Source of the DNA: Natronospira bacteriovora
Lineage (GTDB): Bacteria; Pseudomonadota; Gammaproteobacteria; Natronospirales; Natronospiraceae
Assembly: GCF_030848495.1 (NCBI RefSeq)
Contig: NZ_JAVDDT010000006.1
Coordinates: forward strand, 1 to 64,000
Reading direction: 5' to 3'
Length of the DNA stretch: 64,000 nucleotides
Part shown: positions 1-64,000 of the stretch, piece after piece
Layout of the letters: every line of letters starts with the position of its first letter
How positions within the stretch are numbered: the first letter of the stretch is position 1
The notes under the pieces: model-generated
Seen by the model: only the letters and a program-made list of their open reading frames with translations
Database searches by the model: none
What the model was told of the DNA's origin: nothing
Position numbers and translations under genes: made by a program

Positions 1-322
1 TGAGTGCTGAGTGCTGAGTGCTGAGTGCTGAGTGCTGAGTGCTGAGTGCTGAGTGGGGGCGTTAGAGGGTGTTGGGATGGTTTGGGTGTGACGGCTTCGA
101 AGATGGGGTGAAAGGCCGAAGCCTTCGGCTTCCGCGCTTTGCGCGTATTAGGCCGGCCTGTGGCCGGCCGTTGGGCGCCGCAGGCGCCCGGGTTGCCGCC
201 TCACGCCTTACGCCTCACGCTCGAAGCCGCAACACCCCAAGCCACCCCGGCATCCTCTAACGCCCCTCCGATTCACACCCGGCCCCGCCGACCCGCACCC
301 TCTCAGCACTCAAAACCAAAGC
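1..322. repeat. Composite inverted heptamer element E1
   Basis: Bases 1-55 are seven and a half tandem copies of TGAGTGC. A left arm (about 56-110) follows, then a hairpin row (114-191), then a right arm with short GGCGTAA-type units read in inverse (about 199-222), and a degenerate inverted TGAGTGC pair near 301-315. The left arm is an imperfect inverted copy of the right: GGGGCGTTAGAGG near 57 pairs with CCTCTAACGCCCC near 253-267. The hairpin row contains GCCGAAG/CTTCGGC, GCGC/GCGC, GGCCGGCC twice and GGGCGCC/GGCGCCC. The right arm is nearly identical to E2 and E4. The element may start outside the window. Confidence 0.85.
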
Positions 323-363
323 TTCTGAAGACAATAGGCACACACATACGCTAGACTGAGCTC

Positions 364-645
364 ATGAAGACGCTAGTCTGGAGCTCAGAGAAGAACCAGA
401 AACTGATCAAGGAGCGGGGCGTCTCGTTTGAGGACGTCCTGTTCGCGCTCCAATCCGGCCGGTTGCTTGATGACCTGATTCACCCGAAGCAGGAACAGTA
501 TCCCGGGCAACGGCTGATGATTGTGGAAATCGATGACTACGCCTGGTTGGTGCCCTACGTCGAAAGTGAGAGTGAACTGTTCCTGAAGACAATCATTCCC
601 AGTAGAAAAGCGACCCGGAAATACCTGGCAAAGAGGTCCCCATGA
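364..645 (+). CDS. BrnT-like type II toxin
   Basis: Small 93-aa protein with the outline of BrnT/DUF4258 RNase toxins: an N-terminal strand with a Trp (LVWSSEKN), the segment KERGVSFEDVLFAL that matches the family's 'KHGVSFEEA' region, and a C-terminal KTIIPSRKATRKYL that matches the 'ISARKATRRE' end. By family knowledge BrnT degrades RNA and is held by a DNA-binding BrnA-type partner that also represses the operon. The stop overlaps the start of the next gene by 4 nt (ATGA), typical of TA pairs. The ribosome site upstream of ATG 364 is weak. Toxicity is inferred, and the match is to family outline rather than to catalytic residues I can prove. Confidence 0.7.
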   Translation: MKTLVWSSEKNQKLIKERGVSFEDVLFALQSGRLLDDLIHPKQEQYPGQRLMIVEIDDYAWLVPYVESESELFLKTIIPSRKATRKYLAKRSP

Positions 646-935
646 GCAAAAAACAGCTCGACAAAGAGGAACAGGCGCTGGTGGATGCCTTTGAGGCTGG
701 AGAGTTCCAGTCGGAACTCACCGAAGCCCGTGTGAAAGAGCTCCAGGAGGCGGCGGACGCCACGGCCCGAAAAGACAAGCGCATCAATATCCGTATCTCC
801 AGTCGAGACCTTGAACTGCTCAAGCGCCGGGCCTTGAAAGAGGGGCTGCCTTACCAGTCCCTGGTTGCCAGTATCCTGCACAAATACATCGCCGGAAGCC
901 TGAAAGACATCGAGTCCGACAACAACCATCGCTGA
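642..935 (+). CDS. Ribbon-helix-helix (CopG/BrnA-like) antitoxin
   Basis: 97-aa acidic N-terminal half followed by a CopG-type ribbon-helix-helix: strand KRINIRISSRDLELLK (about residues 47-62), helix ALKEGLPYQSLVASILHKY (about 65-83). This order matches antitoxins that pair with BrnT-like or DUF4258 toxins. The ATG overlaps the toxin stop, so the two are translationally coupled. By family knowledge it should bind and block the toxin and autoregulate the promoter upstream of 364. The pair lies between repeat elements E1 and E2. Confidence 0.75.
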   Translation: MSKKQLDKEEQALVDAFEAGEFQSELTEARVKELQEAADATARKDKRINIRISSRDLELLKRRALKEGLPYQSLVASILHKYIAGSLKDIESDNNHR

Positions 936-1056
936 TCCCAGTCACTTGCGCGAGTAATTCGGAAGGCGCCTCTGTGGTAGCGGCGTCCGCCTCGATCAAC
1001 GCTTGGCCAGAGCCGTTAGCGGGCAGGGAGGCACCGCACGTTCACCGGCTCCGAAG

Positions 1057-1373
1057 GTGAGGCGTAAGGCGTAAGGCGTGAGGTGAAAGGCCGAAGCCTT
1101 TGGCTTCCGCGCTGCGCGCGATCCGCCCGGCCGGCAGGCCGGCCGTTGGGCGCCGTAGGCGCCCGGGTTGCCGCCTCACGCCTTACGCCTTACGCCTTAC
1201 GCCTTACGCCTTACGCCTCACGCTCGAAGCCGCAACACCCCAAGCCACCCCGGCATCCTCTACCGCCCCTCCAGTCCACGCCCGGCGCCAGCCGAATGCC
1301 CAGCCCCTCCGATCAACCCCGGCCCCTCCGACCCGCACCCTCTCAGCACTCAGAACTCAGCACTGAGAACTCC
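1057..1373. repeat. Composite inverted heptamer element E2
   Basis: The 510-base gap before the next gene holds this element. A left GGCGTAA/GGCGTGA array (1057-1083) is followed by the hairpin row (1089-1165), a right inverted array of five or more such units (about 1172-1233), the conserved arm beginning CTCGAAGCCGCAACACC, and a short inverted TGAGTGC/TGAGTTC array (1341-1373). No left TGAGTGC array is present, so this copy looks truncated or rearranged on the left. Bases 970-1020 hold a degenerate REP-like hairpin. Long open frames through the element are artefacts of stop-free repeat translation. Confidence 0.85.
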
Positions 1374-1445
1374 CTTCCCCCCCTTGCCCAGAACCACCCA
1401 AACCCGGCAATCTGGCGACATCCCCAACAAAGGCCGCATCCCCGA

Positions 1446-2384
1446 ATGAAAGTCCTCCTCACCGGCGCCAATGGTTTTATCGGCCGCCATGTCCTTGAGC
1501 AGCTGCTGGCGGGCGGCCATCAGGTCCGTGCGCTCAGCCGTCGGCCGGTGCTTGGCGTGGGTGAAGAACGTGAGGGGCTCGAATGGCAGGTCATTGATGA
1601 CATCGGGCCGGAGACGGACTGGACCGATGCCCTGCGGGGCGTCGAGGTGATCATTCACCTGGCCGGCCACGCCCATCGGGCGGAGGGCGGGGATGATGAC
1701 ACGGCCCATGAGCGGATCAATTTTCACGGTACCCGCCGACTGGCGGAGTCAGCGGCCGGTCATGTGCGTCGGCTGATCTTTCTCAGCTCCATTGCCGTCC
1801 ATGGCCTGCGGGAAAGCGACGCCGCCATCGACGAAGAAACGCCGCTGCGGCCCGCCAGTGCCTATGCCGAATCAAAGGCGCGGGCGGAGGAACATCTGGC
1901 CAGTGTGCAGGAACGAGGCTGGATGGAGACACTGTGCTTGCGTGTTCCGCTGGTGGTGGGGCCGAATGCACCGGGCAATCTCGGCCGGCTACAGGCAGCG
2001 GTGGCCCGGGGCTGGCCCCTGCCCTTCGCCGGTGTCCGCAATCAGCGCAGTCTGCTCGGCGCGACGCACCTGGCGCGGGCGCTGTGCGGCTGCATCGAAA
2101 CCCCCGCCTTCAGTCGCAATGCCTATGTCCTGGCGGACGCCGAACCTCTCGGCACCGCCGACATGATTCGGGCACTGGCCGAGGGACAGGGTGGTGCCCC
2201 CCGGCTGTGGGCGCTGTCACCGGCCCTGCTACGCCGAACGGCCGTCCTGCTGGGCGGCAGCACCATGGCCGAACAATTGCTGGGGTCGCTCACCGTGAAC
2301 GCCTCAAGCTTTCGAAGGGAAGTCGGAGACTACCAGCAACAGAGCACCTTCGAGGCCCTGCGCGACAGCATGATCCACGGCTGA
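1446..2384 (+). CDS. NAD-dependent epimerase/dehydratase, WbpV-like SDR
   Basis: 312-aa extended short-chain dehydrogenase. The Rossmann motif GANGFIGRHVLEQLL is at residues about 7-21, the catalytic serine region LSSIAVHG near 116-123, and the active-site Tyr/Lys pair is in SAYAESKARAEEHL (YxxxK). By family it oxidises/reduces a nucleotide-sugar C4 position; the closest contextual match is WbpV-type enzymes found beside WbpL-type transferases in O-antigen loci, as here (3272-4327). ATG 1446 is chosen because the Rossmann fold begins immediately after it; the open frame further upstream is repeat element E2. It converges on the methyltransferase gene with only 3 bases between stops. Exact substrate not determinable. 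Confidence 0.8.
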   Translation: MKVLLTGANGFIGRHVLEQLLAGGHQVRALSRRPVLGVGEEREGLEWQVIDDIGPETDWTDALRGVEVIIHLAGHAHRAEGGDDDTAHERINFHGTRRLAESAAGHVRRLIFLSSIAVHGLRESDAAIDEETPLRPASAYAESKARAEEHLASVQERGWMETLCLRVPLVVGPNAPGNLGRLQAAVARGWPLPFAGVRNQRSLLGATHLARALCGCIETPAFSRNAYVLADAEPLGTADMIRALAEGQGGAPRLWALSPALLRRTAVLLGGSTMAEQLLGSLTVNASSFRREVGDYQQQSTFEALRDSMIHG

Positions 2385-2387
2385 GGC

Positions 2388-3167
2388 TCAGGCCGGCTTG
2401 CGCATCCTCATGGTCACCAGCCAGCAGAACCACAGCCCCGGCCCGAGGCGGCGCGCGAAGCGCTCGTCCATGCGCAGGCCCCAACCCATCAACGGCGGAA
2501 TCAGCAGGCCGATGCGGGAAAAGCCCCGATAGCCCTGAATGCGATCGATCTCGAAATGGCGCTGCAGGATGCGGAAGGTCTTGCGGCTGAAAGGCCATTC
2601 CCAGTCCCGGTCGGACTGGAACGGCCGATAAAGCAGGCGAGCCAGCCGGTTCAGTGGCTCGGTCTGGGTGGGATCCACGGAAACCACCACCCCGCCCGGC
2701 TTGAGGACCTGGCTCAGGCGCCGGCACAGCACGTCGACATCGGGGAAGTGATGCAGCACCGAATGGGCGTAGACCACGTCGAAACCGGCTTCCGGCAGAT
2801 CGGCCAGAAGAAAGTCACCGGCGATGGCGCGGGCATGGGGCAGGCCCTCCAGCTTTTCGTTGAGGGCGGCAACGGCACTGGGTGAAAGATCAATGCCGGT
2901 GTAATCACCGGCCTGCTCGGCCAGCCACAGGGACAGCTCATTGCCCCTGAAACAGCCCAGATCCAGCACCGCGCGCCCCGACAGATCCCCCAGCCATTGC
3001 TTGTGCCAGGCGATCACCCGCTCGCGCAGGCCGTGCCGGCGCTCGGCCCGCTGCAGGCCGCGGCGCAGGGCGGTCCAGCGATTGGTGATCCAGTTCGCCG
3101 CGGATTCATCCTGCCCGCCCGCCTGGAAGCGGGATTCGTAATAGGCTTTCTGTCGCCGGTTATCCAT
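2388..3167 (-). CDS. Class I SAM-dependent methyltransferase
   Basis: 259 aa. SAM-binding motif I is VLDLGCFRGNELSLWL (about residues 67-82), the acidic loop is YTGIDLSPSAV, and motif-III-like DVVYAHSVLHHFPDVD lies around 128-143. This is the Methyltransf_11/25 fold. The C-terminal 80 residues carry a hydrophobic helix near IGLLIPPLMGWGL and FWLVTMRMR-like basic end, so it may associate with the membrane. It lies between the WbpV-like SDR and the WbpL-like transferase, so methylation of a sugar or lipid-linked glycan is plausible. The acceptor cannot be read from sequence. Confidence 0.8.
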   Translation of the reverse strand: MDNRRQKAYYESRFQAGGQDESAANWITNRWTALRRGLQRAERRHGLRERVIAWHKQWLGDLSGRAVLDLGCFRGNELSLWLAEQAGDYTGIDLSPSAVAALNEKLEGLPHARAIAGDFLLADLPEAGFDVVYAHSVLHHFPDVDVLCRRLSQVLKPGGVVVSVDPTQTEPLNRLARLLYRPFQSDRDWEWPFSRKTFRILQRHFEIDRIQGYRGFSRIGLLIPPLMGWGLRMDERFARRLGPGLWFCWLVTMRMRKPA

Positions 3168-3271
3168 GCAATGCCAAGCGCTCCGTCAGGGGAGGCAGCC
3201 TCGAGGCCGAAGGCTCTATACTACCGCCCCACGATGCGAGACTCACACCGGGACCAGAGGATGCCCATGCA

Positions 3272-4327
3272 ATGAATGGCTCGATGGCCGCTGTCAGCCT
3301 GGCAGCAATCCTTCTCAGCGCCCTGGGCTGCGGACTGTGGCGACCTCTGGCCAGACGCCTCGGATTCGTGGACGAGCCCAATCATCGCTCCCTGCACGAG
3401 CGACCCATGGTGCGTTCCGGGGGCCTGCCCATGGCCCTGGCCCTGCTGTTGGTACTGCTGCCCGCCTTCACCTTCCAGGCCATGACCCTGCCCTGGCCGT
3501 TGCTGCTGGCCCTGATGCTCGCCGCCGGCCTGACCCTGGTCTCGGCACTGGACGATCGCATTCCCCTGCCGGTTCTGCCCCGGCTGGGCAGCCACCTGCT
3601 GGCCTGTGTCCTGTTCGTGGCCCTGGGGCCGGAATTGCCGGCCTGGCTGGACGCCTGGCCACTCCCCGCCCTGCTGCCGGTCGGCCTGCTGGCGGTGCTG
3701 GCGCTGGCCTGGCTGATCAATCTCTACAACTTCATGGACGGCTCCGACGGCCTGGCCGGGGGGCAGGGCGTGATCGGTTTTGCCGCCCTGGGCGGCCTGG
3801 CGCTCATGGCCGATGCCCCCGAAACCGCCCTGGTCGCCTTCGCCATCAGCGGCTGCTGCCTCGGCTTTCTGTTCTGGAATGCCCCGCCCGCCCGGCTCTT
3901 TCTCGGCGATGCCGGCGCCATTCCCCTGGGTTTCCTGGCCGGCGCCCTGAGCCTGCAGCTGTGGCTGAGCCACGCGGTTCCGCCGTGGCTGACGCTGCTG
4001 CCCTTCGCCCCTTTCTGGGCGGATGCCAGCATCACCCTGCTTCGGCGCCTGTGGCGGGGAGAACGAATAATGCAGGCCCACCGGGAGCACTACTACCAGC
4101 GGCTGGTTCAGTCGGGATGGGGACACGGGAAGACGGCCCTGCTGGGCTGGGGCCTGATGCTGTTTGCCGCTCTGGCCGCCCTGGCCGGCCAGTATCTGGA
4201 CCATTACCTGGGCCAACAGCCGGGCCAGCCGGCCCAGGTCCTGCTGGGACAGGCCGCCCTGGTGACCCTGGTGCTTCTCAGTCTGCTGCTGACCGCTTTC
4301 TGGATCGCCCGACGCGCAGGCGATTGA
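3272..4327 (+). CDS. Polyprenyl-phosphate sugar-1-phosphate transferase (WecA/WbpL/MraY family)
   Basis: 351-aa polytopic membrane enzyme of GT family 4 in the MraY/WecA superfamily. Diagnostic motifs: VDEPNHRSLHERPMVRSGG near residues 30-48 (cytosolic loop 1), SALDDR near 90-95 and NLYNFMDGSDGLAGGQGV near 150-167 (Mg-binding aspartates), and LFLGDAGAIPLGF near 210-222; HREHYYQRL near 270 matches the family's HxxHxYQRL element. It loads the first sugar phosphate onto undecaprenyl phosphate, starting O-antigen or capsule synthesis. The 3' end overlaps the convergent ligase gene by 50 bases. The initiating sugar (GlcNAc, FucNAc, QuiNAc) is not resolved. Confidence 0.88.
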   Translation: MNGSMAAVSLAAILLSALGCGLWRPLARRLGFVDEPNHRSLHERPMVRSGGLPMALALLLVLLPAFTFQAMTLPWPLLLALMLAAGLTLVSALDDRIPLPVLPRLGSHLLACVLFVALGPELPAWLDAWPLPALLPVGLLAVLALAWLINLYNFMDGSDGLAGGQGVIGFAALGGLALMADAPETALVAFAISGCCLGFLFWNAPPARLFLGDAGAIPLGFLAGALSLQLWLSHAVPPWLTLLPFAPFWADASITLLRRLWRGERIMQAHREHYYQRLVQSGWGHGKTALLGWGLMLFAALAALAGQYLDHYLGQQPGQPAQVLLGQAALVTLVLLSLLLTAFWIARRAGD

Positions 4328-6053
4328 AGCACCAGTCGGTCGGCTGCCGACCATGGCCTCCGAGATACAGGGCCATGGCCATCAGCAAGGCCACGCTCAC
4401 CGCCACCAGATTCATGGACAGGCCGGCCTCGGTCAGGAAGGTGCCACACAGGGCCATCCAGGCGGCCGCAAAGGGCAGGCCGTCGTGGCCGCCGCGCTTC
4501 GGCTGCCCCGGCCCTGGCCGCAGGCTCACGTAGAGCAGGCCACCCAGAAGCAGCAGCAGGGCCAGAAAGCCGAGAATGCCCCGGGTGGCCAGGGCCTCGA
4601 AGTATTCACTGTGCGCATGGGAATAGGGGGTGATGCGATGGTCACCCAGGCCGGCCTCCGCCTGGGCGATCAGATAATTGCCGAAGGTGCCGGTGCCATG
4701 CCCCAGCAGCGGACGCTCCAGAAAGGCCTGCCAGGCCAGACGCCACATTTCCATGCGCCGGCCCATGGAGCGATAGACATGGGTGTAGCGGTACTCGCCC
4801 TTCCAGCGGGCAATGGGCGTGACGTCGATCCACCCGCCCGGAGCCAGTTCGATCTGGAGATTGCTGGTGGCAAAACGGCCGGCATCCAGCAGCAGCTCAC
4901 CGGACTCGGCGGGCACGCTCTGCCACTCGCCACCGCGGGCCCGAATACGCGCACCCTCACCCCTCACCTGAACGCGCGCGGCCTGATCCTCCCGGCGCTC
5001 ACTCAATGAACGCGGCAGCCGTGCTTCGGCCGGCGCCTCATCCGCCGCCCGCAGGTGAATGCGTGCCCCCTCGCCACAGGGCTTTCCCGCTTCGGCCTCC
5101 ACCACCCGGGCCTCGTCCAGCCCCTGCTGGTGGAATCGTGGCCCGTCCAGCAGCACCGCCAGAATGCGGGCATCGTCCTGGCAACCCGTGCGGCTTTCCG
5201 CCCGGGGCGGCAGGCGGGCCTCAAGGGAAAAATACGCACGCACCTGATGCACGCCTTCGCCGAAACGCGCCCCGATGCCGTCCTGGGCCACCAGCAACGC
5301 CACCGCCAGCACCGCCATGGGGCCCAGCAGAAAAACCGCACCACCACGCCGATCACCATAGCGGAGCAGCAGAATGGCCAGGGTCAGGAAACCGGCGGCC
5401 ACGCCCACCACGCCGGCCCGCACCCCGGTCATGAGCATGGCCAGCAGGGCCGCCGCCGCGCCCAGCCCCAGCAACAGGGCCAGCCACTCCGAACGATAGC
5501 GCCAGGCTCCCCCGGCCAGGCACACCGCCATGAGGCAACTGACGAGACCGAAACTCATCACATGGGCATCGCCCGAGACACGGTGATCCAGACCCTGACC
5601 GGACTGCCACACTTCCAGCCCGGCGGCGACACCGGTCACCAGCCCGCCCACCGCCAGGGCGGCCCACAGCAAGCGCACCGGAGGTTGCAGCCACAGCAGG
5701 CTGATCAGCCAGGGCAGGAAGAAGAGCAGGCGATTATGCCGATCCAGGCGGCCCAGACCTTCCATGCCGAAGCCATCCAGCGCCCAGGCCAGCAGCCCCA
5801 CCATGAGAAACGCCCACACCAGCCAGAGCCAGCGCCGGGCGCCATTGTCAGCGAAGCGCAGAAAGCCGATGCGAAAGCCGAACCAGAGCCCCGGCAGCCC
5901 CGCCAGCAGCAGGGCCAGATTGCGGCCATCGCGGGAAACCAGCAGCAGGCAGGGGGCCAGCAGAAGGCAGAGGCCAAAGAAGCGCTGGGCACCACTCAAG
6001 CCTCGCCACCAGGCCAGTACATCGGATACAAGTCCGGCTTGCCGATCAGTCAT
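4278..6053 (-). CDS. O-antigen ligase/polymerase family membrane protein, paralog 1
   Basis: 591 aa with about five to six N-terminal membrane helices, a large periplasmic loop (about residues 285-420), then the Wzy_C signature region LLGHGTGTFGNYL and SHAHSEYFEALATRGILGF, and C-terminal helices. This is the Wzy/WaaL architecture: either polymerisation of lipid-linked repeats or ligation to lipid A core in the periplasm. The loop contains two cysteines (GCQDD and PCGEG) placed to form a disulfide. The start overlaps the stop of paralog 2 by 8 nt, so the two are co-translated. The 50-base 3' overlap with the WecA-like gene is unusual but both frames look real. Confidence 0.85.
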   Translation of the reverse strand: MTDRQAGLVSDVLAWWRGLSGAQRFFGLCLLLAPCLLLVSRDGRNLALLLAGLPGLWFGFRIGFLRFADNGARRWLWLVWAFLMVGLLAWALDGFGMEGLGRLDRHNRLLFFLPWLISLLWLQPPVRLLWAALAVGGLVTGVAAGLEVWQSGQGLDHRVSGDAHVMSFGLVSCLMAVCLAGGAWRYRSEWLALLLGLGAAAALLAMLMTGVRAGVVGVAAGFLTLAILLLRYGDRRGGAVFLLGPMAVLAVALLVAQDGIGARFGEGVHQVRAYFSLEARLPPRAESRTGCQDDARILAVLLDGPRFHQQGLDEARVVEAEAGKPCGEGARIHLRAADEAPAEARLPRSLSERREDQAARVQVRGEGARIRARGGEWQSVPAESGELLLDAGRFATSNLQIELAPGGWIDVTPIARWKGEYRYTHVYRSMGRRMEMWRLAWQAFLERPLLGHGTGTFGNYLIAQAEAGLGDHRITPYSHAHSEYFEALATRGILGFLALLLLLGGLLYVSLRPGPGQPKRGGHDGLPFAAAWMALCGTFLTEAGLSMNLVAVSVALLMAMALYLGGHGRQPTDWCFNRLRVGRSRKRSAAD

Positions 6054-7812
6054 GGGACGCTCCTTTTCCCCCTTGCACTCGCCGCCGGGCCGGGCGCAGG
6101 CGATTGCGCGACCAGTCCACGGCAGGTGGCGATCCTTGCCCGAAATACAAAGCCAGCGCCATCAGAAAGGCGATACTCACCGTGGGCAGATTGCTGGACA
6201 GGCTGGCCTCGGTGACAAAGATCACCGCCAGTGCCGTCCAGCTGGCCAGGAAGGGCAGCGCCTGCGGGCCACTGCGCAGACTGGCGTGCATGAGGGCGGC
6301 CAGCAGGGCGATCAGCATCAGCACTCCCGGCACCCCGCGGGTGGCCAGGGCCTCCAGGTATTCGCTGTGGGCATGATCGTAATGGGCCATCACATGAGGG
6401 GCGGCGCCGGCCTCGATGCGGACGCGGGCAATCTCGTTGAAGCTGCCGGTGCCATGCCCCAGCAGGGGACGTTCCGCGAAGGCCGCCAGGGCAATGCGCC
6501 ACATCTCCAGGCGCTGGCTCATGGAGCCGAACACATGGGGGTAGCGGTACTCGCCCGGCCAGCGGGCCTCCGGCACCCATTCCAGCCAGCCGCCGGGCGC
6601 AATATCGATCTCGATGCGCGAACGATGGATGCGATCCGAGGCCAGGCTCAGCCGCGCCAGGCTGGCGTCCACCGTCTGCCATTCACCGTCGCGCAGGCGC
6701 AGGCGCGCACCCTCCCCCCGCGCCATGACCAGCCCATCCGCACGCCCGACATCGATGGGCAGCTGCCGGGGCAGGTAGAAGCGGGCATGACTCTCTCCCG
6801 CCCGCAGGCGAAAACGGGCGCCCTCGCCACAGGGGGCATCCGCCGCCCCCGGCAGCACCTCGACGGTCTCCAGACCCCGTTGCAGGGTATAGAAGGCCGA
6901 CAGACTGGCCTGCAGCAGGCGGGGGTCATCCTGGCAGCCGGCCACGGCCTCCACCCGTGGGGGCATGCGCCCTTCCACGCTGAAGTAGTCGCGGGCCTGA
7001 TCCAGGCCCGTGGCAAAACGGGCCTGCATGCCCTGCCCGACCACCAGCACCAGCAAGGGCAGGAAGAGCAGCGGCAGCACCAGGAAAAGCAGGGCCGCAC
7101 GCCCGTCCCCCCGGCGCCAGAGCACAAGAGCGGCCACGGGCAGGGCCAGGGCCAGGGCCGGCAGGCCAATGCGCATTCCGCTCAGCACCAGCCCCAGGGC
7201 GGCCGCCAGCATGCCGGCCAGCAGCCACAGGGCCAGCAAGGGCTGCCCCCGATGCTGCCAGGCGGCCACCGCCAGGGCAGCGGCCAGCAGGGTACACAGC
7301 AGGCCAAAGACCAGCTCATTGGCATCACCGCCAACACGGTGGGCGAAACCCTGATCCGCCTGCAGCACTTCAAGACCGGCCGCCAGGCCAAAGCCGAGTC
7401 CGGCCAGACCCAGAACCGCCCACAGCCAATGCCGGGGCGGACGCAGCCAGAGCAGGGTGATCAGCAGGGGCAGGAAGATCAACAGGCGGTTGTGGCGGGC
7501 AAAACGATCAACACCACCCTCGACAAAACCATTGGCCGCCCAGCTCAGCAGGCCAACGGCAAGAAACAGCCAGACCAGCCAGAGCACACGGCGGCCGGCC
7601 CGGTCGGGGAAGGCCAGAAAGCCGATCCGGAATCCGTACCAGAGCCCGGGCAGGGCCAGCACAAGCAGGGTGAGATAGCGGGCTTCCCGCCACAGCAGCA
7701 GGCAGAGAGGGGCCAGCAGCAGGGTCACCGCCACCACCCGTGGCCATGCCCCCAGGCCACCCCACCAGTCACGCCATTCCCGGATCAGACCGGCCAGCCC
7801 GCCATCAACCAT
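6046..7812 (-). CDS. O-antigen ligase/polymerase family membrane protein, paralog 2
   Basis: 588 aa, same layout as its downstream neighbour: N-terminal helices, a long periplasmic domain with the same two cysteines (GCQDD and PCGEG), Wzy_C motif LLGHGTGSFNEIARV and YDHAHSEYLEALATRGVPG, and closing helices. The shared loop motif APGGW(I/L) and EYRY-HV show tandem duplication followed by divergence. One may act as polymerase and the other as ligase, or each may serve a different glycan. ATG 7812 lies 10 bases downstream of the miaB stop, so it could be transcribed with miaB. Confidence 0.85.
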   Translation of the reverse strand: MVDGGLAGLIREWRDWWGGLGAWPRVVAVTLLLAPLCLLLWREARYLTLLVLALPGLWYGFRIGFLAFPDRAGRRVLWLVWLFLAVGLLSWAANGFVEGGVDRFARHNRLLIFLPLLITLLWLRPPRHWLWAVLGLAGLGFGLAAGLEVLQADQGFAHRVGGDANELVFGLLCTLLAAALAVAAWQHRGQPLLALWLLAGMLAAALGLVLSGMRIGLPALALALPVAALVLWRRGDGRAALLFLVLPLLFLPLLVLVVGQGMQARFATGLDQARDYFSVEGRMPPRVEAVAGCQDDPRLLQASLSAFYTLQRGLETVEVLPGAADAPCGEGARFRLRAGESHARFYLPRQLPIDVGRADGLVMARGEGARLRLRDGEWQTVDASLARLSLASDRIHRSRIEIDIAPGGWLEWVPEARWPGEYRYPHVFGSMSQRLEMWRIALAAFAERPLLGHGTGSFNEIARVRIEAGAAPHVMAHYDHAHSEYLEALATRGVPGVLMLIALLAALMHASLRSGPQALPFLASWTALAVIFVTEASLSSNLPTVSIAFLMALALYFGQGSPPAVDWSRNRLRPARRRVQGGKGASHD

Positions 7813-7822
7813 GCGGCGCGGC

Positions 7823-9169
7823 TCAGGAAGCCTGGCTCAAACTGTCACCGGCCAGGCGGCCGCGCAGACTGTTGGGCATGGCCTCGGTAATGACCACATC
7901 CACGAACTGGCCGATCAGATGCTCGGGGGCATCGAAGTTGACCCAGCGCATGTTCTCGGTGCGCCCGGCCAGCTGGCGGTCATCCTTCTTGGAGTGGCGC
8001 TCCACCAGCACCTTCTGGGTACTGCCCACCATGGATTCACTGATGGCGCGGGCCTGCTTGTTGAGCCGATCCTGCAGCAGTGCCAGGCGGCGCTTCTTCT
8101 CGTCCAGGCTGACATCGTCCTCGAAGGAGGCAGCCGGGGTACCGGGGCGGCGGCTGTAGATGAAGGAGAAGCTCTGGTCGAAACCCACGTCGGCGATCAG
8201 CTTCATGGTGTCGTTGAAATCCTTTTCGGTCTCGCCCGGGAAACCGATGATGAAATCCGAGGAGATGCTGATGTCGGGACGGGCCTCGCGCAGCCGGCGC
8301 AGCTTCTGCTTGTACTCCAGCACCATGTGGCCGCGCTTCATGGCGGCCAGGATGCGGTCGGAGCCGCTCTGCACCGGCAGGTGCAGGTAACTGGCCAGCT
8401 CGGGCACGTCGCGGTAGGCCTCGATCAGGTCATCGGTGAACTCCACCGGATGGGAGGTGGTGAAGCGGATGCGCTCGATGCCGTCGATCTTCGCGGCGTA
8501 GCGGATCAGCAGGCCCAGGGAGGCGGTGCCGCCGTCGGCCATGGGGCCCTGATAGGCATTGACGTTCTGGCCCAGGAAGGTGATCTCGCGCACGCCCTGC
8601 TGGGCCAGCTCCACCGTCTCGGCGATGACATCATCAAAGGGGCGGCTGATTTCCTCGCCGCGGGTGTAGGGCACCACGCAGAAAGTGCAGTACTTGGAGC
8701 AGCCTTCCATGACCGAAACAAAGGCCGTGGGGCCTTCGGCGCGGGGCTCGGGCAGATTGTCGAACTTCTCGATCTCGGGGAAGGAGACATCCACCACCGG
8801 CTTTCGGGTGGCGCGGGCCTGCTCGACCATGGCCGGCAGGCGGTGCACGGTCTGGGGGCCGAATACCATGTCCACGAAGCTGGCCCGCTCGGCAATGGCC
8901 TCCCCTTCCTGGCTGGCCACGCAACCACCCACGCCGATGACCAGGTTCTCGTTGGCGTCCTTCAGCTCCCGCCAGCGGCCCAGCTGGGAGAAAACCTTCT
9001 CCTGGGCCTTTTCCCGCACCGAGCAGGTATTGAGCAGGATCACATCGGCCTCGGCCGGATCCCTGGTCACTTCCATGCCATGGGCGTCCATGAGCACGTC
9101 CACCATCTTGGCGGAATCGTACTCGTTCATCTGGCATCCGTGGGTCTGGACAAAAAGCTTGCCGGGCAT
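7823..9169 (-). CDS. miaB: tRNA-2-methylthio-N6-dimethylallyladenosine synthase MiaB
   Basis: 448-aa radical SAM methylthiotransferase that adds the 2-methylthio group to i6A37 of tRNAs reading UNN codons. The N-terminal UPF0004 domain has the auxiliary-cluster cysteines in [22 protein letters not shown] and [11 protein letters not shown]; the radical SAM motif is [17 protein letters not shown] (CxxxCxxC); the TRAM domain is at the C-terminus ([13 protein letters not shown] to the end). ATG 9169 ([12 protein letters not shown]) is chosen because homologs begin there; the upstream open frame is antisense translation of element E3, giving the repeated heptapeptide HSALSTQ. Confidence 0.95.
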
Positions 9170-9250
9170 GGTGCTGCACCGCTGGTTTGCTGGAAATGAC
9201 CGGACATTATAGCGCAGAGGGGGTGGAGGCTTGGAGGGGGGGCGGGATGA

Positions 9251-9367
9251 GAGTTCTGAGTTCTGAGTTCTGAGTTCTGAGTTCTGAGTTCTGAGTTCTG
9301 AGTTCTGAGTTCTGAGTTCTGAGTGCTGAGTGCTGAGTGCTGAGTGCTGAGTGCTGAGTGCTGAGTG
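9251..9367 (+). repeat. Heptamer array, left arm of element E3
   Basis: About 16.7 tandem units: first TGAGTTC-type units, then a block of TGAGTGC units, so the array has two homogeneous sub-blocks. It faces the inverted array at 9680-9760. Read on the plus strand it has TGA in each frame; read on the minus strand it is open, which is what extends the miaB frame upstream. Confidence 0.95.
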
Positions 9368-9679
9368 GGTGCTGGTCGGAGGGGGCGGGGTTGATCGGAG
9401 GGATGGGGCTTTCGGTTGGCACCGGGCGTGAATCGGAAGGCGACCTGGGCCGAAGCCGTGCCACCTGCTGTGGGAGCGGCATTCCTGCCGCGATTGGGGT
9501 TTGCCGGAGCCGGGAAGCCGGCGGTGCCGCTCGCCCGCTAACGGCTCCGGCAAGGCGTTGATCGAGGCTAAAGCCTCTCCCACAGGCACGGCATCGATCG
9601 GGGCCGCCTTTTCGATTCACGATTCACTCAAAATGCCGATTACGACTACGACTACGATTACGACTACGAGGGCACTGCC
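9368..9679. repeat. Core of element E3 with facing REP-like hairpins and a GAYTAC array
   Basis: The core between two inverted arrays in the 673-base miaB/ydcF gap. It starts with GGTGCTGGTCGGAGGGGGCGG, which recurs after the arrays at 12168 and 61214. REP-like TGTGGGAGCGG (9469-9495) faces CGAGGCTAAAGCCTCTCCCACA (9562-9585), and between them GCCGGAGCCG pairs with CGGCTCCGGC, so the core can fold as one long stem. Bases 9638-9669 are a six-base array of GATTAC/GACTAC. No gene is visible here. Confidence 0.8.
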
Positions 9680-9760
9680 CACTCAGCACTCAGCACTCAG
9701 CACTCAGCACTCAGCACTCAGCACTCAGCACTCAGCACTCAGAACTCAGCACTCAGAACT
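9680..9760 (-). repeat. Heptamer array, right arm of element E3
   Basis: About 11.5 units of CACTCAG/AACTCAG, the inverse of the left array. The last units are mixed GAACTCA and GCACTCA. It ends about 80 bases before the YdcF-like start. Confidence 0.95.
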
Positions 9761-9842
9761 TCCTTTCCACCAATGAATCCGCTCCTACGGTGGCGGTCGA
9801 AGGGGGTAAACTACGCCCGTTTTCTGAACGAGGATTTCTCAG

Positions 9843-10604
9843 GTGCTGGATACGCTGATTGCGGGGCTTTACATCCTGGTATCGCCGCTGGGGCTGGTGA
9901 TGCTGTTGCTGGTGCTGGGCGCGGGGTTTCTGATTCTGCGCTGGCGGCGGGCGGGTGTGGGCACGGTGACCGGTGCCCTGCTGCTGCTGTTCCTGTTTGC
10001 CAATGAGCCCTTCGGGCGTCTGTTGCTGACGCCGCTGGAAAGCCGCTATCCGGCGCTGGAATCCGTGCAGGGGCTGGAAGAAGTGCGCTGGGTGGTGGTG
10101 CTGGGCTCTCATGCCTCGGATGCCTCGGATCTTCCGGCCACCAACCGCTTGTCCGGTGTGGCGGCCCTGCGCCTGATGGAGGGCATCCGCCTGCACAACC
10201 GCCTGCCGGAAAGCACATTGATCCTGTCCGGGGGGGTGGCCTTTTCGGGCTCGCCCAGCGCCACGGTGATGAGCCGGGCGGCGCTGGAGCTGGGTGCCGA
10301 TCCGGAGCGGGTAACGACCCACCCCGGGCCGCGCAATACCTATGAGGAAGCGGTGAAGCTGCGCGCGACCCTGGGCGAGGAGGCCTTCATTCTGGTGACC
10401 TCCGCTTCCCACATGCGCCGCGCCATGGCCCTGGCCGAGGCCCAGGGCCTGAACGCCATCCCGGCGCCGACGGTCTGGCGCACCCGCAGCGGCAAGGGCG
10501 ACCCGCGCCGTTTCCTGCCCTCATCCACCGGCCTGGCCATGTCGGAGCGGGCCATGCATGAATACGTGGGGTTGCTCTGGGCACGGTTGCGGGGCGAGCT
10601 GTAG
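9843..10604 (+). CDS. YdcF/ElyC/SanA-family (DUF218) envelope protein
   Basis: 253 aa with two N-terminal membrane helices (about residues 5-30 and 36-56) followed by a DUF218 domain: WVVVLGSHAS, TLILSGGVAFSGSPSATVMSRAALELG, GPRNTYEEA and FILVTSASHMRRAMALAE, which are the family's conserved blocks. ElyC-type members act in envelope and lipid-carrier physiology, others are uncharacterised. Start is GTG 9843, preceded by a GAGG 12 bases upstream. It stands alone, convergent with the ATP-grasp gene, and may use a promoter within or after element E3. Confidence 0.8.
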   Translation: MLDTLIAGLYILVSPLGLVMLLLVLGAGFLILRWRRAGVGTVTGALLLLFLFANEPFGRLLLTPLESRYPALESVQGLEEVRWVVVLGSHASDASDLPATNRLSGVAALRLMEGIRLHNRLPESTLILSGGVAFSGSPSATVMSRAALELGADPERVTTHPGPRNTYEEAVKLRATLGEEAFILVTSASHMRRAMALAEAQGLNAIPAPTVWRTRSGKGDPRRFLPSSTGLAMSERAMHEYVGLLWARLRGEL

Positions 10605-10622
10605 AAGGATCCGGGCGCCGGC

Positions 10623-11483
10623 CTACCACCAGCTGCCCATCTCGAAATCAAACGATTCGGGCCAGAAGCGGCCGCGGCCGGACTCGGGGTAGCAGGTGAG
10701 CTCCCCCACCAGAATGCGGCCATCCAGGTTGTAGAGATCCACGCGCAGAAAGTCGAAGCCGGCCGCCGCCGACTCGGCCAGCTCAATCATCGTCTCAAGG
10801 CCCGCGGGCTCGTCCAGGGTCGGCCCGTCCTCATAGACATAGCGCACATCCATCTTCCGCCAATCCGGGGTATAAAGACTGCGTCGGTGGCCAGTGAAAC
10901 GCTCAAAGTCCACCTGGATGAGCTTCACCCGGCCGTGGAAGACGAAGAGCTTGTAGTCCAGCGGCAGCCGGCCTTCCCTGTCCTGCAACAATGGCTCCAC
11001 CAGCACCCGTCGCGGCACCTGGCTGTACAGCCATTCGTGGTGGCGGTCACCAAAGCTGGGCCCGCCCAGCCACTCCCGAACGATGCGGATGAGCTCGTCG
11101 CCCTCCGGGTGCCGGCCCGGCTCAAGAACAAGCACCTTGCCGGAGGAATGCGCCGGCTTGAGCACGCAGGCTTCGGGCAGGCTGGCCGGGTCGAAGTCCT
11201 CGGCCCGGGCAATGACCTGCTCCACCGGCACCAGATGGGGCTCCACCCGCTCCCCCAATGTCTCGCGCAGGTACTCGCGCATGCAGAGCTTGCCGTTGAC
11301 CCGTGGAAAGCGGGGGTCGTGGTCGAAAAGCTTGCGACAGAGGATCTTCTCATTGAAGGAACGCGGGTGACGAAGATTCGGACGGTAACCGACGTCGCGT
11401 CGAAAACGCCGGCACTCCTGACGATAGCCGAACAGACGGTCGAGCCGGGCCGAGATACCCCGCAGAAACTCGCTCGTTGTCAT
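10623..11483 (-). CDS. TupA-like ATP-grasp protein (polysaccharide cluster type)
   Basis: 286 aa. Matches the TupA-like ATPgrasp family: the N-terminal NLRHPRSFNEKILCRKLFD, ATP-grasp strand ACVLKPAHSSGKVLVL, LPLDYKLFVFHGRVKLIQVD, and the C-terminal metal-site region DFLRVDLYNLDGRILVGELT. Members are common in capsule and O-antigen loci, where they probably make amide or peptide-like links to sugars or polyglutamate-like chains. The true acceptor is unknown. It is convergent with the YdcF-like gene (18-base gap) and divergent from marR. Confidence 0.75.
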   Translation of the reverse strand: MTTSEFLRGISARLDRLFGYRQECRRFRRDVGYRPNLRHPRSFNEKILCRKLFDHDPRFPRVNGKLCMREYLRETLGERVEPHLVPVEQVIARAEDFDPASLPEACVLKPAHSSGKVLVLEPGRHPEGDELIRIVREWLGGPSFGDRHHEWLYSQVPRRVLVEPLLQDREGRLPLDYKLFVFHGRVKLIQVDFERFTGHRRSLYTPDWRKMDVRYVYEDGPTLDEPAGLETMIELAESAAAGFDFLRVDLYNLDGRILVGELTCYPESGRGRFWPESFDFEMGSWW

Positions 11484-11658
11484 TCACGACACTCCAGCAC
11501 CTGGCTCAAGCCCCCGGCCCCCACTTTCAGGCAGCAGACTAGCCCACCAGCTCTGAATTAGCCAATAGGAGCCCGATGACAGTTCGGGAAGCATTTCCCG
11601 TGGACTGCGGGTACACTGTTGCGCGGTTGACTTGGTGATATGTGCAGGAGCCTGCCAG

Positions 11659-12102
11659 ATGAAGTCGCAAGAAGCCTCACGGGAACCGTTCATGACACTC
11701 GTTCGCGAATTGGTGCGAACCTATCAGGCCTTCGAGACCTTCGCCATTCCCGACATCCGTCATCACGGTTTCAACCCGGCGGAATTCGACGTACTGGTAA
11801 CCCTGGGCAATACCCCGGGGATGACCCTCACCGAACTGGGCGACAGCACCCTGCTGTTCAAGACCACCCTGACCAGCGTGGTAGACCGCCTGCAGAAAAA
11901 GGGACTGGTAAACCGCGTGCCCTGCCAGGAAGACAAGCGCCGCACCTACGCCAGCCTCACCCCCGAGGGTGAAAGGATATTCGAAGCCATCTTCCCCGCC
12001 CATATCGAACACCTGAAAAGCCGCCTCGGCAAGATCCCGCCCCGCCAGCGCGACCGCCTGGTAAAGGCCATGCGGGAATTGCGCTCGCATTTGGAGGTTT
12101 GA
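11659..12102 (+). CDS. MarR-family transcriptional regulator
   Basis: 147 aa winged-helix regulator. The DNA-binding helices are in NTPGMTLTELGDSTLLFKTTLTSVVDRLQKK with the wing VPCQEDKRRTYASLTPEGE, typical MarR spacing. ATG 11659 is used because CAGGAG (11645-11650) sits 8 bases upstream; earlier in-frame GTG codons lack a site. It is divergent from the ATP-grasp gene across 175 bases, so it could regulate that gene and itself. Ligand not predictable. Confidence 0.87.
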   Translation: MKSQEASREPFMTLVRELVRTYQAFETFAIPDIRHHGFNPAEFDVLVTLGNTPGMTLTELGDSTLLFKTTLTSVVDRLQKKGLVNRVPCQEDKRRTYASLTPEGERIFEAIFPAHIEHLKSRLGKIPPRQRDRLVKAMRELRSHLEV

Positions 12103-12109
12103 TGATTGG

Positions 12110-12523
12110 TGCTGAGTGCTGAGTGCTGAGTGCTGAGTGCTGAGTGCTGAGTGCTGAGTGCTGAGTGGGTGCCGGTCGGAGGGGCTGGCGGTTCTCGGAG
12201 GGACCGGGCTTCGAGGGGCTGGTGAGGCGTAAGGCGTAAGGCGTGAGGGGAAAGGCCGAAGCCTTCGGCTTCCGCGCTTTGCGCGTATCAGGCCGGCCTG
12301 CGGCCGGCCGTTGGGCGCCACAGGCGCCCGGATTGCCGCCTCACGCCTTACCCCTTACGCCTCACGCTCGAAGCCGCAACACCCCAAGCCACCCCGACCC
12401 CCCGCTAACGCCCCTCCGATTCACACCCGGTGCCAACCGATAGCCCGATCCCTCCGATCAACCCTGCCCCCTCCGACCAGCACCCACTCAGCACTCAGCA
12501 CTCAGAACTCAGCACTCAGAACT
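12110..12523. repeat. Composite inverted heptamer element E4 (most complete copy)
   Basis: Full nested structure: TGAGTGC array (12110-12167), left arm with GTGCCGGTCGGAGGGG, inner GGCGTAA/GGCGTGA array (12223-12248), hairpin row (12254-12331), inverted inner array (12340-12368), arm with CTCGAAGCCGCAACACC, CCCCTCCGACCAGCACCC pairing with the left arm, and inverted outer array (12484-12523). Both arms pair over most of about 200 bases. It fills the marR/yggX gap. No gene is visible in it; open frames crossing it are repeat translation. Confidence 0.9.
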
Positions 12524-12583
12524 CCCCTCATAAGTTACAATCCCCCCACACCGAATCATCCGCCAAACCTCAAGGAGCGCGCC

Positions 12584-12862
12584 ATGAGCCGCAAAGTCCA
12601 CTGCATCCTTCTGGGTACCGAGGCCGAGGGGCTGGATCGGGTGCCTTATCCCGGCGATCTCGGCAAGCGGATTTTCGAGAACGTTTCCAAGGCCGCCTGG
12701 CAGCAGTGGCTGAACCATCAGACCATGCTCATCAACGAATACCGCCTCTCGCCCATCGAGCCCAAGGCCCGCAAGTTCCTGGAAGAGGAAATGGAAAAGT
12801 TCTTCTTCAGTAACGACAAGGTAAGCAAGCCGGAAGGCTACGTACCGCCCGAACAGTCGTGA
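12584..12862 (+). CDS. yggX: Fe(2+)-trafficking / oxidative damage protection protein YggX
   Basis: 92 aa, the family's normal size. Conserved blocks: [20 protein letters not shown] with the family cysteine at residue 7, [30 protein letters not shown], and the C-terminal [17 protein letters not shown]. It helps protect and repair Fe-S clusters under oxidative stress. ATG 12584 follows AAGGAGCGCGCC, a good ribosome site; homologs start here. In enterobacteria yggX follows mutY; here the MutY gene lies 2 kb away on the other strand. Confidence 0.95.
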
Positions 12863-12886
12863 AAGCGCTTGCAGGGAGGCAGGCTG

Positions 12887-14209
12887 TTGCGATCCACTGA
12901 TTCGCAAGCTCGTGCACACCCGCTCCGGAACCTGACTTGCAGTCTGGGCCTGGCACTGGCCCTCGGCCTGCCCATCCAGGCCCTGGGCAATGCCTTTACC
13001 GCGCTGGACGCCCGCTCACTGAGCCTGGGCGGTTCCGGCGTGGCAAGCACCCGGCCCTACAATGCCCCCTTCTTCAATCCGGCCCGCCTGGCAGGCAACC
13101 CGCAGGTAGAGGGCCGGCGCGATGAACTCACCTTCCTTCGGCCCTACGTCGGCGTTCGCCTGATTGATCGTGACGGCTTCCTGGATGCCCTGGATCAATA
13201 CCAGGAGAACGACAACAGCAGCCGCCTGGATACGGCTCTGGACGAACTCGAGCAGAGCCTGCGTGATCTCGACCCCAATCGCGAGGATTTCCTTGCCGTG
13301 ACCACCGCCGGCAACGCCCTGCTGGATGATTACCAGAACCTGTCCGACAAACCCCTGCGACTGGTGGGCTCGGGGGGGATGAATGTGGGCTACCCCTCGG
13401 AACGCTGGGGCTTTGGCGCCCACCAGCGCATCAACGGCGCCATCGGCATGGAGATCCGGGTCTCCGAGAGTGATATTGCCGCGGTTCGCGAGGTACTGGA
13501 TTTCATCGACTTCCTGGTGGAACTGGTGGACGCCGATGAACTGCCCGACGACGTTGATCTCCCGGTCCTGCCGGATGATTTCCAGTCCGAATTCGCCCTG
13601 CAGGGCATGCTGGTGGAAGAAACCGGGCTCAGCCTGGCCGCCCAGATTCCCGGCATGAGGCGCACGTCCGTCGGGGTCACGTTGAAACAGCTGCGGGTGG
13701 AAACCCTGGACTGGCGCACCGAAGTGGACGATGCGGAAAGCGATAACTTCGATCGCGAGCAGCAGAGCCTCACCTACACCGACTCCAATATCGACATTGG
13801 CCTCACCCATGAGCTGGACGAACACTGGACGGCCGGCCTGATGGTGCGCAATGCCATTGCCCGGGATTACCTCACGGTGCTGGGAAATGAGGTGCGCCTG
13901 CGCCCCGTCGCCCGCGTCGGCCTGGCCTGGCAGAACGAGCAGTGGACCGTGGCCTGGGACATGGACCTGAACGAAACCGAAGCGGTGGGTTTCGACCCCA
14001 GGAAGCAGTTCATCGCCATGGGTGCGGAATACCGCCCCTGGCGCTGGCTCGCCCTGCGCGGCGGCTACCGCCATGAGCGGGTACTGGAGGAAGGGGAACT
14101 CTCCCTCGGCTTCGGCCTGGCCATGCGCCATGCCCACTTCGACCTGGGCGTGAGCACCGACGGCCGTGATTCCATGGCCGCCGCCCTGCAGTTCGGGGTT
14201 CGCTTCTGA
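12887..14209 (+). CDS. TraF-like (PF13729-type) outer-membrane beta-barrel protein
   Basis: About 440 aa. An N-terminal signal peptide (LTCSLGLALALGLPIQALG) is followed by NAFTALDARSLSLGGSGVASTRPYNAPFFNPA, the hallmark start of FadL-like/TraF_2 barrels, and C-terminal amphipathic strands end in LQFGVRF with a terminal Phe, as in barrel proteins. Function unknown; some relatives are labelled conjugal-transfer TraF but nothing conjugative is nearby. TTG 12887 is preferred since GGGAGG lies 7 bases upstream; TTG 12869 is an alternative. It starts 24 bases after yggX and may be in one operon with it. Confidence 0.72.
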   Translation: MRSTDSQARAHPLRNLTCSLGLALALGLPIQALGNAFTALDARSLSLGGSGVASTRPYNAPFFNPARLAGNPQVEGRRDELTFLRPYVGVRLIDRDGFLDALDQYQENDNSSRLDTALDELEQSLRDLDPNREDFLAVTTAGNALLDDYQNLSDKPLRLVGSGGMNVGYPSERWGFGAHQRINGAIGMEIRVSESDIAAVREVLDFIDFLVELVDADELPDDVDLPVLPDDFQSEFALQGMLVEETGLSLAAQIPGMRRTSVGVTLKQLRVETLDWRTEVDDAESDNFDREQQSLTYTDSNIDIGLTHELDEHWTAGLMVRNAIARDYLTVLGNEVRLRPVARVGLAWQNEQWTVAWDMDLNETEAVGFDPRKQFIAMGAEYRPWRWLALRGGYRHERVLEEGELSLGFGLAMRHAHFDLGVSTDGRDSMAAALQFGVRF

Positions 14210-14225
14210 AAGGCGAAAACCGTTT

Positions 14226-14380
14226 AGCCGCGAAATGCACGCGAAATGGACGCTAGATTTTGGGCCGTGCTGAGGGTGCCGCCGTGCTGCTTCGGAGGGG
14301 CCGTGCCTGCGGAGGGCACGAAAGATATTGACCACGAAATGAACACTAAATGGACACAAAATAAGGCCTGGCACCGCAGG
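14226..14380. repeat. IR-type intergenic repeat, half copy (family F)
   Basis: The 596-base gap 14210-14805 is packed with repeats. This part starts AGCCGCGAAATGCACGCGAA and continues through GTGCTGCTTCGGAGGGGCCG. The same blocks, in the same order, open the element at 63087 between ftsY and ftsE. Only one full arm is present here; 14330-14360 (ACCACGAAATGAACACTAAATGG) is a degenerate second direct block. Confidence 0.75.
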
Positions 14381-14398
14381 TGCTGACTGCCCCCCCCC

Positions 14399-14424
14399 TG
14401 TGGGAGCGGATTTATCCGCGATCA
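14399..14424 (+). repeat. REP-like hairpin (TGTGGGAGCGG type)
   Basis: TGTGGGAGCGGATTTATCCGCGAT: a GTGGGAG head followed by a short stem GCGGAT/ATCCGC. This is the form of REP sequences mobilised by RAYT transposases in gammaproteobacteria. Other copies lie at 9469, 9562, 14584, 14692, 14738, 58603 and 63199 (degenerate). Confidence 0.75.
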
Positions 14425-14491
14425 CAATCCCTCGGTTGCCACGCCAACTGTTTCCTGAGGGCTTGGTGCCGGAGCCAGGCTGGGTGATTGG

Positions 14492-14518
14492 ACACGGAGA
14501 CCACGGAGAACACGGAGC
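14492..14518 (+). repeat. 9-bp tandem array (ACACGGAGA type)
   Basis: Three units of CACGGAGAN. The unit resembles the (GAGACGCGG)-type repeats that flank the GxxExxY gene at 36900 and 37368. No gene overlaps. Confidence 0.65.
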
Positions 14519-14583
14519 GGGGTGTTGTGTTGGCTTTGATAAAGGTCGCGTGTCGCTGAGGGTTGGGTAGCGTTAGTTGGTTT

Positions 14584-14608
14584 GATCGCGGCGGACGCCG
14601 CTCCCACA
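14584..14608 (-). repeat. REP-like hairpin, inverse orientation
   Basis: GATCGCGGCGGACGCCGCTCCCACA, the inverse of the copy at 14399, 160 bases away. The two face each other as a REP pair. Confidence 0.7.
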
Positions 14609-14629
14609 AGAAACACCCCCCAGAGCCGG

Positions 14630-14818
14630 CTTCGCCGGCAGGAGCAAGGAGCTAGGAGCAAGGAGCAAAAGGCACAACAGTTGCTGGTTGCTGTGGGAGA
14701 GGCTTTAGCCTCGATTAGTGCCTGCTGATGGCAGCAGTCGAGGCTAAAGCCTCTCCCACAGCAGAAAACTCCCGAGCCGGCTTTTTCCTTGCTCCTTGCT
14801 CCTTACTACTTGCTCCTA
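14630..14818. repeat. Element E9: AGGAGCA heptamer arrays around facing REP-like hairpins
   Basis: Left: GCCGGCTTCGCCGGC hairpin, then four AGGAGCA/AGGAGCT units (14640-14667). Centre: TGTGGGAGAGGCTTTAGCCTCGA (14692-14716) facing TCGAGGCTAAAGCCTCTCCCACA (14738-14760), separated by a CTGCTGATGGCAGCAG hairpin. Right: inverted units TTGCTCC/TTACTAC (14786-14817). It has the same plan as the other elements with a different heptamer. The right array overlaps the 3' end of mutY and supplies its last codons and stop. Confidence 0.85.
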
Positions 14819-15876
14819 CCCAACATCCCCAGCAACCGCTTAACCGGGGCCGCCAAACCCACCGTTGGCACCTCATCCAGGGGAAACCACGCCAGATTGT
14901 CGCTGTCGGCCACCCGATCCGGGCAGGTGGGCAACTGGGCATGGACGGGGCGGATGGCCAGTTCGAAATGGCTGAAGACATGCCGCAGCTCTGACCAGGG
15001 GGTGGTGTAGCTGGGTTTCACGCCAAGCTGGCGGCGGCACCAATCAGTGGGGTCGCCCTGCACTTCCGGAAAACCCCACAGGCCGCCCCAGATGCCGGTG
15101 GGTGGACGGCGCTGCAGCAGCACCTGGCCTTCGGCCACCGGCATGAGCATGGTGGTGTGGCGCAGGGGTTTTTCCTTCTTCGCTTTCTTGCCCGGCCAGC
15201 GTTCCGGTTCACCGCTGGCCCGGGCCAGGCAATCCGCATTCAAGGGGCAGGCCTCGCAAGACGGACGACTGCGGGCGCAGAGGGTGGCACCCAGATCCAT
15301 CATGCCCTGGGTGTAGGCGCGCAGTTCCTCGTCGGGCAGATGCCATTCGGCCAGTTGCCAGAGACGGCGCGAGACCGCCGTGCGGCCGGGCCAGCCGTCC
15401 ACGGCATGAAAGCGGGCCAGTACCCGCTTCACATTGCCGTCGAGTATGGGATGACGCTGGCCGCGGGACAGGGCGAGGATGGCTCCGGCGGTGGAACGGC
15501 CGATGCCCGGCAGGGCCTCGAGGGCGTCGATGTCCGCCGGCAGCTCGCCGCCGTGCTCGTCCCGGATCGCCCCGGCGGCCTTGTGGAGATTGCGCGCCCG
15601 GGCGTAATAGCCCAGCCCGCTCCAGAGATGCAGCACCTCGTCCACCGGCGCATCCGCCAGGGCGACCACATCCGGAAAACGTTTCATGAAACGTTCGAAA
15701 TAGGGAATGACCGTGGTCACCTGGGTCTGCTGCAGCATGATCTCGGACACCCACACCCGGTAGGGCGTGGGGTTCTGCTGCCAGGGCAGGTCGTGGCGCC
15801 CGTGACGGTAATGCCAGTCCAGCACCCGGCGGGCCAGGTCCGAACCCGCCGCCTTCTTCGCCGCCCCGGCCGCCAT
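14806..15876 (-). CDS. mutY: A/G-specific adenine DNA glycosylase MutY
   Basis: 356-aa base-excision repair enzyme removing A opposite 8-oxoG. HhH-GPD domain: YRVWVSEIMLQQTQVTTVIPYF with the catalytic Glu, LPGIGRSTAGAILALSRGQ (HhH), LDGNVKRVLARF with catalytic Asp region; [4Fe-4S] loop C-x6-C-x2-C-x5-C in CARSRPSCEACPLNADC; Nudix-like 8-oxoG domain from HTTMLMPVAEGQVLLQRRP. ATG 15876 shares a base with the asmA stop (TGATG). The last four residues (GRSK) and the TAG stop lie in a heptamer array, so the C-terminus was probably trimmed or rewritten by the repeat. Confidence 0.95.
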   Translation of the reverse strand: MAAGAAKKAAGSDLARRVLDWHYRHGRHDLPWQQNPTPYRVWVSEIMLQQTQVTTVIPYFERFMKRFPDVVALADAPVDEVLHLWSGLGYYARARNLHKAAGAIRDEHGGELPADIDALEALPGIGRSTAGAILALSRGQRHPILDGNVKRVLARFHAVDGWPGRTAVSRRLWQLAEWHLPDEELRAYTQGMMDLGATLCARSRPSCEACPLNADCLARASGEPERWPGKKAKKEKPLRHTTMLMPVAEGQVLLQRRPPTGIWGGLWGFPEVQGDPTDWCRRQLGVKPSYTTPWSELRHVFSHFELAIRPVHAQLPTCPDRVADSDNLAWFPLDEVPTVGLAAPVKRLLGMLGRSK

Positions 15877-18221
15877 CAACGCCTCCGCATATCCCGCAGG
15901 CGCTGGCGCAGCTCTTCCTCGGTCTCGCGGGCTTCCTCACGGGCCCGTTCGCGGGTGTCACGGGTGCGCTCCTCCGCCAGCTGACGCAGCAGGCGGTCCG
16001 TGTCGAAGGAAAAGCGCGGGGCCAGGGGCGTGCCGGTCATGCGCAGGGCCAGCTCCCGCCCCTGCAGCTGGCCATCGTCGGCCCCCATGCCCGCCCCGGC
16101 CTCGCCGCGCAGGCGGGCGCCGAGACGATAGTCCATGGACAGATCCACCAGGCTCAGCCAGCCGCCGCCGCTCAGCATCAGACCCTCGGTAATCAGGGCA
16201 AAGTCCTCGCTGACCAGGCGGCCCTCTTCCACCGTGCCGCTCAGGCCCAGGGCCGAGAAGGGTGTGCGGCCGCGATCCTCGCGCACGGAACGATCCTCGC
16301 GCAGGCTGCGGGTGGCGCGGGAGAACTCGTGCGCCAGGTCAGTGCCTTCCACCGCGCCTTCATCAAAGGCCAGGCGCATGTTGCCGTTCAGGGTGGGGCG
16401 CAGCTCGCCCACGGTACGGCCACGGCCGCTGAGCTCCATGTGGACATTGGCCAGGCCACTGAGCTGCTCGATGTTGAACAGATCCCCCAGCAGGCCGGCA
16501 ATGCGCACGTCGCTGAGACGCTCGGTGAAACGAATCACGGGTTCATCCCCGCTGGCATCCACGAGCAGCTCACCGCTCTGGCGCCCGCCATAAAGGCGCG
16601 CATCAATGGGTGCCAGGCGCAGGCGGTCATCGGCGATGCGCACCCCGGCTTCCACCGATTCCAGATTCATGCCGGCCAGCTGCAGGCGGTCAATGCGCAG
16701 GCGCCCGTCCACGTCCTGGCCACGGATGGCGTCCACGGGAATCTCGATGGCATCCAGATCCAGGGGCTCCCCCTCCACCACCGGGGCGTCCTCGTCCGGC
16801 GCGGTGTAGCGATCCAGGTCGATGGCATCCAGACCCAGATCGAAACGCAGCGCCAGCGGTTCCAGGCTGGGCAGGCGCAGCTGCCCGGTGATGCGGCTGT
16901 CATCCAGGACGATGTCCATGTCTTCCAGGCTCAGGGACTCACCCTGCATGCCGAAGGCGGCGGTCAGGGAAAAGCGGGTAAGGACATCCGGATCCCGGGT
17001 TTCGGGCAGGAACTCATCGGCCAGACCGATGGCTTCCAGCAGCGCCCGGGGGGAAAATTCGGACAGCCGCAAGGTGGACTGGATGCGCTGCTCCTCGCTG
17101 CCCAGGGCCGTAATGCGGGTGGGAAACTCGACCCGACCATGGCCGAAATTCAGCCAGCCATCACCCAGCACCAGCTCTTCACTGCCCAGGTCCAGCTGCC
17201 CGGCCAGGCGCCAGGACAGCTCCCCGAGCCCTTGCAGGCGCAGGCCTTCGGGGGCGGCATCGTCCAGGAAGGGCGCCAGTGCCGTGGCCGGAAACTCGCC
17301 GGAGGCCAGACGGAAATCCACCGCCGGCGCCTCGGACAGGCGCGCCACCACTACTTCACCGCCGAAGGGCATGTCGCCCAGGCGACCCACAAGACCCTCA
17401 AGGGCCAGGCCATCCGCATCCATGTCCATCACCAGGCTGTCCCAGCCCAGGCGCATGGCCAGGGGCGAGTCCGGCAAATCCTCGCCTTCCAGGTCCAGGC
17501 GGAAGGCCATGTCATTCAGGTAAATGCGATTCTCGTCATTGAGCACGGCCAGCAGCAGACCCTCGCCCTCAAAGCGGCCGCTCATGGCCGGCTCATTGAG
17601 GCGAAAATCCAGGCCGGTGTCGAAATTGAGGGGATCACCCCAGCGAATCTCCCCCAGGCGCAGGGCCCAGTTGCTCGCCTCCGCCTGCAGGCCGGTGGTC
17701 TCATCCCGCCAGCTCAGGGCGGCATTCGACAGCCGCAAGCCGCCAACGGTGATGGCCTCCAGCGCCGCCAGATCCAGCTCACCCTCCTCCACCGGCGGTG
17801 CCTCGGCCGGCTCATCCACCTCGACAATCAGGTCTTCCCAGTTGCCCACCCCATCGGCATTCACCGCCAGATGCAGCTGCAAGCCATCCACCCGAATCTC
17901 GGCCACCTCCAGGCGACCCCGAATCAGGGGAATCAGGCGCAGGCGAACATCGGCCGCGTCCAGGCGGAAGAAATCCCCCTCGAACCCTTCCGCATTGCCC
18001 AGCACCACCCGGCCCGTTTCCACCCCCAGCCAGGGGAAGACCGACAGGGAAAGATCCTCCTCAATGCGAAGCTCGCGCCCGGTGGCATCGCGCACCGCCT
18101 GCTCGATGTCCTCGCGATAATCATTGGGATCGAACAGCAGACTGACCGCCACCACGGCGATGGCCAGCAGCGCCAGAAGAGCTGCAAGGAGAATACCGAG
18201 AACGATGGCTAGCTTGCGCAT
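15876..18221 (-). CDS. AsmA family inner-membrane protein
   Basis: 781 aa. One N-terminal membrane helix (LAIVLGILLAALLALLAIAV, residues about 4-23) then FDPNDYREDIEQAVRDATGRELRI, the AsmA N-terminal signature, and a long periplasmic beta-rich domain ending in the AsmA C-terminal region (GTDLAHEFSR, VEEGRLVSEDFALITEGLMLSGGGWLSLVDLSMDYRL split over about 640-720). The family has a bridge-like, VPS13-type fold proposed to move phospholipid to the outer membrane. ATG 18221 follows AAGGAAG at a good distance; the earlier in-frame ATG 18260 has no such site. It is translationally coupled to mutY. Confidence 0.9.
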   Translation of the reverse strand: MRKLAIVLGILLAALLALLAIAVVAVSLLFDPNDYREDIEQAVRDATGRELRIEEDLSLSVFPWLGVETGRVVLGNAEGFEGDFFRLDAADVRLRLIPLIRGRLEVAEIRVDGLQLHLAVNADGVGNWEDLIVEVDEPAEAPPVEEGELDLAALEAITVGGLRLSNAALSWRDETTGLQAEASNWALRLGEIRWGDPLNFDTGLDFRLNEPAMSGRFEGEGLLLAVLNDENRIYLNDMAFRLDLEGEDLPDSPLAMRLGWDSLVMDMDADGLALEGLVGRLGDMPFGGEVVVARLSEAPAVDFRLASGEFPATALAPFLDDAAPEGLRLQGLGELSWRLAGQLDLGSEELVLGDGWLNFGHGRVEFPTRITALGSEEQRIQSTLRLSEFSPRALLEAIGLADEFLPETRDPDVLTRFSLTAAFGMQGESLSLEDMDIVLDDSRITGQLRLPSLEPLALRFDLGLDAIDLDRYTAPDEDAPVVEGEPLDLDAIEIPVDAIRGQDVDGRLRIDRLQLAGMNLESVEAGVRIADDRLRLAPIDARLYGGRQSGELLVDASGDEPVIRFTERLSDVRIAGLLGDLFNIEQLSGLANVHMELSGRGRTVGELRPTLNGNMRLAFDEGAVEGTDLAHEFSRATRSLREDRSVREDRGRTPFSALGLSGTVEEGRLVSEDFALITEGLMLSGGGWLSLVDLSMDYRLGARLRGEAGAGMGADDGQLQGRELALRMTGTPLAPRFSFDTDRLLRQLAEERTRDTRERAREEARETEEELRQRLRDMRRR

Positions 18222-18293
18222 GGTGAAGGCTTCCTTGGCCCGGGGGTTGGAAGCATCCATTCTAGCGTTTGGAGGCGATGGGGTGTGAGGGGG

Positions 18294-18570
18294 AGTTCTG
18301 AGTTCTGAGTTCTGAGTTCTGAGTTCTGAGTTCTGAGTTCTGAGTGGGGGAGTGGGGGTTGTGGGCGTGAGTGTAGTGGTGATCGGGGTTTTGGGAACGA
18401 GTGAGGCGTAAGGCGTGAGGGAAGGGCCGAAGCCTTTGGCTTCCGCGCTTTGCGCGTGTCAGGCCGGCCTGCGGCCGGCCGTTGGGCTCCACAGGCGCCC
18501 GGTTTTTACCTCACGCCTTACGCCTTACGCCTCACTCGTTACTCCTCACGCCTTACGCCTCACTCGCACC
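18294..18570. repeat. Composite inverted heptamer element E5
   Basis: Fills the 369-base gap between asmA and the tRNA. TGAGTTC array (18294-18345), GTGGGGGTTGTGGGCGTGAG arm, GGCGTAA/GGCGTGA units (18401-18420), hairpin row (18425-18502), then inverted CCTTACG/CCTCACT arrays (18508-18570) in two blocks separated by TCGTTACTC. There is no right TGAGTGC-type array; the element ends about 20 bases from the tRNA 3' end. Confidence 0.85.
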
Positions 18571-18590
18571 AGCGCAGCCGGGAAAAAAAC

Positions 18591-18664
18591 TGGAGCGGGT
18601 GATGGGAATCGAACCCACGTTCTCAGCTTGGGAAGCTGATGTTCTACCATTGAACTACACCCGC
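18591..18664 (-). tRNA. tRNA-Gly (anticodon CCC)
   Basis: The minus strand gives a 74-nt cloverleaf starting GCGGGTGTAGTTCAATGG and ending CACCCGCTCCA with encoded CCA. The acceptor stem GCGGGTG/CACCCGC is perfect. The anticodon arm is TCAGC-TTCCCAA-GCTGA with CCC at positions 34-36, reading GGG. The T arm has GGTTCGATTCC. A T-run follows the CCA. The gene sits between element E5 and the heptamer array at 18705. Confidence 0.96.
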
Positions 18665-18704
18665 GTCGGGGCCAATTCTAACCGGCAGGTGGGTTGGTGG
18701 GAAG

Positions 18705-18772
18705 GAGTTCTGAGTTCTGAGTTCTGAGTTCTGAGTTCTGAGTTCTGAGTGCTGAGTGCTGAGTGCTGAGTG
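18705..18772 (+). repeat. Heptamer array upstream of S23 gene 1
   Basis: About 9.7 units, TGAGTTC first and TGAGTGC last, the same two-block order as at 9251. Faces the inverted array at 19190-19221 across the S23 gene. Confidence 0.95.
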
Positions 18773-18816
18773 GGGTAGCTTTGGAGTTTGGGGGGCTTAC
18801 GGGGGAGCGTCGGGGG

Positions 18817-19176
18817 GTGCGGCGGTTTGAGGATCTGGTTGCTTGGCAGAAGGCTCGTGCGTTGACTCGGGCGATTTATCAGCACACCAGTCGAGGGCAA
18901 TTCGAGCGTGATCTTGGGCTGTGCGGCCAGATTCAGCGCGCGGCCGTTTCTGTCATGTCGAATCTGGCGGAAGGATTTGAGCGCGGATCGAGCCGCGATT
19001 TCCATCGTTTCCTCGTTATCGCAAAAGCTTCTTGCGCGGAACTCCGTTCGCAGCTCTACGTGGCGCTGGACAACGGCTACCTGACACAGTCGGAGTTTGA
19101 GGCGCTCAGCAAGATGAGCCTGGAAGTCTCAAAAGTCATAGGCGGCCTGCGAGCAGCCGTCTCCCGTCAAAGATAA
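18817..19176 (+). CDS. S23/Avd-like four-helix-bundle protein 1
   Basis: 119 aa. Matches the '23S rRNA intervening-sequence protein / four helix bundle' family: [69 protein letters not shown], and a closing helix. The fold is that of Avd, the accessory protein of diversity-generating retroelements; these stand-alone relatives have no known function and are not inside rRNA here. GTG 18817 is chosen: GGGGGAG lies about 10 bases upstream and homologs start at this point; an upstream start would translate the heptamer array. Both sides are inverted heptamer arrays. Confidence 0.88.
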
Positions 19177-19189
19177 ACCCAGCGCCCGG

Positions 19190-19221
19190 AACTCAGCACT
19201 CAGCACTCAGAACTCAGCACT
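19190..19221 (-). repeat. Heptamer array downstream of S23 gene 1
   Basis: About 4.5 units of GAACTCA/GCACTCA, inverse to the array at 18705. It overlaps the 3' end of the next gene and gives it the residues VLSSEC and the TGA stop at 19200. Confidence 0.95.
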
Positions 19222-20453
19222 TCCCCATACAACCCCACCAACTTCGGCCCTTCCGTCTCCCACGACAGCCAGCGCCCATTGCGCCGGGCCGAGGCCGCGA
19301 AACGCGCCCTGAGCTCGGCATCGTCGCGCAGGCGAATCATGGCATCACGCACGGCGGTCGGGTCGGCGGGGTCCACCAGGAGGCCGAAGTCGGCTTCGGT
19401 GACGATCTTGCGGATTTCGGGGAAATCGCTGGCAATGACCGGCAGGCCGGCCATGCCGTATTCGAAGATCTTGTTGGAGTCGGTGGTGTAATGGTTCAGG
19501 CCGGCGTTTTCCAGCAGCTGCAGGCCCACATCCGCGGAGGCCGTCCACTCCGCCAGTTCCTGCCAGGGCACGGCGTCGAGGAAATGCACCCGCTCGCTCA
19601 CGCCCAGGGCCCGGGCACGTTCACGCAGGGTCTCGCGCAGGATGCCGGGGCCGAGGAAGGCGAAATGCGCCTCCTCCACCTCCGGGACCCGGTCGATGAT
19701 CATCTCCAGGCCACGTCGGGGCTGCAGCCCGCCCTGGTAGAGAAACAGCACCGCCTCGTCCGGAATGGCCACGGCCTCGCGCAGGCGGCGACCGGCCTTC
19801 ACTTCCCGGTACAGGGGGCGGTTCTGGATCACCACCGGCTCGGGGATGTCATGCACGCGGGCGAAGTGCTCGGCGCGCAGGCGGGTGGTGGTGATCATCT
19901 TTGCCACGCGGCGGGCGAAGTAACGCTCGAAGCGGCCCACCACCGGCCCCATGCGGCCAAAACCGGTGCGGTCGGTGGTGATCTCGTGGGCATCGTAGAT
20001 GACCGGCCGGCCGCGGGCGGAGCAATACACCCAGGGCAGGGCCTGGATGTCATGGGCGTGATAGACATCGGCGCGCAGGGAACGGATGGCGCGGGTAAAG
20101 CGCAAAAAGCCCGGCAGCACGCGCACGGCGCGCAAAAGAATGGCCACCGGGCCGGGGCGGTTCTTGTGCAGGGCCCAGGGCTCGGGCCGGCGAATGGTGA
20201 GCACGTCGAAGCCTTCCGGATGACGATGGCGCCCGATTTCTTCCGGATCCCAGCTCGCCGCCACCACCGTGACCCGGGCACCGCGGCGGGCAAGCTCCGC
20301 CGCCGAGCGCACCACGCGGGCATCGTGACGCAGGCTGCCCCAGACCGCCATCACCACATCGCGCCCCGCCAATCGCTCACCCCCGGCCGATTGCTCACCC
20401 CCGGCCGATTGCTCACCCAAGGGGCGCGCGCCCTGATTTTCCCCACTGCTCAT
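19200..20453 (-). CDS. GT4-family glycosyltransferase
   Basis: 417 aa GT-B enzyme. N-domain: MAVWGSLRHDARVVRSAAELARRGARVTVV, DVYHAHDIQALPW; C-domain: AVLFLYQGGLQPRRGLEMII, FAFLGPG, and NHYTTDSNKIFEYGMAGLPVIASDFPEI with the nucleotide-sugar-binding Glu. It is a close relative of the gene at 20537. The first 33 residues include a degenerate EQSAGG repeat encoded by 18-bp direct repeats (20375-20420), so translation may really begin near residue 34-35 (about 20351). The C-terminal VLSSEC and stop come from a heptamer array. Donor and acceptor unknown. Confidence 0.82.
   Translation of the reverse strand: MSSGENQGARPLGEQSAGGEQSAGGERLAGRDVVMAVWGSLRHDARVVRSAAELARRGARVTVVAASWDPEEIGRHRHPEGFDVLTIRRPEPWALHKNRPGPVAILLRAVRVLPGFLRFTRAIRSLRADVYHAHDIQALPWVYCSARGRPVIYDAHEITTDRTGFGRMGPVVGRFERYFARRVAKMITTTRLRAEHFARVHDIPEPVVIQNRPLYREVKAGRRLREAVAIPDEAVLFLYQGGLQPRRGLEMIIDRVPEVEEAHFAFLGPGILRETLRERARALGVSERVHFLDAVPWQELAEWTASADVGLQLLENAGLNHYTTDSNKIFEYGMAGLPVIASDFPEIRKIVTEADFGLLVDPADPTAVRDAMIRLRDDAELRARFAASARRNGRWLSWETEGPKLVGLYGEVLSSEC
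20375..20420. repeat. 18-bp direct repeat in glycosyltransferase 5' end
   Basis: Two and a half copies of GCTCACCCCCGGCCGATT at 20375, 20393 and 20411, in frame with the gene (six codons per unit), coding EQSAGG. Copy number changes would keep the reading frame. Confidence 0.85.
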
Positions 20454-20536
20454 GCCTGCTCCCGACGAGGATGAAAAACCGGCAGCAGTTTAGCAGGCTC
20501 CGGCGGCCCTGCCCCGCCAGCGCCCACAGCCCGGCT

Positions 20537-21793
20537 CTAGAGCAACCGTGCCAGCTGGCCGACGTAATCGTCCTCCACCGCCTCCCAGGTCAGCGAAGGG
20601 GCCGCCGCCCGGGCATTGGCCGCCAGTCGCCGGCGCAGCCCGGCATCACTGGCCAGATGCGACAGGGCCCCGGCAATGGCGTCCACGTCATGGGGGTTCA
20701 CCAGCAAACCGAAGTCGTGCCGGCGCACGTAACGACGGATCTCGGGAAAATCACTGGCAATCACCGGCAGGCCCGAGAGGGCGTATTCGAACAGCTTGTT
20801 GGAATCGGTGCTGTAATGGTTGAAGCAGGTATTGCGCAAAAGCTGCAGGCCAATGTCCGCCGAGGCGGTGTAGGCGGCCAGCTCCTCCAGCGGCACCGCC
20901 CCGGGAAAATGCACCCGCCTGGCCACGCCCAGCTCATCGGCCAGCGCGGCCAATGAGGCCTGCTGGGCGCCGCCGCCCATGAAGACCAGTTCCACCCCCG
21001 GCACCCGGGCCACGGCCCGCACCATGTTGTGCAGTCCCCGCCCTTCCTGCAGCCCGCCCTGGTAGAGGGCAATCACCGCCTCCGGCCCCAGCCCCAGCTG
21101 CTCGCGCAGGCGATCACCCGCCTCCGCCACCACCCGGCGCGGGAAGTTCGCGAACACCAGCGGCGCGTCTTTCAGGCCATAGACCCGGCGAAAGTGACGG
21201 GCCCGCATGGCCGTGGTTGTGATGGTGAGATCACAGCGGGGCATCACGCAGCCCTCGATCACCCGGATCAGACCACGCAGTTTCTGGTAATAGCCTTCCC
21301 GGTCCAGGTTCACTTCATGGGCGTCATACACCAGGCGCGCGCCACACAGGCGCGCCCCCAGCCAACCCGTCAACAGGGTGTTCACATTGTGCGCCAGCAC
21401 GATATCCGGCCGCGCCCGACGCAGCAGCGGCAGCATGCGCAGCAGAATCATGAAGCGGCGCAGCAGCACCATCATCAGGCGCGAACGCCCGGGCCGGTAT
21501 GGCGCCGGGGCCGAACCACCCTGGCCCGCCCCGGCCCGGCGCTTCTCCTGCCGCCGACGCCGCCAGCGCCCCAGCCAGCCCTGGCGGGTACGCCGAATCT
21601 CGAAGCCATCCGGATGCCGCTCGTAAAGCGCGCTCTCCCCCGGCATCCCCGCACTCACCACCGTCACCCGCCAGCCGGCCCGCACCAGCGAGGCCGCCTG
21701 CTTCACCACCCGCGGATTGCGCAGCACACTGGTACGCACCAGCATGCAGACATGCCCCTGCTTGTTCCGGTCATCGCCGACCTTGCTCATCAT
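20537..21793 (-). CDS. GT4-family glycosyltransferase
   Basis: 418 aa GT-B enzyme: VCMLVRTSVLRNPRVVKQAASLVRAGW at the N-terminus, DIVLAHNVNTLLTGWLGARL, VIALYQGGLQEGRGLHNMV, VFMGGG, and FNHYSTDSNKLFEYALSGLPVIASDFPEIRRYV with the family Glu. It shares this last block with the gene at 19200, so the two are likely paralogs acting on the same glycan. ATG 21793 follows CGGAG; the frame upstream belongs to the preceding gene. The insert rich in Ala/Gly/Pro near residues 65-85 varies from the paralog. Confidence 0.85.
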   Translation of the reverse strand: MMSKVGDDRNKQGHVCMLVRTSVLRNPRVVKQAASLVRAGWRVTVVSAGMPGESALYERHPDGFEIRRTRQGWLGRWRRRRQEKRRAGAGQGGSAPAPYRPGRSRLMMVLLRRFMILLRMLPLLRRARPDIVLAHNVNTLLTGWLGARLCGARLVYDAHEVNLDREGYYQKLRGLIRVIEGCVMPRCDLTITTTAMRARHFRRVYGLKDAPLVFANFPRRVVAEAGDRLREQLGLGPEAVIALYQGGLQEGRGLHNMVRAVARVPGVELVFMGGGAQQASLAALADELGVARRVHFPGAVPLEELAAYTASADIGLQLLRNTCFNHYSTDSNKLFEYALSGLPVIASDFPEIRRYVRRHDFGLLVNPHDVDAIAGALSHLASDAGLRRRLAANARAAAPSLTWEAVEDDYVGQLARLL

Positions 21794-21806
21794 GCGTCTC
21801 CGAGGG

Positions 21807-22376
21807 TCAGGTCTGATCATCCAGCAAGGCTTTACATTCCGCCCCGGGGGCAAGGCCCGCACTGGCGGGCACGGCAAGGGCATTCCGATAACGCCAGGCG
21901 AGATAGCGTTTCTTGCGCAGGCGATAGGACTCCCCGTCCCCGGACGATTCGGCGTTGGCCAGGTCAGGCAGGTACTCCACCAGCCAGCCCAGGCGTGAAT
22001 ACCAGGCGAAATCCGCCACATCCGTCACCAACACGGGCACACAATCCGGCACCGAAGCCAGCACCTTACGAAAGCCCGCACAGGCCCTGTGCAGCTCCTC
22101 ACGCGCCATGCCTTCCGCCCAGATGAGCAGCACCCCGGCATCGACGGCGGCGTTGCCATGCTTCAATTCGGCGCGCCAGAATTCCTCCGGGCGCGGTGGA
22201 CGATACAGACCGGTCAAGCGCAGGAGATTCCCCGCCAGCCCGCGCAGGGCAAAGTAAACACCCGCCGGGCGGGGCCGGCGCGGCAAGGCATAGGCACGGA
22301 AAGCCACCTCATCGTGCTCCTCCGCAAGCGCATCCAGAGCCAGCCGCAGGGCCAGGGTTTCATCCGTCAGCGTCAT
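21807..22376 (-). CDS. Unrecognised polysaccharide-cluster protein
   Basis: 189 aa, no family recognised. The N-terminal 70 residues are basic and Leu-rich (FALRGLAGNLLRLTGLYRPPRPEEFWRAE); the middle has alternating strand/helix, VDAGVLLIWAEGMAREELHRACAGFRKVLASVP and CVPVLVTDVADFAWYSRLGWLVEYLP, which looks like a Rossmann-type domain without a clear nucleotide loop. It overlaps the upstream glycosyltransferase stop by 4 nt (ATGA) and is followed after 13 bases by another glycosyltransferase, so it belongs to that operon. It could be a non-catalytic partner of one of them; that is inference. Confidence 0.6.
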   Translation of the reverse strand: MTLTDETLALRLALDALAEEHDEVAFRAYALPRRPRPAGVYFALRGLAGNLLRLTGLYRPPRPEEFWRAELKHGNAAVDAGVLLIWAEGMAREELHRACAGFRKVLASVPDCVPVLVTDVADFAWYSRLGWLVEYLPDLANAESSGDGESYRLRKKRYLAWRYRNALAVPASAGLAPGAECKALLDDQT

Positions 22377-23479
22377 GGTTCCTTCCCCTCCCCCGTGAGC
22401 GCCAGGATTTCCCGGGCGGCCATCCCCGCACCGTCCATGGACAGTTTGCGCGGTGACGCCGGGGTCTCACTCAAGGCAAGCAGATCGTCGACAGCCGCTC
22501 GGCGCTGATCCGGCGTTTCGCAGTCGGAAACAACGGCTCGGGAATGGGCTGCCACCATGTGCGCACGGCGCGCCTGGTCATCCACCAGCTCCCGGTTCGG
22601 CACCAGCAAGGCCGGCACGCCTGACTGCACCACTTCACAGCTGCTGTTGTAGCCCGCTGCCGCCACCAGGTAATCGAAGGCATGCAGGTAACGCAGCAAC
22701 GGGTAAAGGGAAACGGACATCACTCCCTCGGGCAGGGCAATATCACGGATCGAAATCGGCGCCCGTGCCCAGACCGGCTGTATGCCCTTGTCCAGGAAGG
22801 TGTCGATCAGGCCCAGCCCAATATCACTGACATCCTTGAGGTTGCCAGGCCCGAGGGAAAAGAGGGCATAGCGCTTCTCCGGCTCAAGCTCCAGATGTTT
22901 CCGGGCGGATTCCCGGTCAAGCAACTCCTCATCATCCAGCAAGGTCACCGGTGGCACCCGCACCTTGCGCCCGGCACCACTGTGGTTCAGTTCGGCAAAG
23001 CCATCACCCAGCTCGCCCGGCTCGATCACCAGATCAAAGAGGCCTTCGTCCACCGGCACCGGCTCCATGTCTGCCTTGTGCAGACCACGGTTGGACCACA
23101 CCATCCGCCGCACACCATGGGCACGGCAGGCGGTGAGAAAGCCCTGAAAGGGCCAGGTGCCATCAAAGACCACCGTATCCGGCTGAACCTGTTCCAGCAT
23201 GAGCCCGAAGCGAAACGCCAGCTCCTGATTCCAGGCATTGGATTCGGCCAGCGACCAGAAGGGAGAAACGAAATAATCCCCCTCAAAGCCCATGTCATGG
23301 ATCATTTCCATGGCCGAACTGAGGGAAAAGAACACCGGCCGGGCCCGATCTTTCATACGGCGGGCATAGGCCAGACAACGATTCATGTGACCCAGGCCGG
23401 AGCCATTGATGTTGAAGAAGAGGACGGTCGGCCCGGCCGCACCCTTCCGGTTCATGTCACGCTGTTCATCACTCACCAT
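22373..23479 (-). CDS. MurG/GT28-like glycosyltransferase
   Basis: 368 aa. N-terminal VLFFNINGSGLGHMNRCLAYARRM matches the Gly-rich loop of MurG-like GT-B enzymes ('GxGHxxR'), and the C-terminal AFDYLVAAAGYNSSCEVVQSGVPALLVPNRELVDDQARRA region matches the family's donor-binding 'GxxSxxE...P' element (shown in part). Start ATG 23479, alternative ATG 23455. It lies 28 bases after wecC, so it may transfer a sugar made by WecBC, but the donor is not proven. Confidence 0.75.
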   Translation of the reverse strand: MVSDEQRDMNRKGAAGPTVLFFNINGSGLGHMNRCLAYARRMKDRARPVFFSLSSAMEMIHDMGFEGDYFVSPFWSLAESNAWNQELAFRFGLMLEQVQPDTVVFDGTWPFQGFLTACRAHGVRRMVWSNRGLHKADMEPVPVDEGLFDLVIEPGELGDGFAELNHSGAGRKVRVPPVTLLDDEELLDRESARKHLELEPEKRYALFSLGPGNLKDVSDIGLGLIDTFLDKGIQPVWARAPISIRDIALPEGVMSVSLYPLLRYLHAFDYLVAAAGYNSSCEVVQSGVPALLVPNRELVDDQARRAHMVAAHSRAVVSDCETPDQRRAAVDDLLALSETPASPRKLSMDGAGMAAREILALTGEGKEP

Positions 23480-23507
23480 GATGTGCTCCAGCTTGACCCA
23501 TGCCCCG

Positions 23508-24809
23508 TCAGGATCGGGCCATGCCGTTGAGCCCCAGCAGATTCACCACATCAATCATGCGCGCCAGATCCAGCCGCCGACCGTTGAGGTCTTCCTGCAG
23601 TGCCGTATGCGCCACCAGGGCCACACTAAGATCGGCCTGCTCCAGGGCGTCATCAAGGCTAACCAGTCTCACATTGCTGCAGTCGGCAAGCTCCGGGGGC
23701 AGGGCATTCACATGAGGCTCCACCGCCAGCACCGTCAACCGCGAGTGCTCGGCCAGCAACTGGACCACCTGTACTGCGGGGCTGGAACGAAGGTCTTCCA
23801 CATTGGGCTTGAAGGCCAGGCCGAGACAGGCAACGGTCACCTCACCGTCGGGCAAGGCCTGCATCACCTGTTGAGCCACGAAGACAGGCTTGTATTCATT
23901 CACCTCGCGCGCTGTTGTCATCAGGCGGGCGAGCTCCGGGGCCGAAGCAATCAGAAACCAGGGGTCCACGGCAATACAATGCCCCCCGACGCCAACCCCC
24001 GGCTGCAGGATATCCACGCGCGGATGACGGTTGGCGAGCTCAATCAACTCCCAGGGATCAATGCCGTGCTGCTCGCAGACCAGGGAAAGCTCATTGGCGA
24101 AGGCAATGTTCACATCCCGATAGGCATTCTCGGCCAGCTTGCACATCTCCGCCGTGCGCACATTCGTGCGAACAAGTTCGCCGCGCACGAAGCGCCGATA
24201 CAGATCGCAGGCGGCATCGGCGCAGCGGCTGGTCATGCCCCCGATGATGCGGTCATTGCCCACCAGCTCCTGCAAGACCCGCCCCGGCAGCACCCGTTCC
24301 GGGCAGTGCGCCACCCGGATATCGGCTTCCTGCCCGGCCTTGTGCGGAAAACTGAGATCCGGACGTTCCTCGCCCAGCCAGGCACACAACTGCTCCGTGG
24401 TGCCCACCGGACAGGTGGATTCCAGGATCACCGTATTGCCGGCCTCCAGCAAAGGCGCCAGGCTCCGTGCCGCCGCTTCCACATGGCTGAGATCCGGCTG
24501 ACGCGCCTCACCCAGCGGCGTAGGCACGGCAATGATGAACACATCGGCCGGCTGCGGCTCGACAAAACACCGCAACCGCCCGGCCTGAACCACACTCCGC
24601 ACCACAATATCCAGATCCGGCTCGGCGAACTGGATCTCCCCGCGATTGATGGTATCCACCACCGAATCGACAATATCCACCCCAACGACCTCAAGCCCCC
24701 GCGAAGCCATCACCGCCGCCGTCGGCAGACCGATATAGCCCAAGCCCATTACGCAAACCCGGGTGGGTTTGGAGGACTGAGGACTGAGGACTGAGGACTT
24801 AGAGGACAT
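23508..24809 (-). CDS. wecC: UDP-N-acetyl-D-mannosamine dehydrogenase WecC
   Basis: 433 aa UDP-sugar dehydrogenase producing UDP-ManNAcA from UDP-ManNAc with 2 NAD+. Motifs: GLGYIGLPTAAVMASRGLEV (NAD fold), STCPVGTTEQL, AHCPERVLPGR, and catalytic-cysteine region GVGVGGHCIAVDPWFL; C-terminal UDPGDH domain ends with a DVVNLLGLNG loop. The N-terminal residues SSKSSVLSPQSSK before the NAD fold are translated from a GGACTGA array in its open direction, so the natural 5' end seems replaced or extended by repeat sequence. Start ATG 24809 overlaps the preceding S23 gene by 11 bases. Confidence 0.92.
   Translation of the reverse strand: MSSKSSVLSPQSSKPTRVCVMGLGYIGLPTAAVMASRGLEVVGVDIVDSVVDTINRGEIQFAEPDLDIVVRSVVQAGRLRCFVEPQPADVFIIAVPTPLGEARQPDLSHVEAAARSLAPLLEAGNTVILESTCPVGTTEQLCAWLGEERPDLSFPHKAGQEADIRVAHCPERVLPGRVLQELVGNDRIIGGMTSRCADAACDLYRRFVRGELVRTNVRTAEMCKLAENAYRDVNIAFANELSLVCEQHGIDPWELIELANRHPRVDILQPGVGVGGHCIAVDPWFLIASAPELARLMTTAREVNEYKPVFVAQQVMQALPDGEVTVACLGLAFKPNVEDLRSSPAVQVVQLLAEHSRLTVLAVEPHVNALPPELADCSNVRLVSLDDALEQADLSVALVAHTALQEDLNGRRLDLARMIDVVNLLGLNGMARS
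24771..24805. repeat. GGACTGA heptamer array at the wecC start
   Basis: About four and a half GGACTGA units on the plus strand. On the minus strand it is open and encodes the first residues of WecC. It is the left partner of the arrays at 25181-25270 around S23 gene 2, though the unit differs. Confidence 0.85.
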
Positions 24810-25155
24810 CCTGCTTCTGCCTTATTAATCCGCCGAGAAGGGAAAAAACCGTATCAAGCTGGTCAGTCAGCTCGGCATCAGGCCGGCTAAAACCAAGCTC
24901 GTTGGCAATGATAACCTGAGTCTCCAATTCCGCGAGCGATCCCCTGGCCATAACCAGGAAACGAACCATGTCAGCCGATGTTGCCCGCGCTGCTCCCTCA
25001 CTGATGTTACTGGGAACCGAAACGGCGGCCCGGCGCATCTGGCTCATGAGCCCGTATCGCTCGTCCGCTGGAAATTGCCCTGTGAAACGATAGACCAGTT
25101 TTACCAGGGTCACCGCTTCCTGCCATGCACGTAGTTTGTGGTGGGCGCGTGTCAT
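24799..25155 (-). CDS. S23/Avd-like four-helix-bundle protein 2
   Basis: 118 aa, same family as 18817: HHKLRAWQEAVTLVKLVYRF, GLMSQMRRAAVSVPSNISEGAARAT, RFLVMARGSLAELETQVIIANELGF, and a last helix DTVFSLLGGLIRQ. The conserved core 'RRAAVSVPSNISEG' is canonical. ATG 25155. It separates wecB from wecC, which are normally adjacent, and overlaps the wecC start by 11 bases. Heptamer arrays lie on both sides. Function unknown; not within an rRNA gene. Confidence 0.9.
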   Translation of the reverse strand: MTRAHHKLRAWQEAVTLVKLVYRFTGQFPADERYGLMSQMRRAAVSVPSNISEGAARATSADMVRFLVMARGSLAELETQVIIANELGFSRPDAELTDQLDTVFSLLGGLIRQKQDVL

Positions 25156-25180
25156 TTGATTCTCCCCCCATTTTTTGGAC

Positions 25181-25270
25181 GAGTGAGGCGTTAGGCGTTA
25201 GGGAAAACAGTTCGTTGCCCCACTGCCTTCCCGCCTTTCACCTCACGCCTTACCCCTTACGCCTCACTCG
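25181..25270. repeat. Inverted GGCGTTA/GGCGTAA arrays with short core
   Basis: GAGTGAGGCGTTAGGCGTTAGGG (25181-25203) faces CCTCACGCCTTACCCCTTACGCCTCACTC (25240-25269) across 36 bases. It is a small, cargo-free version of the composite elements. The right array overlaps the wecB 3' end. Confidence 0.9.
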
Positions 25271-26377
25271 TAACAAAACGTCAACAATCCTCTCCGCCGC
25301 CTTCCCATCCCCATAAGGGTTATGTGCCCTCGCCATCGCCTCATAGGCCCCCTGATCACCCAGCAAGCGTTCCACCTCGCTCACGATCCGCTTCGTATCG
25401 GTACCGACCAACGCCACCGTGCCCGCCTCGATGGCCTCCGGACGCTCGGTACGTTCGCGCATCACCAGCACCGGCTTGCCCAGGGTGGGGGCTTCTTCCT
25501 GGATGCCGCCGGAATCGGTCAGGATCAGATGGGCACGGGACATGAGATAGACGAAGGGGAGATACCCCTGGGGCTCGATGAGGTGGACGTTGGGCAAATC
25601 TCCCAGATGCCTGTGAACAGGCCCGGCCACCTGGGGGTTGAGGTGGACCGGATACACGATCTGGAGATCAGGGCGTTCGGCCAGGGAGGCGATGGCCCGG
25701 CAGATGTTTTCGAAACCATTGCCGAGATTCTCGCGGCGATGGCCGGTCACCAGAAGAAGGCGACGGTCAGGATCGAGAAAATCGAAACCGGCGGCCAGTT
25801 CCGCTCCCAGCGCTTCATCGGCGGCAATGGAATCGCGAATCTGAACCAGGGCATCCACTACCGTATTGCCGGTGACATGCACCTGATCCGGGGCGATGCC
25901 CTCGGCCAGCAGGGCCTTTCTGGCGCCTTCGGTGGGGGTAAAGTGCATGTCTGCCATGGCGGAGGTGACTTTGCGGTTGGCCTCCTCCGGCCAGGGGGAA
26001 AAAATATCCCCGGTACGCAGACCGGCCTCCACATGCGCCACCGGCACCCGCGCATAATAGGCCGCCAGCGTAGCGGCCAGCGTGGTGGTGGTATCCCCAT
26101 GCACCAGCACCCGATCCGGCTTCACCTCGGCCAGCACGTCCCGCAGGCCCACCAGCACCGCCGTGGTGATGTCGGTCAGATCCTGATCCTTGCGCATGAT
26201 GCCCAGATCCAGATCCGGCGTGATGTTCATCAGCGACAGCACCTGATCCAGCATGGTGCGATGCTGCCCGGTTACGCAGACGCGGGATTCGACCCCGGCC
26301 CGTTCGGCAAGCACACGGACCACAGGCGCCATCTTGATCGCCTCCGGCCTCGTACCGAAGACCGACAGAATTCGCAT
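25250..26377 (-). CDS. wecB: UDP-N-acetylglucosamine 2-epimerase (non-hydrolysing) WecB
   Basis: 375 aa. Converts UDP-GlcNAc to UDP-ManNAc, feeding WecC. Motifs: [60 protein letters not shown], and [22 protein letters not shown]. The last six residues (RVRRKG) and the TAA stop are encoded by a GGCGTAA-type array, so this gene end was rewritten by repeat insertion without harming the catalytic core. ATG 26377. Confidence 0.94.
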
Positions 26378-26576
26378 CCCTGACTCCTACAAGAAATGTG
26401 CCGAGCACCAAGTTTACTTGCGCGATCCGTCGTGGGGGTAGAAGCTGTCACGTTCGGGACTTCAAGGCACTCAGATCACGACTCAAAAAACATTGCCTCT
26501 CGACTACCATCAATAGCAGCGCCATTCCCCGCGCCACATGCTGTTTTTCCGTGGAAATTACCCGCGAAGCCCGAAA

Positions 26577-27239
26577 TCAGGGCATCAATTTGTCCGCGAA
26601 GACAAACTCGTAACCAGAAGCCTTCATCCATTTCACATACGTTCTAAAGCGGTCGATACAATCATCTTCCCAATGGTTGCCCGGATGAATCTGAACAATG
26701 AACGGGTGGCGGCGCCGGATGAAGGGACGGCTGAGCTTCATTGCCCTGTCCAGACCGAATTTTCGATCGGTATCAGGCACATCACAGGTGATATTGAGAT
26801 AACTGGGCAGGGACTTTATATCCGGATGCCAGGGAATATCATACGTACCGGAGATGCCCGGAAACTTCTTCAGGGCGTCAATCGTATTGGCATCATAGAG
26901 ATTGAACGGCGCCCCAAACCATTTAGGCCTGACACCAATCACCTTCCGGCAGGCTTTCTGGCAGGCCTTGATCGCCTTCACCTGATCCTCAACGGAGGGC
27001 CCCAGAAACTCGGCACTGTCTTCCTCTCGCCAATGTCTATCCCCATGATTCCACACTTCCACATTCGCCATATTCAGGCGATTCCGCACAGATCCCGAAA
27101 TGCCTTTTTCGATAAGGTTCCGTGCTATGACCCCGACAGCGACCGGCACGTCCTCTTCCGCGCAAGCATCCAGGAAGGGCAGCCATTTCTTGGCGTTGTT
27201 GAAGCGAAAATCATCGGCTTTGATATGGACCTTACTCAT
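26577..27239 (-). CDS. Polysaccharide deacetylase-like protein
   Basis: 220 aa. KADDF near residue 8 and NHGDRH near 67 resemble the metal-binding Asp-Asp and His-x3-His motifs of NodB-type deacetylases, and the C-terminal PFIVQIHPGNHWEDD resembles the closing 'xHPxxW' strand. That fold would remove N-acetyl groups from a glycan or intermediate. The motifs are not textbook and the assignment is tentative. ATG 27239 overlaps the sulfotransferase stop by 8 nt, so the two are coupled. Confidence 0.55.
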   Translation of the reverse strand: MSKVHIKADDFRFNNAKKWLPFLDACAEEDVPVAVGVIARNLIEKGISGSVRNRLNMANVEVWNHGDRHWREEDSAEFLGPSVEDQVKAIKACQKACRKVIGVRPKWFGAPFNLYDANTIDALKKFPGISGTYDIPWHPDIKSLPSYLNITCDVPDTDRKFGLDRAMKLSRPFIRRRHPFIVQIHPGNHWEDDCIDRFRTYVKWMKASGYEFVFADKLMP

Positions 27240-27960
27240 GGGACAAGGCCTCCTGGTAGCGCTTCCACCAGCGACTGGCATCAATTCCAAGATGACGCTC
27301 CAGGCAATCGATGTCGACCTTCAGTTCCCTGGCGAAACGCCGATCATCGTCCCTGGAAAAGGAAAGGGAATCCGCCCCTGCATCCTTTCTTCTGGGGTTG
27401 GCATGTACCTCTTCAATTTCCAGGCGCCCCTTGTCCAGATCAAGAAAGTCACACACACGCTCAATGAATGCGGGTTGATCATTGATAAACTCTTCGAAAA
27501 TACCGAGAAAGACCCGCGACTGACCAAATAGCTGTATATACGGGGCTATCTGCGTGAAATAGCGGCTGTAGCTGAGCATATTCCCGAGCTTTCCGGACCC
27601 CCGCCAATCATCTACCGTTATATTCTCCTTGCGGGCGATAGCATGGGCAACGTTTGACTCCAGCCTCTCTACCGGATCACGCATCATGTAGATGATTCGG
27701 GAGTCCGGGTTGAAGTCGAACAGTGTCTGCGGGATATGCTTGAAACCCGGGTACTTTGAATATTGGGTGGTTCCGTCCAGGCAGACCCGCGTATCAGGGC
27801 CGATTTCGAACAGATCGGCGTAGGGCTTGCGGTTATGCGGCTCCAGGAAGTAGTCGAGCTCTTTCTTCTTGGGCGTCGCTACGTGAGCATGCTTGGCAAG
27901 CGCTTTGTAAAGGGTGTTGGTGCCACATTTCATCGCACCAATCAGAAAAACGTTTCGCAT
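27232..27960 (-). CDS. PAPS-dependent sulfotransferase
   Basis: 242 aa. The 5'-phosphosulfate loop is FLIGAMKCGTNTLYKAL (residues about 5-21) and the 3'-phosphate site is IYMMRDPVERLESNVAHAI (about 90-108), the two defining PAPS-binding motifs of carbohydrate sulfotransferases. LYKALAKHAHVATPKKKELDYF matches the following substrate-side segment. Likely cytoplasmic, sulfating a sugar of the locus product. Pairs with the deacetylase-like gene, which suggests N-deacetylation followed by N-sulfation as one option. Confidence 0.85.
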   Translation of the reverse strand: MRNVFLIGAMKCGTNTLYKALAKHAHVATPKKKELDYFLEPHNRKPYADLFEIGPDTRVCLDGTTQYSKYPGFKHIPQTLFDFNPDSRIIYMMRDPVERLESNVAHAIARKENITVDDWRGSGKLGNMLSYSRYFTQIAPYIQLFGQSRVFLGIFEEFINDQPAFIERVCDFLDLDKGRLEIEEVHANPRRKDAGADSLSFSRDDDRRFARELKVDIDCLERHLGIDASRWWKRYQEALSHE

Positions 27961-28160
27961 AGAGGCAGTTCCGTCTTTCCAGTCACATTGCCCAGTGGTA
28001 TTGGCAAGAAATAGCGTCGAGGAGAGCAGCCGTTCATCATACCGGGAATTTCGGCAGGCACCCAGCCTGGGGCGGCCGCCAACGCCGGCAATCGGACGTT
28101 CAGGGCCATCGGCCCGGAGGGCAACATCGCGTATAATTTGGCAGTTTGGGGCATACGCCT

Positions 28161-28188
28161 TTGACTAACAAGCCAAGGCGAAGATAAC
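28161..28188 (+). promoter_or_regulatory. Candidate sigma-70 promoter for 28223 gene
   Basis: TTGACT (28161-28166), a 16-base spacer, then GATAAC (28183-28188), 35 bases before the ATG at 28223. Five of six -35 and four of six -10 positions match consensus. A separate TATAAT lies at 28132 but lacks a -35 partner. The region is the divergent gap between the minus-strand sulfotransferase and this gene. Confidence 0.35.
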
Positions 28189-28222
28189 ACACTGTTTTAA
28201 AAGCAAAAGGTCTCTCCCTGAA

Positions 28223-30769
28223 ATGGCAATAGCGCGCTCATCCGCACGATTCCTGCTGCAGGTTGTTCCGAATCCGGTAAAACGTGGCCTGCGGGCCATG
28301 CTGCCTAAGGGCCTGTACGGCGTTTTCGTTCGCCTGACCCGTGGAGAACCCCTTTTTTGGCGACGCCCTCCCAAAACGGCCAGAGCTGCGGCATCCCAGG
28401 CCTCGGCATTGGACACAAAGCTTTGGGGGGGATTTTCCAAAATTGCCACGGACGAACTTGAGATCCTGCGTCTTTCACCTACCTCAACACCCGCCGAGGC
28501 GATTAACGCGGCTTTGAGCCTGGCACGATTCTATGCCGCCGACGATCAACATGAAAAAGCGCTGGATCGGCTTGCCATGGTTCGGGCCGCCAGCCCTTCT
28601 CTCGGCCGCCAGAATCGGGTCCGCCTGATCTCCGTTCACAGTCTGCTGGCGCTCGGCCGTATCCAAGAGGCCCGTCACCTGCTGGACCTGACCCTGACCC
28701 ATGGAAAACCCAATGACGGCCATGCCTGCGCCGCCATGGCCTCCAGTTATGTAGTTGAGTCTCGCAACGGTGACCTGCCCGCCGAAGACGCACATCGCGC
28801 CTACCTGGACTGGATGAACCGCCCGCTGCGAGCCGCTGGTTTCGCGGGGATTGGCCTGCGTGACGCGGACAGGGGGCTGCGCCTGAACAATCTGGTAGCA
28901 GCCGACCCGGTTCCGCGTCCGGAAGATATGTCGGTCAAAGTCAGCGTCCTCATGGCAGCCTACAACGGTGAGGACAACCTCGGGATGGCTGCCCGCAGCA
29001 TCCTTGAGCAGAGCTGGGAGAACCTGGAACTCGTGATTGTCGATGATGCCAGTACCGATGACACATGGCGCATCATCGAGTCCCTCATGGCCGAGGATTC
29101 CCGGGTCGTGGGCATAAGGCAGGAGCAGAACGGCGGCGCCTATGTTGCGCGCAATACCGCCCTGCAGCACGCAAGTGGCGATTATGTCGTCGTCAACGAC
29201 GCTGATGACTGGGCCCATCCACAGAAAATCGAAACCCAGATGCTCACGCAGCTCGCAAAAGACGCTCCGCTCAGTAATATGAGCTTCCGCGTCCGCATTG
29301 ACCCTGAGATGGTGGCCCAGCCCCGTCTGGACAGCCCTCACGTTCCGATCATTCACAACGACTATTCCGCTCTTATGCTCAAGCGCGAGCGTGCGCTGGA
29401 AATGGGCGGCTGGGACAGCGTCCGCTTTTCCGCGGACGCGGAGTTCGTCGAGCGTCTGAGAGCGCTGGAAGGGGCCCACGCGGTGAAGAAGATTCACACC
29501 AACGTCCCCTTGTCTTTCTCGCTCTTTGACGGCAACAACCTCACCGCTTCCTCGGCGACCAGCATCTGGACAAATCGCTTTGGCTCCCGCCACGAGTATG
29601 TCCGCCACTTCCGAGAATGGCATCGAAGTGGCGACGACCTGCGCAAGAGCCGCCGGTCGCAAACCGATCCGTTCCCGGTCCCCGGAATCTCCTACTATGG
29701 CCCGAACAGCCGCCAGTCATTCGACGTTATCCTGGTTTCCGATTTTCGGCTTCCGGGTGGAACCACGCACTGCAATCTGGAATATATGCGCGAATTCACG
29801 CGCATGGGCCTCAAGGTGGCAATCCTGCCCTGGTCACGCTATGAACTGACCTATGAGCATGCGGCCAACAACAAGATCACCCAGCTCTGCCGGGAGCTGG
29901 GGATCGTCACCCTGGCTCACGGGGAAACAGCGGACTGTCAACTCCTGCTGATCCACCACCCGCCGATAATGATGCATAAGCCGGACCGGATCCCGGAGGT
30001 CAATGCCGAGCGGATTGCCATTCTCGCCAACCAGTCCGCCCAGCGCGTCCGAAGCGGCCCCAATGAGATGTACGAGCCCAGCGCGGTCCAGGCCGCTGTC
30101 GGAGACGCCTTTGGAAAGCCGGGCACCTGGATACCGATCTCGCCCGTTATCCGCTCACTCCTGGAAGCCGACCCCGCCTGCGGCCCGATCGCGGAGGAAG
30201 ACTGGATTCCCATGCTGAACCTGTCCCACCTCAAGCGGGAGCCGAAATGGCGCGGTGACAAGCGCCCGGCGCCCGTGGCGGGCCGGCATTGCCGGGATCA
30301 GTGGATCAAATGGCCTGCCACAGCGGAAGCCACCGCTGCAGCCTATTGCGCAGGCGGGAAAGTTAAGCTGCACCTGATGGGCGGCGCGACAACCGCGATC
30401 CGGCAGCTCGGGGAAAAGCCCGCCAATTGGCGTGTGGACGACTTCGACACAGTCCCGGTGTCGGAATATGTCTCAAATCTGGACTTCTTTCTGCATTACA
30501 TCCACGAGGATGCGATTGAAGCCTTCGGCCGCAATATTGCCGAAGCCATGGCGGCTGGCGTGCCCGTGATTTGTTCGCCATCGTTCCGGGATTGCTTCGG
30601 GGATGCGGCAATCTGCGTCGAGCCGGAAGCTGTGGAGGACACCATCTTCGAGCTATGGAATGATCCGGATGCATACCGGATCCAGGCCGAGGCCGGCCAG
30701 CGCTTTGTCGATGAGACTTGCGCGCCTGCTCGCCTGCAAGCCCGGTTTGAAAGGTTCATGGACAAATAG
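28223..30769 (+). CDS. Two-domain glycosyltransferase (GT2 plus GT4-like)
   Basis: 848 aa. N-terminal 200 residues include TPR-like helices (ALSLARFYAADDQHEKALDRL; LLALGRIQEARHLLDL). A GT2 domain follows: VSVLMAAYNGEDNLGMAARSIL, LELVIVDDASTDDTW, GGAYVARNTALQHASGDYVVVNDADDW with the DAD metal motif. From about residue 500 a GT-B-like part has FDVILVSDFRLPGGTTHCNLEYMREF and ends with EAFGRNIAEAMAAGVPVICSPSFRDCFGDAA, the GT4 donor loop. It may add two sugars in succession. ATG 28223; ribosome site weak. Confidence 0.8.
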   Translation: MAIARSSARFLLQVVPNPVKRGLRAMLPKGLYGVFVRLTRGEPLFWRRPPKTARAAASQASALDTKLWGGFSKIATDELEILRLSPTSTPAEAINAALSLARFYAADDQHEKALDRLAMVRAASPSLGRQNRVRLISVHSLLALGRIQEARHLLDLTLTHGKPNDGHACAAMASSYVVESRNGDLPAEDAHRAYLDWMNRPLRAAGFAGIGLRDADRGLRLNNLVAADPVPRPEDMSVKVSVLMAAYNGEDNLGMAARSILEQSWENLELVIVDDASTDDTWRIIESLMAEDSRVVGIRQEQNGGAYVARNTALQHASGDYVVVNDADDWAHPQKIETQMLTQLAKDAPLSNMSFRVRIDPEMVAQPRLDSPHVPIIHNDYSALMLKRERALEMGGWDSVRFSADAEFVERLRALEGAHAVKKIHTNVPLSFSLFDGNNLTASSATSIWTNRFGSRHEYVRHFREWHRSGDDLRKSRRSQTDPFPVPGISYYGPNSRQSFDVILVSDFRLPGGTTHCNLEYMREFTRMGLKVAILPWSRYELTYEHAANNKITQLCRELGIVTLAHGETADCQLLLIHHPPIMMHKPDRIPEVNAERIAILANQSAQRVRSGPNEMYEPSAVQAAVGDAFGKPGTWIPISPVIRSLLEADPACGPIAEEDWIPMLNLSHLKREPKWRGDKRPAPVAGRHCRDQWIKWPATAEATAAAYCAGGKVKLHLMGGATTAIRQLGEKPANWRVDDFDTVPVSEYVSNLDFFLHYIHEDAIEAFGRNIAEAMAAGVPVICSPSFRDCFGDAAICVEPEAVEDTIFELWNDPDAYRIQAEAGQRFVDETCAPARLQARFERFMDK

Positions 30770-30786
30770 TCTTTTAAATAGGGAGC

Positions 30787-31653
30787 ATGACCGTGATAGG
30801 ACCCGATTTTTTGTGCATTGGCGCCCAGAAGGCAGGCACCCGCTGGCTCTATGACCAGCTACAATGGCACCCCGACTTCTGGATGCCCCCGATCAAGGAA
30901 CTGCATTTCTTTGACGGACGATTCACAAAACACTTCACACAGCATTATGAAAGAATCTACCGTAATGCACTCAATGACCTCTCCAAGGTCAATGAACGCA
31001 GAAAGAAACAGGCCGGCCGCCCATTGGACGAAAGGGACAAGGACTTTCTGATCCGTGCAAAACGACTTGCAGATTCTGAGTCCCAATCGCTAGATGACTA
31101 CCTCCGCCTGTTTGAGATGTCAGGAACGAAGATCACTGGCGATATCACGCCGGCTTATTCGATTCTCCGGAAGAACGAAATCAAACAGATCAGATCAGCG
31201 CTTCCAGCGTTGAAGATTATTTTTATTGTACGGGACCCAATAAGCCGAGTATGGAGTCACTACTGCATGCTCGAGAAAGAAGACAAGACATTCCCTTTCT
31301 CAGAGCTTACAGCCGACCGCTTCATGGAGTTCCTGAAACGCGATAATGTGATGGCACGCTCCTTTCCCAGCAAGACCATTACTCGATGGAAAGAGTATTA
31401 CCCTAATATGCTGACCTGGCTATTCGATGACATCCGGGATCATCCGGATAGTTCACGGCAAGAAATCCTAAAATATCTCGGCGCTACGCCAGCCGCTGAA
31501 AAGATACCGATCGACAGCGACTTTAACAGGAAATCCAAAGGCAAGAAGCGCGAAATGCCGGAAGACATCAGGGCAATACTTGAGGAGTATTTCAAGAAAG
31601 AGATCGAGTGGTGCAAGGCCAACATTGGCGGCGCAACAAGCAGCTGGTCGTGA
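30787..31653 (+). CDS. PAPS-dependent sulfotransferase
   Basis: 288 aa. 5'-PSB loop FLCIGAQKAGTRWLYDQL (residues about 7-24), HPDFWMPPIKELHFFD, and 3'-PB site LKIIFIVRDPISRVWSHYCML (in part; RDPxxRxxS). This is the Sulfotransfer_1/heparan-sulfate-like pattern. GGGAG sits directly before ATG 30787, so GTG 30793 (8 bases from it) may be the true start. Downstream of the two-domain glycosyltransferase by 17 bases, presumably the same operon. AT-richer than its upstream neighbour. Confidence 0.87.
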   Translation: MTVIGPDFLCIGAQKAGTRWLYDQLQWHPDFWMPPIKELHFFDGRFTKHFTQHYERIYRNALNDLSKVNERRKKQAGRPLDERDKDFLIRAKRLADSESQSLDDYLRLFEMSGTKITGDITPAYSILRKNEIKQIRSALPALKIIFIVRDPISRVWSHYCMLEKEDKTFPFSELTADRFMEFLKRDNVMARSFPSKTITRWKEYYPNMLTWLFDDIRDHPDSSRQEILKYLGATPAAEKIPIDSDFNRKSKGKKREMPEDIRAILEEYFKKEIEWCKANIGGATSSWS

Positions 31654-31679
31654 CTCTAGATTAACGGACTAATCTCGCC

Positions 31680-33314
31680 ATGCAATCATTGCTCACAAAA
31701 CTCTTTCCGTCTAATGGCAAAAAAGTTCCGGCCCCGATGAACACTGAGTTCTGGCGGGCTAGATCAACGCTCGGCAGAAAAGAGATCAAAGCCCTTAATG
31801 AGTTAAACAACTCATTCACCGGGGTTACAGACGAAGCCGAGGCATTCACTCGCAATCGAGCGGCGATCGAAGCCATCGAGTTTCTGACCTCTGTCGTCTC
31901 GCATACGAGTAACACCAAAGAACTCAAACAGGCGATAGACTGGAAGATGAAACTGCTCTATCGTAGTCGTCGCTGGAAGGAGATCACAGACGAACTTGAT
32001 CTCACCTACAAGCACCACCCTCACCTCCTCGATTCGAATTCAGTTTTCTACATCGCACGCGCCTTCTGGGAACTCGGCCAGTTTCGAAAAGCAGAGAGGT
32101 TTTTTCAACGCGCCGAGATCCCATCAGATGGTCATAAGCAGCGAATTTATGAGCGGTTCCGCCATGCTTGGTGGGTATCGAAGTCAGGGGTGGATTCTGC
32201 TGAGCTGCGTGACCCTGAGCGAATTGAATGGCATACGCTGAAGAAAACCGCTCTTGAATGGTATGAGCGGCATGACTTGGTTTTGGATGAGAGCGAGGTC
32301 GAACAGCTCCTCAAGCATTCGGTGAAAACGATTGAAGCGGCATACCGGTTCCACAAAACACGGCTACGCTCACATGACTTCCCAACAACCGATCATGTAG
32401 ATGCCAGCCGCCTCATATTTGTCTCTGGCTTCGGCTGGTCCGGATCGGGTGCCGTCACCGCCTTCCTGGAAGATCACGACGAAGTGGCTCGAGTTTCCGA
32501 TAAGGAGCTGGTCTGGACTCAGGGACGAACCAAGATACCGATGACCTCACTCGCCCAGATTTGGCCGGATGGTATATTTTCTGCCCCGCGCTTTGCAGAT
32601 TTCATACAAACCGGACTTCTCGGTCTCCTCGACAGCAATAACACCAAGGGAAAAAGTGAACGTGTCTATCCTGTGTCACTACTTGGTGAATGTAGCGCAC
32701 GAGGGATCGAAAGTGCCGCACTGGTCGAAATGATTAGCTCGTCACTCAACACCATGTCCCAGCAGAATCATCTAGGGGGTATTCTGACTTGTTTATCTCG
32801 ATTGGTGACTGATTTGTTGACTTGGCACCTCCATGGCAGGGAGCTTGGTCTTCTCGACAACGCCATAATGACACCGAAGATACATGTGCTAAATCTTTTT
32901 CCAGGTGCGAAATCAATTGTTGTCAAAAGGAATCTTCCAGATCAGTACGCTGCTAGACGATTGGAATCGAGAAGGAGAGAGACGCCCAAGGTATTTGAGA
33001 AACAGATTTGGAATACGGTCAAGCGGTTCAATGACCGCGGGCGTCAGATTGCAGATCGCTCGCGAATTCTGCCCATTTCTTTCGAGCATTTCCTGGAAGA
33101 CGAAAAGCTTAGACGCTACATTCTCGAATGGATCGATACCAAAGATACTTCTCCACCGAGGCCGAAACGATTCAACCCATCTGTATCGATCAAGAACGTG
33201 GGCATCGCCAGAGAGTTCTCAGGAAAAGAGTGGTACAAACGTTTCTCGGCCATGGATGAAGAACTGCCCTACAACGAGGTCTTCCGATTCGATTCAAGCA
33301 TAACACGTTCATGA
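31680..33314 (+). CDS. Sulfotransferase-like protein with N-terminal helical region
   Basis: 544 aa. Residues 1-230 are helical, with a TPR-like stretch (YKHHPHLLDSNSVFYIARAFWELGQFRKAERFFQRA region). About residue 240 begins LIFVSGFGWSGSGAVTAFLEDHDEV, a plausible 5'-phosphosulfate loop (GxxxSGS), and later KSIVVKRNLPDQYAARRLES could be a 3'-phosphate site. The overall match is weaker than its neighbours, so it may sulfate a different acceptor or have lost activity. It is 26 bases after the sulfotransferase at 30787 and overlaps the convergent membrane-protein gene by 6 bases. Confidence 0.55.
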   Translation: MQSLLTKLFPSNGKKVPAPMNTEFWRARSTLGRKEIKALNELNNSFTGVTDEAEAFTRNRAAIEAIEFLTSVVSHTSNTKELKQAIDWKMKLLYRSRRWKEITDELDLTYKHHPHLLDSNSVFYIARAFWELGQFRKAERFFQRAEIPSDGHKQRIYERFRHAWWVSKSGVDSAELRDPERIEWHTLKKTALEWYERHDLVLDESEVEQLLKHSVKTIEAAYRFHKTRLRSHDFPTTDHVDASRLIFVSGFGWSGSGAVTAFLEDHDEVARVSDKELVWTQGRTKIPMTSLAQIWPDGIFSAPRFADFIQTGLLGLLDSNNTKGKSERVYPVSLLGECSARGIESAALVEMISSSLNTMSQQNHLGGILTCLSRLVTDLLTWHLHGRELGLLDNAIMTPKIHVLNLFPGAKSIVVKRNLPDQYAARRLESRRRETPKVFEKQIWNTVKRFNDRGRQIADRSRILPISFEHFLEDEKLRRYILEWIDTKDTSPPRPKRFNPSVSIKNVGIAREFSGKEWYKRFSAMDEELPYNEVFRFDSSITRS

Positions 33315-35057
33315 TACATCTTTGAGACACGGGTTCTTGATGATTCGCGCAGCTGCAGCCATGGCGGCGCGGTACTTCCCCTGACCAATCATCTTCTCCA
33401 TGATCGAAGAATCATTGGCTAAATGAATGTGGTCCGCGGTAAACCAGTCCGGGATATCCGATCGCCTTCCCCGCATCCGTTCGATCAAGCCTTCAATGTC
33501 CGCACGCTTGGCGGTTCTCGGGACGGGGACGCCCACTGGCTCCAAGCTCCATTTTGTCCAGCTCATTACGTAATGCCCCCCATCGGATCGCTGGACGACA
33601 GCCCCCGGCTTGAGATCGGGGTTGAATATCTGCATGGGCAACTTCGACAGGAGCGTGCGGATTACGTCCAGATCCGCTATCAATGTCTTATAAATCTGCT
33701 CGTCTTCACTGGTATCAACAGCGACACTGATTCGCTGGACATAGTCATCATTGAGGCGCTGATGGAGCAACCGTTTGGAGGTGCGGAACGCCTCGGACAG
33801 CGCCTGCGGAGGCGATACCGACCAGATAGCCTCCCGCAGCTTTAGGTTGGCACTCCGGAAATCTTTTTGCTTCAACGGCTCACCGTTACCGTAATCACAG
33901 ATCTGGGCCTGAAACGGCGGCATCTCGAAACGACTCAAAACAGGCGGGGAGTTCAGAGCTTCACGAGGCACATGCTTGAACAGAAAATCCTCGTTTTCCA
34001 GCTTGTGGGATTCTTTCTCAGGAAACACCTGCATCTGCAGCTGGCCGGGAAACTCGCCTGGCACATCCTCGACCAAAATCCGGAAAGTGTTGACCCTGGG
34101 GATGGAAGAATCCTCCCATTGCACGTCCGGCTCATGTAGCTCCGGCTCGATACGCTGCAACTCGTGGCTGACTCTGTCCTGCCGTTGCGATTTGTCGAAC
34201 AACTCCCGCAGGCTTCGGCTCAGCTTCGCCTCCTGTTTCTCTAGCTGTTGATCCCTGAAGACCAGCGCATTGACCGTGAGCCTCTCCTCATGCAGAGAAA
34301 TCGAATCTGAAACGGCACTCTGCAGGCTTGTCAGTGCTTGCCTTAGCAGCAAGAATGAAAGAAGAGAGAGAAGAATGTTGGGGCCATCTCCCACAAGATA
34401 AGGATACAGGATGACGGCGAAGCCCAGGAAGAACACCATCGCCGACAGAATCGTCAAATAGTTCTTCGAAAAATTAACGATATAGCCGGAAAGACCGCGT
34501 GGTCTTGAAGAATCAAGGAAGCGGAGAACAGCCGCAGTGAAGCCAAACTGAAGGGTTAGCAATGCGACAACCGCTGCAGCGACCCCCGGGATCAGTACAC
34601 TGATCAGAGCCAGGAACAGCAGGCTAAAGCTTAGATTGGAGGCAACACCGCCAAATCGAGAGTAGTAATCTCGTGCGGCGTCTATATGTCGGCTAACGAC
34701 CGCTATCTCGTTCGCCTCCTGGAGTATGTCGATACTTCCTTTCTCGGACAGGCGCTTAACGGCGACCTCCAGCACGTGGGTCATGAGGTAGAAGACCACG
34801 GCCGCGATCGATAGGCCGATAATCCACTCCATCCGAAGGTCAGGATCGACAAAGAAGCGAAAATAGCGCGGCACACCCGGTGAGCCCGCCAGCAGAATCA
34901 CTTTCAGCGGAATAAAGAAGGCCAGAATGCTGCAAACCCGCGCCAGGCCATGAGCGCCTATCAGTGTCAGCGTTGTGGCCGGCCGGGCTTTGATGAATAC
35001 ACCCAGTACGTCCCCAAGCCATTTCAGAAACGCACGGACTGCTTCCAATAGCTTCAT
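33309..35057 (-). CDS. Multi-pass membrane protein with large cytosolic domain, unknown
   Basis: 582 aa. The first 280 residues contain about five to six membrane helices (LARVCSILAFFIPLKVILLAG; IIGLSIAAVVFYLMTHVLEVAV; SFSLLFLALISVLIPGVAAAVVALLTL region; FFLGFAVILYPYLV; LLSLLSFLLLRQAL) whose spacing and long intervening helix recall the transmembrane domain of type I ABC exporters. No Walker A or signature motif follows; instead there is a 300-residue soluble part with a coiled stretch (DQQLEKQEAKLSRSLRELFDK). ATG 35057 follows GGAG. Role unknown; export or regulation of the glycan is conceivable. Confidence 0.55.
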   Translation of the reverse strand: MKLLEAVRAFLKWLGDVLGVFIKARPATTLTLIGAHGLARVCSILAFFIPLKVILLAGSPGVPRYFRFFVDPDLRMEWIIGLSIAAVVFYLMTHVLEVAVKRLSEKGSIDILQEANEIAVVSRHIDAARDYYSRFGGVASNLSFSLLFLALISVLIPGVAAAVVALLTLQFGFTAAVLRFLDSSRPRGLSGYIVNFSKNYLTILSAMVFFLGFAVILYPYLVGDGPNILLSLLSFLLLRQALTSLQSAVSDSISLHEERLTVNALVFRDQQLEKQEAKLSRSLRELFDKSQRQDRVSHELQRIEPELHEPDVQWEDSSIPRVNTFRILVEDVPGEFPGQLQMQVFPEKESHKLENEDFLFKHVPREALNSPPVLSRFEMPPFQAQICDYGNGEPLKQKDFRSANLKLREAIWSVSPPQALSEAFRTSKRLLHQRLNDDYVQRISVAVDTSEDEQIYKTLIADLDVIRTLLSKLPMQIFNPDLKPGAVVQRSDGGHYVMSWTKWSLEPVGVPVPRTAKRADIEGLIERMRGRRSDIPDWFTADHIHLANDSSIMEKMIGQGKYRAAMAAAARIIKNPCLKDVS

Positions 35058-35145
35058 TACCGGGCTCTCCGGAGGAGCGTTACATCGAAACGGCCGCCAT
35101 CGCGGGCTGCACCCGCCATGGCGGCCAACCACTCATTCCGTCATT

Positions 35146-36864
35146 TCACTTGAAGTACCCAAGATTTTCCAGCTTCAGCAGTACCCGGTTGGCCGCCTCG
35201 TCCGGCGAACAATCCGCGGTATCGATCCGCAGCTCCGGGTTCTCCGGTTCTTCGTAGGGATCGCTGATGCCAGTGAATTCCTTGATGATGCCCTTGCGCG
35301 CTTTGGCATAGAGACCCTTGCGATCCCGCTCTTCACAGACTTCCAGTGCCGTGGCGACGTGTACTTCCACGAAACCACCCAGGGGCTCGATCATCTCCCG
35401 CACCTGACGACGGGTCTGGGTGTAAGGTGCAATCGGCGCACAGATGGCAATACCGCCATTCTTGGTGATCTCGCTGGCCACATAACCGATCCGGCGGATA
35501 TTGATGTCCCGGTGCTCCTTGGAGAAGCCGAGCTCGCTGGAAAGATGCTTTCTGACCAGATCACCGTCCAGCAAGGTCACACGACGCCCCCCCTGTTCCA
35601 TGAGCTTCACCATCAGGGCATTGGCAATGGTGGACTTGCCGGAGCCAGACAGCCCCGTGAAGAAGACCGTCAGGCCCTGCTCGTGCTTGGGCGGATGAGT
35701 TTTTCTGAGCTCCTCCACCACTTCCGGATAGGAGAACCACTCCGGAATATCCAGCCCTTCCTGCAGCCGTCGGCGCACTTCCGTACCGGAAAGCTTGAGC
35801 GCCGTCTCGTCGTCCTTCACTTCGTCAATGGGCGCGTACTCAGCCCGTTCCTTGACGTACACCATCATCTGGAAAGGCACCATCTCGATGCCCAGCTCTT
35901 CGGCGTATTCCTCCACCATCTCCTGGGCGTCGTAAGGCCCGTAGAGATCCTCGCCATCGGAGCCCTTGCCGGGCCCGGCATGGTCACGGCCAACGATAAA
36001 GTGCGTGCAGCCGTGGTTCTTGCGGATGATGGCGTGCCACACCGCTTCACGCGGCCCACCCATTCGCATGGCCAGCGGCAGCAGGCTCATGTGGGTGGTC
36101 TGCTCCGGATATCGACGCAGGATATGCTCGTAGCAACGCACCCGGGTGTAGTGATCGATATCCCCGGGCTTGGTCATGCCCACCACCGGATGGATCAGCA
36201 GATTGGCCTCAAGCTGCCGCGCGGCCCGTAAAGTGATTTCCTGGTGCGCCCGATGCATGGGGTTGCGGGTCTGGAAGGCCACCACCTTGTTCCAGCCGGA
36301 CTTGGCGAAACGCTCCCGCAGCTCCTTCGGCGTTTCACGCAGGTGTTTGAAGTCGTAATGCGTGGGCGCTTCCAGGCCCTCGACCCGGCCGCCGAGATAC
36401 ACCGGCTGGGTGTTCTCCAGCAAATGGGCTACCCCGGGATGGGCCTTGTCGGTGGTGCCGAAGACCTTCTCGGCCTCCTTCTCCCGATCCGCCTCCCAGG
36501 CGTCCTCGACATTCAGAATCGCAATGACCACGCCCTCGCCATCACGCAGGGCAATCCGCGTACCGGTCTTTACGCCTTCGGCAAAATCCCGGCTCACATC
36601 CAGCATGATGGGCATGGGCCAGACCGTTCCATCCGCCAGCCGCATCTTCTCCACCACACTGTCGTAATCCGCCTTGCGCAGGAAGCCATCCAGCGGCGAA
36701 AAGCCCCCGGTCAGCATCAACTCCAAATCACAAAGCTGCCTATCGGTGAGATCCAGAGAAGGCAAATCCACGGCTTCCTTCTTCAAAGCCTCGGCCTTGT
36801 CCTCACCGACAAACAAATCCATCAACTTGCCACCATGCGGCTCAATCAAATGCGACTCACTCAC
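35146..36864 (-). CDS. sat: Bifunctional sulfate adenylyltransferase / APS kinase (Sat-CysC fusion)
   Basis: 572 aa enzyme that makes PAPS from sulfate in two steps. Sat domain (residues 1 to about 395): LIEPHGGKLMDL, LTGGFSPLDGFL, VVAFQTRNPMHRAHQEI (QxRNPxHxxH active site), VGRDHAGPG. APS kinase domain (about 400-572): VFFTGLSGSGKSTIANAL (P-loop), VTLLDGDLVRKHLSSELGFSKEHRD, AICAPIAPYTQTRRQVREMI, GLYAKARKG. GTG 36864 is chosen since AGGAG lies 7 bases upstream and homologs start 'xSxLIxPHGG'. It provides the sulfate donor for the locus sulfotransferases. A dissimilatory role is unlikely because of the fused kinase. Confidence 0.93.
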   Translation of the reverse strand: MSESHLIEPHGGKLMDLFVGEDKAEALKKEAVDLPSLDLTDRQLCDLELMLTGGFSPLDGFLRKADYDSVVEKMRLADGTVWPMPIMLDVSRDFAEGVKTGTRIALRDGEGVVIAILNVEDAWEADREKEAEKVFGTTDKAHPGVAHLLENTQPVYLGGRVEGLEAPTHYDFKHLRETPKELRERFAKSGWNKVVAFQTRNPMHRAHQEITLRAARQLEANLLIHPVVGMTKPGDIDHYTRVRCYEHILRRYPEQTTHMSLLPLAMRMGGPREAVWHAIIRKNHGCTHFIVGRDHAGPGKGSDGEDLYGPYDAQEMVEEYAEELGIEMVPFQMMVYVKERAEYAPIDEVKDDETALKLSGTEVRRRLQEGLDIPEWFSYPEVVEELRKTHPPKHEQGLTVFFTGLSGSGKSTIANALMVKLMEQGGRRVTLLDGDLVRKHLSSELGFSKEHRDINIRRIGYVASEITKNGGIAICAPIAPYTQTRRQVREMIEPLGGFVEVHVATALEVCEERDRKGLYAKARKGIIKEFTGISDPYEEPENPELRIDTADCSPDEAANRVLLKLENLGYFK

Positions 36865-36899
36865 AATCCAACTCCTGGTTAAATGCAAAAAACATTTGG

Positions 36900-36929
36900 T
36901 CTCGCGCAGAGACGCGGAGACGCAGAGAA
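36900..36929 (+). repeat. Left inverted repeat flanking the GxxExxY gene
   Basis: TCTCGCGCAGAGACGCGGAG and following bases, built from a 9-bp GAGACGCGG-like unit. Inverse copy at 37368-37397; the outermost TCTCGCGCAGAGACGC pairs perfectly over 16 bases. Confidence 0.9.
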
Positions 36930-36931
36930 AT

Positions 36932-37336
36932 TCAGTCTGTAGCTGTGACCCCTGGTTCTGGCAGTCGGTTTACGCAGCGGACGATGCCGCGCTTGAGAAC
37001 TGGTGCGCCGAAGTTCAGCAAATAGCCCAGGCGATAACCCATCAGATTGATGTACGTCTGAACCTGCTTTCGATGGGTCAGCGTTATCGTCTCCACGGAC
37101 TTCAGCTCAAGCAGAACCTTATCGTTCACTATCAAATCGGCGCGAAACGCCTGTTCCAGTTCAATCCCCCGATAAACGATCGGGACCGGCACCTGCCGCT
37201 TCACGGACAACCCGGCTTCTTCCAGTTCGAAAGCGAGAGCGGTCTCATACACACTCTCCATCAATCCAGGCCCCAATCCTTCATGCACCCTAATCGATGC
37301 CCCAATCACCTGAGTCCCAATGGCATTCTCATCCAC
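36932..37336 (-). CDS. GxxExxY protein (PD-(D/E)XK-like)
   Basis: 134 aa. The family-defining segment is VHEGLGPGLMESVYETALAFEL (GxxExxY), followed by the nuclease-like core EQAFRADLIVNDKVLLELKSVE (D...ExK) and the closing KQVQTYINLMGYRLGYLLNFG. The family is widespread, unlinked to any known pathway, and often sits between short repeats. Start is GTG 37336 close after GGGGGGAGG. It separates the Sat-kinase from the sulfate permease and is bounded by 28-30-base inverted repeats, so it looks like an inserted module. Function unknown. Confidence 0.9.
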   Translation of the reverse strand: MDENAIGTQVIGASIRVHEGLGPGLMESVYETALAFELEEAGLSVKRQVPVPIVYRGIELEQAFRADLIVNDKVLLELKSVETITLTHRKQVQTYINLMGYRLGYLLNFGAPVLKRGIVRCVNRLPEPGVTATD

Positions 37337-37367
37337 AACCTCCCCCCTTCCTTACAATTCTTTTCCC

Positions 37368-37397
37368 CTCAGCGTCTCAGCGTCTCTGCGCGAGATA
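37368..37397 (-). repeat. Right inverted repeat flanking the GxxExxY gene
   Basis: CTCAGCGTCTCAGCGTCTCT then GCGCGAGATA; the inverse of 36900-36929. It ends 10 bases before the stop of the permease gene. Confidence 0.9.
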
Positions 37398-37406
37398 TAT
37401 TTGAAT

Positions 37407-39176
37407 TTAGAACCCCCAAACCAACGGTATAACCCCCACCGCCACAAGCCCCGTCAGAAGGGTCATGGGCAACCCGGCCTTGATGTAATCGTTGAACTGG
37501 TACCCACCCGGCCCGTAGACCATCAGGTTGGTCTGGTAGCCCATGGGCGTCATGAAGCTTGCCGAGGCGGCCATCATGATGGTCACCGCATAGGGGATGA
37601 AGCTCACCTCCAGCGACTGCGCCGCTGACAGGGCAATGGGAATCATGAGCACGGCGGCGGCGTTGTTCGTGATCACTGCCGTGAACAGTGCCGTGACCAC
37701 ATAAACCGCCAGCAGCGCCCCCCAGGGGCTGCCGCCGGCCATGCCCACCACGGCCCCGGCCACCATCTGGGCCAGGCCGGTTTCCTGCAGGGCCGCGCCG
37801 ATACCGAAGGCGGCCCCGATCACGATCAGAATCTGCCAATCCACCTGTCGGCGGGCCACGCTGGCCGTGGTGCAGCGCATCACCAGCATGGCCCCCGCGG
37901 CCAGCAGGGCCGCCTGGAAGATCGAGAGCAGGCCCGTGGTGGCCGCCGCCACCATGCCCAGCAGAATCAACGCCGCCGGCAGGGCGCGCTCATGGCGGGG
38001 CGGGCTGGAATCCTGAATCTGGCTGACCAGATAGAAATCCCGGGAGAAACCATACTTGTCGGCGAAACCCGGCCGGGTCTCCAGAAACAGGGCATCCCCC
38101 GGCCGCAGTCGGATATCGCCGGGCTTTTCCTTCAACCGCCGCCCGCCACGGGCAACCGCAATGACCACCGCGTCATAACGGTTGCGGAATCGGCCCTCGC
38201 GGATGGTCTTGCCCACCAGCGGGCAGGTCTCGGAGACCACCGCTTCGACCATGGTGCGGTGGGCCCGCGGCCCATCGAGCTTGAACACCTGGTCGGTGGC
38301 CGGCACCAGGCCACGAATCTTCTGCAGCTCCACCACCGCGTCCGGCACCCCCACGAAGACCAGGCGGTCATCCGCCTCCAGGCGCTCATCCGGCGCCACC
38401 GCCGGGATCAGATCCCCTCGCCGATCAATCTCCACCAGGTAGGAACCTGCCAGATGCCGCAGGCCGGCCTCTTCGACGGTCTTGCCGACCAGAGGTCCCT
38501 CGCCTTGAACCAGCATCTCCACGGCGTACTCACGCGCATCCCGAACCTGGCGCGACAGCGACTCGCGGGCGGGAAACAGCCAGCGCCCGGCAACGAGCAT
38601 CAACACCAGCCCCGCCAGCGCCACCGGCAGCCCCACCCAGGCAATCTCGAAAAAGCCCAGGCCCTCGTGGACTTCGTCTCGCAGAAGATAGCCATTCACG
38701 ATCAGGGTCGTGCTGGTGCCGATAATCGTGCAGCCCCCACCCAAAATCGCCGCATAACTGAGTGGCATGAGGAGCTTGGAGCGCTGCAGGCCGAATTTCC
38801 CTGCCCACTCGCTGATGGTGGGGATCATCATCGCCACCACTGGAGTATTGTTGAGAAAGGCCGAAAAACCGGCCACAGGCAAGGTCACCCGCGCCTGGGC
38901 CCCGGCCTCGCCCCGGGGCCGACCAAGCAAGCGGGCCGCCAGCCACTGGGTGGCGCCGGTATCCCGCAGGCCCGCGACCACCACATACAGCACCGCCACC
39001 GTGGCCAGACCCTCGTTGGAAAAGCCCGACAGGGCCTGATCCGCCGAAATCACGCCGGCCACCAGTAGCAGGGTAAGCGCGCCCACGAACACGGCATCCA
39101 CCGGCAGGCGGGTGAACATCAAAAGGCCCATCAGGCCCAGCACCACCCCGGCGGTGAGAACGGCTTCCACTCCCAT
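37407..39176 (-). CDS. SLC13/DASS-type permease with TrkA-C (RCK_C) domains, likely sulfate
   Basis: 589 aa. Membrane helices at both ends with the DASS hairpin motifs: FLNNTPVVAMMIPTI, GGCTIIGTSTTLIVNG and, in the second half, VITNNAAAVLMIPIALSA and SFMTPMGYQTNLMVYGPGGY. Two RCK_C domains lie between (about residues 205-290 and 295-375). This layout is typical of sodium-sulfate symporters in bacteria. ATG 39176 follows AGGGAG; ATG 39221 upstream lacks a site. Beside the Sat-APS kinase gene, uptake of sulfate for PAPS synthesis is the natural role, though substrate is inferred. Confidence 0.85.
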   Translation of the reverse strand: MGVEAVLTAGVVLGLMGLLMFTRLPVDAVFVGALTLLLVAGVISADQALSGFSNEGLATVAVLYVVVAGLRDTGATQWLAARLLGRPRGEAGAQARVTLPVAGFSAFLNNTPVVAMMIPTISEWAGKFGLQRSKLLMPLSYAAILGGGCTIIGTSTTLIVNGYLLRDEVHEGLGFFEIAWVGLPVALAGLVLMLVAGRWLFPARESLSRQVRDAREYAVEMLVQGEGPLVGKTVEEAGLRHLAGSYLVEIDRRGDLIPAVAPDERLEADDRLVFVGVPDAVVELQKIRGLVPATDQVFKLDGPRAHRTMVEAVVSETCPLVGKTIREGRFRNRYDAVVIAVARGGRRLKEKPGDIRLRPGDALFLETRPGFADKYGFSRDFYLVSQIQDSSPPRHERALPAALILLGMVAAATTGLLSIFQAALLAAGAMLVMRCTTASVARRQVDWQILIVIGAAFGIGAALQETGLAQMVAGAVVGMAGGSPWGALLAVYVVTALFTAVITNNAAAVLMIPIALSAAQSLEVSFIPYAVTIMMAASASFMTPMGYQTNLMVYGPGGYQFNDYIKAGLPMTLLTGLVAVGVIPLVWGF

Positions 39177-39434
39177 GGAACTCCCTGATTTACCGTGAAA
39201 AGGCAAGAAAATCGCCGTCAATGGCGATAAAGGCAGCCATTATACGCGCTGCGGGTATCTCAGGAAATCGGCCGGAGGATCACCTCCGCGTCCCCCGAGA
39301 CCCACGGCTACCGCAGCCACGCGAGGCAGGCAGTGCTCGGGTACAATACGAGCTCAATTCACGTGCCGATTGGGCGGGCACATCGCAAAAGCAGCCTGCC
39401 AGCATCGGTTCACAGCCTGTTTTAGATCCCAACC

Positions 39435-40343
39435 ATGCCAAAGCCAGTTATTCGCTTCCATCTGGGCGCCCACAAGACGGCAACCACCTATATCCAGTCC
39501 CGGCTGCGGAGAAACCGCTCTCGCCTCGCTCGGCACGGCATTCACTTTGTCGATCTCTGGGCGAACGAAAAAACCGCCCGGCGGATGCGGGGATGGATCC
39601 GGCAGGTGGCATGGGAGAACCGGAACGGCAATCGCAAGAAGCTCGTAACCGCACTCCGTGATCTCGTTGAACAACTCCCGAATGGCCTTGAAGCCAACAA
39701 CAGAAAAAGCATTATCCTGTCCTACGAGAATATTTTGGGCACCTACAACCTGGCACAGACACCCAGGCTCTACGACGAGCTGGAGCGGGGCCTCTCCATC
39801 CTTGACGAGGCCTTCGGCATCGACAACATGGAGTTCTTCTTTTCCTACCGCTCGATGGATCGATTCATCGAATCCTGCTACCTGCAATGCATCCATACAC
39901 AAAAAGAAACCCGCCATTTCGATGAATGGTTCGCAGACATCGACATCAACGCCCTTTCATGGCTAGACGTCCTCACTCGACTCAGTCAGAGCATTGGCAA
40001 GGAACGGCTGTCGATATGGCCCTACGACGCATTCCGCGACAGGGAAACAGCAATATGGCAAGCGCTGCTCGGCCGGGAGCGCCCGAATGAGCTCCTCATC
40101 CGCAACGCAAGCAACCTGAACCCGTCGTTGACCAAAGAGGCGGTTGAATGCCTGAGAGTTGCCAATGGACTCTTCAAGGGAACAGACGCAAGAAATCTCA
40201 GCCGCTTCCTCAAGGAAAACCTGTCACCCGACAAAGGCTACTCGCCCGCCCGTTATCTCGATGAAGAACAACGGGACTCAATTGTCCGAATCACGGCCTT
40301 CGACACCGGAAAACTCGAAAAGCTGGCCTCTCCATTAGGCTGA
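39435..40343 (+). CDS. Sulfotransferase-like protein (HKTATT type)
   Basis: 302 aa. RFHLGAHKTATTYIQSRLRRNR (residues about 6-27) is the 5'-phosphosulfate loop of a large family of sulfotransferase-like proteins in glycan loci; FFFSYRSMDRFIESCYLQ could be the 3'-phosphate region (RSxDxFxxS). The C-terminal half is charged and helical. Isolated on the plus strand between two minus-strand operons, with a gap of 258 bases upstream for its own promoter. Confidence 0.7.
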   Translation: MPKPVIRFHLGAHKTATTYIQSRLRRNRSRLARHGIHFVDLWANEKTARRMRGWIRQVAWENRNGNRKKLVTALRDLVEQLPNGLEANNRKSIILSYENILGTYNLAQTPRLYDELERGLSILDEAFGIDNMEFFFSYRSMDRFIESCYLQCIHTQKETRHFDEWFADIDINALSWLDVLTRLSQSIGKERLSIWPYDAFRDRETAIWQALLGRERPNELLIRNASNLNPSLTKEAVECLRVANGLFKGTDARNLSRFLKENLSPDKGYSPARYLDEEQRDSIVRITAFDTGKLEKLASPLG

Positions 40344-40360
40344 GAAGGATCAAGCCACCG

Positions 40361-43246
40361 TCATCCCGTCCGTTCCGCGGCATGTACAGTGCCCAGGGCA
40401 TTCCGAGCCAAAACAGACCGGAAATCGGCATCATCCCGGGCGCGCAGGGCGAGCAGCCGTTCCAGCGCACCGCCGCTGGAATAGAGGTAGCCGTTCCAGC
40501 CCGGCACCACATAGGCGGGAATCGTGCCGAGTGTCGGGGCAATTACCGGCACGCTCAACGAGAAAGCCTGGAACAGGGAGCCGGAGGTGAGGATGGCGCG
40601 GTAGCAGAGAAACGCGTAGTCCGCCGCCTGGATGATGCCTGCCAGCTCTTTTTCGGGGATAAAACGGTCGTCAACGACAAGCTGCCCGGCCGGGAGATCC
40701 TTCAGTCGCCGGCGGGCAGCGCGGGAGGCGAGCTTGCCGGCAATCACCAGCTTGAAGCAGGGGTTTTGCTCCATCACCCGCTGGAACACGGGCAGGTACT
40801 GCTCCAGGCCCTTGTAATCCTTCATGCTGCCAAAGGCCGTAACCACGAAATCCTCGGGCGAAAGACCCAGGGACGCCCGCAGACGCAGGCGTTCGGTATC
40901 CGTGATGGTGCGCCGGGGGTAACTGGGGTGCTCCCAGAGCCACAGCGGGGCCTCCTCCGGCAACCAGTCCAGCAGCGACCGCGCCATGGGGTGATGCAGA
41001 TAGACCCGGTCTGCCAGACGGGCCAGCTCCCGGCGCAGCGTCCGTTCCTGTTCCGGCCAGCGCCCGGCATGGCTCAAGGCATTGTGAACCGTCCACCAGA
41101 TGGCGACACCGCGCGCCCGGGCGGCTTCAAGCCGCGCCAGAAAGCGGCGCGTGCTGGCCGCCACTGCCGCCGGATCATCGCCAGTCAGGACCGGGTGAAT
41201 CCAGTGCAGGTGCAGCACACAAGCGCCGTCGGCGTCCGGACTGAGGGCGTCGATGGCCTCCATCGAATCCAGGCCCTCCACCACCGTCCCGGCCGCGACC
41301 ATGTCGCGATAGAGCAGACGCTGATAGGGATTGGCCTCGGAAAAATCGGGCCAGAACCACAACCGCGCCGGAGCGGTCTCGGCCGTGTCCCACACACGCA
41401 GCCCGCTCTCGACCCGGGCGGTGACCTCATCCAGCGGCCGCTCGAATCGATACACATCCTGAAAACCCGACCAGAAGGCGCCTTCATCCACCGCGTGGGC
41501 GTGCCGCAACAGGCCGTTCTCGGCCGACGACCGTCCCTGGCGCCGCTTGAGCAGGCCCAAGCCAATCAACGCCCGCACATCCCCGCTCTGGCTGTACAGA
41601 TCCACCAGGGCATCACGCAGGATGAGCGCCGCACCCTCGCGTTCCTCTCCTTCGTCCGGCGTGGTACGCCAGGCATGCAGCACATCCACCAGACACACCA
41701 GGACGCCGCCAAGGTCGCGAATCTTGGCCGCACTGTGACGGGGATCGTCCAGCAACCAGTCCACGAAACCGGCCATGCCCAGGTAACGCGCACCAAGCCC
41801 TTCCACCAGTTCCCGGGCAGCATCTCCGGCCCGGCCCCGCAGATAACGATGGCCGCCGTGAATCAAGCGGGTCACAAGCTCCAGACAGGCACCGGTCGCC
41901 GCCAGCGCTTCCAGCTCGCGCACCCACAGGGCCATCGGCCAGCCCGGCCCGGCAAGCGGCGGGCGATCACCCCGGCCCGCCAGGGCCCCATAACGGGCGA
42001 CGATTCGCTGATCAAAGGCGCTGGCCTCCGGGTTGGCCCGCCAATAGGAATCCGGCCGTTTCAGGTACAGGCCCAACGGCGTGGTGTCATGGGTAAAGCA
42101 CACACCCTCGGCCCCCGCCCGCAACCAGAACTCCCAGTCCGCCGACGGCCCGTATTGTCGCTCCCGGAAATAACCATGAAAGGCATGCAGACGCCGACGC
42201 CAGACCGGCAGGCAATGGGGGATATTGCGCGAGGCCAGCCCCCCCGATGTGGACTTGAACAACTCACCCACCGAATACGCGGCATCAATCCCCGAACCAA
42301 ACCACACCGGCAGCCCCTCGGACGCCGCCCATTCCAGATTGGGCGTTTCGGTCACCCGCAGGGCCGCGCTGGCCACATCAACACCTAGATCCTGCTCCAG
42401 ACGCGCGGCCAGGTGCGAGACCTGCTCGGGCGCCCGCCGGTCATCGATATTGGCATTGGAGAGCAGCGGCGCCGTCGCCAGGCGCGCACACAGATTCCAG
42501 GTCTCGTACAAGCCCGGGTCACGCGGCAGGTTGATATACACACTGGCCGGATGCCGCCGGGCATGGGCCAGCAGGGCCCCGTGTTCATGGCCCCGGGATC
42601 CGGCCCGCACCAGGAAATGCTCACAGTCCTCATAGCCCGCCATTGCGGCCGAGTTGGCCAGAAAGCCATCCAGAAATTCGTCGCCGTTAAAGATTGAACT
42701 CAACAAGGCGACTCGGGGCCGGGCCGGTCGAAGTCCGGCTATCCATGACGCCACCCGTTCACGGCCGCCCGACACCGACAAACGCTCACAGACGGCGGCC
42801 AGCCCATCAAACGAGCGCTCGCCACTCGTCAGCTCGAAATAAAGCACCGGATCGATCGCCACGGGCAATCCACGCGGGAAGAGATGAAAACGGGAAAATG
42901 CCCCCAGCAACTTGCCGGAAAGACGCCCGGCATCAGACACGGCCACGAATTCCGCCCCCACATCCGGGAGCCCACCACCGGAAACGCAGCGAATCTCCGG
43001 CAAGCACCGGGCGAGCGAAGGCATCTCAAGCGCCTCCCTCACCTCATCGGCCACGGACTCACGCTCGAGACAGACCACCCCGCGCAATCCGCGTGATTGA
43101 AACAACAGGAAGAGCATGGACAGCCAGGCCAACTGCCCAAAGGCATCCAGCGCGGCATCCGACTGCCCCATATCCAGCCAGACGGAACAATCCACCGAAA
43201 GAGCGGGCGAATCGTCTAGTGAGAATTCACGCGTCACGGCAAGCAT
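40361..43246 (-). CDS. Large multidomain glycosyltransferase (GT2-like plus GT4)
   Basis: 961 aa. Residues about 175-400 look GT-A-like: RPRVALLSSIFNGDEFLDGFLANSAAM, ASVYINLPRDPGLYETWNLCARLATAPLLSNANIDDR with the metal-site position, then GPSADWEFWLRAGAEGVCF. From about residue 630 a GT4/GT-B part: HLHWIHPVL, WWTVHNALSH, DFVVTAFGSMKDYKGLEQYLPVF, LVIAGKL, LCYRAILTSGSLFQAFSLSVPVIAPTLGTIP. It may act as a bifunctional transferase. No close partner recognised for the first 170 residues. ATG 43246; 67 bases beyond galE. Confidence 0.75.
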   Translation of the reverse strand: MLAVTREFSLDDSPALSVDCSVWLDMGQSDAALDAFGQLAWLSMLFLLFQSRGLRGVVCLERESVADEVREALEMPSLARCLPEIRCVSGGGLPDVGAEFVAVSDAGRLSGKLLGAFSRFHLFPRGLPVAIDPVLYFELTSGERSFDGLAAVCERLSVSGGRERVASWIAGLRPARPRVALLSSIFNGDEFLDGFLANSAAMAGYEDCEHFLVRAGSRGHEHGALLAHARRHPASVYINLPRDPGLYETWNLCARLATAPLLSNANIDDRRAPEQVSHLAARLEQDLGVDVASAALRVTETPNLEWAASEGLPVWFGSGIDAAYSVGELFKSTSGGLASRNIPHCLPVWRRRLHAFHGYFRERQYGPSADWEFWLRAGAEGVCFTHDTTPLGLYLKRPDSYWRANPEASAFDQRIVARYGALAGRGDRPPLAGPGWPMALWVRELEALAATGACLELVTRLIHGGHRYLRGRAGDAARELVEGLGARYLGMAGFVDWLLDDPRHSAAKIRDLGGVLVCLVDVLHAWRTTPDEGEEREGAALILRDALVDLYSQSGDVRALIGLGLLKRRQGRSSAENGLLRHAHAVDEGAFWSGFQDVYRFERPLDEVTARVESGLRVWDTAETAPARLWFWPDFSEANPYQRLLYRDMVAAGTVVEGLDSMEAIDALSPDADGACVLHLHWIHPVLTGDDPAAVAASTRRFLARLEAARARGVAIWWTVHNALSHAGRWPEQERTLRRELARLADRVYLHHPMARSLLDWLPEEAPLWLWEHPSYPRRTITDTERLRLRASLGLSPEDFVVTAFGSMKDYKGLEQYLPVFQRVMEQNPCFKLVIAGKLASRAARRRLKDLPAGQLVVDDRFIPEKELAGIIQAADYAFLCYRAILTSGSLFQAFSLSVPVIAPTLGTIPAYVVPGWNGYLYSSGGALERLLALRARDDADFRSVLARNALGTVHAAERTG

Positions 43247-43313
43247 TCCCGAGCAAGCACAAGATTGGCATTCTACCTACCCCCGGCATTGCCCAGGAAG
43301 AACCGCGAAAGCA

Positions 43314-44297
43314 CTACCAGCGTTTACCCTTTTGCTGCTCCCAGGCCCAGGCATGACGAATAATCTCCTCCAGCTCGGCATGCTCGGGCCGCCAACCCAG
43401 TTCCTCACGCGCAAGCCGGCTATCCGCCACCAACACCGCCGGGTCCCCCGCCCGACGCGGCCCGGACTCCACCGGAAAATCGCGCCCCGTCACGCGCCGG
43501 GCCGTCTCGATCACTTCGCGGATGGAATAGCCATTGCCATTCCCCAGGTTGAACGCCGCGCTCCGGCCATGCGCTTCCAGGTACTCAAGCGCCAGCCAAT
43601 GGGCCTGAGCCAGGTCCCGAACATGGATATAGTCCCGCACGCAGGTGCCATCTTCGGTGTCGTAATCCTCGCCGAAGATGGCAATACTCTCTCGCCGACC
43701 GGATGCCGCCTGCAAGACGATGGGGATCAGATGCGTCTCCGGCTCATGCCGCTCGCCCAGCTCTCCATCGGGATCGGCCCCCGCCGCATTGAAGTAACGA
43801 AGGCAGACACTCTGCAGCCCGTAGGCAGAGGCGTAGTCAGTCAACAATTGTTCAACCAGCCACTTACTGCGGCCGTAGGGATTGATCGGCGCCTTGGGGT
43901 GCGCCTCGTCAATGGGCGTGTACTCCGGATCACCGAAAATGGCGGCCGTTGAGGAAAACACAAGCTTCTTCACGCCATGGCGCACCATGGCATCAAGCAA
44001 GACCAGGGTATTGCCCAGGTTATTGCGGAAATAGCTGGAAGGGTCCTTCACCGAGGCACCCACCTCAATGAAGGAAGCAAAGTTCATGACGGCATCAATT
44101 CGGTGCTCGGTGAACACCTTGTCTAGAAGCCTGATATCGCCAATATTTCCCTCAATCAGGAGACGGTCGGGCACGGCGTCGCGAAAGCCACCAGACAGAT
44201 CGTCCAGCACCAGCACATCATGGCCCCGCTCGAGCAGGTACTTTACATTGTGCGAGCCAATATAACCGGCGCCGCCGGTGACCAGGACAGTTCCCAT
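43314..44297 (-). CDS. galE: UDP-glucose 4-epimerase GalE
   Basis: 327 aa. Interconverts UDP-Glc and UDP-Gal (possibly the N-acetyl forms). VLVTGGAGYIGSHNVKYLLERGHDV is the NAD loop (residues about 4-28, given in part as GGAGYIGS), the Ser is in VFSSTAAIFGDPEYTPIDE, and the catalytic pair is in NPYGRSKWLVEQLL. EDGTCVRDYIHVRDLAQAH is the family's UDP-sugar region. The start shares one base with the gmm stop (TGATG). Confidence 0.93.
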   Translation of the reverse strand: MGTVLVTGGAGYIGSHNVKYLLERGHDVLVLDDLSGGFRDAVPDRLLIEGNIGDIRLLDKVFTEHRIDAVMNFASFIEVGASVKDPSSYFRNNLGNTLVLLDAMVRHGVKKLVFSSTAAIFGDPEYTPIDEAHPKAPINPYGRSKWLVEQLLTDYASAYGLQSVCLRYFNAAGADPDGELGERHEPETHLIPIVLQAASGRRESIAIFGEDYDTEDGTCVRDYIHVRDLAQAHWLALEYLEAHGRSAAFNLGNGNGYSIREVIETARRVTGRDFPVESGPRRAGDPAVLVADSRLAREELGWRPEHAELEEIIRHAWAWEQQKGKRW

Positions 44298-44779
44298 CAG
44301 CGATCTTTCCTTTCGCGGTTTGCCGCCAGCGATTCAATATAAGCGCGTGTATAAGGATGGACATCCTTTGCCTCGAGGGCCTCCTGCCACGACCACCAAC
44401 GGTAGCGAGAATGCTGGTCATCCGGCAATTCCATCGGCAGGGTATCGAGTTCCAGCTCGTGGGCCAGAACGACATAGTGGGTGCTCGGCTCAGCGCCGAA
44501 CACGCTGTCTTCGTAGTGGTGCTCGAAAAGCCCGAGGAAGCGGGCCCGATCCCTGTCGCACGGCACGCCAAGCTCCTCGCCAGTCAGGCGGCGAAAGGCC
44601 TCATCCAAATGCTCGCCCTTCATGATCCGCCCGCCTGGCACGAACCAATACCCCCGGGCCGGGCGGTTGCTACGCATGCCCAGCAGAATCTCATCCCGCC
44701 GATTGCGCACCACCAGGTCCATGGATACCAGCGGCGTGCCAGCCACCACGCTGCGGAATGTGGCGGAGTCCAGATACAT
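44297..44779 (-). CDS. gmm: GDP-mannose mannosyl hydrolase (Nudix, Gmm/WcaH type)
   Basis: 160 aa. Modified Nudix box GGRIMKGEHLDEAFRRLTGEELG matches Gmm rather than canonical Nudix. VSMDLVVRNRRDEILLGMRSNRPARGYWFVPGG precedes it. The enzyme hydrolyses GDP-mannose (and GDP-glucose) and is common beside fcl and gmd, where it may tune the GDP-mannose pool. ATG 44779 follows CGGAG and is 2 bases beyond the fcl stop; an earlier in-frame start at 44818 would lie inside fcl. Confidence 0.9.
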   Translation of the reverse strand: MYLDSATFRSVVAGTPLVSMDLVVRNRRDEILLGMRSNRPARGYWFVPGGRIMKGEHLDEAFRRLTGEELGVPCDRDRARFLGLFEHHYEDSVFGAEPSTHYVVLAHELELDTLPMELPDDQHSRYRWWSWQEALEAKDVHPYTRAYIESLAANRERKDR

Positions 44780-44781
44780 GC

Positions 44782-45753
44782 TCAGCTCCGAATGTTCCCC
44801 CGGTTTTCGAGGAACCACTGGTAGGCATCCCGCAGGCCTTCTTCCAGGCCAATCGATGCCTCCCAGCCCAGGGCCCTCAGGCGGGAGACATCCATCAGCT
44901 TCCGCGGTGTACCGTCGGGCTTGGTGGTATCCCAGGTGAGCCGGCCCTTGAAACCAGTCACCTTCGCCACGGTCTCGGCCAGCTCGCGAATCGTACAGTC
45001 CACGCCGGTGCCCACATTGATATGCGAAAGCATAGGGTCAGTGTGTGCTCGATAGGTTTCACCATCGAGTTCCATCACATGCACGCTGGCGGCAGCCATG
45101 TCGTCAACATGCAGGAATTCGCGCATGGGTTTGCCACTACCCCAGACCCCCACCTCGTCCGCATTGCTCTCCGCCGCCTCATGGAAGCGACGAATCAATG
45201 CGGGGATGACATGACTGTTTTCCGGATGGAAATTATCATTGGGCCCATACAGGTTCGTCGGCATGACACTGCGATAGTCCCGGCCATGCTGGCGATTATA
45301 GCTTTCACACAACTTGATGCCGGCGATCTTGGCTATCGCGTACGGCTCGTTGGTGGGCTCCAATGTCCCCGTCAGCAGCGCATCCTCACGCATGGGCTGG
45401 TCCGCATGCTTTGGATAAATGCATGACGACCCCAGAAAGAGCAACCTATCCACACCAGACTCATGCGCCGCGTGGATGATATTCGCCTCTATCATCAGAT
45501 TCTGATAAATGAAGTCCGCCGGGTAGGTGTTATTCGCATGAATACCGCCAACTCTGGCGGCCGCGAGATAGACTTCATCGATTTCATTGGACTCTAAAAA
45601 CGCCCGCACTACCCTCTGATCCAGCAAGTCCAGCTCATCTCTGGACCGAGTCAAGATATTCCCATAACCACGCCGCTCGAGCTCACGCACGATCGCCGAG
45701 CCAACCATGCCTCGGTGTCCGGCAACAAATATCCGCTTGTCACTGTCCACCAT
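44782..45753 (-). CDS. fcl: GDP-L-fucose synthase (GDP-4-keto-6-deoxymannose epimerase/reductase)
   Basis: 323 aa. [22 protein letters not shown] is the NADP loop with the GHxGMVGSA signature of Fcl/WcaG; the catalytic region is [21 protein letters not shown] (YxxxK) after [29 protein letters not shown] is the family's third block. Converts the Gmd product to GDP-L-fucose. The start overlaps the gmd stop by one base (TAATG). Confidence 0.95.
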
Positions 45754-46886
45754 TACCGCTCAACCTTGATCGGCAGGTCATAGCCGTTTTCTTTCAGGAA
45801 GGCGTGGCGCTTTGCTTCATCCAAATCGTGTTGCACCATTTCCGCACACATCTCGTGAACCGAAATTTCCGGCACCCAACCCAGCTTCTCCTTCGCTTTC
45901 GTCGGATCGCCCAGCAGAGTCTCGACTTCCGCTGGACGGAAATACCGGGGATCGACGGAGACGATGACATCGCCTTCCTTGACCCCAGGCGCGTCATTTC
46001 CTGTAACGCTCTCCACAATTCCTTTCTCATCAACACCCGAGCCTTCAAACCTCAGGTTGATGCCAATTTCTGACGCTGACATCCGAATAAAGTCGCGCAC
46101 CGAACACTGCTCTCCGGTGGCAATCACGAAATCCTCGGGCTCGTCCTGCTGAAGCATAAGCCACTGCATGCGCACATAATCCTTCGCATGACCCCAGTCC
46201 CTTAGCGCATCCAGATTGCCCATGTAAAGACAATCCTCCAAACCTTGCGCAATATTGGCCAGACCGCGAGTAATCTTTCGGGTCACAAATGTTTCGCCAC
46301 GCCGTGGAGATTCGTGATTGAATAGAATCCCATTACAGGCATACATCCCGTATGCTTCCCGGTAATTTACCGTGATCCAGTATGCGTACAGCTTCGCAGC
46401 TGCGTAAGGACTACGCGGATAGAAAGGCGTAGTCTCTCGCTGTGGCGATTCTTGCACAAGCCCATACAACTCAGAAGTCGATGCCTGGTAGAATCGGGTC
46501 TTTTCCTCAAGCCCCAGAAGCCTGATTGCTTCCAACATACGCAACGCCCCAAGAGCATCCACATCGGCTGTGTATTCGGGTGATTCGAAGCTTACTGCAA
46601 CATGGCTTTGCGCGCCAAGATTATAAATCTCATCTGGCTGCACCTGCTTAATTATTCGTGTAAGATTCGAAGAATCAGTTAAATCGCCATAGTGCAAGCT
46701 AAACCTTGGATCCACCTCATGCGGGTCTTGATATATATGATCCACACGATCTGTGTTAAATAATGATGCACGGCGCTTTATGCCGTGAACCTCATAACCT
46801 TTTGACAGAAGCCACTCTGCCAAATAAGACCCATCCTGACCAGTAACACCTGAGATTAACGCCACCTTCTTCACTTGCATCTCCAT
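45753..46886 (-). CDS. gmd: GDP-mannose 4,6-dehydratase
   Basis: 377 aa. [25 protein letters not shown] (NADP loop, TGxxGQDGSYL), [49 protein letters not shown] with catalytic Thr/Glu/Tyr, and [16 protein letters not shown]. First step from GDP-mannose toward fucose. Closely coupled to fcl. ATG 46886 (an internal ATG 46880 is an alternative). The upstream 278 bases (46887-47164) are AT-rich with no gene or clear promoter that I can support. Confidence 0.95.
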
Positions 46887-47164
46887 ACTTCATCCACCCC
46901 ATAGAAAGATTTACGTCCAACGATGAATCAGTCTAATATTTGTTAGAGCGGTTCACGCGAGCTCGCCCTCATCTGGGCGGCTTTTCTGACCCGTAACATC
47001 AACCCTCTGCAGCACGCATTCTACTTGCGTCGCAAACGGAATATCCGCTCGAGACGCACCGCCTCTAAATAGGGAGCAAACCAGAACACACCTAGTAGAC
47101 CCTATCTTAGTTTCAACGAAACTCACCCGTTACATCCACAAGAACACTCGCGTTTTCCTTGCAG

Positions 47165-47734
47165 CTAACTCCGGACCAATTCGCAGCCTTTCTCCTTCTT
47201 TCGGGCGTAGTACCAACTATCCAAAATGTCTTCAACGACAATCTTCGGCGTACGATCCGATTGAAACTCTTCCAGGAAATCAGGCTCTTTTGGCTCGTCG
47301 GCCTTCAGATCTAAGCCATACACATCCTTCTCTTCCCCTCGATCAAAACCCTCATAAATTCCCTTAGTGTCACGACGACGGAGCTCTGACATTGGCGTCT
47401 TCAAATATACCTGAAAATAATTCGGCAGCTGAGACCGATTCCATTTATAAATCTCTTCAAACATTGCTATCGCCGATATCACAACAACGTGACCCTGCTC
47501 CGCCAATACCTCACATAACCCAGAATATTGATACGCCAATCGTAATCTAGCCGTCCTGTCATACCCTTTTGATCCAACAAAAATCCTCCTAAGCTCATCC
47601 CCATCCAAACGCACAACAGAATTACCACAAGACCGCAGGCGATCTGCGAGCAACCTACCAACAGTTGTTTTGCCAGAATCTGATAAGCCAGTGATCCAGA
47701 TAACACCGGCATTGTTGCCATCATGACCGCTCAT
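47165..47734 (-). CDS. Stand-alone APS-kinase-like protein
   Basis: 189 aa. P-loop VIWITGLSDSGKTTVGRLLADRL, VVRLDGDELRRIFVGSKGYD (LDGDxxR), and KGIYEGFDRGEEKDVYGLD resemble adenylylsulfate kinases, but the usual 'ISPYR' segment is VISAIAMFEEIYKWNR. Similar variants occur in capsule loci, and one (Campylobacter Cj1415) phosphorylates a cytidine diphosphoramidate rather than APS. With sulfotransferases around it, APS is the simplest substrate, yet a different nucleotide is possible. Overlaps the next gene by 4 nt (ATGA). AT-richer than the flanking fcl/gmd block. Confidence 0.75.
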   Translation of the reverse strand: MSGHDGNNAGVIWITGLSDSGKTTVGRLLADRLRSCGNSVVRLDGDELRRIFVGSKGYDRTARLRLAYQYSGLCEVLAEQGHVVVISAIAMFEEIYKWNRSQLPNYFQVYLKTPMSELRRRDTKGIYEGFDRGEEKDVYGLDLKADEPKEPDFLEEFQSDRTPKIVVEDILDSWYYARKKEKGCELVRS

Positions 47735-49473
47735 AAACCTTCCTCTTCTATAAGCCCGTATCGGCCCAGCTGGTCGCTTAGAATCTGCATCGCATGGGGA
47801 CGACCAGCCGCAACCGCCCTTAACTCGTCGACAACCGGCGCATATCCTCGACGCGCGACAGCTTCACAGCATACGCCGAACGCAGCTTTCACGCGCTCCG
47901 TCCAAAACCCGCATTCGTAATTATGAAGAGCCAGCTTAATTGGACGCCCGATTACCGAAAAGGTTGAATGATCCCTTGAAAACGCATCGCTATAAATCCG
48001 CGCCATTTTCTCAAGCAGCCATTCCGGAGCTGGTCTATTCTGAGTTTTAAGCATATCGAGATAGCGGCCGGCGATATCTAGGGCATAGATATCTGAATTA
48101 ACCCAGCCGGCACTCAACACGCTCTCAATCGACTCCTCATAACCTAATAACGTTGAAGGTGCGATATTTTCTGGAGGGATAGTGATCTCGTACCAATCTC
48201 CGTGAACGTCATTGCGAAGCGCAGCGAACGTATACTCTAAAAACGCATCATCGAATGACCTATGCCCGGAATAGAGCGACGAAAAAACGCCGTCTATCAT
48301 TTCTTCTACGCCTGCGGCCTCAACAAGAAGTCGCTCAACCGCGGCAAGCAATTCTTCCACTGAATTGACTCTAAAGCATCCGACATCTCTTAGCGCTTCA
48401 ATTCCAATGCCGTCAAAACCACCACCGAATGGGTACGAAATTGACGGCCTTCCTGTGCCAAGCGCAAATGTTTGCCCAGTTGATGATCGGTCCGTAATAA
48501 GAACGCAGCCTCGTGAATATGTTTCCACATAGTCGTCGCTTAAATCCAACGAGAATCTTCCGGTGCAACTATATCTGGACTGCAGCTCTTCGATCTCCCT
48601 GTTGGTCCGATCCTCCGGCCTTGGCCTCAAGACTACAGTGTGATCTGGAAAACGCTGAATCAATCCTTCAACAATCTCCCGACCATTCTCCTTCAAAAAA
48701 TACTGTGGGAGATTGGATATTGAGGGACACACTAGAATGACGTTGCGGTCCCGGTCCGGCCGGCTTTTCGACAGCCTCCGCATACGTGTAAGCTTATTAG
48801 GAACCAATGGCAGCACATAACAAACCTTGCGCCCCCGAAGCAGGTCTTCTGGAATCTTAATCTCTGTCAATTCAAATTTTCGCGATCGAGTTTCAGGTAT
48901 TTTGACTGGTGAAACAACATACTTGCCCCACTTCACCATGAGAGGAAGCTTATGGCGCTGACTGCTATTCTCTGGGTCAAAAAATGTCCTAGCGGTCCGA
49001 TCGATATTGAGGACAGGAATCTCGGGGAAACCATCCTCACCAAGGCTCAACCAACGAGGTAGATTTGTACCCACACACAACTGAATGAAGCCACAATGCT
49101 TTAATATCGCCTTATTAACCGGAATAAAAGACGCAGGCGCCTTCGGGCCATCCGCCCAAAAAATGGGCAACACTTCAATCCCCGCTAAACGCATCGAACG
49201 TAAGGATTCTTCGCCTATCTGCGACCACGAATGCCGGTGATACACGACTGCAACAACAGGCTTACTCAGATCTAGCATACCGGCTAAAAAACGAGCACAA
49301 AGCTCATTAACGTCGGCAGCCCGATCTGAATTGACAGAGTCAAATAAACTTCTAGCGTCAGTCGACCGGCTTAGGCAGCGCACGACAAGTGTATATACAG
49401 AGCTTGAACAGGACTTGTATTCTGATAAAAGTTGTCGCACGTCTTCTTCAATTACTGTTTCTACGCCATTCAT
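47731..49473 (-). CDS. CDP-glycerol transferase-like GT-B protein, tentative
   Basis: 580 aa. The middle has a GT-B-like half: NVILVCPSISNLPQYFLKENGREIVEGLIQRFP, HTVVLRPRPEDR, and DDYVETYSRGCVLITDRSSTGQTFALGTGRPSISYPFGG, a region like the CDP-glycerol glycerophosphotransferase C-domain. The N-terminal part has a helix-strand pattern (VVAVVYHRHSWSQIGEESLRSMRLAGI) and the C-terminal 180 residues are helical without a recognised family. Acceptor and donor unknown. Immediately upstream of the APS-kinase-like gene and in the same operon. Confidence 0.55.
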   Translation of the reverse strand: MNGVETVIEEDVRQLLSEYKSCSSSVYTLVVRCLSRSTDARSLFDSVNSDRAADVNELCARFLAGMLDLSKPVVAVVYHRHSWSQIGEESLRSMRLAGIEVLPIFWADGPKAPASFIPVNKAILKHCGFIQLCVGTNLPRWLSLGEDGFPEIPVLNIDRTARTFFDPENSSQRHKLPLMVKWGKYVVSPVKIPETRSRKFELTEIKIPEDLLRGRKVCYVLPLVPNKLTRMRRLSKSRPDRDRNVILVCPSISNLPQYFLKENGREIVEGLIQRFPDHTVVLRPRPEDRTNREIEELQSRYSCTGRFSLDLSDDYVETYSRGCVLITDRSSTGQTFALGTGRPSISYPFGGGFDGIGIEALRDVGCFRVNSVEELLAAVERLLVEAAGVEEMIDGVFSSLYSGHRSFDDAFLEYTFAALRNDVHGDWYEITIPPENIAPSTLLGYEESIESVLSAGWVNSDIYALDIAGRYLDMLKTQNRPAPEWLLEKMARIYSDAFSRDHSTFSVIGRPIKLALHNYECGFWTERVKAAFGVCCEAVARRGYAPVVDELRAVAAGRPHAMQILSDQLGRYGLIEEEGL

Positions 49474-49505
49474 TAACTTCGCTCCCGGTTATGCGATTGC
49501 CGAAA

Positions 49506-50525
49506 TCAACTCCCGAAACGCCTGTGGATAATTTTGGCTAGAAATCGTGCGACCAGATCTGCCTCCGGTTTCGACATATCTACTGAAAAGGATCGATATT
49601 GCACGCTCTCATCCGAGAATAGCCTATCCGAATTAAGATAGCGCTTAGCCACTTGGTGGTTACTATGTTCAAAATATTGCAAATATTCTTCGACAATCTC
49701 ATCCGGGAGAACAGAACCAGTGCAGAAATCATCTACCGCTTCCAACTCCGACATCAAAAACCTGCGCTCTTTTTTGTCGTTCACGTACTTGTTAACTGCC
49801 GCTAACACATGAATTGCTTCCGGCGACAACCGTCTATTTTCTCCGAGGCGCCCAGGGACTATTTTATCTGCGGCAGCCTTTTCCCCAATTGCAAAAAGAA
49901 AATCTGAGACCACATCATTCTGATACAGTTGCGCCTTCTCGTAACTCCTTACAATGAGCGAGTCATAACCGAATACTTTCTCCCACCTTCCCAAGAGCTC
50001 GGAATAATCGAAATATGGCAGCTGGTAGGGCTTGCCATGCCTCATGTCTGACGGTCTTAAAATAGATGTATTCGAAGAGCCTGCTTTGACGCTCTCAGCA
50101 ATCGAACCAAGCGCTAACTCCACTTGCGGACGAAGATATACAATTACCTTAAATTCGACTTCCTTCGGAAACATCTCTCGCAAATCAGAGATATCTCCTT
50201 CACATATAAGCCTTGATGATAAATGCTCCGACGAGATGACGAGTTGACTCAGCCCGCGCGAACGCGCCGTTTCAACTGCGCGCTCAATGCGATCAATGAC
50301 TTTTGCCTTGTATTCGAGAAACGGGCGGCCACGATACCTCTCTATATCAGGACCTATAGATTCTTTCGCTGCTAAAGGAACGCATAAGTTATTCCCCTCT
50401 CCTAAACGACTGAATGCCAACGTTCTCCTGAGGGACGCTTGAGACGATTCGTCGCCTAAATATTTCTGAATACTGGTTGTACCAGTCTTCTCTGTTCCAA
50501 TATGAAGGCATATAACAGGCCTCAT
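49506..50525 (-). CDS. Sulfotransferase-like protein (HIGTEKTGTT type)
   Basis: 339 aa. PVICLHIGTEKTGTTSIQKYL (residues about 3-23) is the 5'-phosphosulfate loop of the same broad family as 39435. KVIVYLRPQVELALGSIAESV near residue 130 could be the 3'-phosphate site (RPxxELxxS). ATG 50525 is favoured because GAGGG/GTGAG lies upstream; a GTG at 50534 is 9 bases earlier. It is in the AT-rich block. Confidence 0.7.
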   Translation of the reverse strand: MRPVICLHIGTEKTGTTSIQKYLGDESSQASLRRTLAFSRLGEGNNLCVPLAAKESIGPDIERYRGRPFLEYKAKVIDRIERAVETARSRGLSQLVISSEHLSSRLICEGDISDLREMFPKEVEFKVIVYLRPQVELALGSIAESVKAGSSNTSILRPSDMRHGKPYQLPYFDYSELLGRWEKVFGYDSLIVRSYEKAQLYQNDVVSDFLFAIGEKAAADKIVPGRLGENRRLSPEAIHVLAAVNKYVNDKKERRFLMSELEAVDDFCTGSVLPDEIVEEYLQYFEHSNHQVAKRYLNSDRLFSDESVQYRSFSVDMSKPEADLVARFLAKIIHRRFGS

Positions 50526-50596
50526 CAAACTCACCCTCTCGGTCAGGCGCAGAACGCAAAAACCTTCGAGCGCGCCACAAGACGCACCGTGCGCGA

Positions 50597-53023
50597 CTAA
50601 AAATCCTTCCCACTCATTTCTATTGACTTAAAATTCGGAGACAACCTCAATGCCAACTCAGAAAACGAACTCCAAGTGCTTCCGAGAAGCCTATTACAAC
50701 GGCTGAGAAGAATTGCATCTGCCATTGCGAACTGAATCTGCCTGCGAGAGCGATCAAAGACGTCCCTGCGCAAAAACGCCACGCGACCTCCATACGCCGA
50801 TTTAAATTCGGAGTATATCTCCGGTCGATCAGCCGCCAGAAAGATTGACGGAGCCCCTCCAATACCAGATATGTGCTTCATGAATCGCTCATAGTGGCTC
50901 ATCCCCCGCCAATAGTGGAGTTGCGAATGACCCTCTTTAGTCCAGTTCATTGGCGAGTCATAGCTATTATGATCAAGACCCTCCCCCGCTTCCATTCGCA
51001 CATGCACGCCTATTTCATTGGGCTGTTTCACACTATCGATCAATCCTTGCACTTCAGGCGTCGGGATCAATGATCGGAGAAACTCATTCTCTGCCCCCCA
51101 TGAAGTTTCGGAGCAATTAAGCACGTATGCTGATCTAACGTAAATAGATCCGTCATAATCAAGATCAATGGGTTCATCCTTCTCTGCACCTGGCTCAATT
51201 TCCATATAATTATGAACTGCAATACCCATCCTTGGCGCCTGAGTGACAAAGCTCTCCTCTATCACAGGGCCTGAATACTCGGTTATGTCGTGAATGCGGC
51301 AATCACAATGATGATCCGGCTGCCAGATTACGACTAATTCTCTATCGGTATTCTTAGCAATCGCCGCAGCCGAAGCAATTGCTCGCAATCTATTTCCAAG
51401 CCCATGCTGCGCGTCAATGTACATCTTGGGCTTTGCGATCAGTAACTCAGGACCATTACGATTAAGCACATGCTGATCCACATTAGACAGCCGCTGTGCT
51501 ATTTCCGCAGTCAATTTAACTATCAAGTTACCGCCACTTACTACACGCGAGGCAGCTGACTCCGCTTCCAGGTCTAATGTTTCTATATCATTAATTAGCG
51601 ACTTAACCCAAGGATGAAGGACATGATCGACATGCGCGCTCAGTTTTGAGGCCATTTTCGTTGTTGCGAGCCCGATTACTGGTAAACGGGAGGCTTTAAC
51701 GTATGCTCGAACCTGACGAAGCGCAGACTGAAATATTTCTGCATCGAGATCGAGACAATCCTCAGTAAACTCAATAAATAAGTATTGCGCAGAAAATCGA
51801 AACTCTCTCGGCACACCTGACAGCGCAAGCTCCACATCAAGCTTATTTAAACCATCCAGCTTTTTCGATTCCAATAGGACTCGCAATCCTCCCTTAGATA
51901 GATCGAATACTCTTGGGCCGAGCCTCCACGACAAGAGCTCCCTTGCGGCATAGATCTCTGCATCCGATCGAATATGATCTGGGACATAATGTATCGGATC
52001 TGACCCACGATGGGCTTTAATAAAATCGCGCCTATAACTTTCGATTCTAAAGGGTAGCCACCGCTTATTTTGAGTCCATAACGGCATGACATTGGCGGTA
52101 AATCGGTTTGCACGGATCTTAAACTTCGGGTCATCCAGGAGCTCCTCCCATGCGCACCGCTGTGCCGCGGGACTCACACCGAGACGCTGAACATCATCAT
52201 GAGGCAAATGATAAATTGTCTCCGGATCCACGCACTCTCTGGTTAAACCGATACCCTCCAGCCGGGAGTAAATATCATCATCATCCCATCCGTAGGTTGT
52301 TATGTACTCGTTAAAACCCTTGACGGCTATCAGATCTTTCTTAAACGCATAGAAAAACCCATTTATATACGCTTGCCCTTCATTGGCCACTCGCCAGTCG
52401 CCGGCAATAAATCGCCCCATCTTTAGTTTGTTTTTTTGAAAGAAATCATCAGATATCACGATATCCGCATCAACTTTCAAGACCTTCTCGAAACGCGCCA
52501 CCCTAAAACCCACGTTAAAGGCATAACTCAATATCCATCGTGACTCTCCGTCTATTCGAACCACGCGAATCCTTGGATCATCAAAACCCGCAGCATCAAC
52601 ACTCTCTTTCACGGCATGGTCAGATGACCAATCTACGACTACGATCTCAGATATCTCTGCCCTCGCCAGCCATGACGGCAAGGCTTTTAGTAAGTTCTCA
52701 TTTCGATTCTTGCAACATGTGACGAGACTTATACCAGGCAGGCCTGGCCGGACTAAATCGTCTAGAAAATCAGGTGAGTGATCCAGGCAATCGCTCGGCG
52801 CATAGTCCAACTCACAACTGATCCCGTATGCTTCTGAAAACCGCTTGAGCATGACGAGACGTTTTACTGCCATCTCTGGTGAATCGGCACTTAATCCGGA
52901 AACGATGTCCTGAAGCAAGACGCCCGCATCAGCTTTCTTTCCACCTTTAGCCAGCTGCCTCGCATACTCCAGTTTCGACCAAAAGCTTTCAACTGGTCCT
53001 TGTTTGAGAATCCCTGTACTCAT
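50597..53023 (-). CDS. GT2 glycosyltransferase fused to a fucosyltransferase-like domain
   Basis: 808 aa. N-terminal helices, then a GT2 domain at about residues 95-330: ISLVTCCKNRNENLLKALPSWL, ISEIVVVDWSSDHAVKESV, KVLKVDADIVISDDFF (DxD), YINGFFYAFKKDLIAVKGFNEY, YGWDDDDIYSRL, all as in chondroitin-polymerase-type GalNAc/GlcA transferases. From about residue 530 a second domain: MYIDAQHGLGNRLRAIASAAAIA, EIGVHVRMEAGEG, and CNRLLGSTWSSFSELALRLS, the layout of GT-B fucosyltransferases (NodZ/GT11-like HVR motif and Ser/Thr loop). Next to GDP-fucose genes, fucosylation is an attractive reading. The middle 200 residues are unassigned. Confidence 0.72.
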   Translation of the reverse strand: MSTGILKQGPVESFWSKLEYARQLAKGGKKADAGVLLQDIVSGLSADSPEMAVKRLVMLKRFSEAYGISCELDYAPSDCLDHSPDFLDDLVRPGLPGISLVTCCKNRNENLLKALPSWLARAEISEIVVVDWSSDHAVKESVDAAGFDDPRIRVVRIDGESRWILSYAFNVGFRVARFEKVLKVDADIVISDDFFQKNKLKMGRFIAGDWRVANEGQAYINGFFYAFKKDLIAVKGFNEYITTYGWDDDDIYSRLEGIGLTRECVDPETIYHLPHDDVQRLGVSPAAQRCAWEELLDDPKFKIRANRFTANVMPLWTQNKRWLPFRIESYRRDFIKAHRGSDPIHYVPDHIRSDAEIYAARELLSWRLGPRVFDLSKGGLRVLLESKKLDGLNKLDVELALSGVPREFRFSAQYLFIEFTEDCLDLDAEIFQSALRQVRAYVKASRLPVIGLATTKMASKLSAHVDHVLHPWVKSLINDIETLDLEAESAASRVVSGGNLIVKLTAEIAQRLSNVDQHVLNRNGPELLIAKPKMYIDAQHGLGNRLRAIASAAAIAKNTDRELVVIWQPDHHCDCRIHDITEYSGPVIEESFVTQAPRMGIAVHNYMEIEPGAEKDEPIDLDYDGSIYVRSAYVLNCSETSWGAENEFLRSLIPTPEVQGLIDSVKQPNEIGVHVRMEAGEGLDHNSYDSPMNWTKEGHSQLHYWRGMSHYERFMKHISGIGGAPSIFLAADRPEIYSEFKSAYGGRVAFLRRDVFDRSRRQIQFAMADAILLSRCNRLLGSTWSSFSELALRLSPNFKSIEMSGKDF

Positions 53024-53096
53024 ATATAAACCACCATTTCCCGGGTGCTTATCAGAAGTTTTCAGGCAAATGCCCCAAAAAAAAACAAAAGCTCAT

Positions 53097-54029
53097 CTAT
53101 CCGTAACCCAAGCGATGCCGAAGCAATTGGAAATTCTTTGAATTCGTCATGGAAGAACAAATCTCCTCAGGAATTTCCTGCCGAGGCCGAGCACAGATCT
53201 CTCGACCGCTTCTTCCGCTATCCCCCGACAAATCATAGACATTAAACACGTCCATAAAGCAGTCGTCATAAGGCATTTCCAGCTCATCAGCCATTTGCCT
53301 CATCACCATCTCAGGCCATTGGACAAACTCTTCATATCGAACAAGCTTGGCATGCTTGTAATCCTCCAAGAACTTCATATACCTAGCCGCATACTCGTCG
53401 ACCGACCCAGGCTCGAAGTGGAGCCATTCATTCTTAACCAGTGAAACATAAGAATCGACAGGATCTCTGGTGGTAACAATTGAAATTGTCCGGCGCTCTC
53501 TCGCCACAATATCTGCGATCGTGGGTCGAGCCTTCACCTCCGAACCGGTGCAGTAGTGGCTGTGCGTATGATCTCGGATGATAAGACGGAGCCCGCGGTT
53601 AATTGCAGAGCGCGCGGTAACTCCTAGGCTTGCCATGAATATATCCTGCAAGAGATCCGCCGGAGCCTCTCTTGTGCTATTCCTAATCAGGTTAATAAAA
53701 TCAGTGGGAGAAAAACGACCAGGAGGCTTGTACAGCTCGCTCAAAGGATCCACTTCACTTAGCAGCCATGCATTGGGCAACGAAGCCAAGCATTTCGATA
53801 TGAGGGTTCCTCCAGTACAAGCAAAATGATGAACCATCCGTATTGGCTCAGGATGCTCACTTTCCACCTCTTGGCGCCATGCTTCACATTCCTCCAGCAG
53901 GCTCGGCAATGATTCCGATTCGGCCTGACGACGTGCCGCATCCGTACCATACTCGGCCTCAACCAACGCAAGTGATTCCTCGATTGCGTCGGAAACGGTT
54001 TTGGGTATTTGGTTCAGCTCTCGAGTCAT
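53097..54029 (-). CDS. PAPS-dependent sulfotransferase
   Basis: 310 aa. MVHHFACTGGTLISKCLASLPN (residues about 64-85) is the 5'-PSB loop with the C-T-G-G-T form, and TISIVTTRDPVDSYVSLVKNEW (about 180-201) the 3'-PB site. This is the same class as sulfotransferases acting on polysaccharides in other bacteria. AT-rich. It lies 31 bases downstream of the coiled-coil gene at 54061 and 73 bases upstream of the GT2-fucosyltransferase-like gene. Confidence 0.82.
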   Translation of the reverse strand: MTRELNQIPKTVSDAIEESLALVEAEYGTDAARRQAESESLPSLLEECEAWRQEVESEHPEPIRMVHHFACTGGTLISKCLASLPNAWLLSEVDPLSELYKPPGRFSPTDFINLIRNSTREAPADLLQDIFMASLGVTARSAINRGLRLIIRDHTHSHYCTGSEVKARPTIADIVARERRTISIVTTRDPVDSYVSLVKNEWLHFEPGSVDEYAARYMKFLEDYKHAKLVRYEEFVQWPEMVMRQMADELEMPYDDCFMDVFNVYDLSGDSGRSGREICARPRQEIPEEICSSMTNSKNFQLLRHRLGYG

Positions 54030-54060
54030 GCCTAGTCACATTTCATGGCTTGCCGGATGA

Positions 54061-55878
54061 TCACTCGGACTCACCTGACAGGGCTCTAAGCAGCTCCTGG
54101 GCCGCATCGCCATCTTTTTCCCGACTTGCACTGTCCGCACCCAACTGACGCAGGCTCTGTGCGGCAACGGACAATCGATGGTTAAGCTTACCGAGTAACT
54201 CGTCCTGCTGTTCTTTCCGTCTCACAAGGGCTGCGTAGCGTTCCTGGAGGTCCTTGAGGTCCCGGTCACGCTGAGTCTGCAGTCTAATTGCGACTGACAA
54301 ATCACTACGGGAATCTCTCAACGCTTCCTCGATACGCGCCTTCTCTTCTTCCAACTTAAGCCTGGCTTCACGCTCCGTGGCTAGCTGCTCTCGCTCCTTG
54401 GCTGCTTCCTCTCTGGCCTGCGTGACCTGGCTCTCCAGCTCGGCTCGGGTTTCCTGCTCCTTCTTGAGTGCCGCAGCCTGCTCCTCCGCCTTCTGTTTGG
54501 ACTGTTGCTGCTGCTCCGCGAGCTTCTCCTTGAGCGAATCACGTTCCTTGGCTAGCTGCTCTCGCTCCTTGGCTGCTTCCTCTCTGGCCTGCTTGAGCTG
54601 GCTCTCCAGCTCAGTTCGGGTTTCCTGCTCCTTCTTGAGTGCCGCAGCCTGCTCCTCCGCCTTCTGTTTGGACTCTTGCTGCTGCTCCGCGAGCTTCTCC
54701 TTGAGCAAATCACGTTCCTTGGCTAGCTGCTCTCGCTCCTTGGCTGCTTCCTCTCTGGCCTGCTTGAGCTGGCTCTCCAGCTCAGTTCGGGTTTCCTGCT
54801 CCTTCTTGAGTGCCGCAGCCTGCTCCTCCGCCTTCTGTTCGGACTCTTGCTGCTGCTCCGCGAGCTTCTCCTTGAGCGAATCACGTTCCTTGGCTAGCTG
54901 CTCTCGCTCCTTGGCTGCTTCCTCTCTGGCCTGCTTGAGCTGGCTCTCCAGCTCGGCTCGGGTTTCCTGCTCCTTTTTGAGCGCCGCAGCCTGCTCCCCC
55001 GCCTTCTGTTCGGACTGTTGCTGCTGCTCCGCGAGCTTCTCCTTGAGCGAATCACGCTCCGTGGCTAGCTGCTCTCGCTCCTTGGCCGCTTCCTCTCTGG
55101 CCTGATTGAGCTGATTTTCCAGCTTGGCTCGGGCTTCCCGCTCTTTGCTTAGTGCCTCGGCCTGGTGCTCTGTGGTGTTCTCCGCTTTTTGGACCTTCTC
55201 TTGGAGCTTGATCAGTTCCGCATTGAGACGTTCTATTTCCAGCCTTTCGATATTCTGCTTTAGGTGCCAGGTGGGACGATCAGGGTCGGCATCATCCACT
55301 TCGCCCTCGAGCTGATAGCCCTGTTCTTCCAGGAAGGCGAGCACTTCCTGGGCGGGGGCTACGCCCTCGTAGAGGGATTCCTGGCCGCAGCGGAGCACGA
55401 TATTAGCAATGCGCGAGAGGGTGTTTTCTTGCTGCAGAGAGCGGAGGATGGCCTCTTCTTCGCCCGGGGTATCGACGATCAGGCAGATTGACTGGGCATT
55501 GGCGAGCTGGGCTTCATCCAGCAATTCGACCGGTGTGACTGCCTCGACGGCCACTTCGCGGACCAGCCGCAGCCCGGGGAAGAGGTCTTTCAGGCCAGTG
55601 GCCGGGCGAAGACTGCTGACTTCCGGCAGGTTGTAGGTATGCAGAACACGCTCGCCGGGTTCGTCGGAGACGGCATAGGGCAATACAGTGATGTTTGCGT
55701 TGTCGCTGGTTCGGCGTTCTAGTGTTTTGGCCAGGGCCGGATTTGCTTCCACCAGTACAACCGAGGTGCTGGCTGGCAGGGCCTGATAGGCCGCAAGCTC
55801 CTGACAGCGGCCAGCGCCGAGGTGGACGATGGCATCGGCATTGTTGAGAGCAATCTGTAGTTGCGGGGTCACGCTCAT
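54061..55878 (-). CDS. FkbM-like methyltransferase domain with long repetitive coiled coil
   Basis: 605 aa. Residues 1 to about 200 look like an FkbM-type methyltransferase: AIVHLGAGRCQELAAYQALP, VVLVEANPALAKTL, ITVLPYAVSDEPGERVLHTYN, though motif I is HLGAGRCQE and may be weak. From about 205 to 590 the protein is an unbroken, highly charged coiled coil. Residues about 256-499 are a 57-residue unit repeated about 4.3 times (QAREEAAKEREQL / SLKEKLAEQQQ / EEQAAALKKEQETR). The layout recalls WbdD, in which a catalytic terminator sits on a coiled-coil ruler that sets O-antigen length. This role is inferred. Confidence 0.72.
   Translation of the reverse strand: MSVTPQLQIALNNADAIVHLGAGRCQELAAYQALPASTSVVLVEANPALAKTLERRTSDNANITVLPYAVSDEPGERVLHTYNLPEVSSLRPATGLKDLFPGLRLVREVAVEAVTPVELLDEAQLANAQSICLIVDTPGEEEAILRSLQQENTLSRIANIVLRCGQESLYEGVAPAQEVLAFLEEQGYQLEGEVDDADPDRPTWHLKQNIERLEIERLNAELIKLQEKVQKAENTTEHQAEALSKEREARAKLENQLNQAREEAAKEREQLATERDSLKEKLAEQQQQSEQKAGEQAAALKKEQETRAELESQLKQAREEAAKEREQLAKERDSLKEKLAEQQQESEQKAEEQAAALKKEQETRTELESQLKQAREEAAKEREQLAKERDLLKEKLAEQQQESKQKAEEQAAALKKEQETRTELESQLKQAREEAAKEREQLAKERDSLKEKLAEQQQQSKQKAEEQAAALKKEQETRAELESQVTQAREEAAKEREQLATEREARLKLEEEKARIEEALRDSRSDLSVAIRLQTQRDRDLKDLQERYAALVRRKEQQDELLGKLNHRLSVAAQSLRQLGADSASREKDGDAAQELLRALSGESE
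54381..55110 (-). repeat. 171-bp in-frame tandem repeat in coiled-coil gene
   Basis: The sequence CTAGCTGCTCTCGCTCCTTG recurs at 54381, 54552, 54723, 54894 and 55065, an exact 171-base period, giving about 4.3 copies of 57 codons. Copies differ by few bases (for example Ser/Leu at one codon, KQK/EQK at another), so they are recent duplicates. Copy changes keep the reading frame and would lengthen or shorten the coil by 57 residues. Confidence 0.95.
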
Positions 55879-55879
55879 C

Positions 55880-57121
55880 TCAGACTGCTCCCGCCTTGCG
55901 TGGCTTTCTCATGGTGAGCCGGCGGATGGCCCGCAGCGGCTTGGTGACCTTCCAGGATAGGGAGTTCTGAATCGCAGTATTTTTCTCCCGAATGCGCGTG
56001 AGTTCTCTATCCAGGCGTTTTTTCTGGGCCAGCATGCCCTGGTATTTCTCTTCCTTTTTGTCGATGGCCCAGTTCTTGTTCTTGATGGTCTGGTCGCGGG
56101 CGGCGAGCTTTTCTTCCTGGGCCTTGCGCTTACCCACTTCATCCTGGAGTTCCAGGTAGTAGCTTTCGAGTTCTTCCTGGACCTGGTGTAGCTGCAGCAA
56201 CAGGAGTTCGTTCTCTTCCTTCAGTTCTTTTTCTCGGATACTGACCGCATCCTGACCCTGCTTGACGGACTCCAGCTCAGCCTTTAGGCGATCACATTCT
56301 GTCTCGGCTTCCTGGCGGCTTTTCGCTTCCTTTTGAAGATCCAGGTAGTACTTTTCCAGTTCTTCTTGAAGCTGGTGCGTTTGAAGCAGGATAAGTTCGT
56401 TCTCTTCTTTGAGCTCACTGCTCTGCGTGGTCGTCTGGTCCTTCAATTTCTCGAACTGGGTTTCGGAAGCGGTCAGTTCTTCGTAGATGGCCTGGCAGTC
56501 CAGTTGCGGGGCCTGGCTTTCCTCCGCTAGCGGGATGGAGCTGGCCTCCAGCTCGGCGAGCAGGGGCTGGATGTCTTCGGCCTGGGCAACCATCTGGGCG
56601 GCGAGCAGGCGATAGACGGACTGGAGCTGTCCGTCATTGCTCGCGGGCGGCTGGATGTCGGCTTCACTCAGACCGAGATGCTCCTGACAGGCGTGGGCGA
56701 AGGCTTCGGGGGCCTGGAGGGCCGTGTCGGCGTTGATCAGGCGGATGCTACGGCGGTTTCGGCGGTAGGCCTGCAGGAAGGCCTCCACGGCCTGGCGCCA
56801 GGCATCGAGTTCTTCCGTGGGGTTCTTGCCGGCCTGCATGGCGCGGGCCAGGGCGGTTTCGGGCCGGGTGTGCAGCAGCAGGGCTCTGGCGTCTTTTGTC
56901 TTGGCCAGTTGTTGGGCCAGATCCATGTCTGTGATGGCTTCGCCCACTGGCAGGAGCGAGACGGTGTCGGCACTGGATGAGGCCGGGCCGATGCGCCCGG
57001 CCGGGTTCGCCCGCCAGCGGGCCACGGCATTGCCGTCCAGCGCCGTGGCACCGAGCTGTTCCAGCATCGGGATCACGGCCTGCCAATTACTTCCCGGGGT
57101 TGCCCCAAGTATCAGATACAT
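55880..57121 (-). CDS. Degenerate sulfotransferase-like domain fused to coiled coil
   Basis: 413 aa. The N-terminal 165 residues follow the plan of the short sulfotransferases found in glycan loci: YLILGATPGSNWQAVIPMLEQLGATAL at the loop position (where 'GxxRSGTS' is expected), ALLLHTRPETALARAMQAG at the 3'-site position, and RRSIRLINADTALQAPEAF. The Lys/Arg and Ser/Thr of the P-loop are missing, so it is probably non-catalytic. Residues about 215-390 are coiled coil with two copies of KEENEL(I/L)LLQ-HQ(L/V)QEELE-YYL. NSLSWKVTKPLRAIRRL near the end is a common glycan-protein tail. One base from the start of the ruler-like gene, so a likely partner. Confidence 0.6.
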   Translation of the reverse strand: MYLILGATPGSNWQAVIPMLEQLGATALDGNAVARWRANPAGRIGPASSSADTVSLLPVGEAITDMDLAQQLAKTKDARALLLHTRPETALARAMQAGKNPTEELDAWRQAVEAFLQAYRRNRRSIRLINADTALQAPEAFAHACQEHLGLSEADIQPPASNDGQLQSVYRLLAAQMVAQAEDIQPLLAELEASSIPLAEESQAPQLDCQAIYEELTASETQFEKLKDQTTTQSSELKEENELILLQTHQLQEELEKYYLDLQKEAKSRQEAETECDRLKAELESVKQGQDAVSIREKELKEENELLLLQLHQVQEELESYYLELQDEVGKRKAQEEKLAARDQTIKNKNWAIDKKEEKYQGMLAQKKRLDRELTRIREKNTAIQNSLSWKVTKPLRAIRRLTMRKPRKAGAV

Positions 57122-57147
57122 CTGCCTGCTTCTCCGGTGGTGTGTCG

Positions 57148-58578
57148 TCAGGCCCGTCCGTAGGTGTCTTCGAATCGAACGATGTCGTCCTCGCCCAGGT
57201 AGGCGCCGGACTGGACTTCGATGAACTCCAGCGGGATCGCTCCCGGGTTTTCAATCCGATGTTTCTCGCCCAGCGGAATGTAGGTGGACTGGTTCTCGGT
57301 GAGGATGAAGCTCTCCTCGCCGCGAGTCACCCTGGCCGTTCCGCTGACGATAATCCAATGTTCGGCACGGTGGTGGTGCATCTGCAGCGACAGTCGCCCG
57401 CCGGGTTTCACGGTTATGCGCTTGACCTGGTAGCGCTCGCCATCGTCCACGGTCTCGTAGGTGCCCCAGGGACGGTGGACTTTGGCATGGGTGTCCGCCT
57501 CATCCCGGCCCTGCTCATTGAGCGCGCCGAGCAGGTGTTTCACATTCTGCGCCTCGGAGACCGGCATCACCAGCACCGCGTCACCGGTTTCGATCACGGC
57601 CACATCCTTGAGGCCGACGGCCGAAACCAGGCGTTTTCTCGAGACAAGCAGGCTATTGTCGCAGTCTACGGCCAGGGTGTCACCGTCGCAGACATTGCCC
57701 CGCTCGTCACAGGCCTGGCCGGCCTGGCCGCGCTCCAGGTAGGACTGCCAGGAGCCGATGTCGCTCCACTGGATGTTGACCGGGATGACCCGGGCCGAGG
57801 CGGTCTTTTCCATTATGGCGTAGTCGATGGAGTCGGCGCGGGCCTCGGCAAAGGCGGCCGCGTCGGGGCGGACAAAGATACCATCGGTCTTGCGACCGTC
57901 GAATGACCGTTTCACGGCGGCCATGATGTCCGGGGCGTGGGCCTGGAGCTCATCAACGATCTTTTGCGCTGGGAACAGAAACATGCCGCTGTTCCAGAGG
58001 AATCGGCCGCTCTCGAGGTATTTTTCCGCCGTCGCCCGATCCGGTTTTTCCACGAACTGCTTCATTGGCCGGACCGGGGCCGAGCCGTCGCCGTCCAGCT
58101 CGATGTAGCCGTAGCCCGTCTCCGGGCGGGCGGGCTGGATGCCAAAGGCGACCAGGTCGTCCAGCGTCAGGTGTTCCATGGCGGCCGACAGGGCCTCGGC
58201 CAGGGGGCCGTCGTCCTCAATCCAGTGGTCGGCCGGGAGCACCAGCATGCGGGCGTCGGGATCGGTCTCGGCGATCTCCAGGGCCGCCAGGGCGATGGCA
58301 GCGGCGGTGTTCTTGGGTTCGGGCTCCAGGATCACGCTGGCGCTGTCGTGGCCGGCGTCCTTGAGCGCGTCCGCAATCAGGAAGCGGTGCTCCTCGTTGC
58401 CCACCACCACGGGGTGGCTGTTGCACAGGCCGTTGAGGCGCTGAAGAGTGGCGCCCATCATGGGCTCGCTGCCGAACAGGGTGTGAAACTGTTTCGGAAA
58501 GGCCTTTCGGGACAGGGGCCACAGGCGGGAGCCGACGCCCCCGGCGAGGATCACCTTGACGATGTTCTGGTCGGTCAT
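57148..58578 (-). CDS. manC: Mannose-1-phosphate guanylyltransferase / mannose-6-phosphate isomerase ManC
   Basis: 476 aa bifunctional enzyme. Nucleotidyltransferase domain: ILAGGVGSRLWPLSRKAFPKQF (residues about 9-30, in part GGVGSRLWPLS), VVVGNEEHRFLI, VEKPDRATAEKYL. C-terminal type II PMI cupin: HRPWGTYETVDDGERYQVKRI, PGGRLSLQMHHHRAEHWIIVSG, and IPLGEKHRIENPG. Converts Fru-6-P to Man-6-P and Man-1-P to GDP-mannose, feeding gmd. ATG 58578. Confidence 0.94.
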   Translation of the reverse strand: MTDQNIVKVILAGGVGSRLWPLSRKAFPKQFHTLFGSEPMMGATLQRLNGLCNSHPVVVGNEEHRFLIADALKDAGHDSASVILEPEPKNTAAAIALAALEIAETDPDARMLVLPADHWIEDDGPLAEALSAAMEHLTLDDLVAFGIQPARPETGYGYIELDGDGSAPVRPMKQFVEKPDRATAEKYLESGRFLWNSGMFLFPAQKIVDELQAHAPDIMAAVKRSFDGRKTDGIFVRPDAAAFAEARADSIDYAIMEKTASARVIPVNIQWSDIGSWQSYLERGQAGQACDERGNVCDGDTLAVDCDNSLLVSRKRLVSAVGLKDVAVIETGDAVLVMPVSEAQNVKHLLGALNEQGRDEADTHAKVHRPWGTYETVDDGERYQVKRITVKPGGRLSLQMHHHRAEHWIIVSGTARVTRGEESFILTENQSTYIPLGEKHRIENPGAIPLEFIEVQSGAYLGEDDIVRFEDTYGRA

Positions 58579-58602
58579 TCTTGCTCCCTTGACGCTGTTC
58601 TT

Positions 58603-58626
58603 GTCGAGGCTGAAGCCTCTCCCACA
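58603..58626 (-). repeat. REP-like half site between manC and manB
   Basis: GTCGAGGCTGAAGCCTCTCCCACA, the same family as 9562 and 14738. It sits in the 58-base gap between two operon genes, a place where REP hairpins often stabilise the upstream mRNA segment. Confidence 0.7.
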
Positions 58627-58636
58627 CTATCTTGCT

Positions 58637-59983
58637 CTAGGCCTGATCGATCAGGTCGAGGATCTCGCGGGTGCGGGCCTGCATGAGGGCCTGGTCGCCG
58701 CGGGATTCCACATTGAGACGCAGCAGCGGCTCGGTGTTCGACTTGCGCAGGTTGAAGCGCCAGTCCTCGAAAGCCACGCTCAATCCATCAGTGTAATCCG
58801 CCTCGCCGCCCTGGGACAGGTAGGTGTCCTTGATCCGGGCCAGGCAGGCGTCGGCGTCATCCACCTTGCGGTTGATCTCGCCGCTGGCCGGGTAGGCGGC
58901 GATGGCCTCGGCCACGAGCTCGCCCAGGGATTTGCCGGTCTTGCAGACCAGTTCGGCCACCAGCAGCCAGGGGATCATGCCGCTGTCGCAGTAGGCGAAA
59001 TCCCGGAAATAGTGGTGGGCGCTCATTTCGCCGCCGTAGAGGGCATTTTCCTGGCGCATGCGCTCCTTGATGAAGGCGTGGCCGGTCTTGCTCTGGATGG
59101 GCGTGCCGCCGGCCTTCTCCACCGTGGCGACGGTGGCCCAGGTGAGGCGCGGGTCGTGGATGATCTTCTCGCCGGGCCATTTCTCCAGCAGGGACTTGGC
59201 CAGCAGGCCGACGATGTAATAGCCCTCGATGAAGCTGCCTTTCTCGTCGAAGAAAAAGCAGCGGTCGAAATCGCCGTCCCAGGCGATACCCATGTCGGCG
59301 CCGGTGCGCTGGACGGCCTCGGCGGTGGCCTCACGGTTTTCCGGCAGCAGGGGGTTGGGGATGCCGTTGGGGAAATGGCCGTCCGGCTCGTAGTGAATCT
59401 TCTCGAAGCGGAAGGGGAGTTGTTTTTCCAGCTCGTCGATCACCTTGCCGGCGGCGCTGTTGCCGGGGTTTACCACGATCCGCAGCGGTTTGAGATTGGC
59501 CGGCTCGATGTAGGAGAGCAGATGCTCGACATAGGCCTGGCGGGTATCCACGGAGCGGATCTCGCCGGGCTGCTCGGCCGGGTTGCCGGTGTTTTCTTCG
59601 GCGACGCGGTCGCGGATGGCGAACAGGCCGGTATCGCCACTGATGGGGCGGGACTCGGCCCGAACCAGCTTCATGCCGTTGTAATCGGCCGGGTTGTGGC
59701 TGGCGGTGACCATGATGCCGCCGTCGGCCTCAAGATGACTGGTGGCGAAATAGACTTCCTCGGTGCCGCACAGGCCAATATTGAGGACATCCACGCCACG
59801 GGAGGTGAGACCCTCGCTCAGGGCCTGCGCGAGGCCGGGGCTCGACAGGCGGATGTCGTAGCCAACGACAACGGTTTTCGGCGCCAGCTCCACGGCGAAG
59901 GCCTCGCCGATCAGGCGGGCGACCGCCGGGGTCAGTTCGTCTGTGGTGCGGCCACGGATGTCGTAGGCCTTGAAGAAATTCAT
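58637..59983 (-). CDS. manB: Phosphomannomutase/phosphoglucomutase ManB
   Basis: 448 aa. Phosphoserine loop [15 protein letters not shown] (residues about 90-104), Mg site [11 protein letters not shown] (GDxDR), substrate loop [11 protein letters not shown], and phosphate loop [15 protein letters not shown] (near the C-terminus). Converts Man-6-P and Man-1-P, and probably Glc-6-P and Glc-1-P. Upstream of manC in the same minus-strand operon. ATG 59983. Confidence 0.94.
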
Positions 59984-60085
59984 GTTTTACACCATCCCGA
60001 TACGACGAGGAGCCGGCCTGTCGGGGGTTCCCCTGCCCCGCCAGGCCGGTGAGCAATCGGAAAGACTACCGTGTTTTCGGGCCCG

Positions 60086-60985
60086 TCAGGAAGCCCGGGA
60101 TTGCGCCTGTTCGCGGGCATACCGCATCAGATAATCCGCAAACGGACCACCCAGCTCCGGGTGTTTCAGCGCCATTTCCACCGTGGCTTCCAGATAGCCC
60201 AGCTTGTCGCCGCAGTCGTAGCGCTTGCCGTGGAAGTTGTAGGCGTAAACGGCCTCTTCCTGCTGGAGGGCGTCGATGGCATCGGTGAGCTGGATTTCAT
60301 TGCCGGCGCCCCTGGGGGTGTTTTCCAGGTGGTGGAAGATACGCGGAGTCAGTGCGTAGCGGCCGATGACGCCCCAGTTGGAGGGGGCATTTTCCGGGGC
60401 CGGCTTTTCCACGATCCTGTTGAGGCGGCGGAGCTGGTCGCTGACTTTGTCGCCGGCGACGATACCGTACTTGTTGCTGTGTTCCTGCGGGATCTGCTGG
60501 ACGCCGATGAGGCTGTGGCCGAGCTGGTCGAATTGCTCGCCCATCTGGGCCAGGCAGCCCTTGCCGCCGTTGTGGACGAGGTCATCGGCGAGGACCACAT
60601 AGAAGGGTTCGTTGCCGACGATGTTCCTGGCGCAGAGCACGGCGTGGCCGAGGCCGAGGGCTTCGGCCTGGCGGATGTAGACGCAGTCCACATGGTCGGG
60701 GATGACATCACGGACGGCCTGAAGGCGATCGTGCTTGCCCTTTTTCATGAGCTCGTTTTCGAGCTCGTAGGCGCGGTCGAAATGGTCCGGGATGGGGCGC
60801 TTATTGCGGCCGGTGACGAAGATGATGGTATCCACGCCGGCTTCCACGGCCTCTTCCACGGCGTACTGGACCAGCGGCTTGTCCACCACGGGCAGCATTT
60901 CCTTGGGGCTGGCCTTGGTGGCAGGCAGGAAACGGGTGCCGAGGCCGGCTACGGGAAAGACGGCCTTGCGGATTGGTGCGTTCAT
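60086..60985 (-). CDS. galU: UTP-glucose-1-phosphate uridylyltransferase GalU
   Basis: 299 aa. [25 protein letters not shown] (part: [17 protein letters not shown]) is the nucleotide loop, VLADDLVHN the metal site, [16 protein letters not shown] and RIVEKP the sugar-binding region, and [16 protein letters not shown] the C-terminal signature. Makes UDP-Glc from Glc-1-P, feeding galE. First gene of the long minus-strand run; a promoter must lie in 60986-61286, but the heptamer array there is the only structure I see. Confidence 0.95.
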
Positions 60986-61147
60986 TCGTGACTCCCTCCG
61001 ACGTCCTGTCAGTGCTGTTTTTTGAGGTATTGGCCCTTCCCGACCAATTCCCTCTTATGTTTAATCACGCGCCGATCCCCCTTCCCCTTCGGCGCGTTGC
61101 GAGCGCAATTGAGTATAGGGGATGCGCGGTTGGGTGTGAAGGTGGAA

Positions 61148-61255
61148 GTGCTGGGTGCTGAGTGCTGAGTGCTGAGTGCTGAGTGCTGAGTGCTGAGTGC
61201 TGAGTGCTGAGTGGGTGCTGGTCGGAGGGGGCGGCGGTTCTCGAAGGGGCGGGGC
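61148..61255 (+). repeat. Heptamer array and left arm, element E8
   Basis: The 301-base gap between galU and the antitoxin holds this. About nine TGAGTGC units (first GGGTGCT) at 61148-61213, then the arm GGGTGCTGGTCGGAGGGGGCGG shared with E3 and E4. No inverse arm follows directly; the next arrays (61924-62035) lie beyond the NadS/toxin genes. Confidence 0.9.
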
Positions 61256-61286
61256 TTTCGGCTGTTGCCGCGCATGGTTCGAGCGC

Positions 61287-61577
61287 TTAGGCGCTCAAGG
61301 CGCGGAATACATGCTCCGGATCGTTACGGACGGCATGCAACAAAGCCAGGGCCGGCCCTCGGGGTTGGCGCCGGTTCTGCTCCCAGTTGCGCAAGGTTCC
61401 AACGGGTACACCGATCAGTGCCGCGAACTCGTCCTGCGTCAGTTTCAGTTGGCGCCGAACGGCCGCTACGTCAACGGGATCGAAACGGTGCTCTCTGGCA
61501 ACAGCGCCTTTCCGGCGGCGAATTTCTCCGGCCTGCCGAATGCTCTCGGTCAGTTCTGCAAAAAGCTTCTCATCCAT
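61287..61577 (-). CDS. NadS/HigA-type helix-turn-helix antitoxin
   Basis: 96 aa. N-terminal helix MDEKLFAELTESIRQAGEIRR is that of NadS-family antitoxins; residues about 32-88 are an HTH_3 domain, DVAAVRRQLKLTQDEFAALIGVPVGTLRNWEQ. By family it neutralises a RelE/HigB-type toxin encoded just upstream and represses the pair. The ATG overlaps the ancestral toxin stop by 8 nt, the usual NadT-NadS order. The antitoxin is intact while the toxin is broken. Confidence 0.88.
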   Translation of the reverse strand: MDEKLFAELTESIRQAGEIRRRKGAVAREHRFDPVDVAAVRRQLKLTQDEFAALIGVPVGTLRNWEQNRRQPRGPALALLHAVRNDPEHVFRALSA

Positions 61578-61871
61578 TGGACAACTCCTCTTCCACGAGG
61601 CGGCGCAGAACCTTAAGCTGCTCTGCCGTCAAATCTGCCTGCCTGTTCTTGGCATAGGCCAGCAACATAGCCGAAAGTAGATGATCCTTGCTCCGCCGCG
61701 CTTACCCCTTCCAGGCACATTCCAGCGGACTTTGCGCAGACCGCCGCTGCCGGGTATTTCGGCCCCAATCGCCGGATTGGTCACCAAGGCCCACTGCAGT
61801 TCCCGATAGCTTTCATCCGTAAGCAGACCATTGATCTGCCTTGTAAATACTGGCGTTTCCTTGATTACCAT
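61570..61871 (-). pseudogene. RelE/HigB-type toxin, frameshifted
   Basis: Residues from ATG 61871, MVIKETPVFTRQINGLLTDESYRE to NVPGRGKRGGARIIYF, match the first two thirds of RelE-like NadT toxins. The frame then runs to CCWPMPRTGRQI and stops at 61629. In another frame the expected tail continues: MLLAYAKNRQADLTAEQLKVL and LRRLVEEELSNG, ending at 61570 over the antitoxin start. About 20-25 bases around 61665-61680 (coding the strand before LLAYAK) appear lost. The toxin should be inactive. A second ATG 61907 exists upstream but homologs begin near 61871. Confidence 0.8.
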
Positions 61872-61923
61872 GTTCTTGGAGAATACGCCATTGGCGTAGT
61901 TCCGCAAGTTTGGGCGGCTTTGC

Positions 61924-62035
61924 CGGCAGGAGTAAGGCGCCAGGAGCAGGGAGCAAAAGGCGGAACAGTTGCCGGATTCGGGGATGGTGCCTTGGGGCGG
62001 TTTTCCTCACGCCTTACGCCTTACTCGGCCCATCA
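61924..62035. repeat. Heptamer arrays, element E10 (mixed type)
   Basis: The 268-base gap before ftsY. GCCGGCAGGAGTAAGGCGCC and AGGAGCAGGGAGCA are AGGAGCA-type units (61924-61958, like E9), followed by CCTCACGCCTTACGCCTTAC (62006-62030), inverted GGCGTAA units. So it mixes two heptamer types. With E8 it brackets the antitoxin/toxin pair. Confidence 0.8.
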
Positions 62036-62139
62036 CAGCGGTTGCCGGAGGGTGGGCGGGCGTCACGCCTTGCTTCTGCCTTTTTGATACGATGATGCTT
62101 TGCCTTTCCAGCCATCGAAATGAGATTGTCCCCGCCCCC

Positions 62140-63078
62140 ATGAGCGAGAAAAAAGGTTTCTTCCAGCGCCTGCGCGAACGCCTGAACAAGGGCGACTCCA
62201 TTCTTACCCGCGATATCACCGAACTGCTGCCCTCCAGTGGCAAGCCGGATGAAGGCACTCTGGAAGAACTGGAAACGCGGCTGCTGATGGCGGATGTGGG
62301 TGTGGATGCCACCCGGAAGATCATGGATGGTCTGTACGAGCGGCTTGACCGCAAGGCCCTGGCGGATGGCGCCCAGCTTATGGCCGGCCTGGAAGCCGAG
62401 ATCGAATCGCTGCTGGGGCCGGTGGAGGTGCCGCTGGTGCCGGAGCATTCGGGCGAGGGGCCTTTCGTGATTCTGGTGGTGGGCGTGAACGGCGCCGGCA
62501 AGACCACGACCATCGGCAAGCTGGCACGACGCTTTCGGGACGAGGGCCGCTCGGTGATGCTGGCGGCCGGGGACACCTTTCGGGCGGCGGCGGTGGAACA
62601 GCTGCAGGCTTGGGGTGAACGCAATGAGGTGCCGGTGATTGCCCATGCCACGGGGGCGGATTCGGCGGCGGTGGCCCATGATGCGGTGCAGTCCGCCCTG
62701 GCCCGGGGCACGGATGTGCTCATGATCGATACCGCCGGCCGCCTGCACACCCAGGCCGGGCTGATGGATGAGCTGCGCAAGGTGAAGCGGGTGATCCAGA
62801 AGGCCATGCCGTCGGCGCCCCATGAAACCCTGCTGGTGCTGGACGGCAGCACCGGCCAGAACGCCATTGCCCAGGCGCGGGAGTTTAATTCAGCGGTGGA
62901 CCTCAGCGGCCTGGTGGTAACCAAGCTGGACGGCTCGGCCCGTGGCGGGGTGATCCTGGCCGTGGCCCGGGAGCTGGGCGTGCCGGTGCGATTCATCGGG
63001 ATAGGTGAAGGTGCCGAGGACCTGGATGTGTTCCGGGCGAAGGATTTTACTCGGGCACTGGTGGAAAAATCCGGGTGA
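62140..63078 (+). CDS. ftsY: Signal recognition particle receptor FtsY
   Basis: 312 aa GTPase that docks SRP-ribosome complexes at the membrane. N domain from MSEKKGFFQRLRERLNKGDS; G domain: GVNGAGKTTTIGKLARRF (G1), AAGDTFRAAAVEQLQ, DTAGRLHTQAGLMDEL (G3), VVTKLDGSARGG (G4), IGIGEGAEDLDVF (G5 region). The acidic A domain of enterobacterial FtsY is absent, common in other proteobacteria. ATG 62140 starts the NG core directly; the upstream frame is repeat sequence. Confidence 0.95.
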   Translation: MSEKKGFFQRLRERLNKGDSILTRDITELLPSSGKPDEGTLEELETRLLMADVGVDATRKIMDGLYERLDRKALADGAQLMAGLEAEIESLLGPVEVPLVPEHSGEGPFVILVVGVNGAGKTTTIGKLARRFRDEGRSVMLAAGDTFRAAAVEQLQAWGERNEVPVIAHATGADSAAVAHDAVQSALARGTDVLMIDTAGRLHTQAGLMDELRKVKRVIQKAMPSAPHETLLVLDGSTGQNAIAQAREFNSAVDLSGLVVTKLDGSARGGVILAVARELGVPVRFIGIGEGAEDLDVFRAKDFTRALVEKSG

Positions 63079-63086
63079 AAACATTT

Positions 63087-63328
63087 GGCCGCGAAATGCA
63101 CGCGAGATGGACGCTAGATTTGGGCCGTGCCGGGTGAGGTGCCGTGCTGCTTCGGAGGGGCCGTGCTTTGGGATGGCGCGCCATCTCTACCAGCACCGTA
63201 GGCGCGGATTTATCCGCGATTGCAACCCATGAATTGTGATCGCGGATAATGGAACCTCCGAAGCAGCACGGCGGCGCACCAGGCACGACCCCACATTCGC
63301 GTCCATTTAGCGTGCATTTCGCGGCTAA
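63087..63328. repeat. Inverted-repeat element between ftsY and ftsE (family F, complete copy)
   Basis: Fills the 305-base ftsY/ftsE gap. Left arm GGCCGCGAAATGCACGCGAG through GTGCTGCTTCGGAGGGGCCG (63087-63170); right arm AACCTCCGAAGCAGCACGGC to TGCATTTCGCGGCTAA (63253-63328), inverse of the left. The core has GCGGATTTATCCGCGAT (63206-63222) facing ATCGCGGATAAT, a REP-like pair without the full GTGGGAG head. Half of it recurs at 14226. Confidence 0.9.
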
Positions 63329-63383
63329 AAAGGTTTTAAGGTTTTATCTCGTGGTCCAGTCTCCCATTCAGCGGGGTTGAGCG

Positions 63384-64000
63384 ATGATCCGTTTTGATCG
63401 TGTCAGCAAGAGTTATCCCGGCGGCAATCAGGCGCTGAGCGATGTGAGCTTTGAGCTGGGGGGCGGTGAGTTTGCCTATCTGACCGGGCATTCCGGCGCG
63501 GGCAAGAGCACACTGCTGAAGCTGATTGCCATGCTCGAGCGCCCCACCCGCGGGCAGGTGCTGTTCGACGGGCGCAATCTGGCCAAGGTGGGCAAGTGGG
63601 GCATTCCCTATCATCGCCGCAAGGTGGGGCTGATCTTCCAGGACCACAAGCTGCTGCAGGATCGCACGGTCTTTGACAATGTGGCGCTGCCGCTGGTGAT
63701 CACCGGCATGGGGCATCGGGAGATGCGCCGGCGGGTGCAGGCGGCGCTGGATCAGGTGGATCTGCTGCACAAGGAGCACGCTCTGCCCATCACCCTCTCC
63801 GGGGGTGAACAGCAGCGGGTGGGCATTGCCCGCGCCGTGGTGGGTCGGCCGCCCATGCTGGTGGCGGATGAGCCCACCGGTAATCTGGACCCGGCGCTGT
63901 CGCGGGAGATCATGCGCCTGTTCGAGCGTTTTCAGCAGGTGGGGGTGACGGTGATGGTGGCCAGCCATGATCATGAGCTGATCCGGGCCTCCGGGCGGCG
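63384..64000 (+). CDS. ftsE: Cell-division ATP-binding protein FtsE, 3' end beyond window
   Basis: The first 205 codons of an ABC ATPase are present. Walker A GHSGAGKSTLLKL (about residues 34-46), Q-loop VGLIFQDHKLLQDRTVFDNV, signature LSGGEQQRVGIARA, Walker B MLVADEPTGNLDP, H-loop SHDHEL. Start MIRFDRVSKSYPGG is typical of FtsE, and the gene follows ftsY as in ftsYEX operons. It signals to periplasmic peptidoglycan hydrolases with FtsX, not in the window. The gene has no stop before base 64000. Confidence 0.95.
   Translation, partial: MIRFDRVSKSYPGGNQALSDVSFELGGGEFAYLTGHSGAGKSTLLKLIAMLERPTRGQVLFDGRNLAKVGKWGIPYHRRKVGLIFQDHKLLQDRTVFDNVALPLVITGMGHREMRRRVQAALDQVDLLHKEHALPITLSGGEQQRVGIARAVVGRPPMLVADEPTGNLDPALSREIMRLFERFQQVGVTVMVASHDHELIRASGR

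Follow-up and report, generated by a model that had tools for sequence, protein, structure and literature searches.

Heptamer arrays, composite elements and S23 genes in the window

The window, the whole 64,000-nucleotide stretch analysed, comprises positions 1–64000 of contig C6 from a genome of 3.0 Mb in 15 contigs, with genes called by a custom script. It contains two families of tandem heptamers, A (TGAGTNC, or CTCAGNA on the opposite strand) and B (GTRAGGC, or GCCTYAC), which build composite elements lying among two S23 genes, a BrnT/BrnA-like gene pair and an antitoxin-like gene (Table 1). Genome-wide, the A pattern matched 139 times in the forward and 135 times in the reverse orientation; because these 274 matches compare with 0 for a reversed control pattern, the A arrays exceed chance. 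Searching the genome with the element as query returned 114 matches, with 40 of 72 candidate places scored.

Table 1 Repeat arrays, composite elements and associated genes in the window
Feature	Position	Strand	Remarks
E1 left end: A− heptamer array, TGAGTGC ×7.9	1–55	−	contig starts within array
E1 remainder: left arm, core hairpins, B+ (198–218), right arm, A+ remnant unit near 301–312	56–345	+	
BrnT-like toxin ORF, 93 aa	364–645	+	PF04365, 28.9 bits, below Pfam cut-off 34.5
CopG/BrnA-like antitoxin ORF, 97 aa	642–935	+	PF12441, 31.2 bits, above cut-off 28
E2: B− (1057–1077), core, B+ (1172–1223, CGCCTTA), right arm, A+ (1342–1372); without left A array	1046–1372	+	
Non-coding element, A− 9251–9366, A+ 9680–9760	9251–9760	.	
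Complete non-coding element A−, B−, core, B+, A+	12109–12524	+	begins 7 bp past stop of MarR-like gene (gene end 12102)
Element A−, B−, core, B+, without own A+	18293–18565	+	adjoins tRNA-Gly
S23 cassette: A− array 18705–18772, S23 ORF, A+ array 19191–19221	18705–19221	+	
S23 / 23S rRNA IVP protein	18763–19176	+	PF05635, 116 bits
Second S23 gene (24799–25155) with GAGGACT ×4 array (24772–24799) overlapping gene 3′ end	24772–25155	−	
A− array adjoining HTH antitoxin-like ORF	61147–61213	−	
HTH antitoxin-like (NadS-type) ORF	61287–61577	−	HTH_3, 36.3 bits
Short B+ array, far side of HTH antitoxin-like ORF	62011–62024	+	

In the full element at 12109–12524, both A and B are inverted about a hairpin core. 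Of its two A arrays, E1 (1–345) retains the left, the right being reduced to a remnant, and E2 aligns to E1 at 78% identity over query positions 104–291. The interior of the element at 9251–9760 is one that we take to be REP-like. Heptamer arrays also lie at or beside contig ends, at window position 1 and at the ends of C5, C8 and C13; since several contigs begin or end in this way, the copy number of the element is probably underestimated.

Two other repeats were seen. A third heptamer family, AAGGAGC, unlinked to the A/B elements, occurs in the window at 14640–14668 and 14786–14817 and elsewhere in the genome at L055 3095–3122, L064 8489–8535 and L086 3819–3846. At 54368–55164, a 171-bp tandem unit is repeated 4.7 times with 94% matches within the minus-strand ORF 54061–55878.

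S23 is a four-helix-bundle protein, with PDB relatives 2gsc (XCC0516) and 2rld. The genome has four S23 genes, and the two ORFs in the window score 116 and 108.5 bits against the curated PF05635 cut-off of 33.8. The first-pass annotation had placed both of these between arrays, which is correct for 18763–19176, bounded by A− and A+; the gene at 24799–25155 instead abuts GAGGACT ×4, with B-like repeats on its opposite side. The cassette around the former lies between tRNA-Gly and a protein gene, not inside a 23S rRNA gene, and the stop codon of the minus-strand gene 19200–20453 falls inside its A+ array. Of the remaining three S23 genes of the genome, two have heptamers on the 3′ side, namely GAGGACT in the gene at 24799–25155 and ACTGGGA (14 bp past the stop) in another, and the last has no heptamer array. 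The A heptamer is used by one S23 gene of the genome versus dozens of A-carrying elements, and the arrays are the sole sequence that the non-coding elements share with S23.

Few arrays lie beside toxin–antitoxin or other accessory genes

The toxin–antitoxin genes in the window have elements close by. The BrnT/antitoxin pair, described in the first-pass annotation as bracketed by near-identical elements, does sit between two copies of the composite element, but with 78% identity and a left A array missing from E2 the copies are not near-identical. Similarly, the HTH antitoxin-like ORF has an A array and a short B array around it, but ORF 61629–61907, taken earlier as its toxin partner, had no Pfam match. 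Elements could in principle supply the homology for capture and loss of toxin–antitoxin and other accessory modules, and the position of BrnTA between two copies and of the antitoxin ORF beside an A array would fit this idea, as would the fact that both toxin–antitoxin loci found in the 543 kb scanned lie near arrays, whose 700-bp surroundings make up 72 kb. This proximity is a weak, post-hoc signal.

We set such placements against counts from 27 stretches around elements and S23 genes and 13 control stretches, the latter containing no A-family arrays. Among the 39 gaps that are longer than 250 bp and contain arrays, only four touch BrnTA (two), the HTH antitoxin (one) or S23 (one), so the genome-wide pattern of accessory modules that had been proposed did not emerge, and core genes occupy comparable intervals. 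Two further array-bearing gaps flank an ORF without a Pfam match. The genes enclosed by close element pairs are mostly ordinary (coaD-like, holA, an AbgT transporter), and so are the other neighbours of arrays (ribosomal L33 and L28, SpoU methylase, Rieske, MoaE, SlyX and others). A scan of 166 of the 187 small ORFs away from arrays (110 + 56; 21 window ORFs left out) yielded three S23 and two GxxExxY members, and neither GxxExxY copy of this genome is directly beside an array. In samples of 30 loci each from the taxonomic class, heptamer arrays within 350 bp numbered 0/29 and 0/30 for BrnT, and 0/30 and 0/29 for GxxExxY. Most arrays, then, have no accessory gene beside them; the converse, that accessory genes mostly lie away from arrays, holds for GxxExxY and, within the taxonomic class, for BrnT, and S23 behaves in the opposite way. 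The two congeners are distant, with flanking DNA too diverged from this genome for element–element recombinants to be traced in them.

On these counts (4/39 gaps; BrnT and GxxExxY class loci without arrays), we rejected capture of accessory modules by the elements and regard it as highly improbable. The toxin–antitoxin story thus drops out of the explanation for this locus. As a separate observation, elsewhere in the genome (L062 4865–5873), A− and A+ arrays flank an ORF of 142 aa that has no Pfam match.

S23 genes are associated with mirror-image heptamer arrays across bacteria

The main sample comprised 90 S23 loci, best-scoring rather than random: 10 from the order (one fragment included) and the best 80 of 549 confirmed from genome contigs. 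A period-7 array was present within 350 bp of 42 of these loci, across phyla, and absent at the chosen threshold from the other 48. Counted by side over full windows, arrays occurred at 26/80 on the 5′ side and 34/88 on the 3′ side, versus 23/856 background windows (about 3%). They hug the S23 ORF, mostly 1–110 bp from its start or stop; periods of 5, 6, 9 and 10 were nearly absent beside S23, and period 8 was uncommon. Arrays on both sides were found at 20 of the 90 loci, and in 15 of these 20 the units were mirror images (reverse-complement units with at most one mismatch, in any rotation), compared with 24 of 380 mismatched pairs; direct copies occurred once in the 20.

Both the association and the mirror symmetry were replicated in two further samples, each of which includes near-copies and orthologous sites. 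From the phylum, 30 S23 loci gave arrays at 10/30 and 16/29 with mirror-image units in 5/6, and 23 S23 loci on viral contigs gave arrays at 13/23 and 5/23 with mirror-image units in 5/5. A search for S23 in named phages produced no match. The A arrays themselves were confined to 3 of the 19 genomes in the order sample. Across bacteria, S23 is an integral part of the element and not a captured passenger.

This association also bears on whether the composite elements are of REP type, mobilised by RAYT, with the heptamers as decoration and S23 unrelated. The element cores are hairpins and some interiors have what we take to be a likeness to REP sequences, both in keeping with such an origin. The bond between heptamers and S23, however, persists in many genomes with other units, and the dispersed array pairs of a second genus, described below, hold only a short spacer; we consider a REP-type origin very unlikely.

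Relatives of the window S23 protein occurred in 22 plasmid records, eight of which were read. The S23 gene lies between cas6 and cas4 in Anabaena sp. 90 and Pseudanabaena galeata, between cas10 and a Cmr3-family gene in Picosynechococcus PCC 7003, and between two ribonucleotide reductase genes in Nostoc edaphicum; beside WP_104899637.1, two Nostoc plasmids differ, S23 being downstream in one and upstream in the other. The two gaps around S23 form inverted repeats beyond all 300 shuffles in three of the eight plasmids and not in the other five. Loci L355, L357 and L359 are S23 genes within CRISPR-Cas operons of cyanobacterial plasmids.

The repeat unit varies with the S23 protein

Heptamer distance was correlated with S23 protein distance among 61 S23 loci below 80% identity (Mantel r = 0.126, p = 0.001; reverse strand, r = −0.003). 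Heptamer distance also correlates with GC difference, and after removal of GC the relation to S23 distance was r = 0.118 (p = 0.002) in the same 61 loci. The unit thus varies yet appears to track S23 phylogeny, with a small effect. TGAGTGC-like units recur with the S23 proteins of this genome, a Planctomycetota and an unclassified bacterium, which are alike to 60% or more. Read inward, 28 of 63 units contain stop codons, versus a shuffled mean of 25.8; because there is no excess beyond composition, adaptation of the arrays through stop codons is not supported, and we rejected stop codons as a general reason for the heptamers.

Arrays are set against gene 3′ ends

In this genome, the outer side of 33 A arrays faces the 3′ end of a gene; 29 of them lie within 13 bp of it, and 19 keep register with its stop codon. 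A further 21 face a gene 5′ end and are mostly farther off. Placement beside S23 in the sampled loci follows the same direction. For 30 of 46 arrays on the 5′ side, the start is no more than 30 bp from the 3′ end of a gene, compared with 12% of random points; for 22 of 54 on the 3′ side, the end is no more than 30 bp from that of a minus-strand gene, compared with 9%. Selection against promoter disruption may explain part of this 3′-end placement.

S23 cassettes are present or absent at one junction in a second genus

We analyzed presence and absence in a second genus (g304, 81 genomes), using as query L241, in which two genes flank an S23 gene and its TAGGCAG arrays. At this orthologous junction, 19 loci are filled by an S23 cassette with inverted TAGGCAG arrays and measure 451–596 bases between fixed flanking points, and in 11 loci the junction is empty, measuring 49–54 bases with the two genes adjacent in base-by-base comparison; it is also empty in genome G642 (L331). 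More than 30 further genomes gave a two-piece L241 match of this type among the matches listed, a few of them with other break points. In filled alleles, the array starts at or just past the stop codon of the upstream gene and sometimes replaces that codon. Inspection by eye revealed no target-site duplication at this junction, where the flanks have diverged.

We then placed the filled and empty states on a tree of the left flank built from 32 loci picked by score (20 filled, 12 empty). The state changes at least three times on well-supported branches and eight times by parsimony. Since it changes repeatedly on the flank tree, loss or allele exchange must have occurred besides insertion.

Different junctions are also occupied. 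In G642, a related cassette, 73% identical, lies directly past the stop of another gene (L319 2141–2633), with its 3′ array extending to the contig end. It carries an eight-letter unit, TAGGGCAG, on both sides, whereas its relatives have seven letters. The octamer on both sides means that the arrays changed in concert, suggesting that one was copied from the other or both from one template.

The TAGGCAG pattern was present in 29 of the 31 genomes of the second genus that were searched. None of 19 further TAGGCAG places, taken from four genomes, contained S23. Every one is 27 bp or less from the 3′ end of an ORF and oriented as expected. Judged by eye, each of the 19 arrays has a mirror partner, in some cases decayed, with only a short spacer between.

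Such placement raises the alternative that the arrays are 3′-UTR or terminator elements arising in place by slippage, with S23 merely at like junctions. Arrays of both genera sit at gene 3′ ends, in many cases where two genes converge, and form hairpins; in the second genus, array length differs among close relatives; and GGGAATC heptamers of Xanthomonas have the same placement and inverted pairs, with no insertion-sequence association found in the accessible part of the source (PMC4692102). Slippage, however, leaves unexplained the mirror pairs around S23, the presence or absence of a whole cassette at one junction and the tracking of S23 phylogeny by the unit, and BrnT and GxxExxY genes are without arrays. 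We therefore judge slippage in place an unlikely origin of the arrays.

S23 cassettes resemble the intervening sequences of 23S rRNA genes

Folded as RNA, an S23 cassette is closed by a perfect 34-bp stem (z = −6.3), and the window cassette has z = −4.4. Comparable features are on record for the 23S rRNA IVS. In the IVS of Coxiella, two or three heptamers in tandem precede the start codon of S23, and the terminal stem measures 28 bp; S23-encoding IVSs occur in Coxiella and also in Leptospira and others, according to the part of PMC4990558 available to us. Both kinds of sequence hold one S23 ORF inside terminal inverted repeats, a criterion of an IVS, and form a long stem, with tandem heptamers before the S23 start in the Coxiella case; as far as the accessible source goes, mobility of the rRNA IVS has long been suspected. 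In contrast to the rRNA IVS, which RNase III excises from the transcript, the cassettes lie between protein genes, end in tandem heptamer arrays and have dispersed non-coding relatives. Insertion of the sampled S23 loci into rRNA was rejected, as short 23S rRNA motifs, the only motifs used, were found at 0 of 143. Because the layout with the S23 ORF in the stem loop matches that of the 23S rRNA IVS, we interpret the cassettes as IVS-like elements located between protein-coding genes.

Taken as a whole, the arrays are probably the terminal inverted repeats of small IVS-like S23 cassettes that have non-coding relatives, and the toxin modules are bystanders. A coding member would consist of a heptamer array, an S23 gene and an inverted heptamer array, about 450–600 bp in all, and in non-coding members the inverted arrays would enclose a hairpin core or a short spacer. 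Both types are set against gene 3′ ends, often with the neighbour's stop codon within the array. In the transcript, the two arrays would pair into one long stem, leaving the S23 reading frame in the loop. In the window, 18705–19221 would be the S23 cassette and the elements at 1–345, 1046–1372, 9251, 12109 and 18293 its non-coding relatives, while BrnTA and the antitoxin ORF would be ordinary genes lying between or beside elements by chance.

We infer that the cassette moves as a unit. Since the unit tracks S23 phylogeny, the S23 protein would recognise its own heptamer and is the likely recognition factor; the non-coding members presumably depend on it. S23 is the only protein seen in the cassettes, with no recombinase or transposase there. 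A bolder and tentative proposal, which we think possible though improbable, is that S23 cassettes are widespread minimal mobile elements without a classical recombinase, in which S23 would recognise its own heptamer stem and insert both the cassette and, acting in trans, the non-coding relatives at gene 3′ ends, possibly via an RNA step. On this view, these elements would have one of their niches in the rRNA IVS, and the heptamers of Xanthomonas, Nostoc and Beggiatoa would be their debris. Avd, a DGR-linked relative of S23, hints at an RNA step.

Relation to known repeats and mobile elements

To our knowledge, S23 has a structure without a function, the rRNA IVS has no known way of moving, and reports of dispersed heptamers have come from one lineage at a time, with no cause given. 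The present arrangement recalls MITEs and the REPIN–RAYT system, in which many non-coding palindromic elements accompany a rarer coding relative; in the cassettes, by contrast, no transposase was seen and S23 is the sole protein.

For Xanthomonas, published work already describes heptamer arrays that lie at gene ends and form inverted pairs (PMC4692102, as far as its accessible text goes). The heptamers of Xanthomonas and Nostoc share with those described here their dispersal in arrays and their position near or overlapping stop codons, and in Xanthomonas also the inverted pairs. That paper studies G-quadruplex formation, and the part of its text available to us contains no mention of S23, whereas here the unit varies and S23 cassettes bear the same ends (PMC4692102). 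The TAACTGA heptamers of Beggiatoaceae, Cyanobacteria and Bacteroidetes are likewise intergenic direct repeats in scattered phyla with suspected horizontal spread, but the accessible part of that report places them upstream of start codons and describes neither S23 nor mirror-image cassettes (PMC4679880).

Our literature search, with subscription papers and preprints mostly beyond its reach, found no link between S23 genes and heptamer arrays outside the rRNA and Coxiella IVS. S23 within the rRNA IVS was already known, as were inverted pairs of heptamer arrays and their position at gene ends; the joining of the two outside rRNA appears to be new. It brings S23, the rRNA IVS and dispersed heptamers together in a single object open to testing: a cassette of ~500 bp that ends in mirrored heptamers, encodes its own protein and has identified sites both filled and empty.

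Follow-up and report, generated by a model that had tools for sequence, protein, structure and literature searches.

The window analysed here comprises bases 1–64,000 of contig 6 of a draft genome (3.0 Mb in 15 contigs, 97% complete). At 12109–12524, direct reading and TRF resolve a TGAGTKC array, an arm, a GGCGTRA array and a row of GC hairpins, followed by the inverse of each (Table 1). All parts of the nested plan that a sequence-only reading had described at 12110–12523 are thus present, and the RNA of this segment is predicted to fold into one long hairpin (-282 kcal/mol; z = -18 against shuffles).

The same reading had proposed one primary design, recurring at 1, 1057, 12110 and 18294 and again at 25181–25270. 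The inner part, consisting of GGCGTRA arrays and hairpins, is indeed repeated at about 30 places in the genome, and the copies at 1 and 1057 have the right arm in common (90% and 82% identity), but the copy at 18294 is without the inverse TGAGTKC array, and 25181–25270 turns out to be the right-hand end of a different element, which carries a gene at 24799–25155. Instead of a single design we found composites, in which outer arrays enclose arms, inner arrays and REPIN hairpins. Two of the intervals listed in that reading bracket a PF05635 gene, which it had missed.

Table 1. Array-bounded elements and their parts in the 64,000-nt window (strand "." where unoriented)
Feature	Coordinates	Strand	Basis or remark
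Reported element: outer left array, TGAGTGC x 8	12109–12167	+	TRF, 100% matches
Reported element: left arm	12168–12224	+	direct reading; reverse complement resembles the siblings' right arms
Reported element: inner left array, GGCGTRA	12225–12256	+	TRF
Reported element: GC-hairpin row	12257–12336	.	fold
Reported element: inner right array, inverse GGCGTRA	12337–12367	-	TRF
Reported element: right arm	12368–12484	-	common to other copies
Reported element: outer right array, inverse TGAGTKC	12485–12524	-	TRF
Sibling composite	1–312	+	left array intact, right TGAGTKC array cut to one unit; may join the next composite
Sibling composite	1057–1372	+	inner arrays, hairpins, arm, right array; without its own left TGAGTKC array
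Inward TGAGTKC pair	9251–9760	.	around arm, REP-like hairpins and 6-bp array; absent from the G002 counterpart
Inward AAGGAGC heptamer pair	14640–14817	.	encloses a REPIN hairpin
Composite	18293–18563	+	left TGAGTTC array, inner arrays, hairpin row; without inverse outer array
IVP element	18705–19221	+	inward TGAGTKC arrays; 6 kb from the reported element
IVP gene	18763–19176	+	PF05635 (E = 1e-33); TIGR02436 four helix bundle protein
IVP element	24772–25268	-	flanked by a GAGGACT array and, opposite, a GGCGTTA/TYACGCC structure; between wecC and wecB
IVP gene	24799–25155	-	PF05635
Solitary TGAGTGC array, then arm	61147–61213	+

Directly 3' of the first composite lies a BrnT-like toxin gene (PF04365, under the curated cut-off) at 364–642, followed by a small ORF. 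Elsewhere in the window, a 171-bp tandem repeat (4.7 copies, 54368–55164) is contained within ORF 54061–55878.

The yggX–traF block (window 12109–14817) is inverted relative to the same-genus genomes G001 and G002. The reported element lies at one edge of this block and another heptamer element at the opposite edge, and the repeats may therefore double as rearrangement points.

TGAGTKC arrays and IVP genes in the genome

The 21-base pattern (TGAGTKC)x3 has 234 matches in the genome (119 + 115), and its reversed control has none. In the 843 kb, taken as stretches, over which array orientation was analysed, 15/17 pairs of neighbouring TGAGTKC arrays less than 1.5 kb apart are convergent, with a spacing of mostly 320–530 bp. 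The contents of such inward pairs vary: some hold a gene, others 6-bp arrays, REPIN hairpins, or rows of GC hairpins together with inner heptamers.

Four genes for the 23S rRNA intervening-sequence protein (PF05635; IVP) are present in the genome, and all four lie between inverted short-unit arrays, each with its own distinct unit. Besides the two in the window, one IVP gene is placed between inverted TGTTCAC/TGGGAAC heptamers and the other between 6-bp units. The ORF at 18763–19176 starts within its array, with the domain spanning 18829–19143. The element around this gene has inward TGAGTKC ends in common with the reported element, and nothing longer. PADLOC matched neither of the IVP proteins of the window, so that an association with defence is not supported.

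Array DNA also enters neighbouring reading frames. The wecC frame begins inside the GAGGACT array (24742–24809; N-terminus MSSKSSVLSPQSSKPTR...), whereas wecC of G002 starts with MAIER..., and the IVP element has in this way supplied a new wecC gene start. The cas4 gene of Anabaena sp. 90 (locus L300, about 2393–2470) likewise starts inside an element array, and the glycosyltransferase ORF 19200–20453 ends in the TGAGTKC array (19200–19221; C-terminus ...EVLSSEC), where the array is read as protein.

IVP elements and their empty sites across bacteria

In related genomes, most IVP genes have 7-bp arrays next to one end or both. These arrays are frequently inverted, and their unit is nearly always different. 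A scan of genome contigs yielded 80 IVP loci from about 30 phyla, 75 of which had sufficient flank. Counting a bracketing inverted repeat at a local score of 32 or more, we found one around the IVP gene in 80% of these 75 loci, compared with 0/645 same-locus control pairs and 1.2% of swapped loci; direct repeats reach 15%, and ~20% of the IVP loci are without a bracketing repeat. An inverted repeat surrounds 35/65 IVP genes but only 1/304 other ORFs of the same loci. The best period is 7 in 33/156 IVP flanks vs 18/953 control segments and 8 in 10 flanks vs 5 control segments, and periods 4–6 and 9–12 are hardly seen. Arrays were present at 90/152 IVP loci, with period 7 in 77 and period 8 in 11, so that the earlier proposal of a conserved unit length and a free unit sequence applies to most loci but has to accommodate the 6-bp arrays of the present genome and the 8-bp arrays of IVP loci elsewhere.

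At 65 vs 8 IVP loci, the sense strand of the 5' array is rich in G, unit matches between IVP elements retain their polarity (86 to 18), and similar units go with similar IVP proteins (49.8% vs 41.2% by permutation, p = 0.0005). Shared descent suffices to explain the co-variation of unit and protein, and IVP may in addition recognise the unit. Overall, the association between IVP genes and arrays is very well supported. A complete element measures about 420–550 bp and consists of an inward array of a 7-bp (less often 8-bp) unit, the IVP gene and the inverted array; the unit differs between elements yet travels with its IVP protein. A literature search, outside which most subscription journals fell, returned no paper in which heptamer arrays located elsewhere than in 23S rRNA are tied to IVP/S23 genes.

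Where a genome holds several IVP genes, the copies are divergent and their units differ where arrays are present; intragenomic bursts of IVP elements were looked for and none was seen. The divergence of copies within genomes suggests that the elements arrive singly and do not multiply in place. The unit CTGRATT occurs at about 20 loci, and only in the genome whose IVP gene carries it (the complete G139). In G001, TGAGTKC arrays are present, yet the detected IVP gene has an 8-bp unit, and in G153 the array unit is found only at the IVP gene itself; the tie of arrays to IVP is correlative. A phage origin of IVP was considered and set aside, as a search of 50,697 phage records did not find the gene, although 29 loci in viral contigs match.

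Comparison of filled and empty sites shows the elements as inserts. On the Nostoc plasmids pC052_D and pNsp_a, an IVP element with the unit CAGRAGT occupies one gap of an operon, and in the same operon on pNsp_c an IVP element with a unit near GGGAAAA occupies the neighbouring gap, such that each plasmid provides the empty site of the other. Between cas10 and cmr3, Picosynechococcus PCC 7003 carries an IVP element that is absent from PCC 7002; in Nostoc edaphicum, an IVP element separates nrdB from nrdA and is missing from Calothrix NIES-4105. Measured against their empty sites, the four cyanobacterial inserts are 419, 503, 429 and 494 bp long. In three comparisons the insert edges coincide with the arrays or lie a few bases from them; in pNsp_c, some 40 bp of the insert extends beyond the right array. 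Gene and arrays are absent together from the empty sites, and the target changes by -2, +3, -13 and -13 bases in the four pairs, which argues against a constant target duplication.

The search for empty sites in relatives that the sequence-only reading had proposed gave a positive result at two places in the window, both in comparison with G002: the wecC–wecB gap has 69 bp between matched parts in G002 vs 559 bp with the IVP element here (24772–25268), and the site of the 9251–9760 element measures 250 bp vs 751 bp here. The same-genus relatives compared are distant (67–86% identity), and the G002 empty sites may therefore reflect loss rather than gain. In all, five comparisons show a relative without the insert, and there is good support for the insertion of IVP elements. 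The broader idea of an element family with boundaries and empty sites holds well for the IVP-carrying elements; the gene-less copies may likewise be mobile.

Earlier work counted the IVP genes of cas operons as a CRISPR-associated function (PMC3936711). In two such operons, we found the IVP gene within an array-bounded segment that is missing from a relative; for the second operon, that relative has a different insert at the site. For cas6–IVP–cas4 of Anabaena sp. 90, a 98.8%-identical relative holds another palindromic insert and hence offers no clean empty site. In Dolichospermum UHCC 0315A (locus L338, about 1417–1662), a palindromic insert (GTAGGTTGGGTT...AACCCAACCTAC) fills the cas6–cas4 gap in place of the IVP element, and in Pseudanabaena sp. 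ABRG5-3 (locus L339, about 1175–1212) a related cas6–cas4 gap without IVP retains a short array of ATTACGA heptamers that may be a remnant.

A model and its alternatives

The empty sites, together with the bracketing of IVP genes by arrays across phyla, point to one family of bacterial insertion elements in which the IVP gene and the mirrored heptamer arrays are the gene and the ends, with gene-less composites sharing these ends; we assign this reading a probability of roughly 60%. As a single strand of DNA or RNA, the two arms would base-pair to give a long stem whose loop holds the gene, as in the 23S rRNA intervening sequences (IVSs), and the RNA of IVP elements is predicted to form a stable stem. 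IVP, a relative of a five-fold ring, would bind the stem or the repeats and could bring in host enzymes that join the element into intergenic gaps with no regular target duplication. Pairing of the arms would keep them alike, and slippage in one-unit steps would alter copy number. In place of an IVP gene, the reported element and its siblings have hairpins, REPINs and inner arrays. Because they share inward TGAGTKC ends with a resident IVP element, these gene-less composites are most likely non-autonomous, built on or moved with IVP-element ends. Against such a link, no gene-less copy was caught moving, and it is only the arrays that are shared.

The main rival, which we consider unlikely, holds that strong hairpins (the IVP stem, a REPIN or the GC row) stall replication and cause slips of 7–8 nt, such that arrays would lengthen symmetrically on either side of them as a by-product and would not be the ends of a mobile element, with IVP a passenger. 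It would account for the fact that arrays enclose REPINs and hairpin rows besides IVP genes, with one REPIN type enclosed by two different heptamer units, and it is favoured by the strand on which arrays lie in G139, where, on contig 1 (L318–L337), CTGRATT loci of at least 3 units differ in strand between the two replication halves, with 9 minus-strand loci in the first and 10 plus-strand loci in the second, a count that covers the located array loci and leaves aside about six pattern matches. A corresponding replication rule is not significant in the present genome, however, and the joint absence of gene and arrays from empty sites, as well as the co-variation of unit and protein, speak against slippage, which by itself also leaves unexplained why one unit is common to many unlinked places of a genome. 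We suggest that the G139 strand pattern would be compatible with a single-stranded stage linked to replication.

The single Y1 transposase (RAYT) gene of the genome is flanked by REPINs of type GTGGGAGAGGCTTTAGCCTC, and that REPIN also lies within two heptamer-bounded elements, raising the improbable scenario that the gene-less composites are REPINs moved by this enzyme, with heptamer arrays as incidental flanks. Yet the REP of the RAYT-flanking type, GAGGCTTTAGCCTC, which recurs in 14640–14817, is missing from 12109–12524, and the core motif of the hairpin row in that element did not turn up around the RAYT gene; the arrays around IVP genes come without REPs; and Y1 genes occur nearly everywhere among the genomes examined, including G002, which has no IVP gene and in which no TGAGTKC arrays were seen, so that the presence of Y1 does not discriminate. 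Another scenario, which we regard as very improbable, is suggested by the structural similarity between PF05635 and Avd of diversity-generating retroelements (PMC10053308): IVP would act like Avd alongside a reverse transcriptase by which the element RNA, with its predicted stable stem, is turned back into DNA. A search for RVT_1 came up empty in the present genome (97% complete) and in the complete genomes G139, G278 and G142, all of which carry IVP. Finally, the distance of the same-genus relatives, where loss could mimic gain, lends a little room to the view that the arrays are static low-complexity spacers found at the same places in all relatives. We find this scarcely credible in light of the empty sites, the convergence of neighbouring arrays and the IVP link across phyla, and for the IVP-carrying form the plasmid empty sites already contradict it.

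Our preferred reading, an IVP insertion-element family, can be put in a stronger form, which we offer tentatively and rate as somewhat less than an even bet. IVP elements would then form a separate class of mobile DNA, made of a non-enzymatic ring protein and two mirrored arrays in which the length of the unit (7–8 nt) is fixed and its sequence is not; they would spread through bacteria with neither a known transposase nor a known reverse transcriptase, would have given rise to the 23S IVSs, and would drive their gene-less relatives through unit-specific recognition of arrays.

Relation to known inserts and repeats

The closest counterparts are the 23S IVSs of Coxiella burnetii, Leptospira and others, which resemble the elements in size, in a PF05635 ORF placed in the loop of an inverted-repeat stem, and in variable tandem heptamers. 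In Coxiella, the insert in 23S rRNA is 428 nt long and is removed by RNase III; its 28-bp terminal stem closes a loop that contains an S23p ORF, and tandem GACAGAT heptamers, variable in number among strains, lie just upstream of the ORF (PMC4990558). In our window, PF05635 ORFs with a terminal inverted-repeat stem around them are found at 18763–19176 and 24799–25155, but not in 12109–12524. Unlike the IVSs, the elements lie between protein genes and not in a 23S rRNA gene (Rfam detects a tRNA-Gly and no other known RNA family in the window), their arrays can be long, several units occur per genome, and they have gene-less relatives. On the simplest reading, the 23S IVSs are probably a special case of the IVP elements, namely those that inserted into rRNA. 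For the IVP family, the structures 2gsc and 2rld have been solved, and a five-fold ring built of four-helix bundles has been described for a Xanthomonas member (PMC4990558).

Other systems are similar in part. REPINs with their RAYT are likewise intergenic inverted hairpin elements, one type of which occurs here within two heptamer-bounded elements, and a Y1 transposase is resident in the genome, but IVP elements are without REP and the hairpin row of the reported element differs from the REP beside the RAYT gene. The composites resemble MITEs in being short, gene-less, inverted at their ends and present in many copies, and differ from them in that no constant target duplication was found in the filled and empty IVP sites, the ends are arrays of variable unit, and no transposase with matching ends is known. 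The TAACTGA heptamers of marine Beggiatoaceae are also intergenic 7-bp units, found in many places and in variable number; these are direct repeats with a single inverted case, and no link to IVP was reported (PMC4679880). The present elements offer a candidate source for at least some such scattered intergenic heptamer repeats.

How 23S IVSs arose and spread, and what their ORF does, have been open questions since about 1990–1993, and older proposals held that IVSs are remnants of transposition, or mobile elements whose ORF aids mobility (reported in PMC4990558). The occurrence of the unit of gene and stem as an intergenic insertion in many phyla, with empty sites, makes the origin of IVSs and the role of the ORF testable, and with them these older proposals of mobility. 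A mechanistic puzzle is raised as well, namely how the length of a unit can be conserved when its sequence is not. The reported repeats are the visible part of something wider than was first proposed, within which the place of the gene-less composites, and the mechanism of the elements at large, are inferred. This kind of array-ended insert, usually with one small gene, is widespread and barely recognised and has so far come to notice chiefly in bacterial rRNA, and its family may explain how the rRNA inserts arose and why the IVP gene turns up in CRISPR operons, where IVP genes can simply be read as array-bounded insertions.

Follow-up and report, generated by a model that had tools for sequence, protein, structure and literature searches.

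WbdD-type termination has been described for ABC-transporter-dependent pathways (PMC11231755). The WbdD proteins of E. coli O9a and O8, which are encoded in glycan loci, have a long coil that bears a methyltransferase-fold head at one end; the O9a protein has a kinase, whereas that of O8 is a methyltransferase only (PMC3482155). Alteration of the WbdD coil leads to altered O-antigen length (PMC5082667). The Klebsiella O7 (ORF6-O7) and O12 (WbbB) terminators also join a terminal-modification module to a coil, in a flexible arrangement of modules (PMC11231755).

The window, i.e. the whole 64,000-nt stretch of DNA analysed here, encodes a 605-aa protein consisting of an FkbM-type head, a coiled coil and a conserved C-terminal helix. 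The original prediction regarded this protein as a WbdD-like chain-length ruler. The likeness holds for the class I head on a coil, the location in a glycan locus and the in-frame changes of coil units; however, it fails for the ABC exporter and for the kinase, which is missing from the window protein as it is from E. coli O8 WbdD. The window protein differs from WbdD further in that its head is FkbM-type with SAM motifs that vary across its family, no membrane helix is evident, the coil is built of expandable repeats, and the gene lies among sulfotransferase and fucose genes, in a genome that yielded no ABC glycan exporter. Likewise, the Klebsiella proteins ORF6-O7 and WbbB share the combination of a terminal-modification module and a coil, but their modules include GTs or kinases and their export is ABC-dependent; neither feature was found for the window protein. 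Taken as a whole, it looks like a spacer carrying an FkbM-type head, and WbdD identity is a candidate assignment.

Head, coil and tandem array of the window protein

The protein and its parts are located as follows.

54061-55878, (-): FkbM-head/coiled-coil protein, 605 aa (ORF with ATG start; TIGR01444; family of 68)
55252..55878, (-): N-terminal class I methyltransferase-fold head, aa 1-209 (TIGR01444, AF2 model and VIA match)
54304..55251, (-): coiled coil, about aa 210-525, E/A/Q/K/L/R-rich, between two conserved ends
54368-55164, (-): 171-bp/57-aa tandem array of 4.7 copies (TRF, copy-by-copy comparison and shuffle test)
54142..54303, (-): conserved C-terminal helix motif, aa 526-579 (C-terminal profile)

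The window head scores 48.7 bits against NCBIfam TIGR01444 (FkbM), above the curated cut-off of 37.7, and 34 of 45 family heads match the same profile at E 0.01. The AlphaFold2 (AF2) model of the head, built from the 45 family heads, has a class I methyltransferase fold (pLDDT 96, pTM 0.92) and a VIA Z of 15.3 to COMT 5k09. The methyltransferase-like N-domain joined to a coiled coil, as originally predicted, was thereby confirmed. The window head has no Pfam match and no PDB match by sequence, and solved structures of the FkbM family are absent from the sequence search and from the fold matches listed, which has no bearing on its identity. No kinase domain was detected by Pfam or NCBIfam, and the coil begins directly after the head. 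As regards the membrane-binding and polymerase-recruiting C-terminal region of WbdD-type terminators, neither a membrane-binding helix nor a basic amphipathic tail is evident in the window protein; a basic tail is present on the partner protein described below.

The prediction also called for a SAM pocket. The class I fold was indeed recovered in the model, but the SAM motifs vary over the family. The glycine-rich motif takes the form H-x-G-A-G-x-x across the 68 family heads, with G21 conserved in 60, G23 in 49 and the third Gly in 23, and E44 is conserved in 54. In the window protein, motif I reads HLGAGRC, position 25 (usually the third Gly) being C. It starts with H rather than with the D/E of the FkbM family and lacks the third Gly. 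The window family differs from FkbM proteins also in a D-x-P-G-x-E variant, a family-specific DPDxP end, and the fusion of the head to a coil and a C-terminal helix motif. Judging from these motifs, SAM binding is plausible for most family members and doubtful for some. The head is probably a sugar-binding or sugar-methylating domain.

The tandem array (period 171, 94% matches, 0% indels, score 1375) is the sole TRF array in the ORF and the largest in the window. The 57-residue repeat with few base differences is thus real, and the predicted copy number of about 4.3 is close to the measured one. At the protein level, identity at lag 57 is 0.68 in the coil, whereas 1000 residue shuffles reached at most 0.23. 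Copies 2, 3 and 4 are identical at 165-169 of 171 nt, copies 3 and 4 differing by 2 nt, while the edge copies 1 and 5 match copy 2 at only 150/171 and 129/171 nt, respectively; the interior copies therefore look recently duplicated. Near-identical interior and diverged edge copies would be the usual picture of unequal recombination. Since the longest exact run common to adjacent copies is 132 nt, repeat collapse in short-read assembly is unlikely. The hydrophobic periodicity of the coil is strongest at 3.5, and the 57-aa unit may be parsed into five heptads and two hendecads, by our own assignment from Leu/Ala positions and with a permissive fit, which would keep the hydrophobic seam in register across the unit. 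An antisense ORF of 242 aa (54377-55105, (+)) is open across the array as a by-product of the repeat composition.

Whole-unit changes of coil length in the family

By tblastn, relatives with the same layout were found on plasmids of Gemmobacter, Salipiger, Leisingera, Sulfitobacter and Ensifer, and the head as a single-protein query gave no match against genome contigs. The adjoining sulfotransferase, used as search bait, retrieved 71 related loci, and the family then assembled comprises 68 proteins. In a survey of 369 gammaproteobacterial genomes, strong matches (E < 1e-70) occurred only in the window's genome (G000) and in G002, one of two same-genus relatives (G001 and G002), all remaining matches being far weaker (E 1e-19 or worse). 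No phage relatives were found. The literature yielded no paper that joins FkbM and a coiled coil with a glycosyltransferase or sulfotransferase, and the family is apparently undescribed.

All 68 proteins share the head and 65 share the C-terminal helix motif, while the coil between these conserved ends ranges from 19 to 652 residues (median 179). Four members (L102, L109, L092 and L126) have a near-absent coil of 19-37 residues, and a long spacer is therefore not essential. The G002 orthologue (L009, 9214-11247, (-)) has no tandem array, and its C-terminal motif is missing, replaced by an extra, weakly methyltransferase-like C-terminal domain.

Tandem arrays are present in 31 of the 68 members, with 15 different periods, every one of the 31 in frame; 24 periods are multiples of 7 residues (binomial p about 5e-15, an indicative value that ignores relatedness). 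A description of the non-heptad periods as 7a+11b was rejected, the fit being too permissive to serve as evidence. Close relatives differ by whole units. The orthologues of Leisingera sp. M527 and NJS204, both on complete plasmids, are 486 and 451 aa long, and their sole gap, of 105 nt, corresponds to one 35-aa unit and falls within the array; the genes are otherwise collinear, and in the neighbouring genes each sequence has at most one single-base gap. For Nioella MMSF_3534 and N. ostreopsis (draft assemblies, 93% identity), the difference is 294 + 147 nt, equal to three 49-aa units, with both gaps inside the array. A third pair about one unit apart, Sedimentitalea and F11138, was not used, as its gaps are not clean. 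Because the Leisingera and Nioella pairs differ by whole units, a constant repeat number is refuted for the family, and the predicted change of copy number without a frameshift is borne out among the relatives. The expandable coil is real and a family trait. At 57-76% head identity, coil lengths already differ widely (350 vs 78 and 37 vs 238 residues).

Gene module, export genes and possible functions

The genes of the window locus that bear on the glycan are listed below.

53097..54029, (-): sulfotransferase of the module (FACTGGTLISK...LLSEVDPLS), Sulfotransfer_3 just under cut-off, with 71 related loci
55880..57121, (-): partner, 413 aa, with a tentative degenerate P-loop/sulfotransferase-like head, a coil and a SLSWKVTKPLR tail; an upstream neighbour conserved at some of the loci
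50597..53023, (-): two-domain protein with GT2 N-terminus and NodZ-like (fucosyltransferase-type) C-terminus (Pfam)
44782..46886, (-): fcl (GDP-L-fucose synthase-like) and gmd (GDP-mannose dehydratase-like), ORFs named by sequence resemblance
57148..58578, (-): manC (mannose-1-P guanylyltransferase/isomerase), TIGR01479 at 637 bits
35146..36888, (-): ATP sulfurylase-APS kinase fusion, PAPS supply (Pfam)
27232..27960, (-): further sulfotransferase, Sulfotransfer_1 at 55.5 bits
30787..31653, (+): further sulfotransferase, Sulfotransfer_3 at 49.2 bits

A CitMHS/sodium-sulfate-type transporter is also encoded in the locus. Based on the sulfotransferase, PAPS-supply and GDP-fucose-type genes, the glycan is probably sulfated and fucose-containing. 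With its head, coil and C-terminal motif, and beside a LLSExDPLS sulfotransferase (best member, Sulfotransfer_3 E 5e-7), the window gene fits a module that occurs in dozens of marine and other bacteria. Wherever upstream sequence is present among the 71 loci, the sulfotransferase is almost always preceded immediately 5' by an ORF that encodes the family head, exceptions including Sphingobium SYK-6 and a distant Ponticaulis group. The surroundings of 66 module loci, out to about 7 kb, contain relatives of gmd (34), fcl (24), galE (23), GT10 (20), exostosin (15), manC (13), NodZ-like (10) and MptE/MAF (7) genes, and RTX calcium-binding proteins lie near several loci. In Gemmobacter fulvus (L025, 9592-11820) and Sulfitobacter D7 (L028, 8992-10827), proteins of 742 and 611 aa, respectively, each with a methyltransferase-like C-terminal region, replace the plain sulfotransferase after the FkbM-coil gene. 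The window also contains related 7-bp repeat arrays between genes (TRF; TGAGTGC, GAGTTCT and CACTCAG), at 1-55, 9251-9366, 9680-9760, 12109-12167, 18293-18345, 18705-18771 and 61147-61213.

At 29 of the 65 loci examined, a partner is encoded upstream that has a coil of its own and a S-x-S-W-x-x-T-x-P-x-R-like tail. Its head belongs to no Pfam family, and the partner model (pLDDT 73) gave weak sulfotransferase/kinase-like fold matches, none with E below 0.001; the identity of this head therefore stays a lead. The coil lengths of the partner and the FkbM-coil protein correlate weakly (Spearman 0.44, p 0.02, n 26, relatedness ignored).

In profile searches, no match to Wzt_C, Wzz, KpsC/S or Poly_export was found in G000, G001 or G002. 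In the window's genome, flippase profiles matched MurJ only, and no ABC glycan exporter, Wzx or Wza was detected. The ABC2 matches inspected in the three genomes are other transporters (DrrB/YadH-like, NatB-like and CcmB), C5:82753 lying outside the inspected set. The evidence for the absence of an exporter is strong but not final, because genome completeness is 97% and the window starts at the end of a contig. At 4278-7812 (-), two adjacent Wzy_C (O-antigen ligase/polymerase-like) paralogues lie beside a WecA-like enzyme; neither Wzx nor Wzz was detected in this genome. Another protein, of 607 aa (33309-35132, (-)), resembles the membrane half of an ABC exporter without the ATPase and has no Pfam match; it is a candidate unusual exporter in a genome where known ones were not found.

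As a WbdD-like terminator and ruler, the protein would cap the polymer with its head, the coil would set the modal chain length, and the repeat number would tune this length stepwise. This is unlikely in our judgement, even though the layout is that of WbdD, including the methyl-only form of O8, and coil length, to which O-antigen length responds in WbdD, really changes by units here. KpsC/S-type capsule genes in 16 of 21 relatives' genomes tested (a count that does not include the background rate of the lineages) and an ABC ATPase, sugar transporter and permease on the same plasmid as the module in Salipiger pPABY6 also speak for it; a comparison of coil length between genomes with and without KpsC/S was made by eye, the second group of only five being too few. 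However, no ABC glycan exporter, KpsC/S, Wza, Wzz or Wzx was detected in the window's genome, no KpsM-like or Wzx gene occurs within about 7 kb of the 66 module loci, the SAM motifs vary, and a C-terminal membrane helix is not evident. In another reading, a short sulfated or fucosylated glycan, and no long polymer, would be attached in the cytoplasm to a protein that is secreted or displayed at the surface, in agreement with the lack of a known polymer exporter in the window's genome, with the protein-glycosylation genes of MptE/MAF type at seven module loci and with the nearby RTX proteins. We consider it quite improbable, because the genome has no MptE-like match, the Wzy_C proteins and the WecA-like enzyme stand in the same window, and no acceptor protein was identified.

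Alternatively, the coil may be an oligomerisation linker only, whose length would carry no function and be subject to neutral drift, given that low-complexity heptad repeats are prone to recombination. Coil lengths that vary over 30-fold, widely even between similar heads, agree with such drift, as do the many members without an array and the persistence of near-absent coils. On the other hand, the ends and the register are kept, with all periods in frame and most of them heptad multiples, although any functional coil would keep register too; on balance, a mere linker is rather doubtful. We give about an even chance to the protein being a spacer or scaffold in the assembly of a sulfated, probably fucose-containing surface glycan. 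As such, the FkbM-type head, with any catalytic activity it may have, would be kept apart from the conserved C-terminal helix by an oligomeric coiled coil, and this helix would probably be the docking site for assembly proteins, e.g. the partner coil protein and the adjoining sulfotransferase. The coil would gain or lose whole in-register units by recombination between repeats, and the reach of the head would consequently change stepwise, by about 8.5 nm for each 57-aa unit if a residue spans 0.1485 nm, with a possible consequence for the glycan. In favour of this reading are the observed architecture with its conserved ends and variable middle, the in-frame and mostly heptad-multiple arrays, the whole-unit differences between close relatives, the position of the gene beside the sulfotransferase, the GDP-fucose, GT10, NodZ-like, exostosin and sulfation genes in the vicinity and the weak correlation of the coil lengths of partner and FkbM-coil protein. 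Against a spacer or scaffold stand the absence of the partner at many loci, the weak correlation of the two coil lengths, the members almost without a coil, and the G002 orthologue without array or C-terminal motif.

A function in chain length is a good, testable hypothesis, albeit one to which we assign a low probability. The same low probability applies to the broader proposal that these proteins are a widespread, undescribed family of length-evolvable coiled-coil rulers in sulfated or fucosylated glycan assembly without the classical ABC-exporter context, in which recombination between heptad-register repeats would set glycan length or the range of sulfation stepwise. If coil length is functional, the natural series from the shortest to the longest coil, with constant ends, makes the ruler idea testable without engineering, and expansion of the coil would amount to a frameshift-free retuning of a bacterial surface glycan. 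Should length prove neutral, the family would still supply a name and a gene context for many marine-bacterial proteins that are now annotated as hypothetical.
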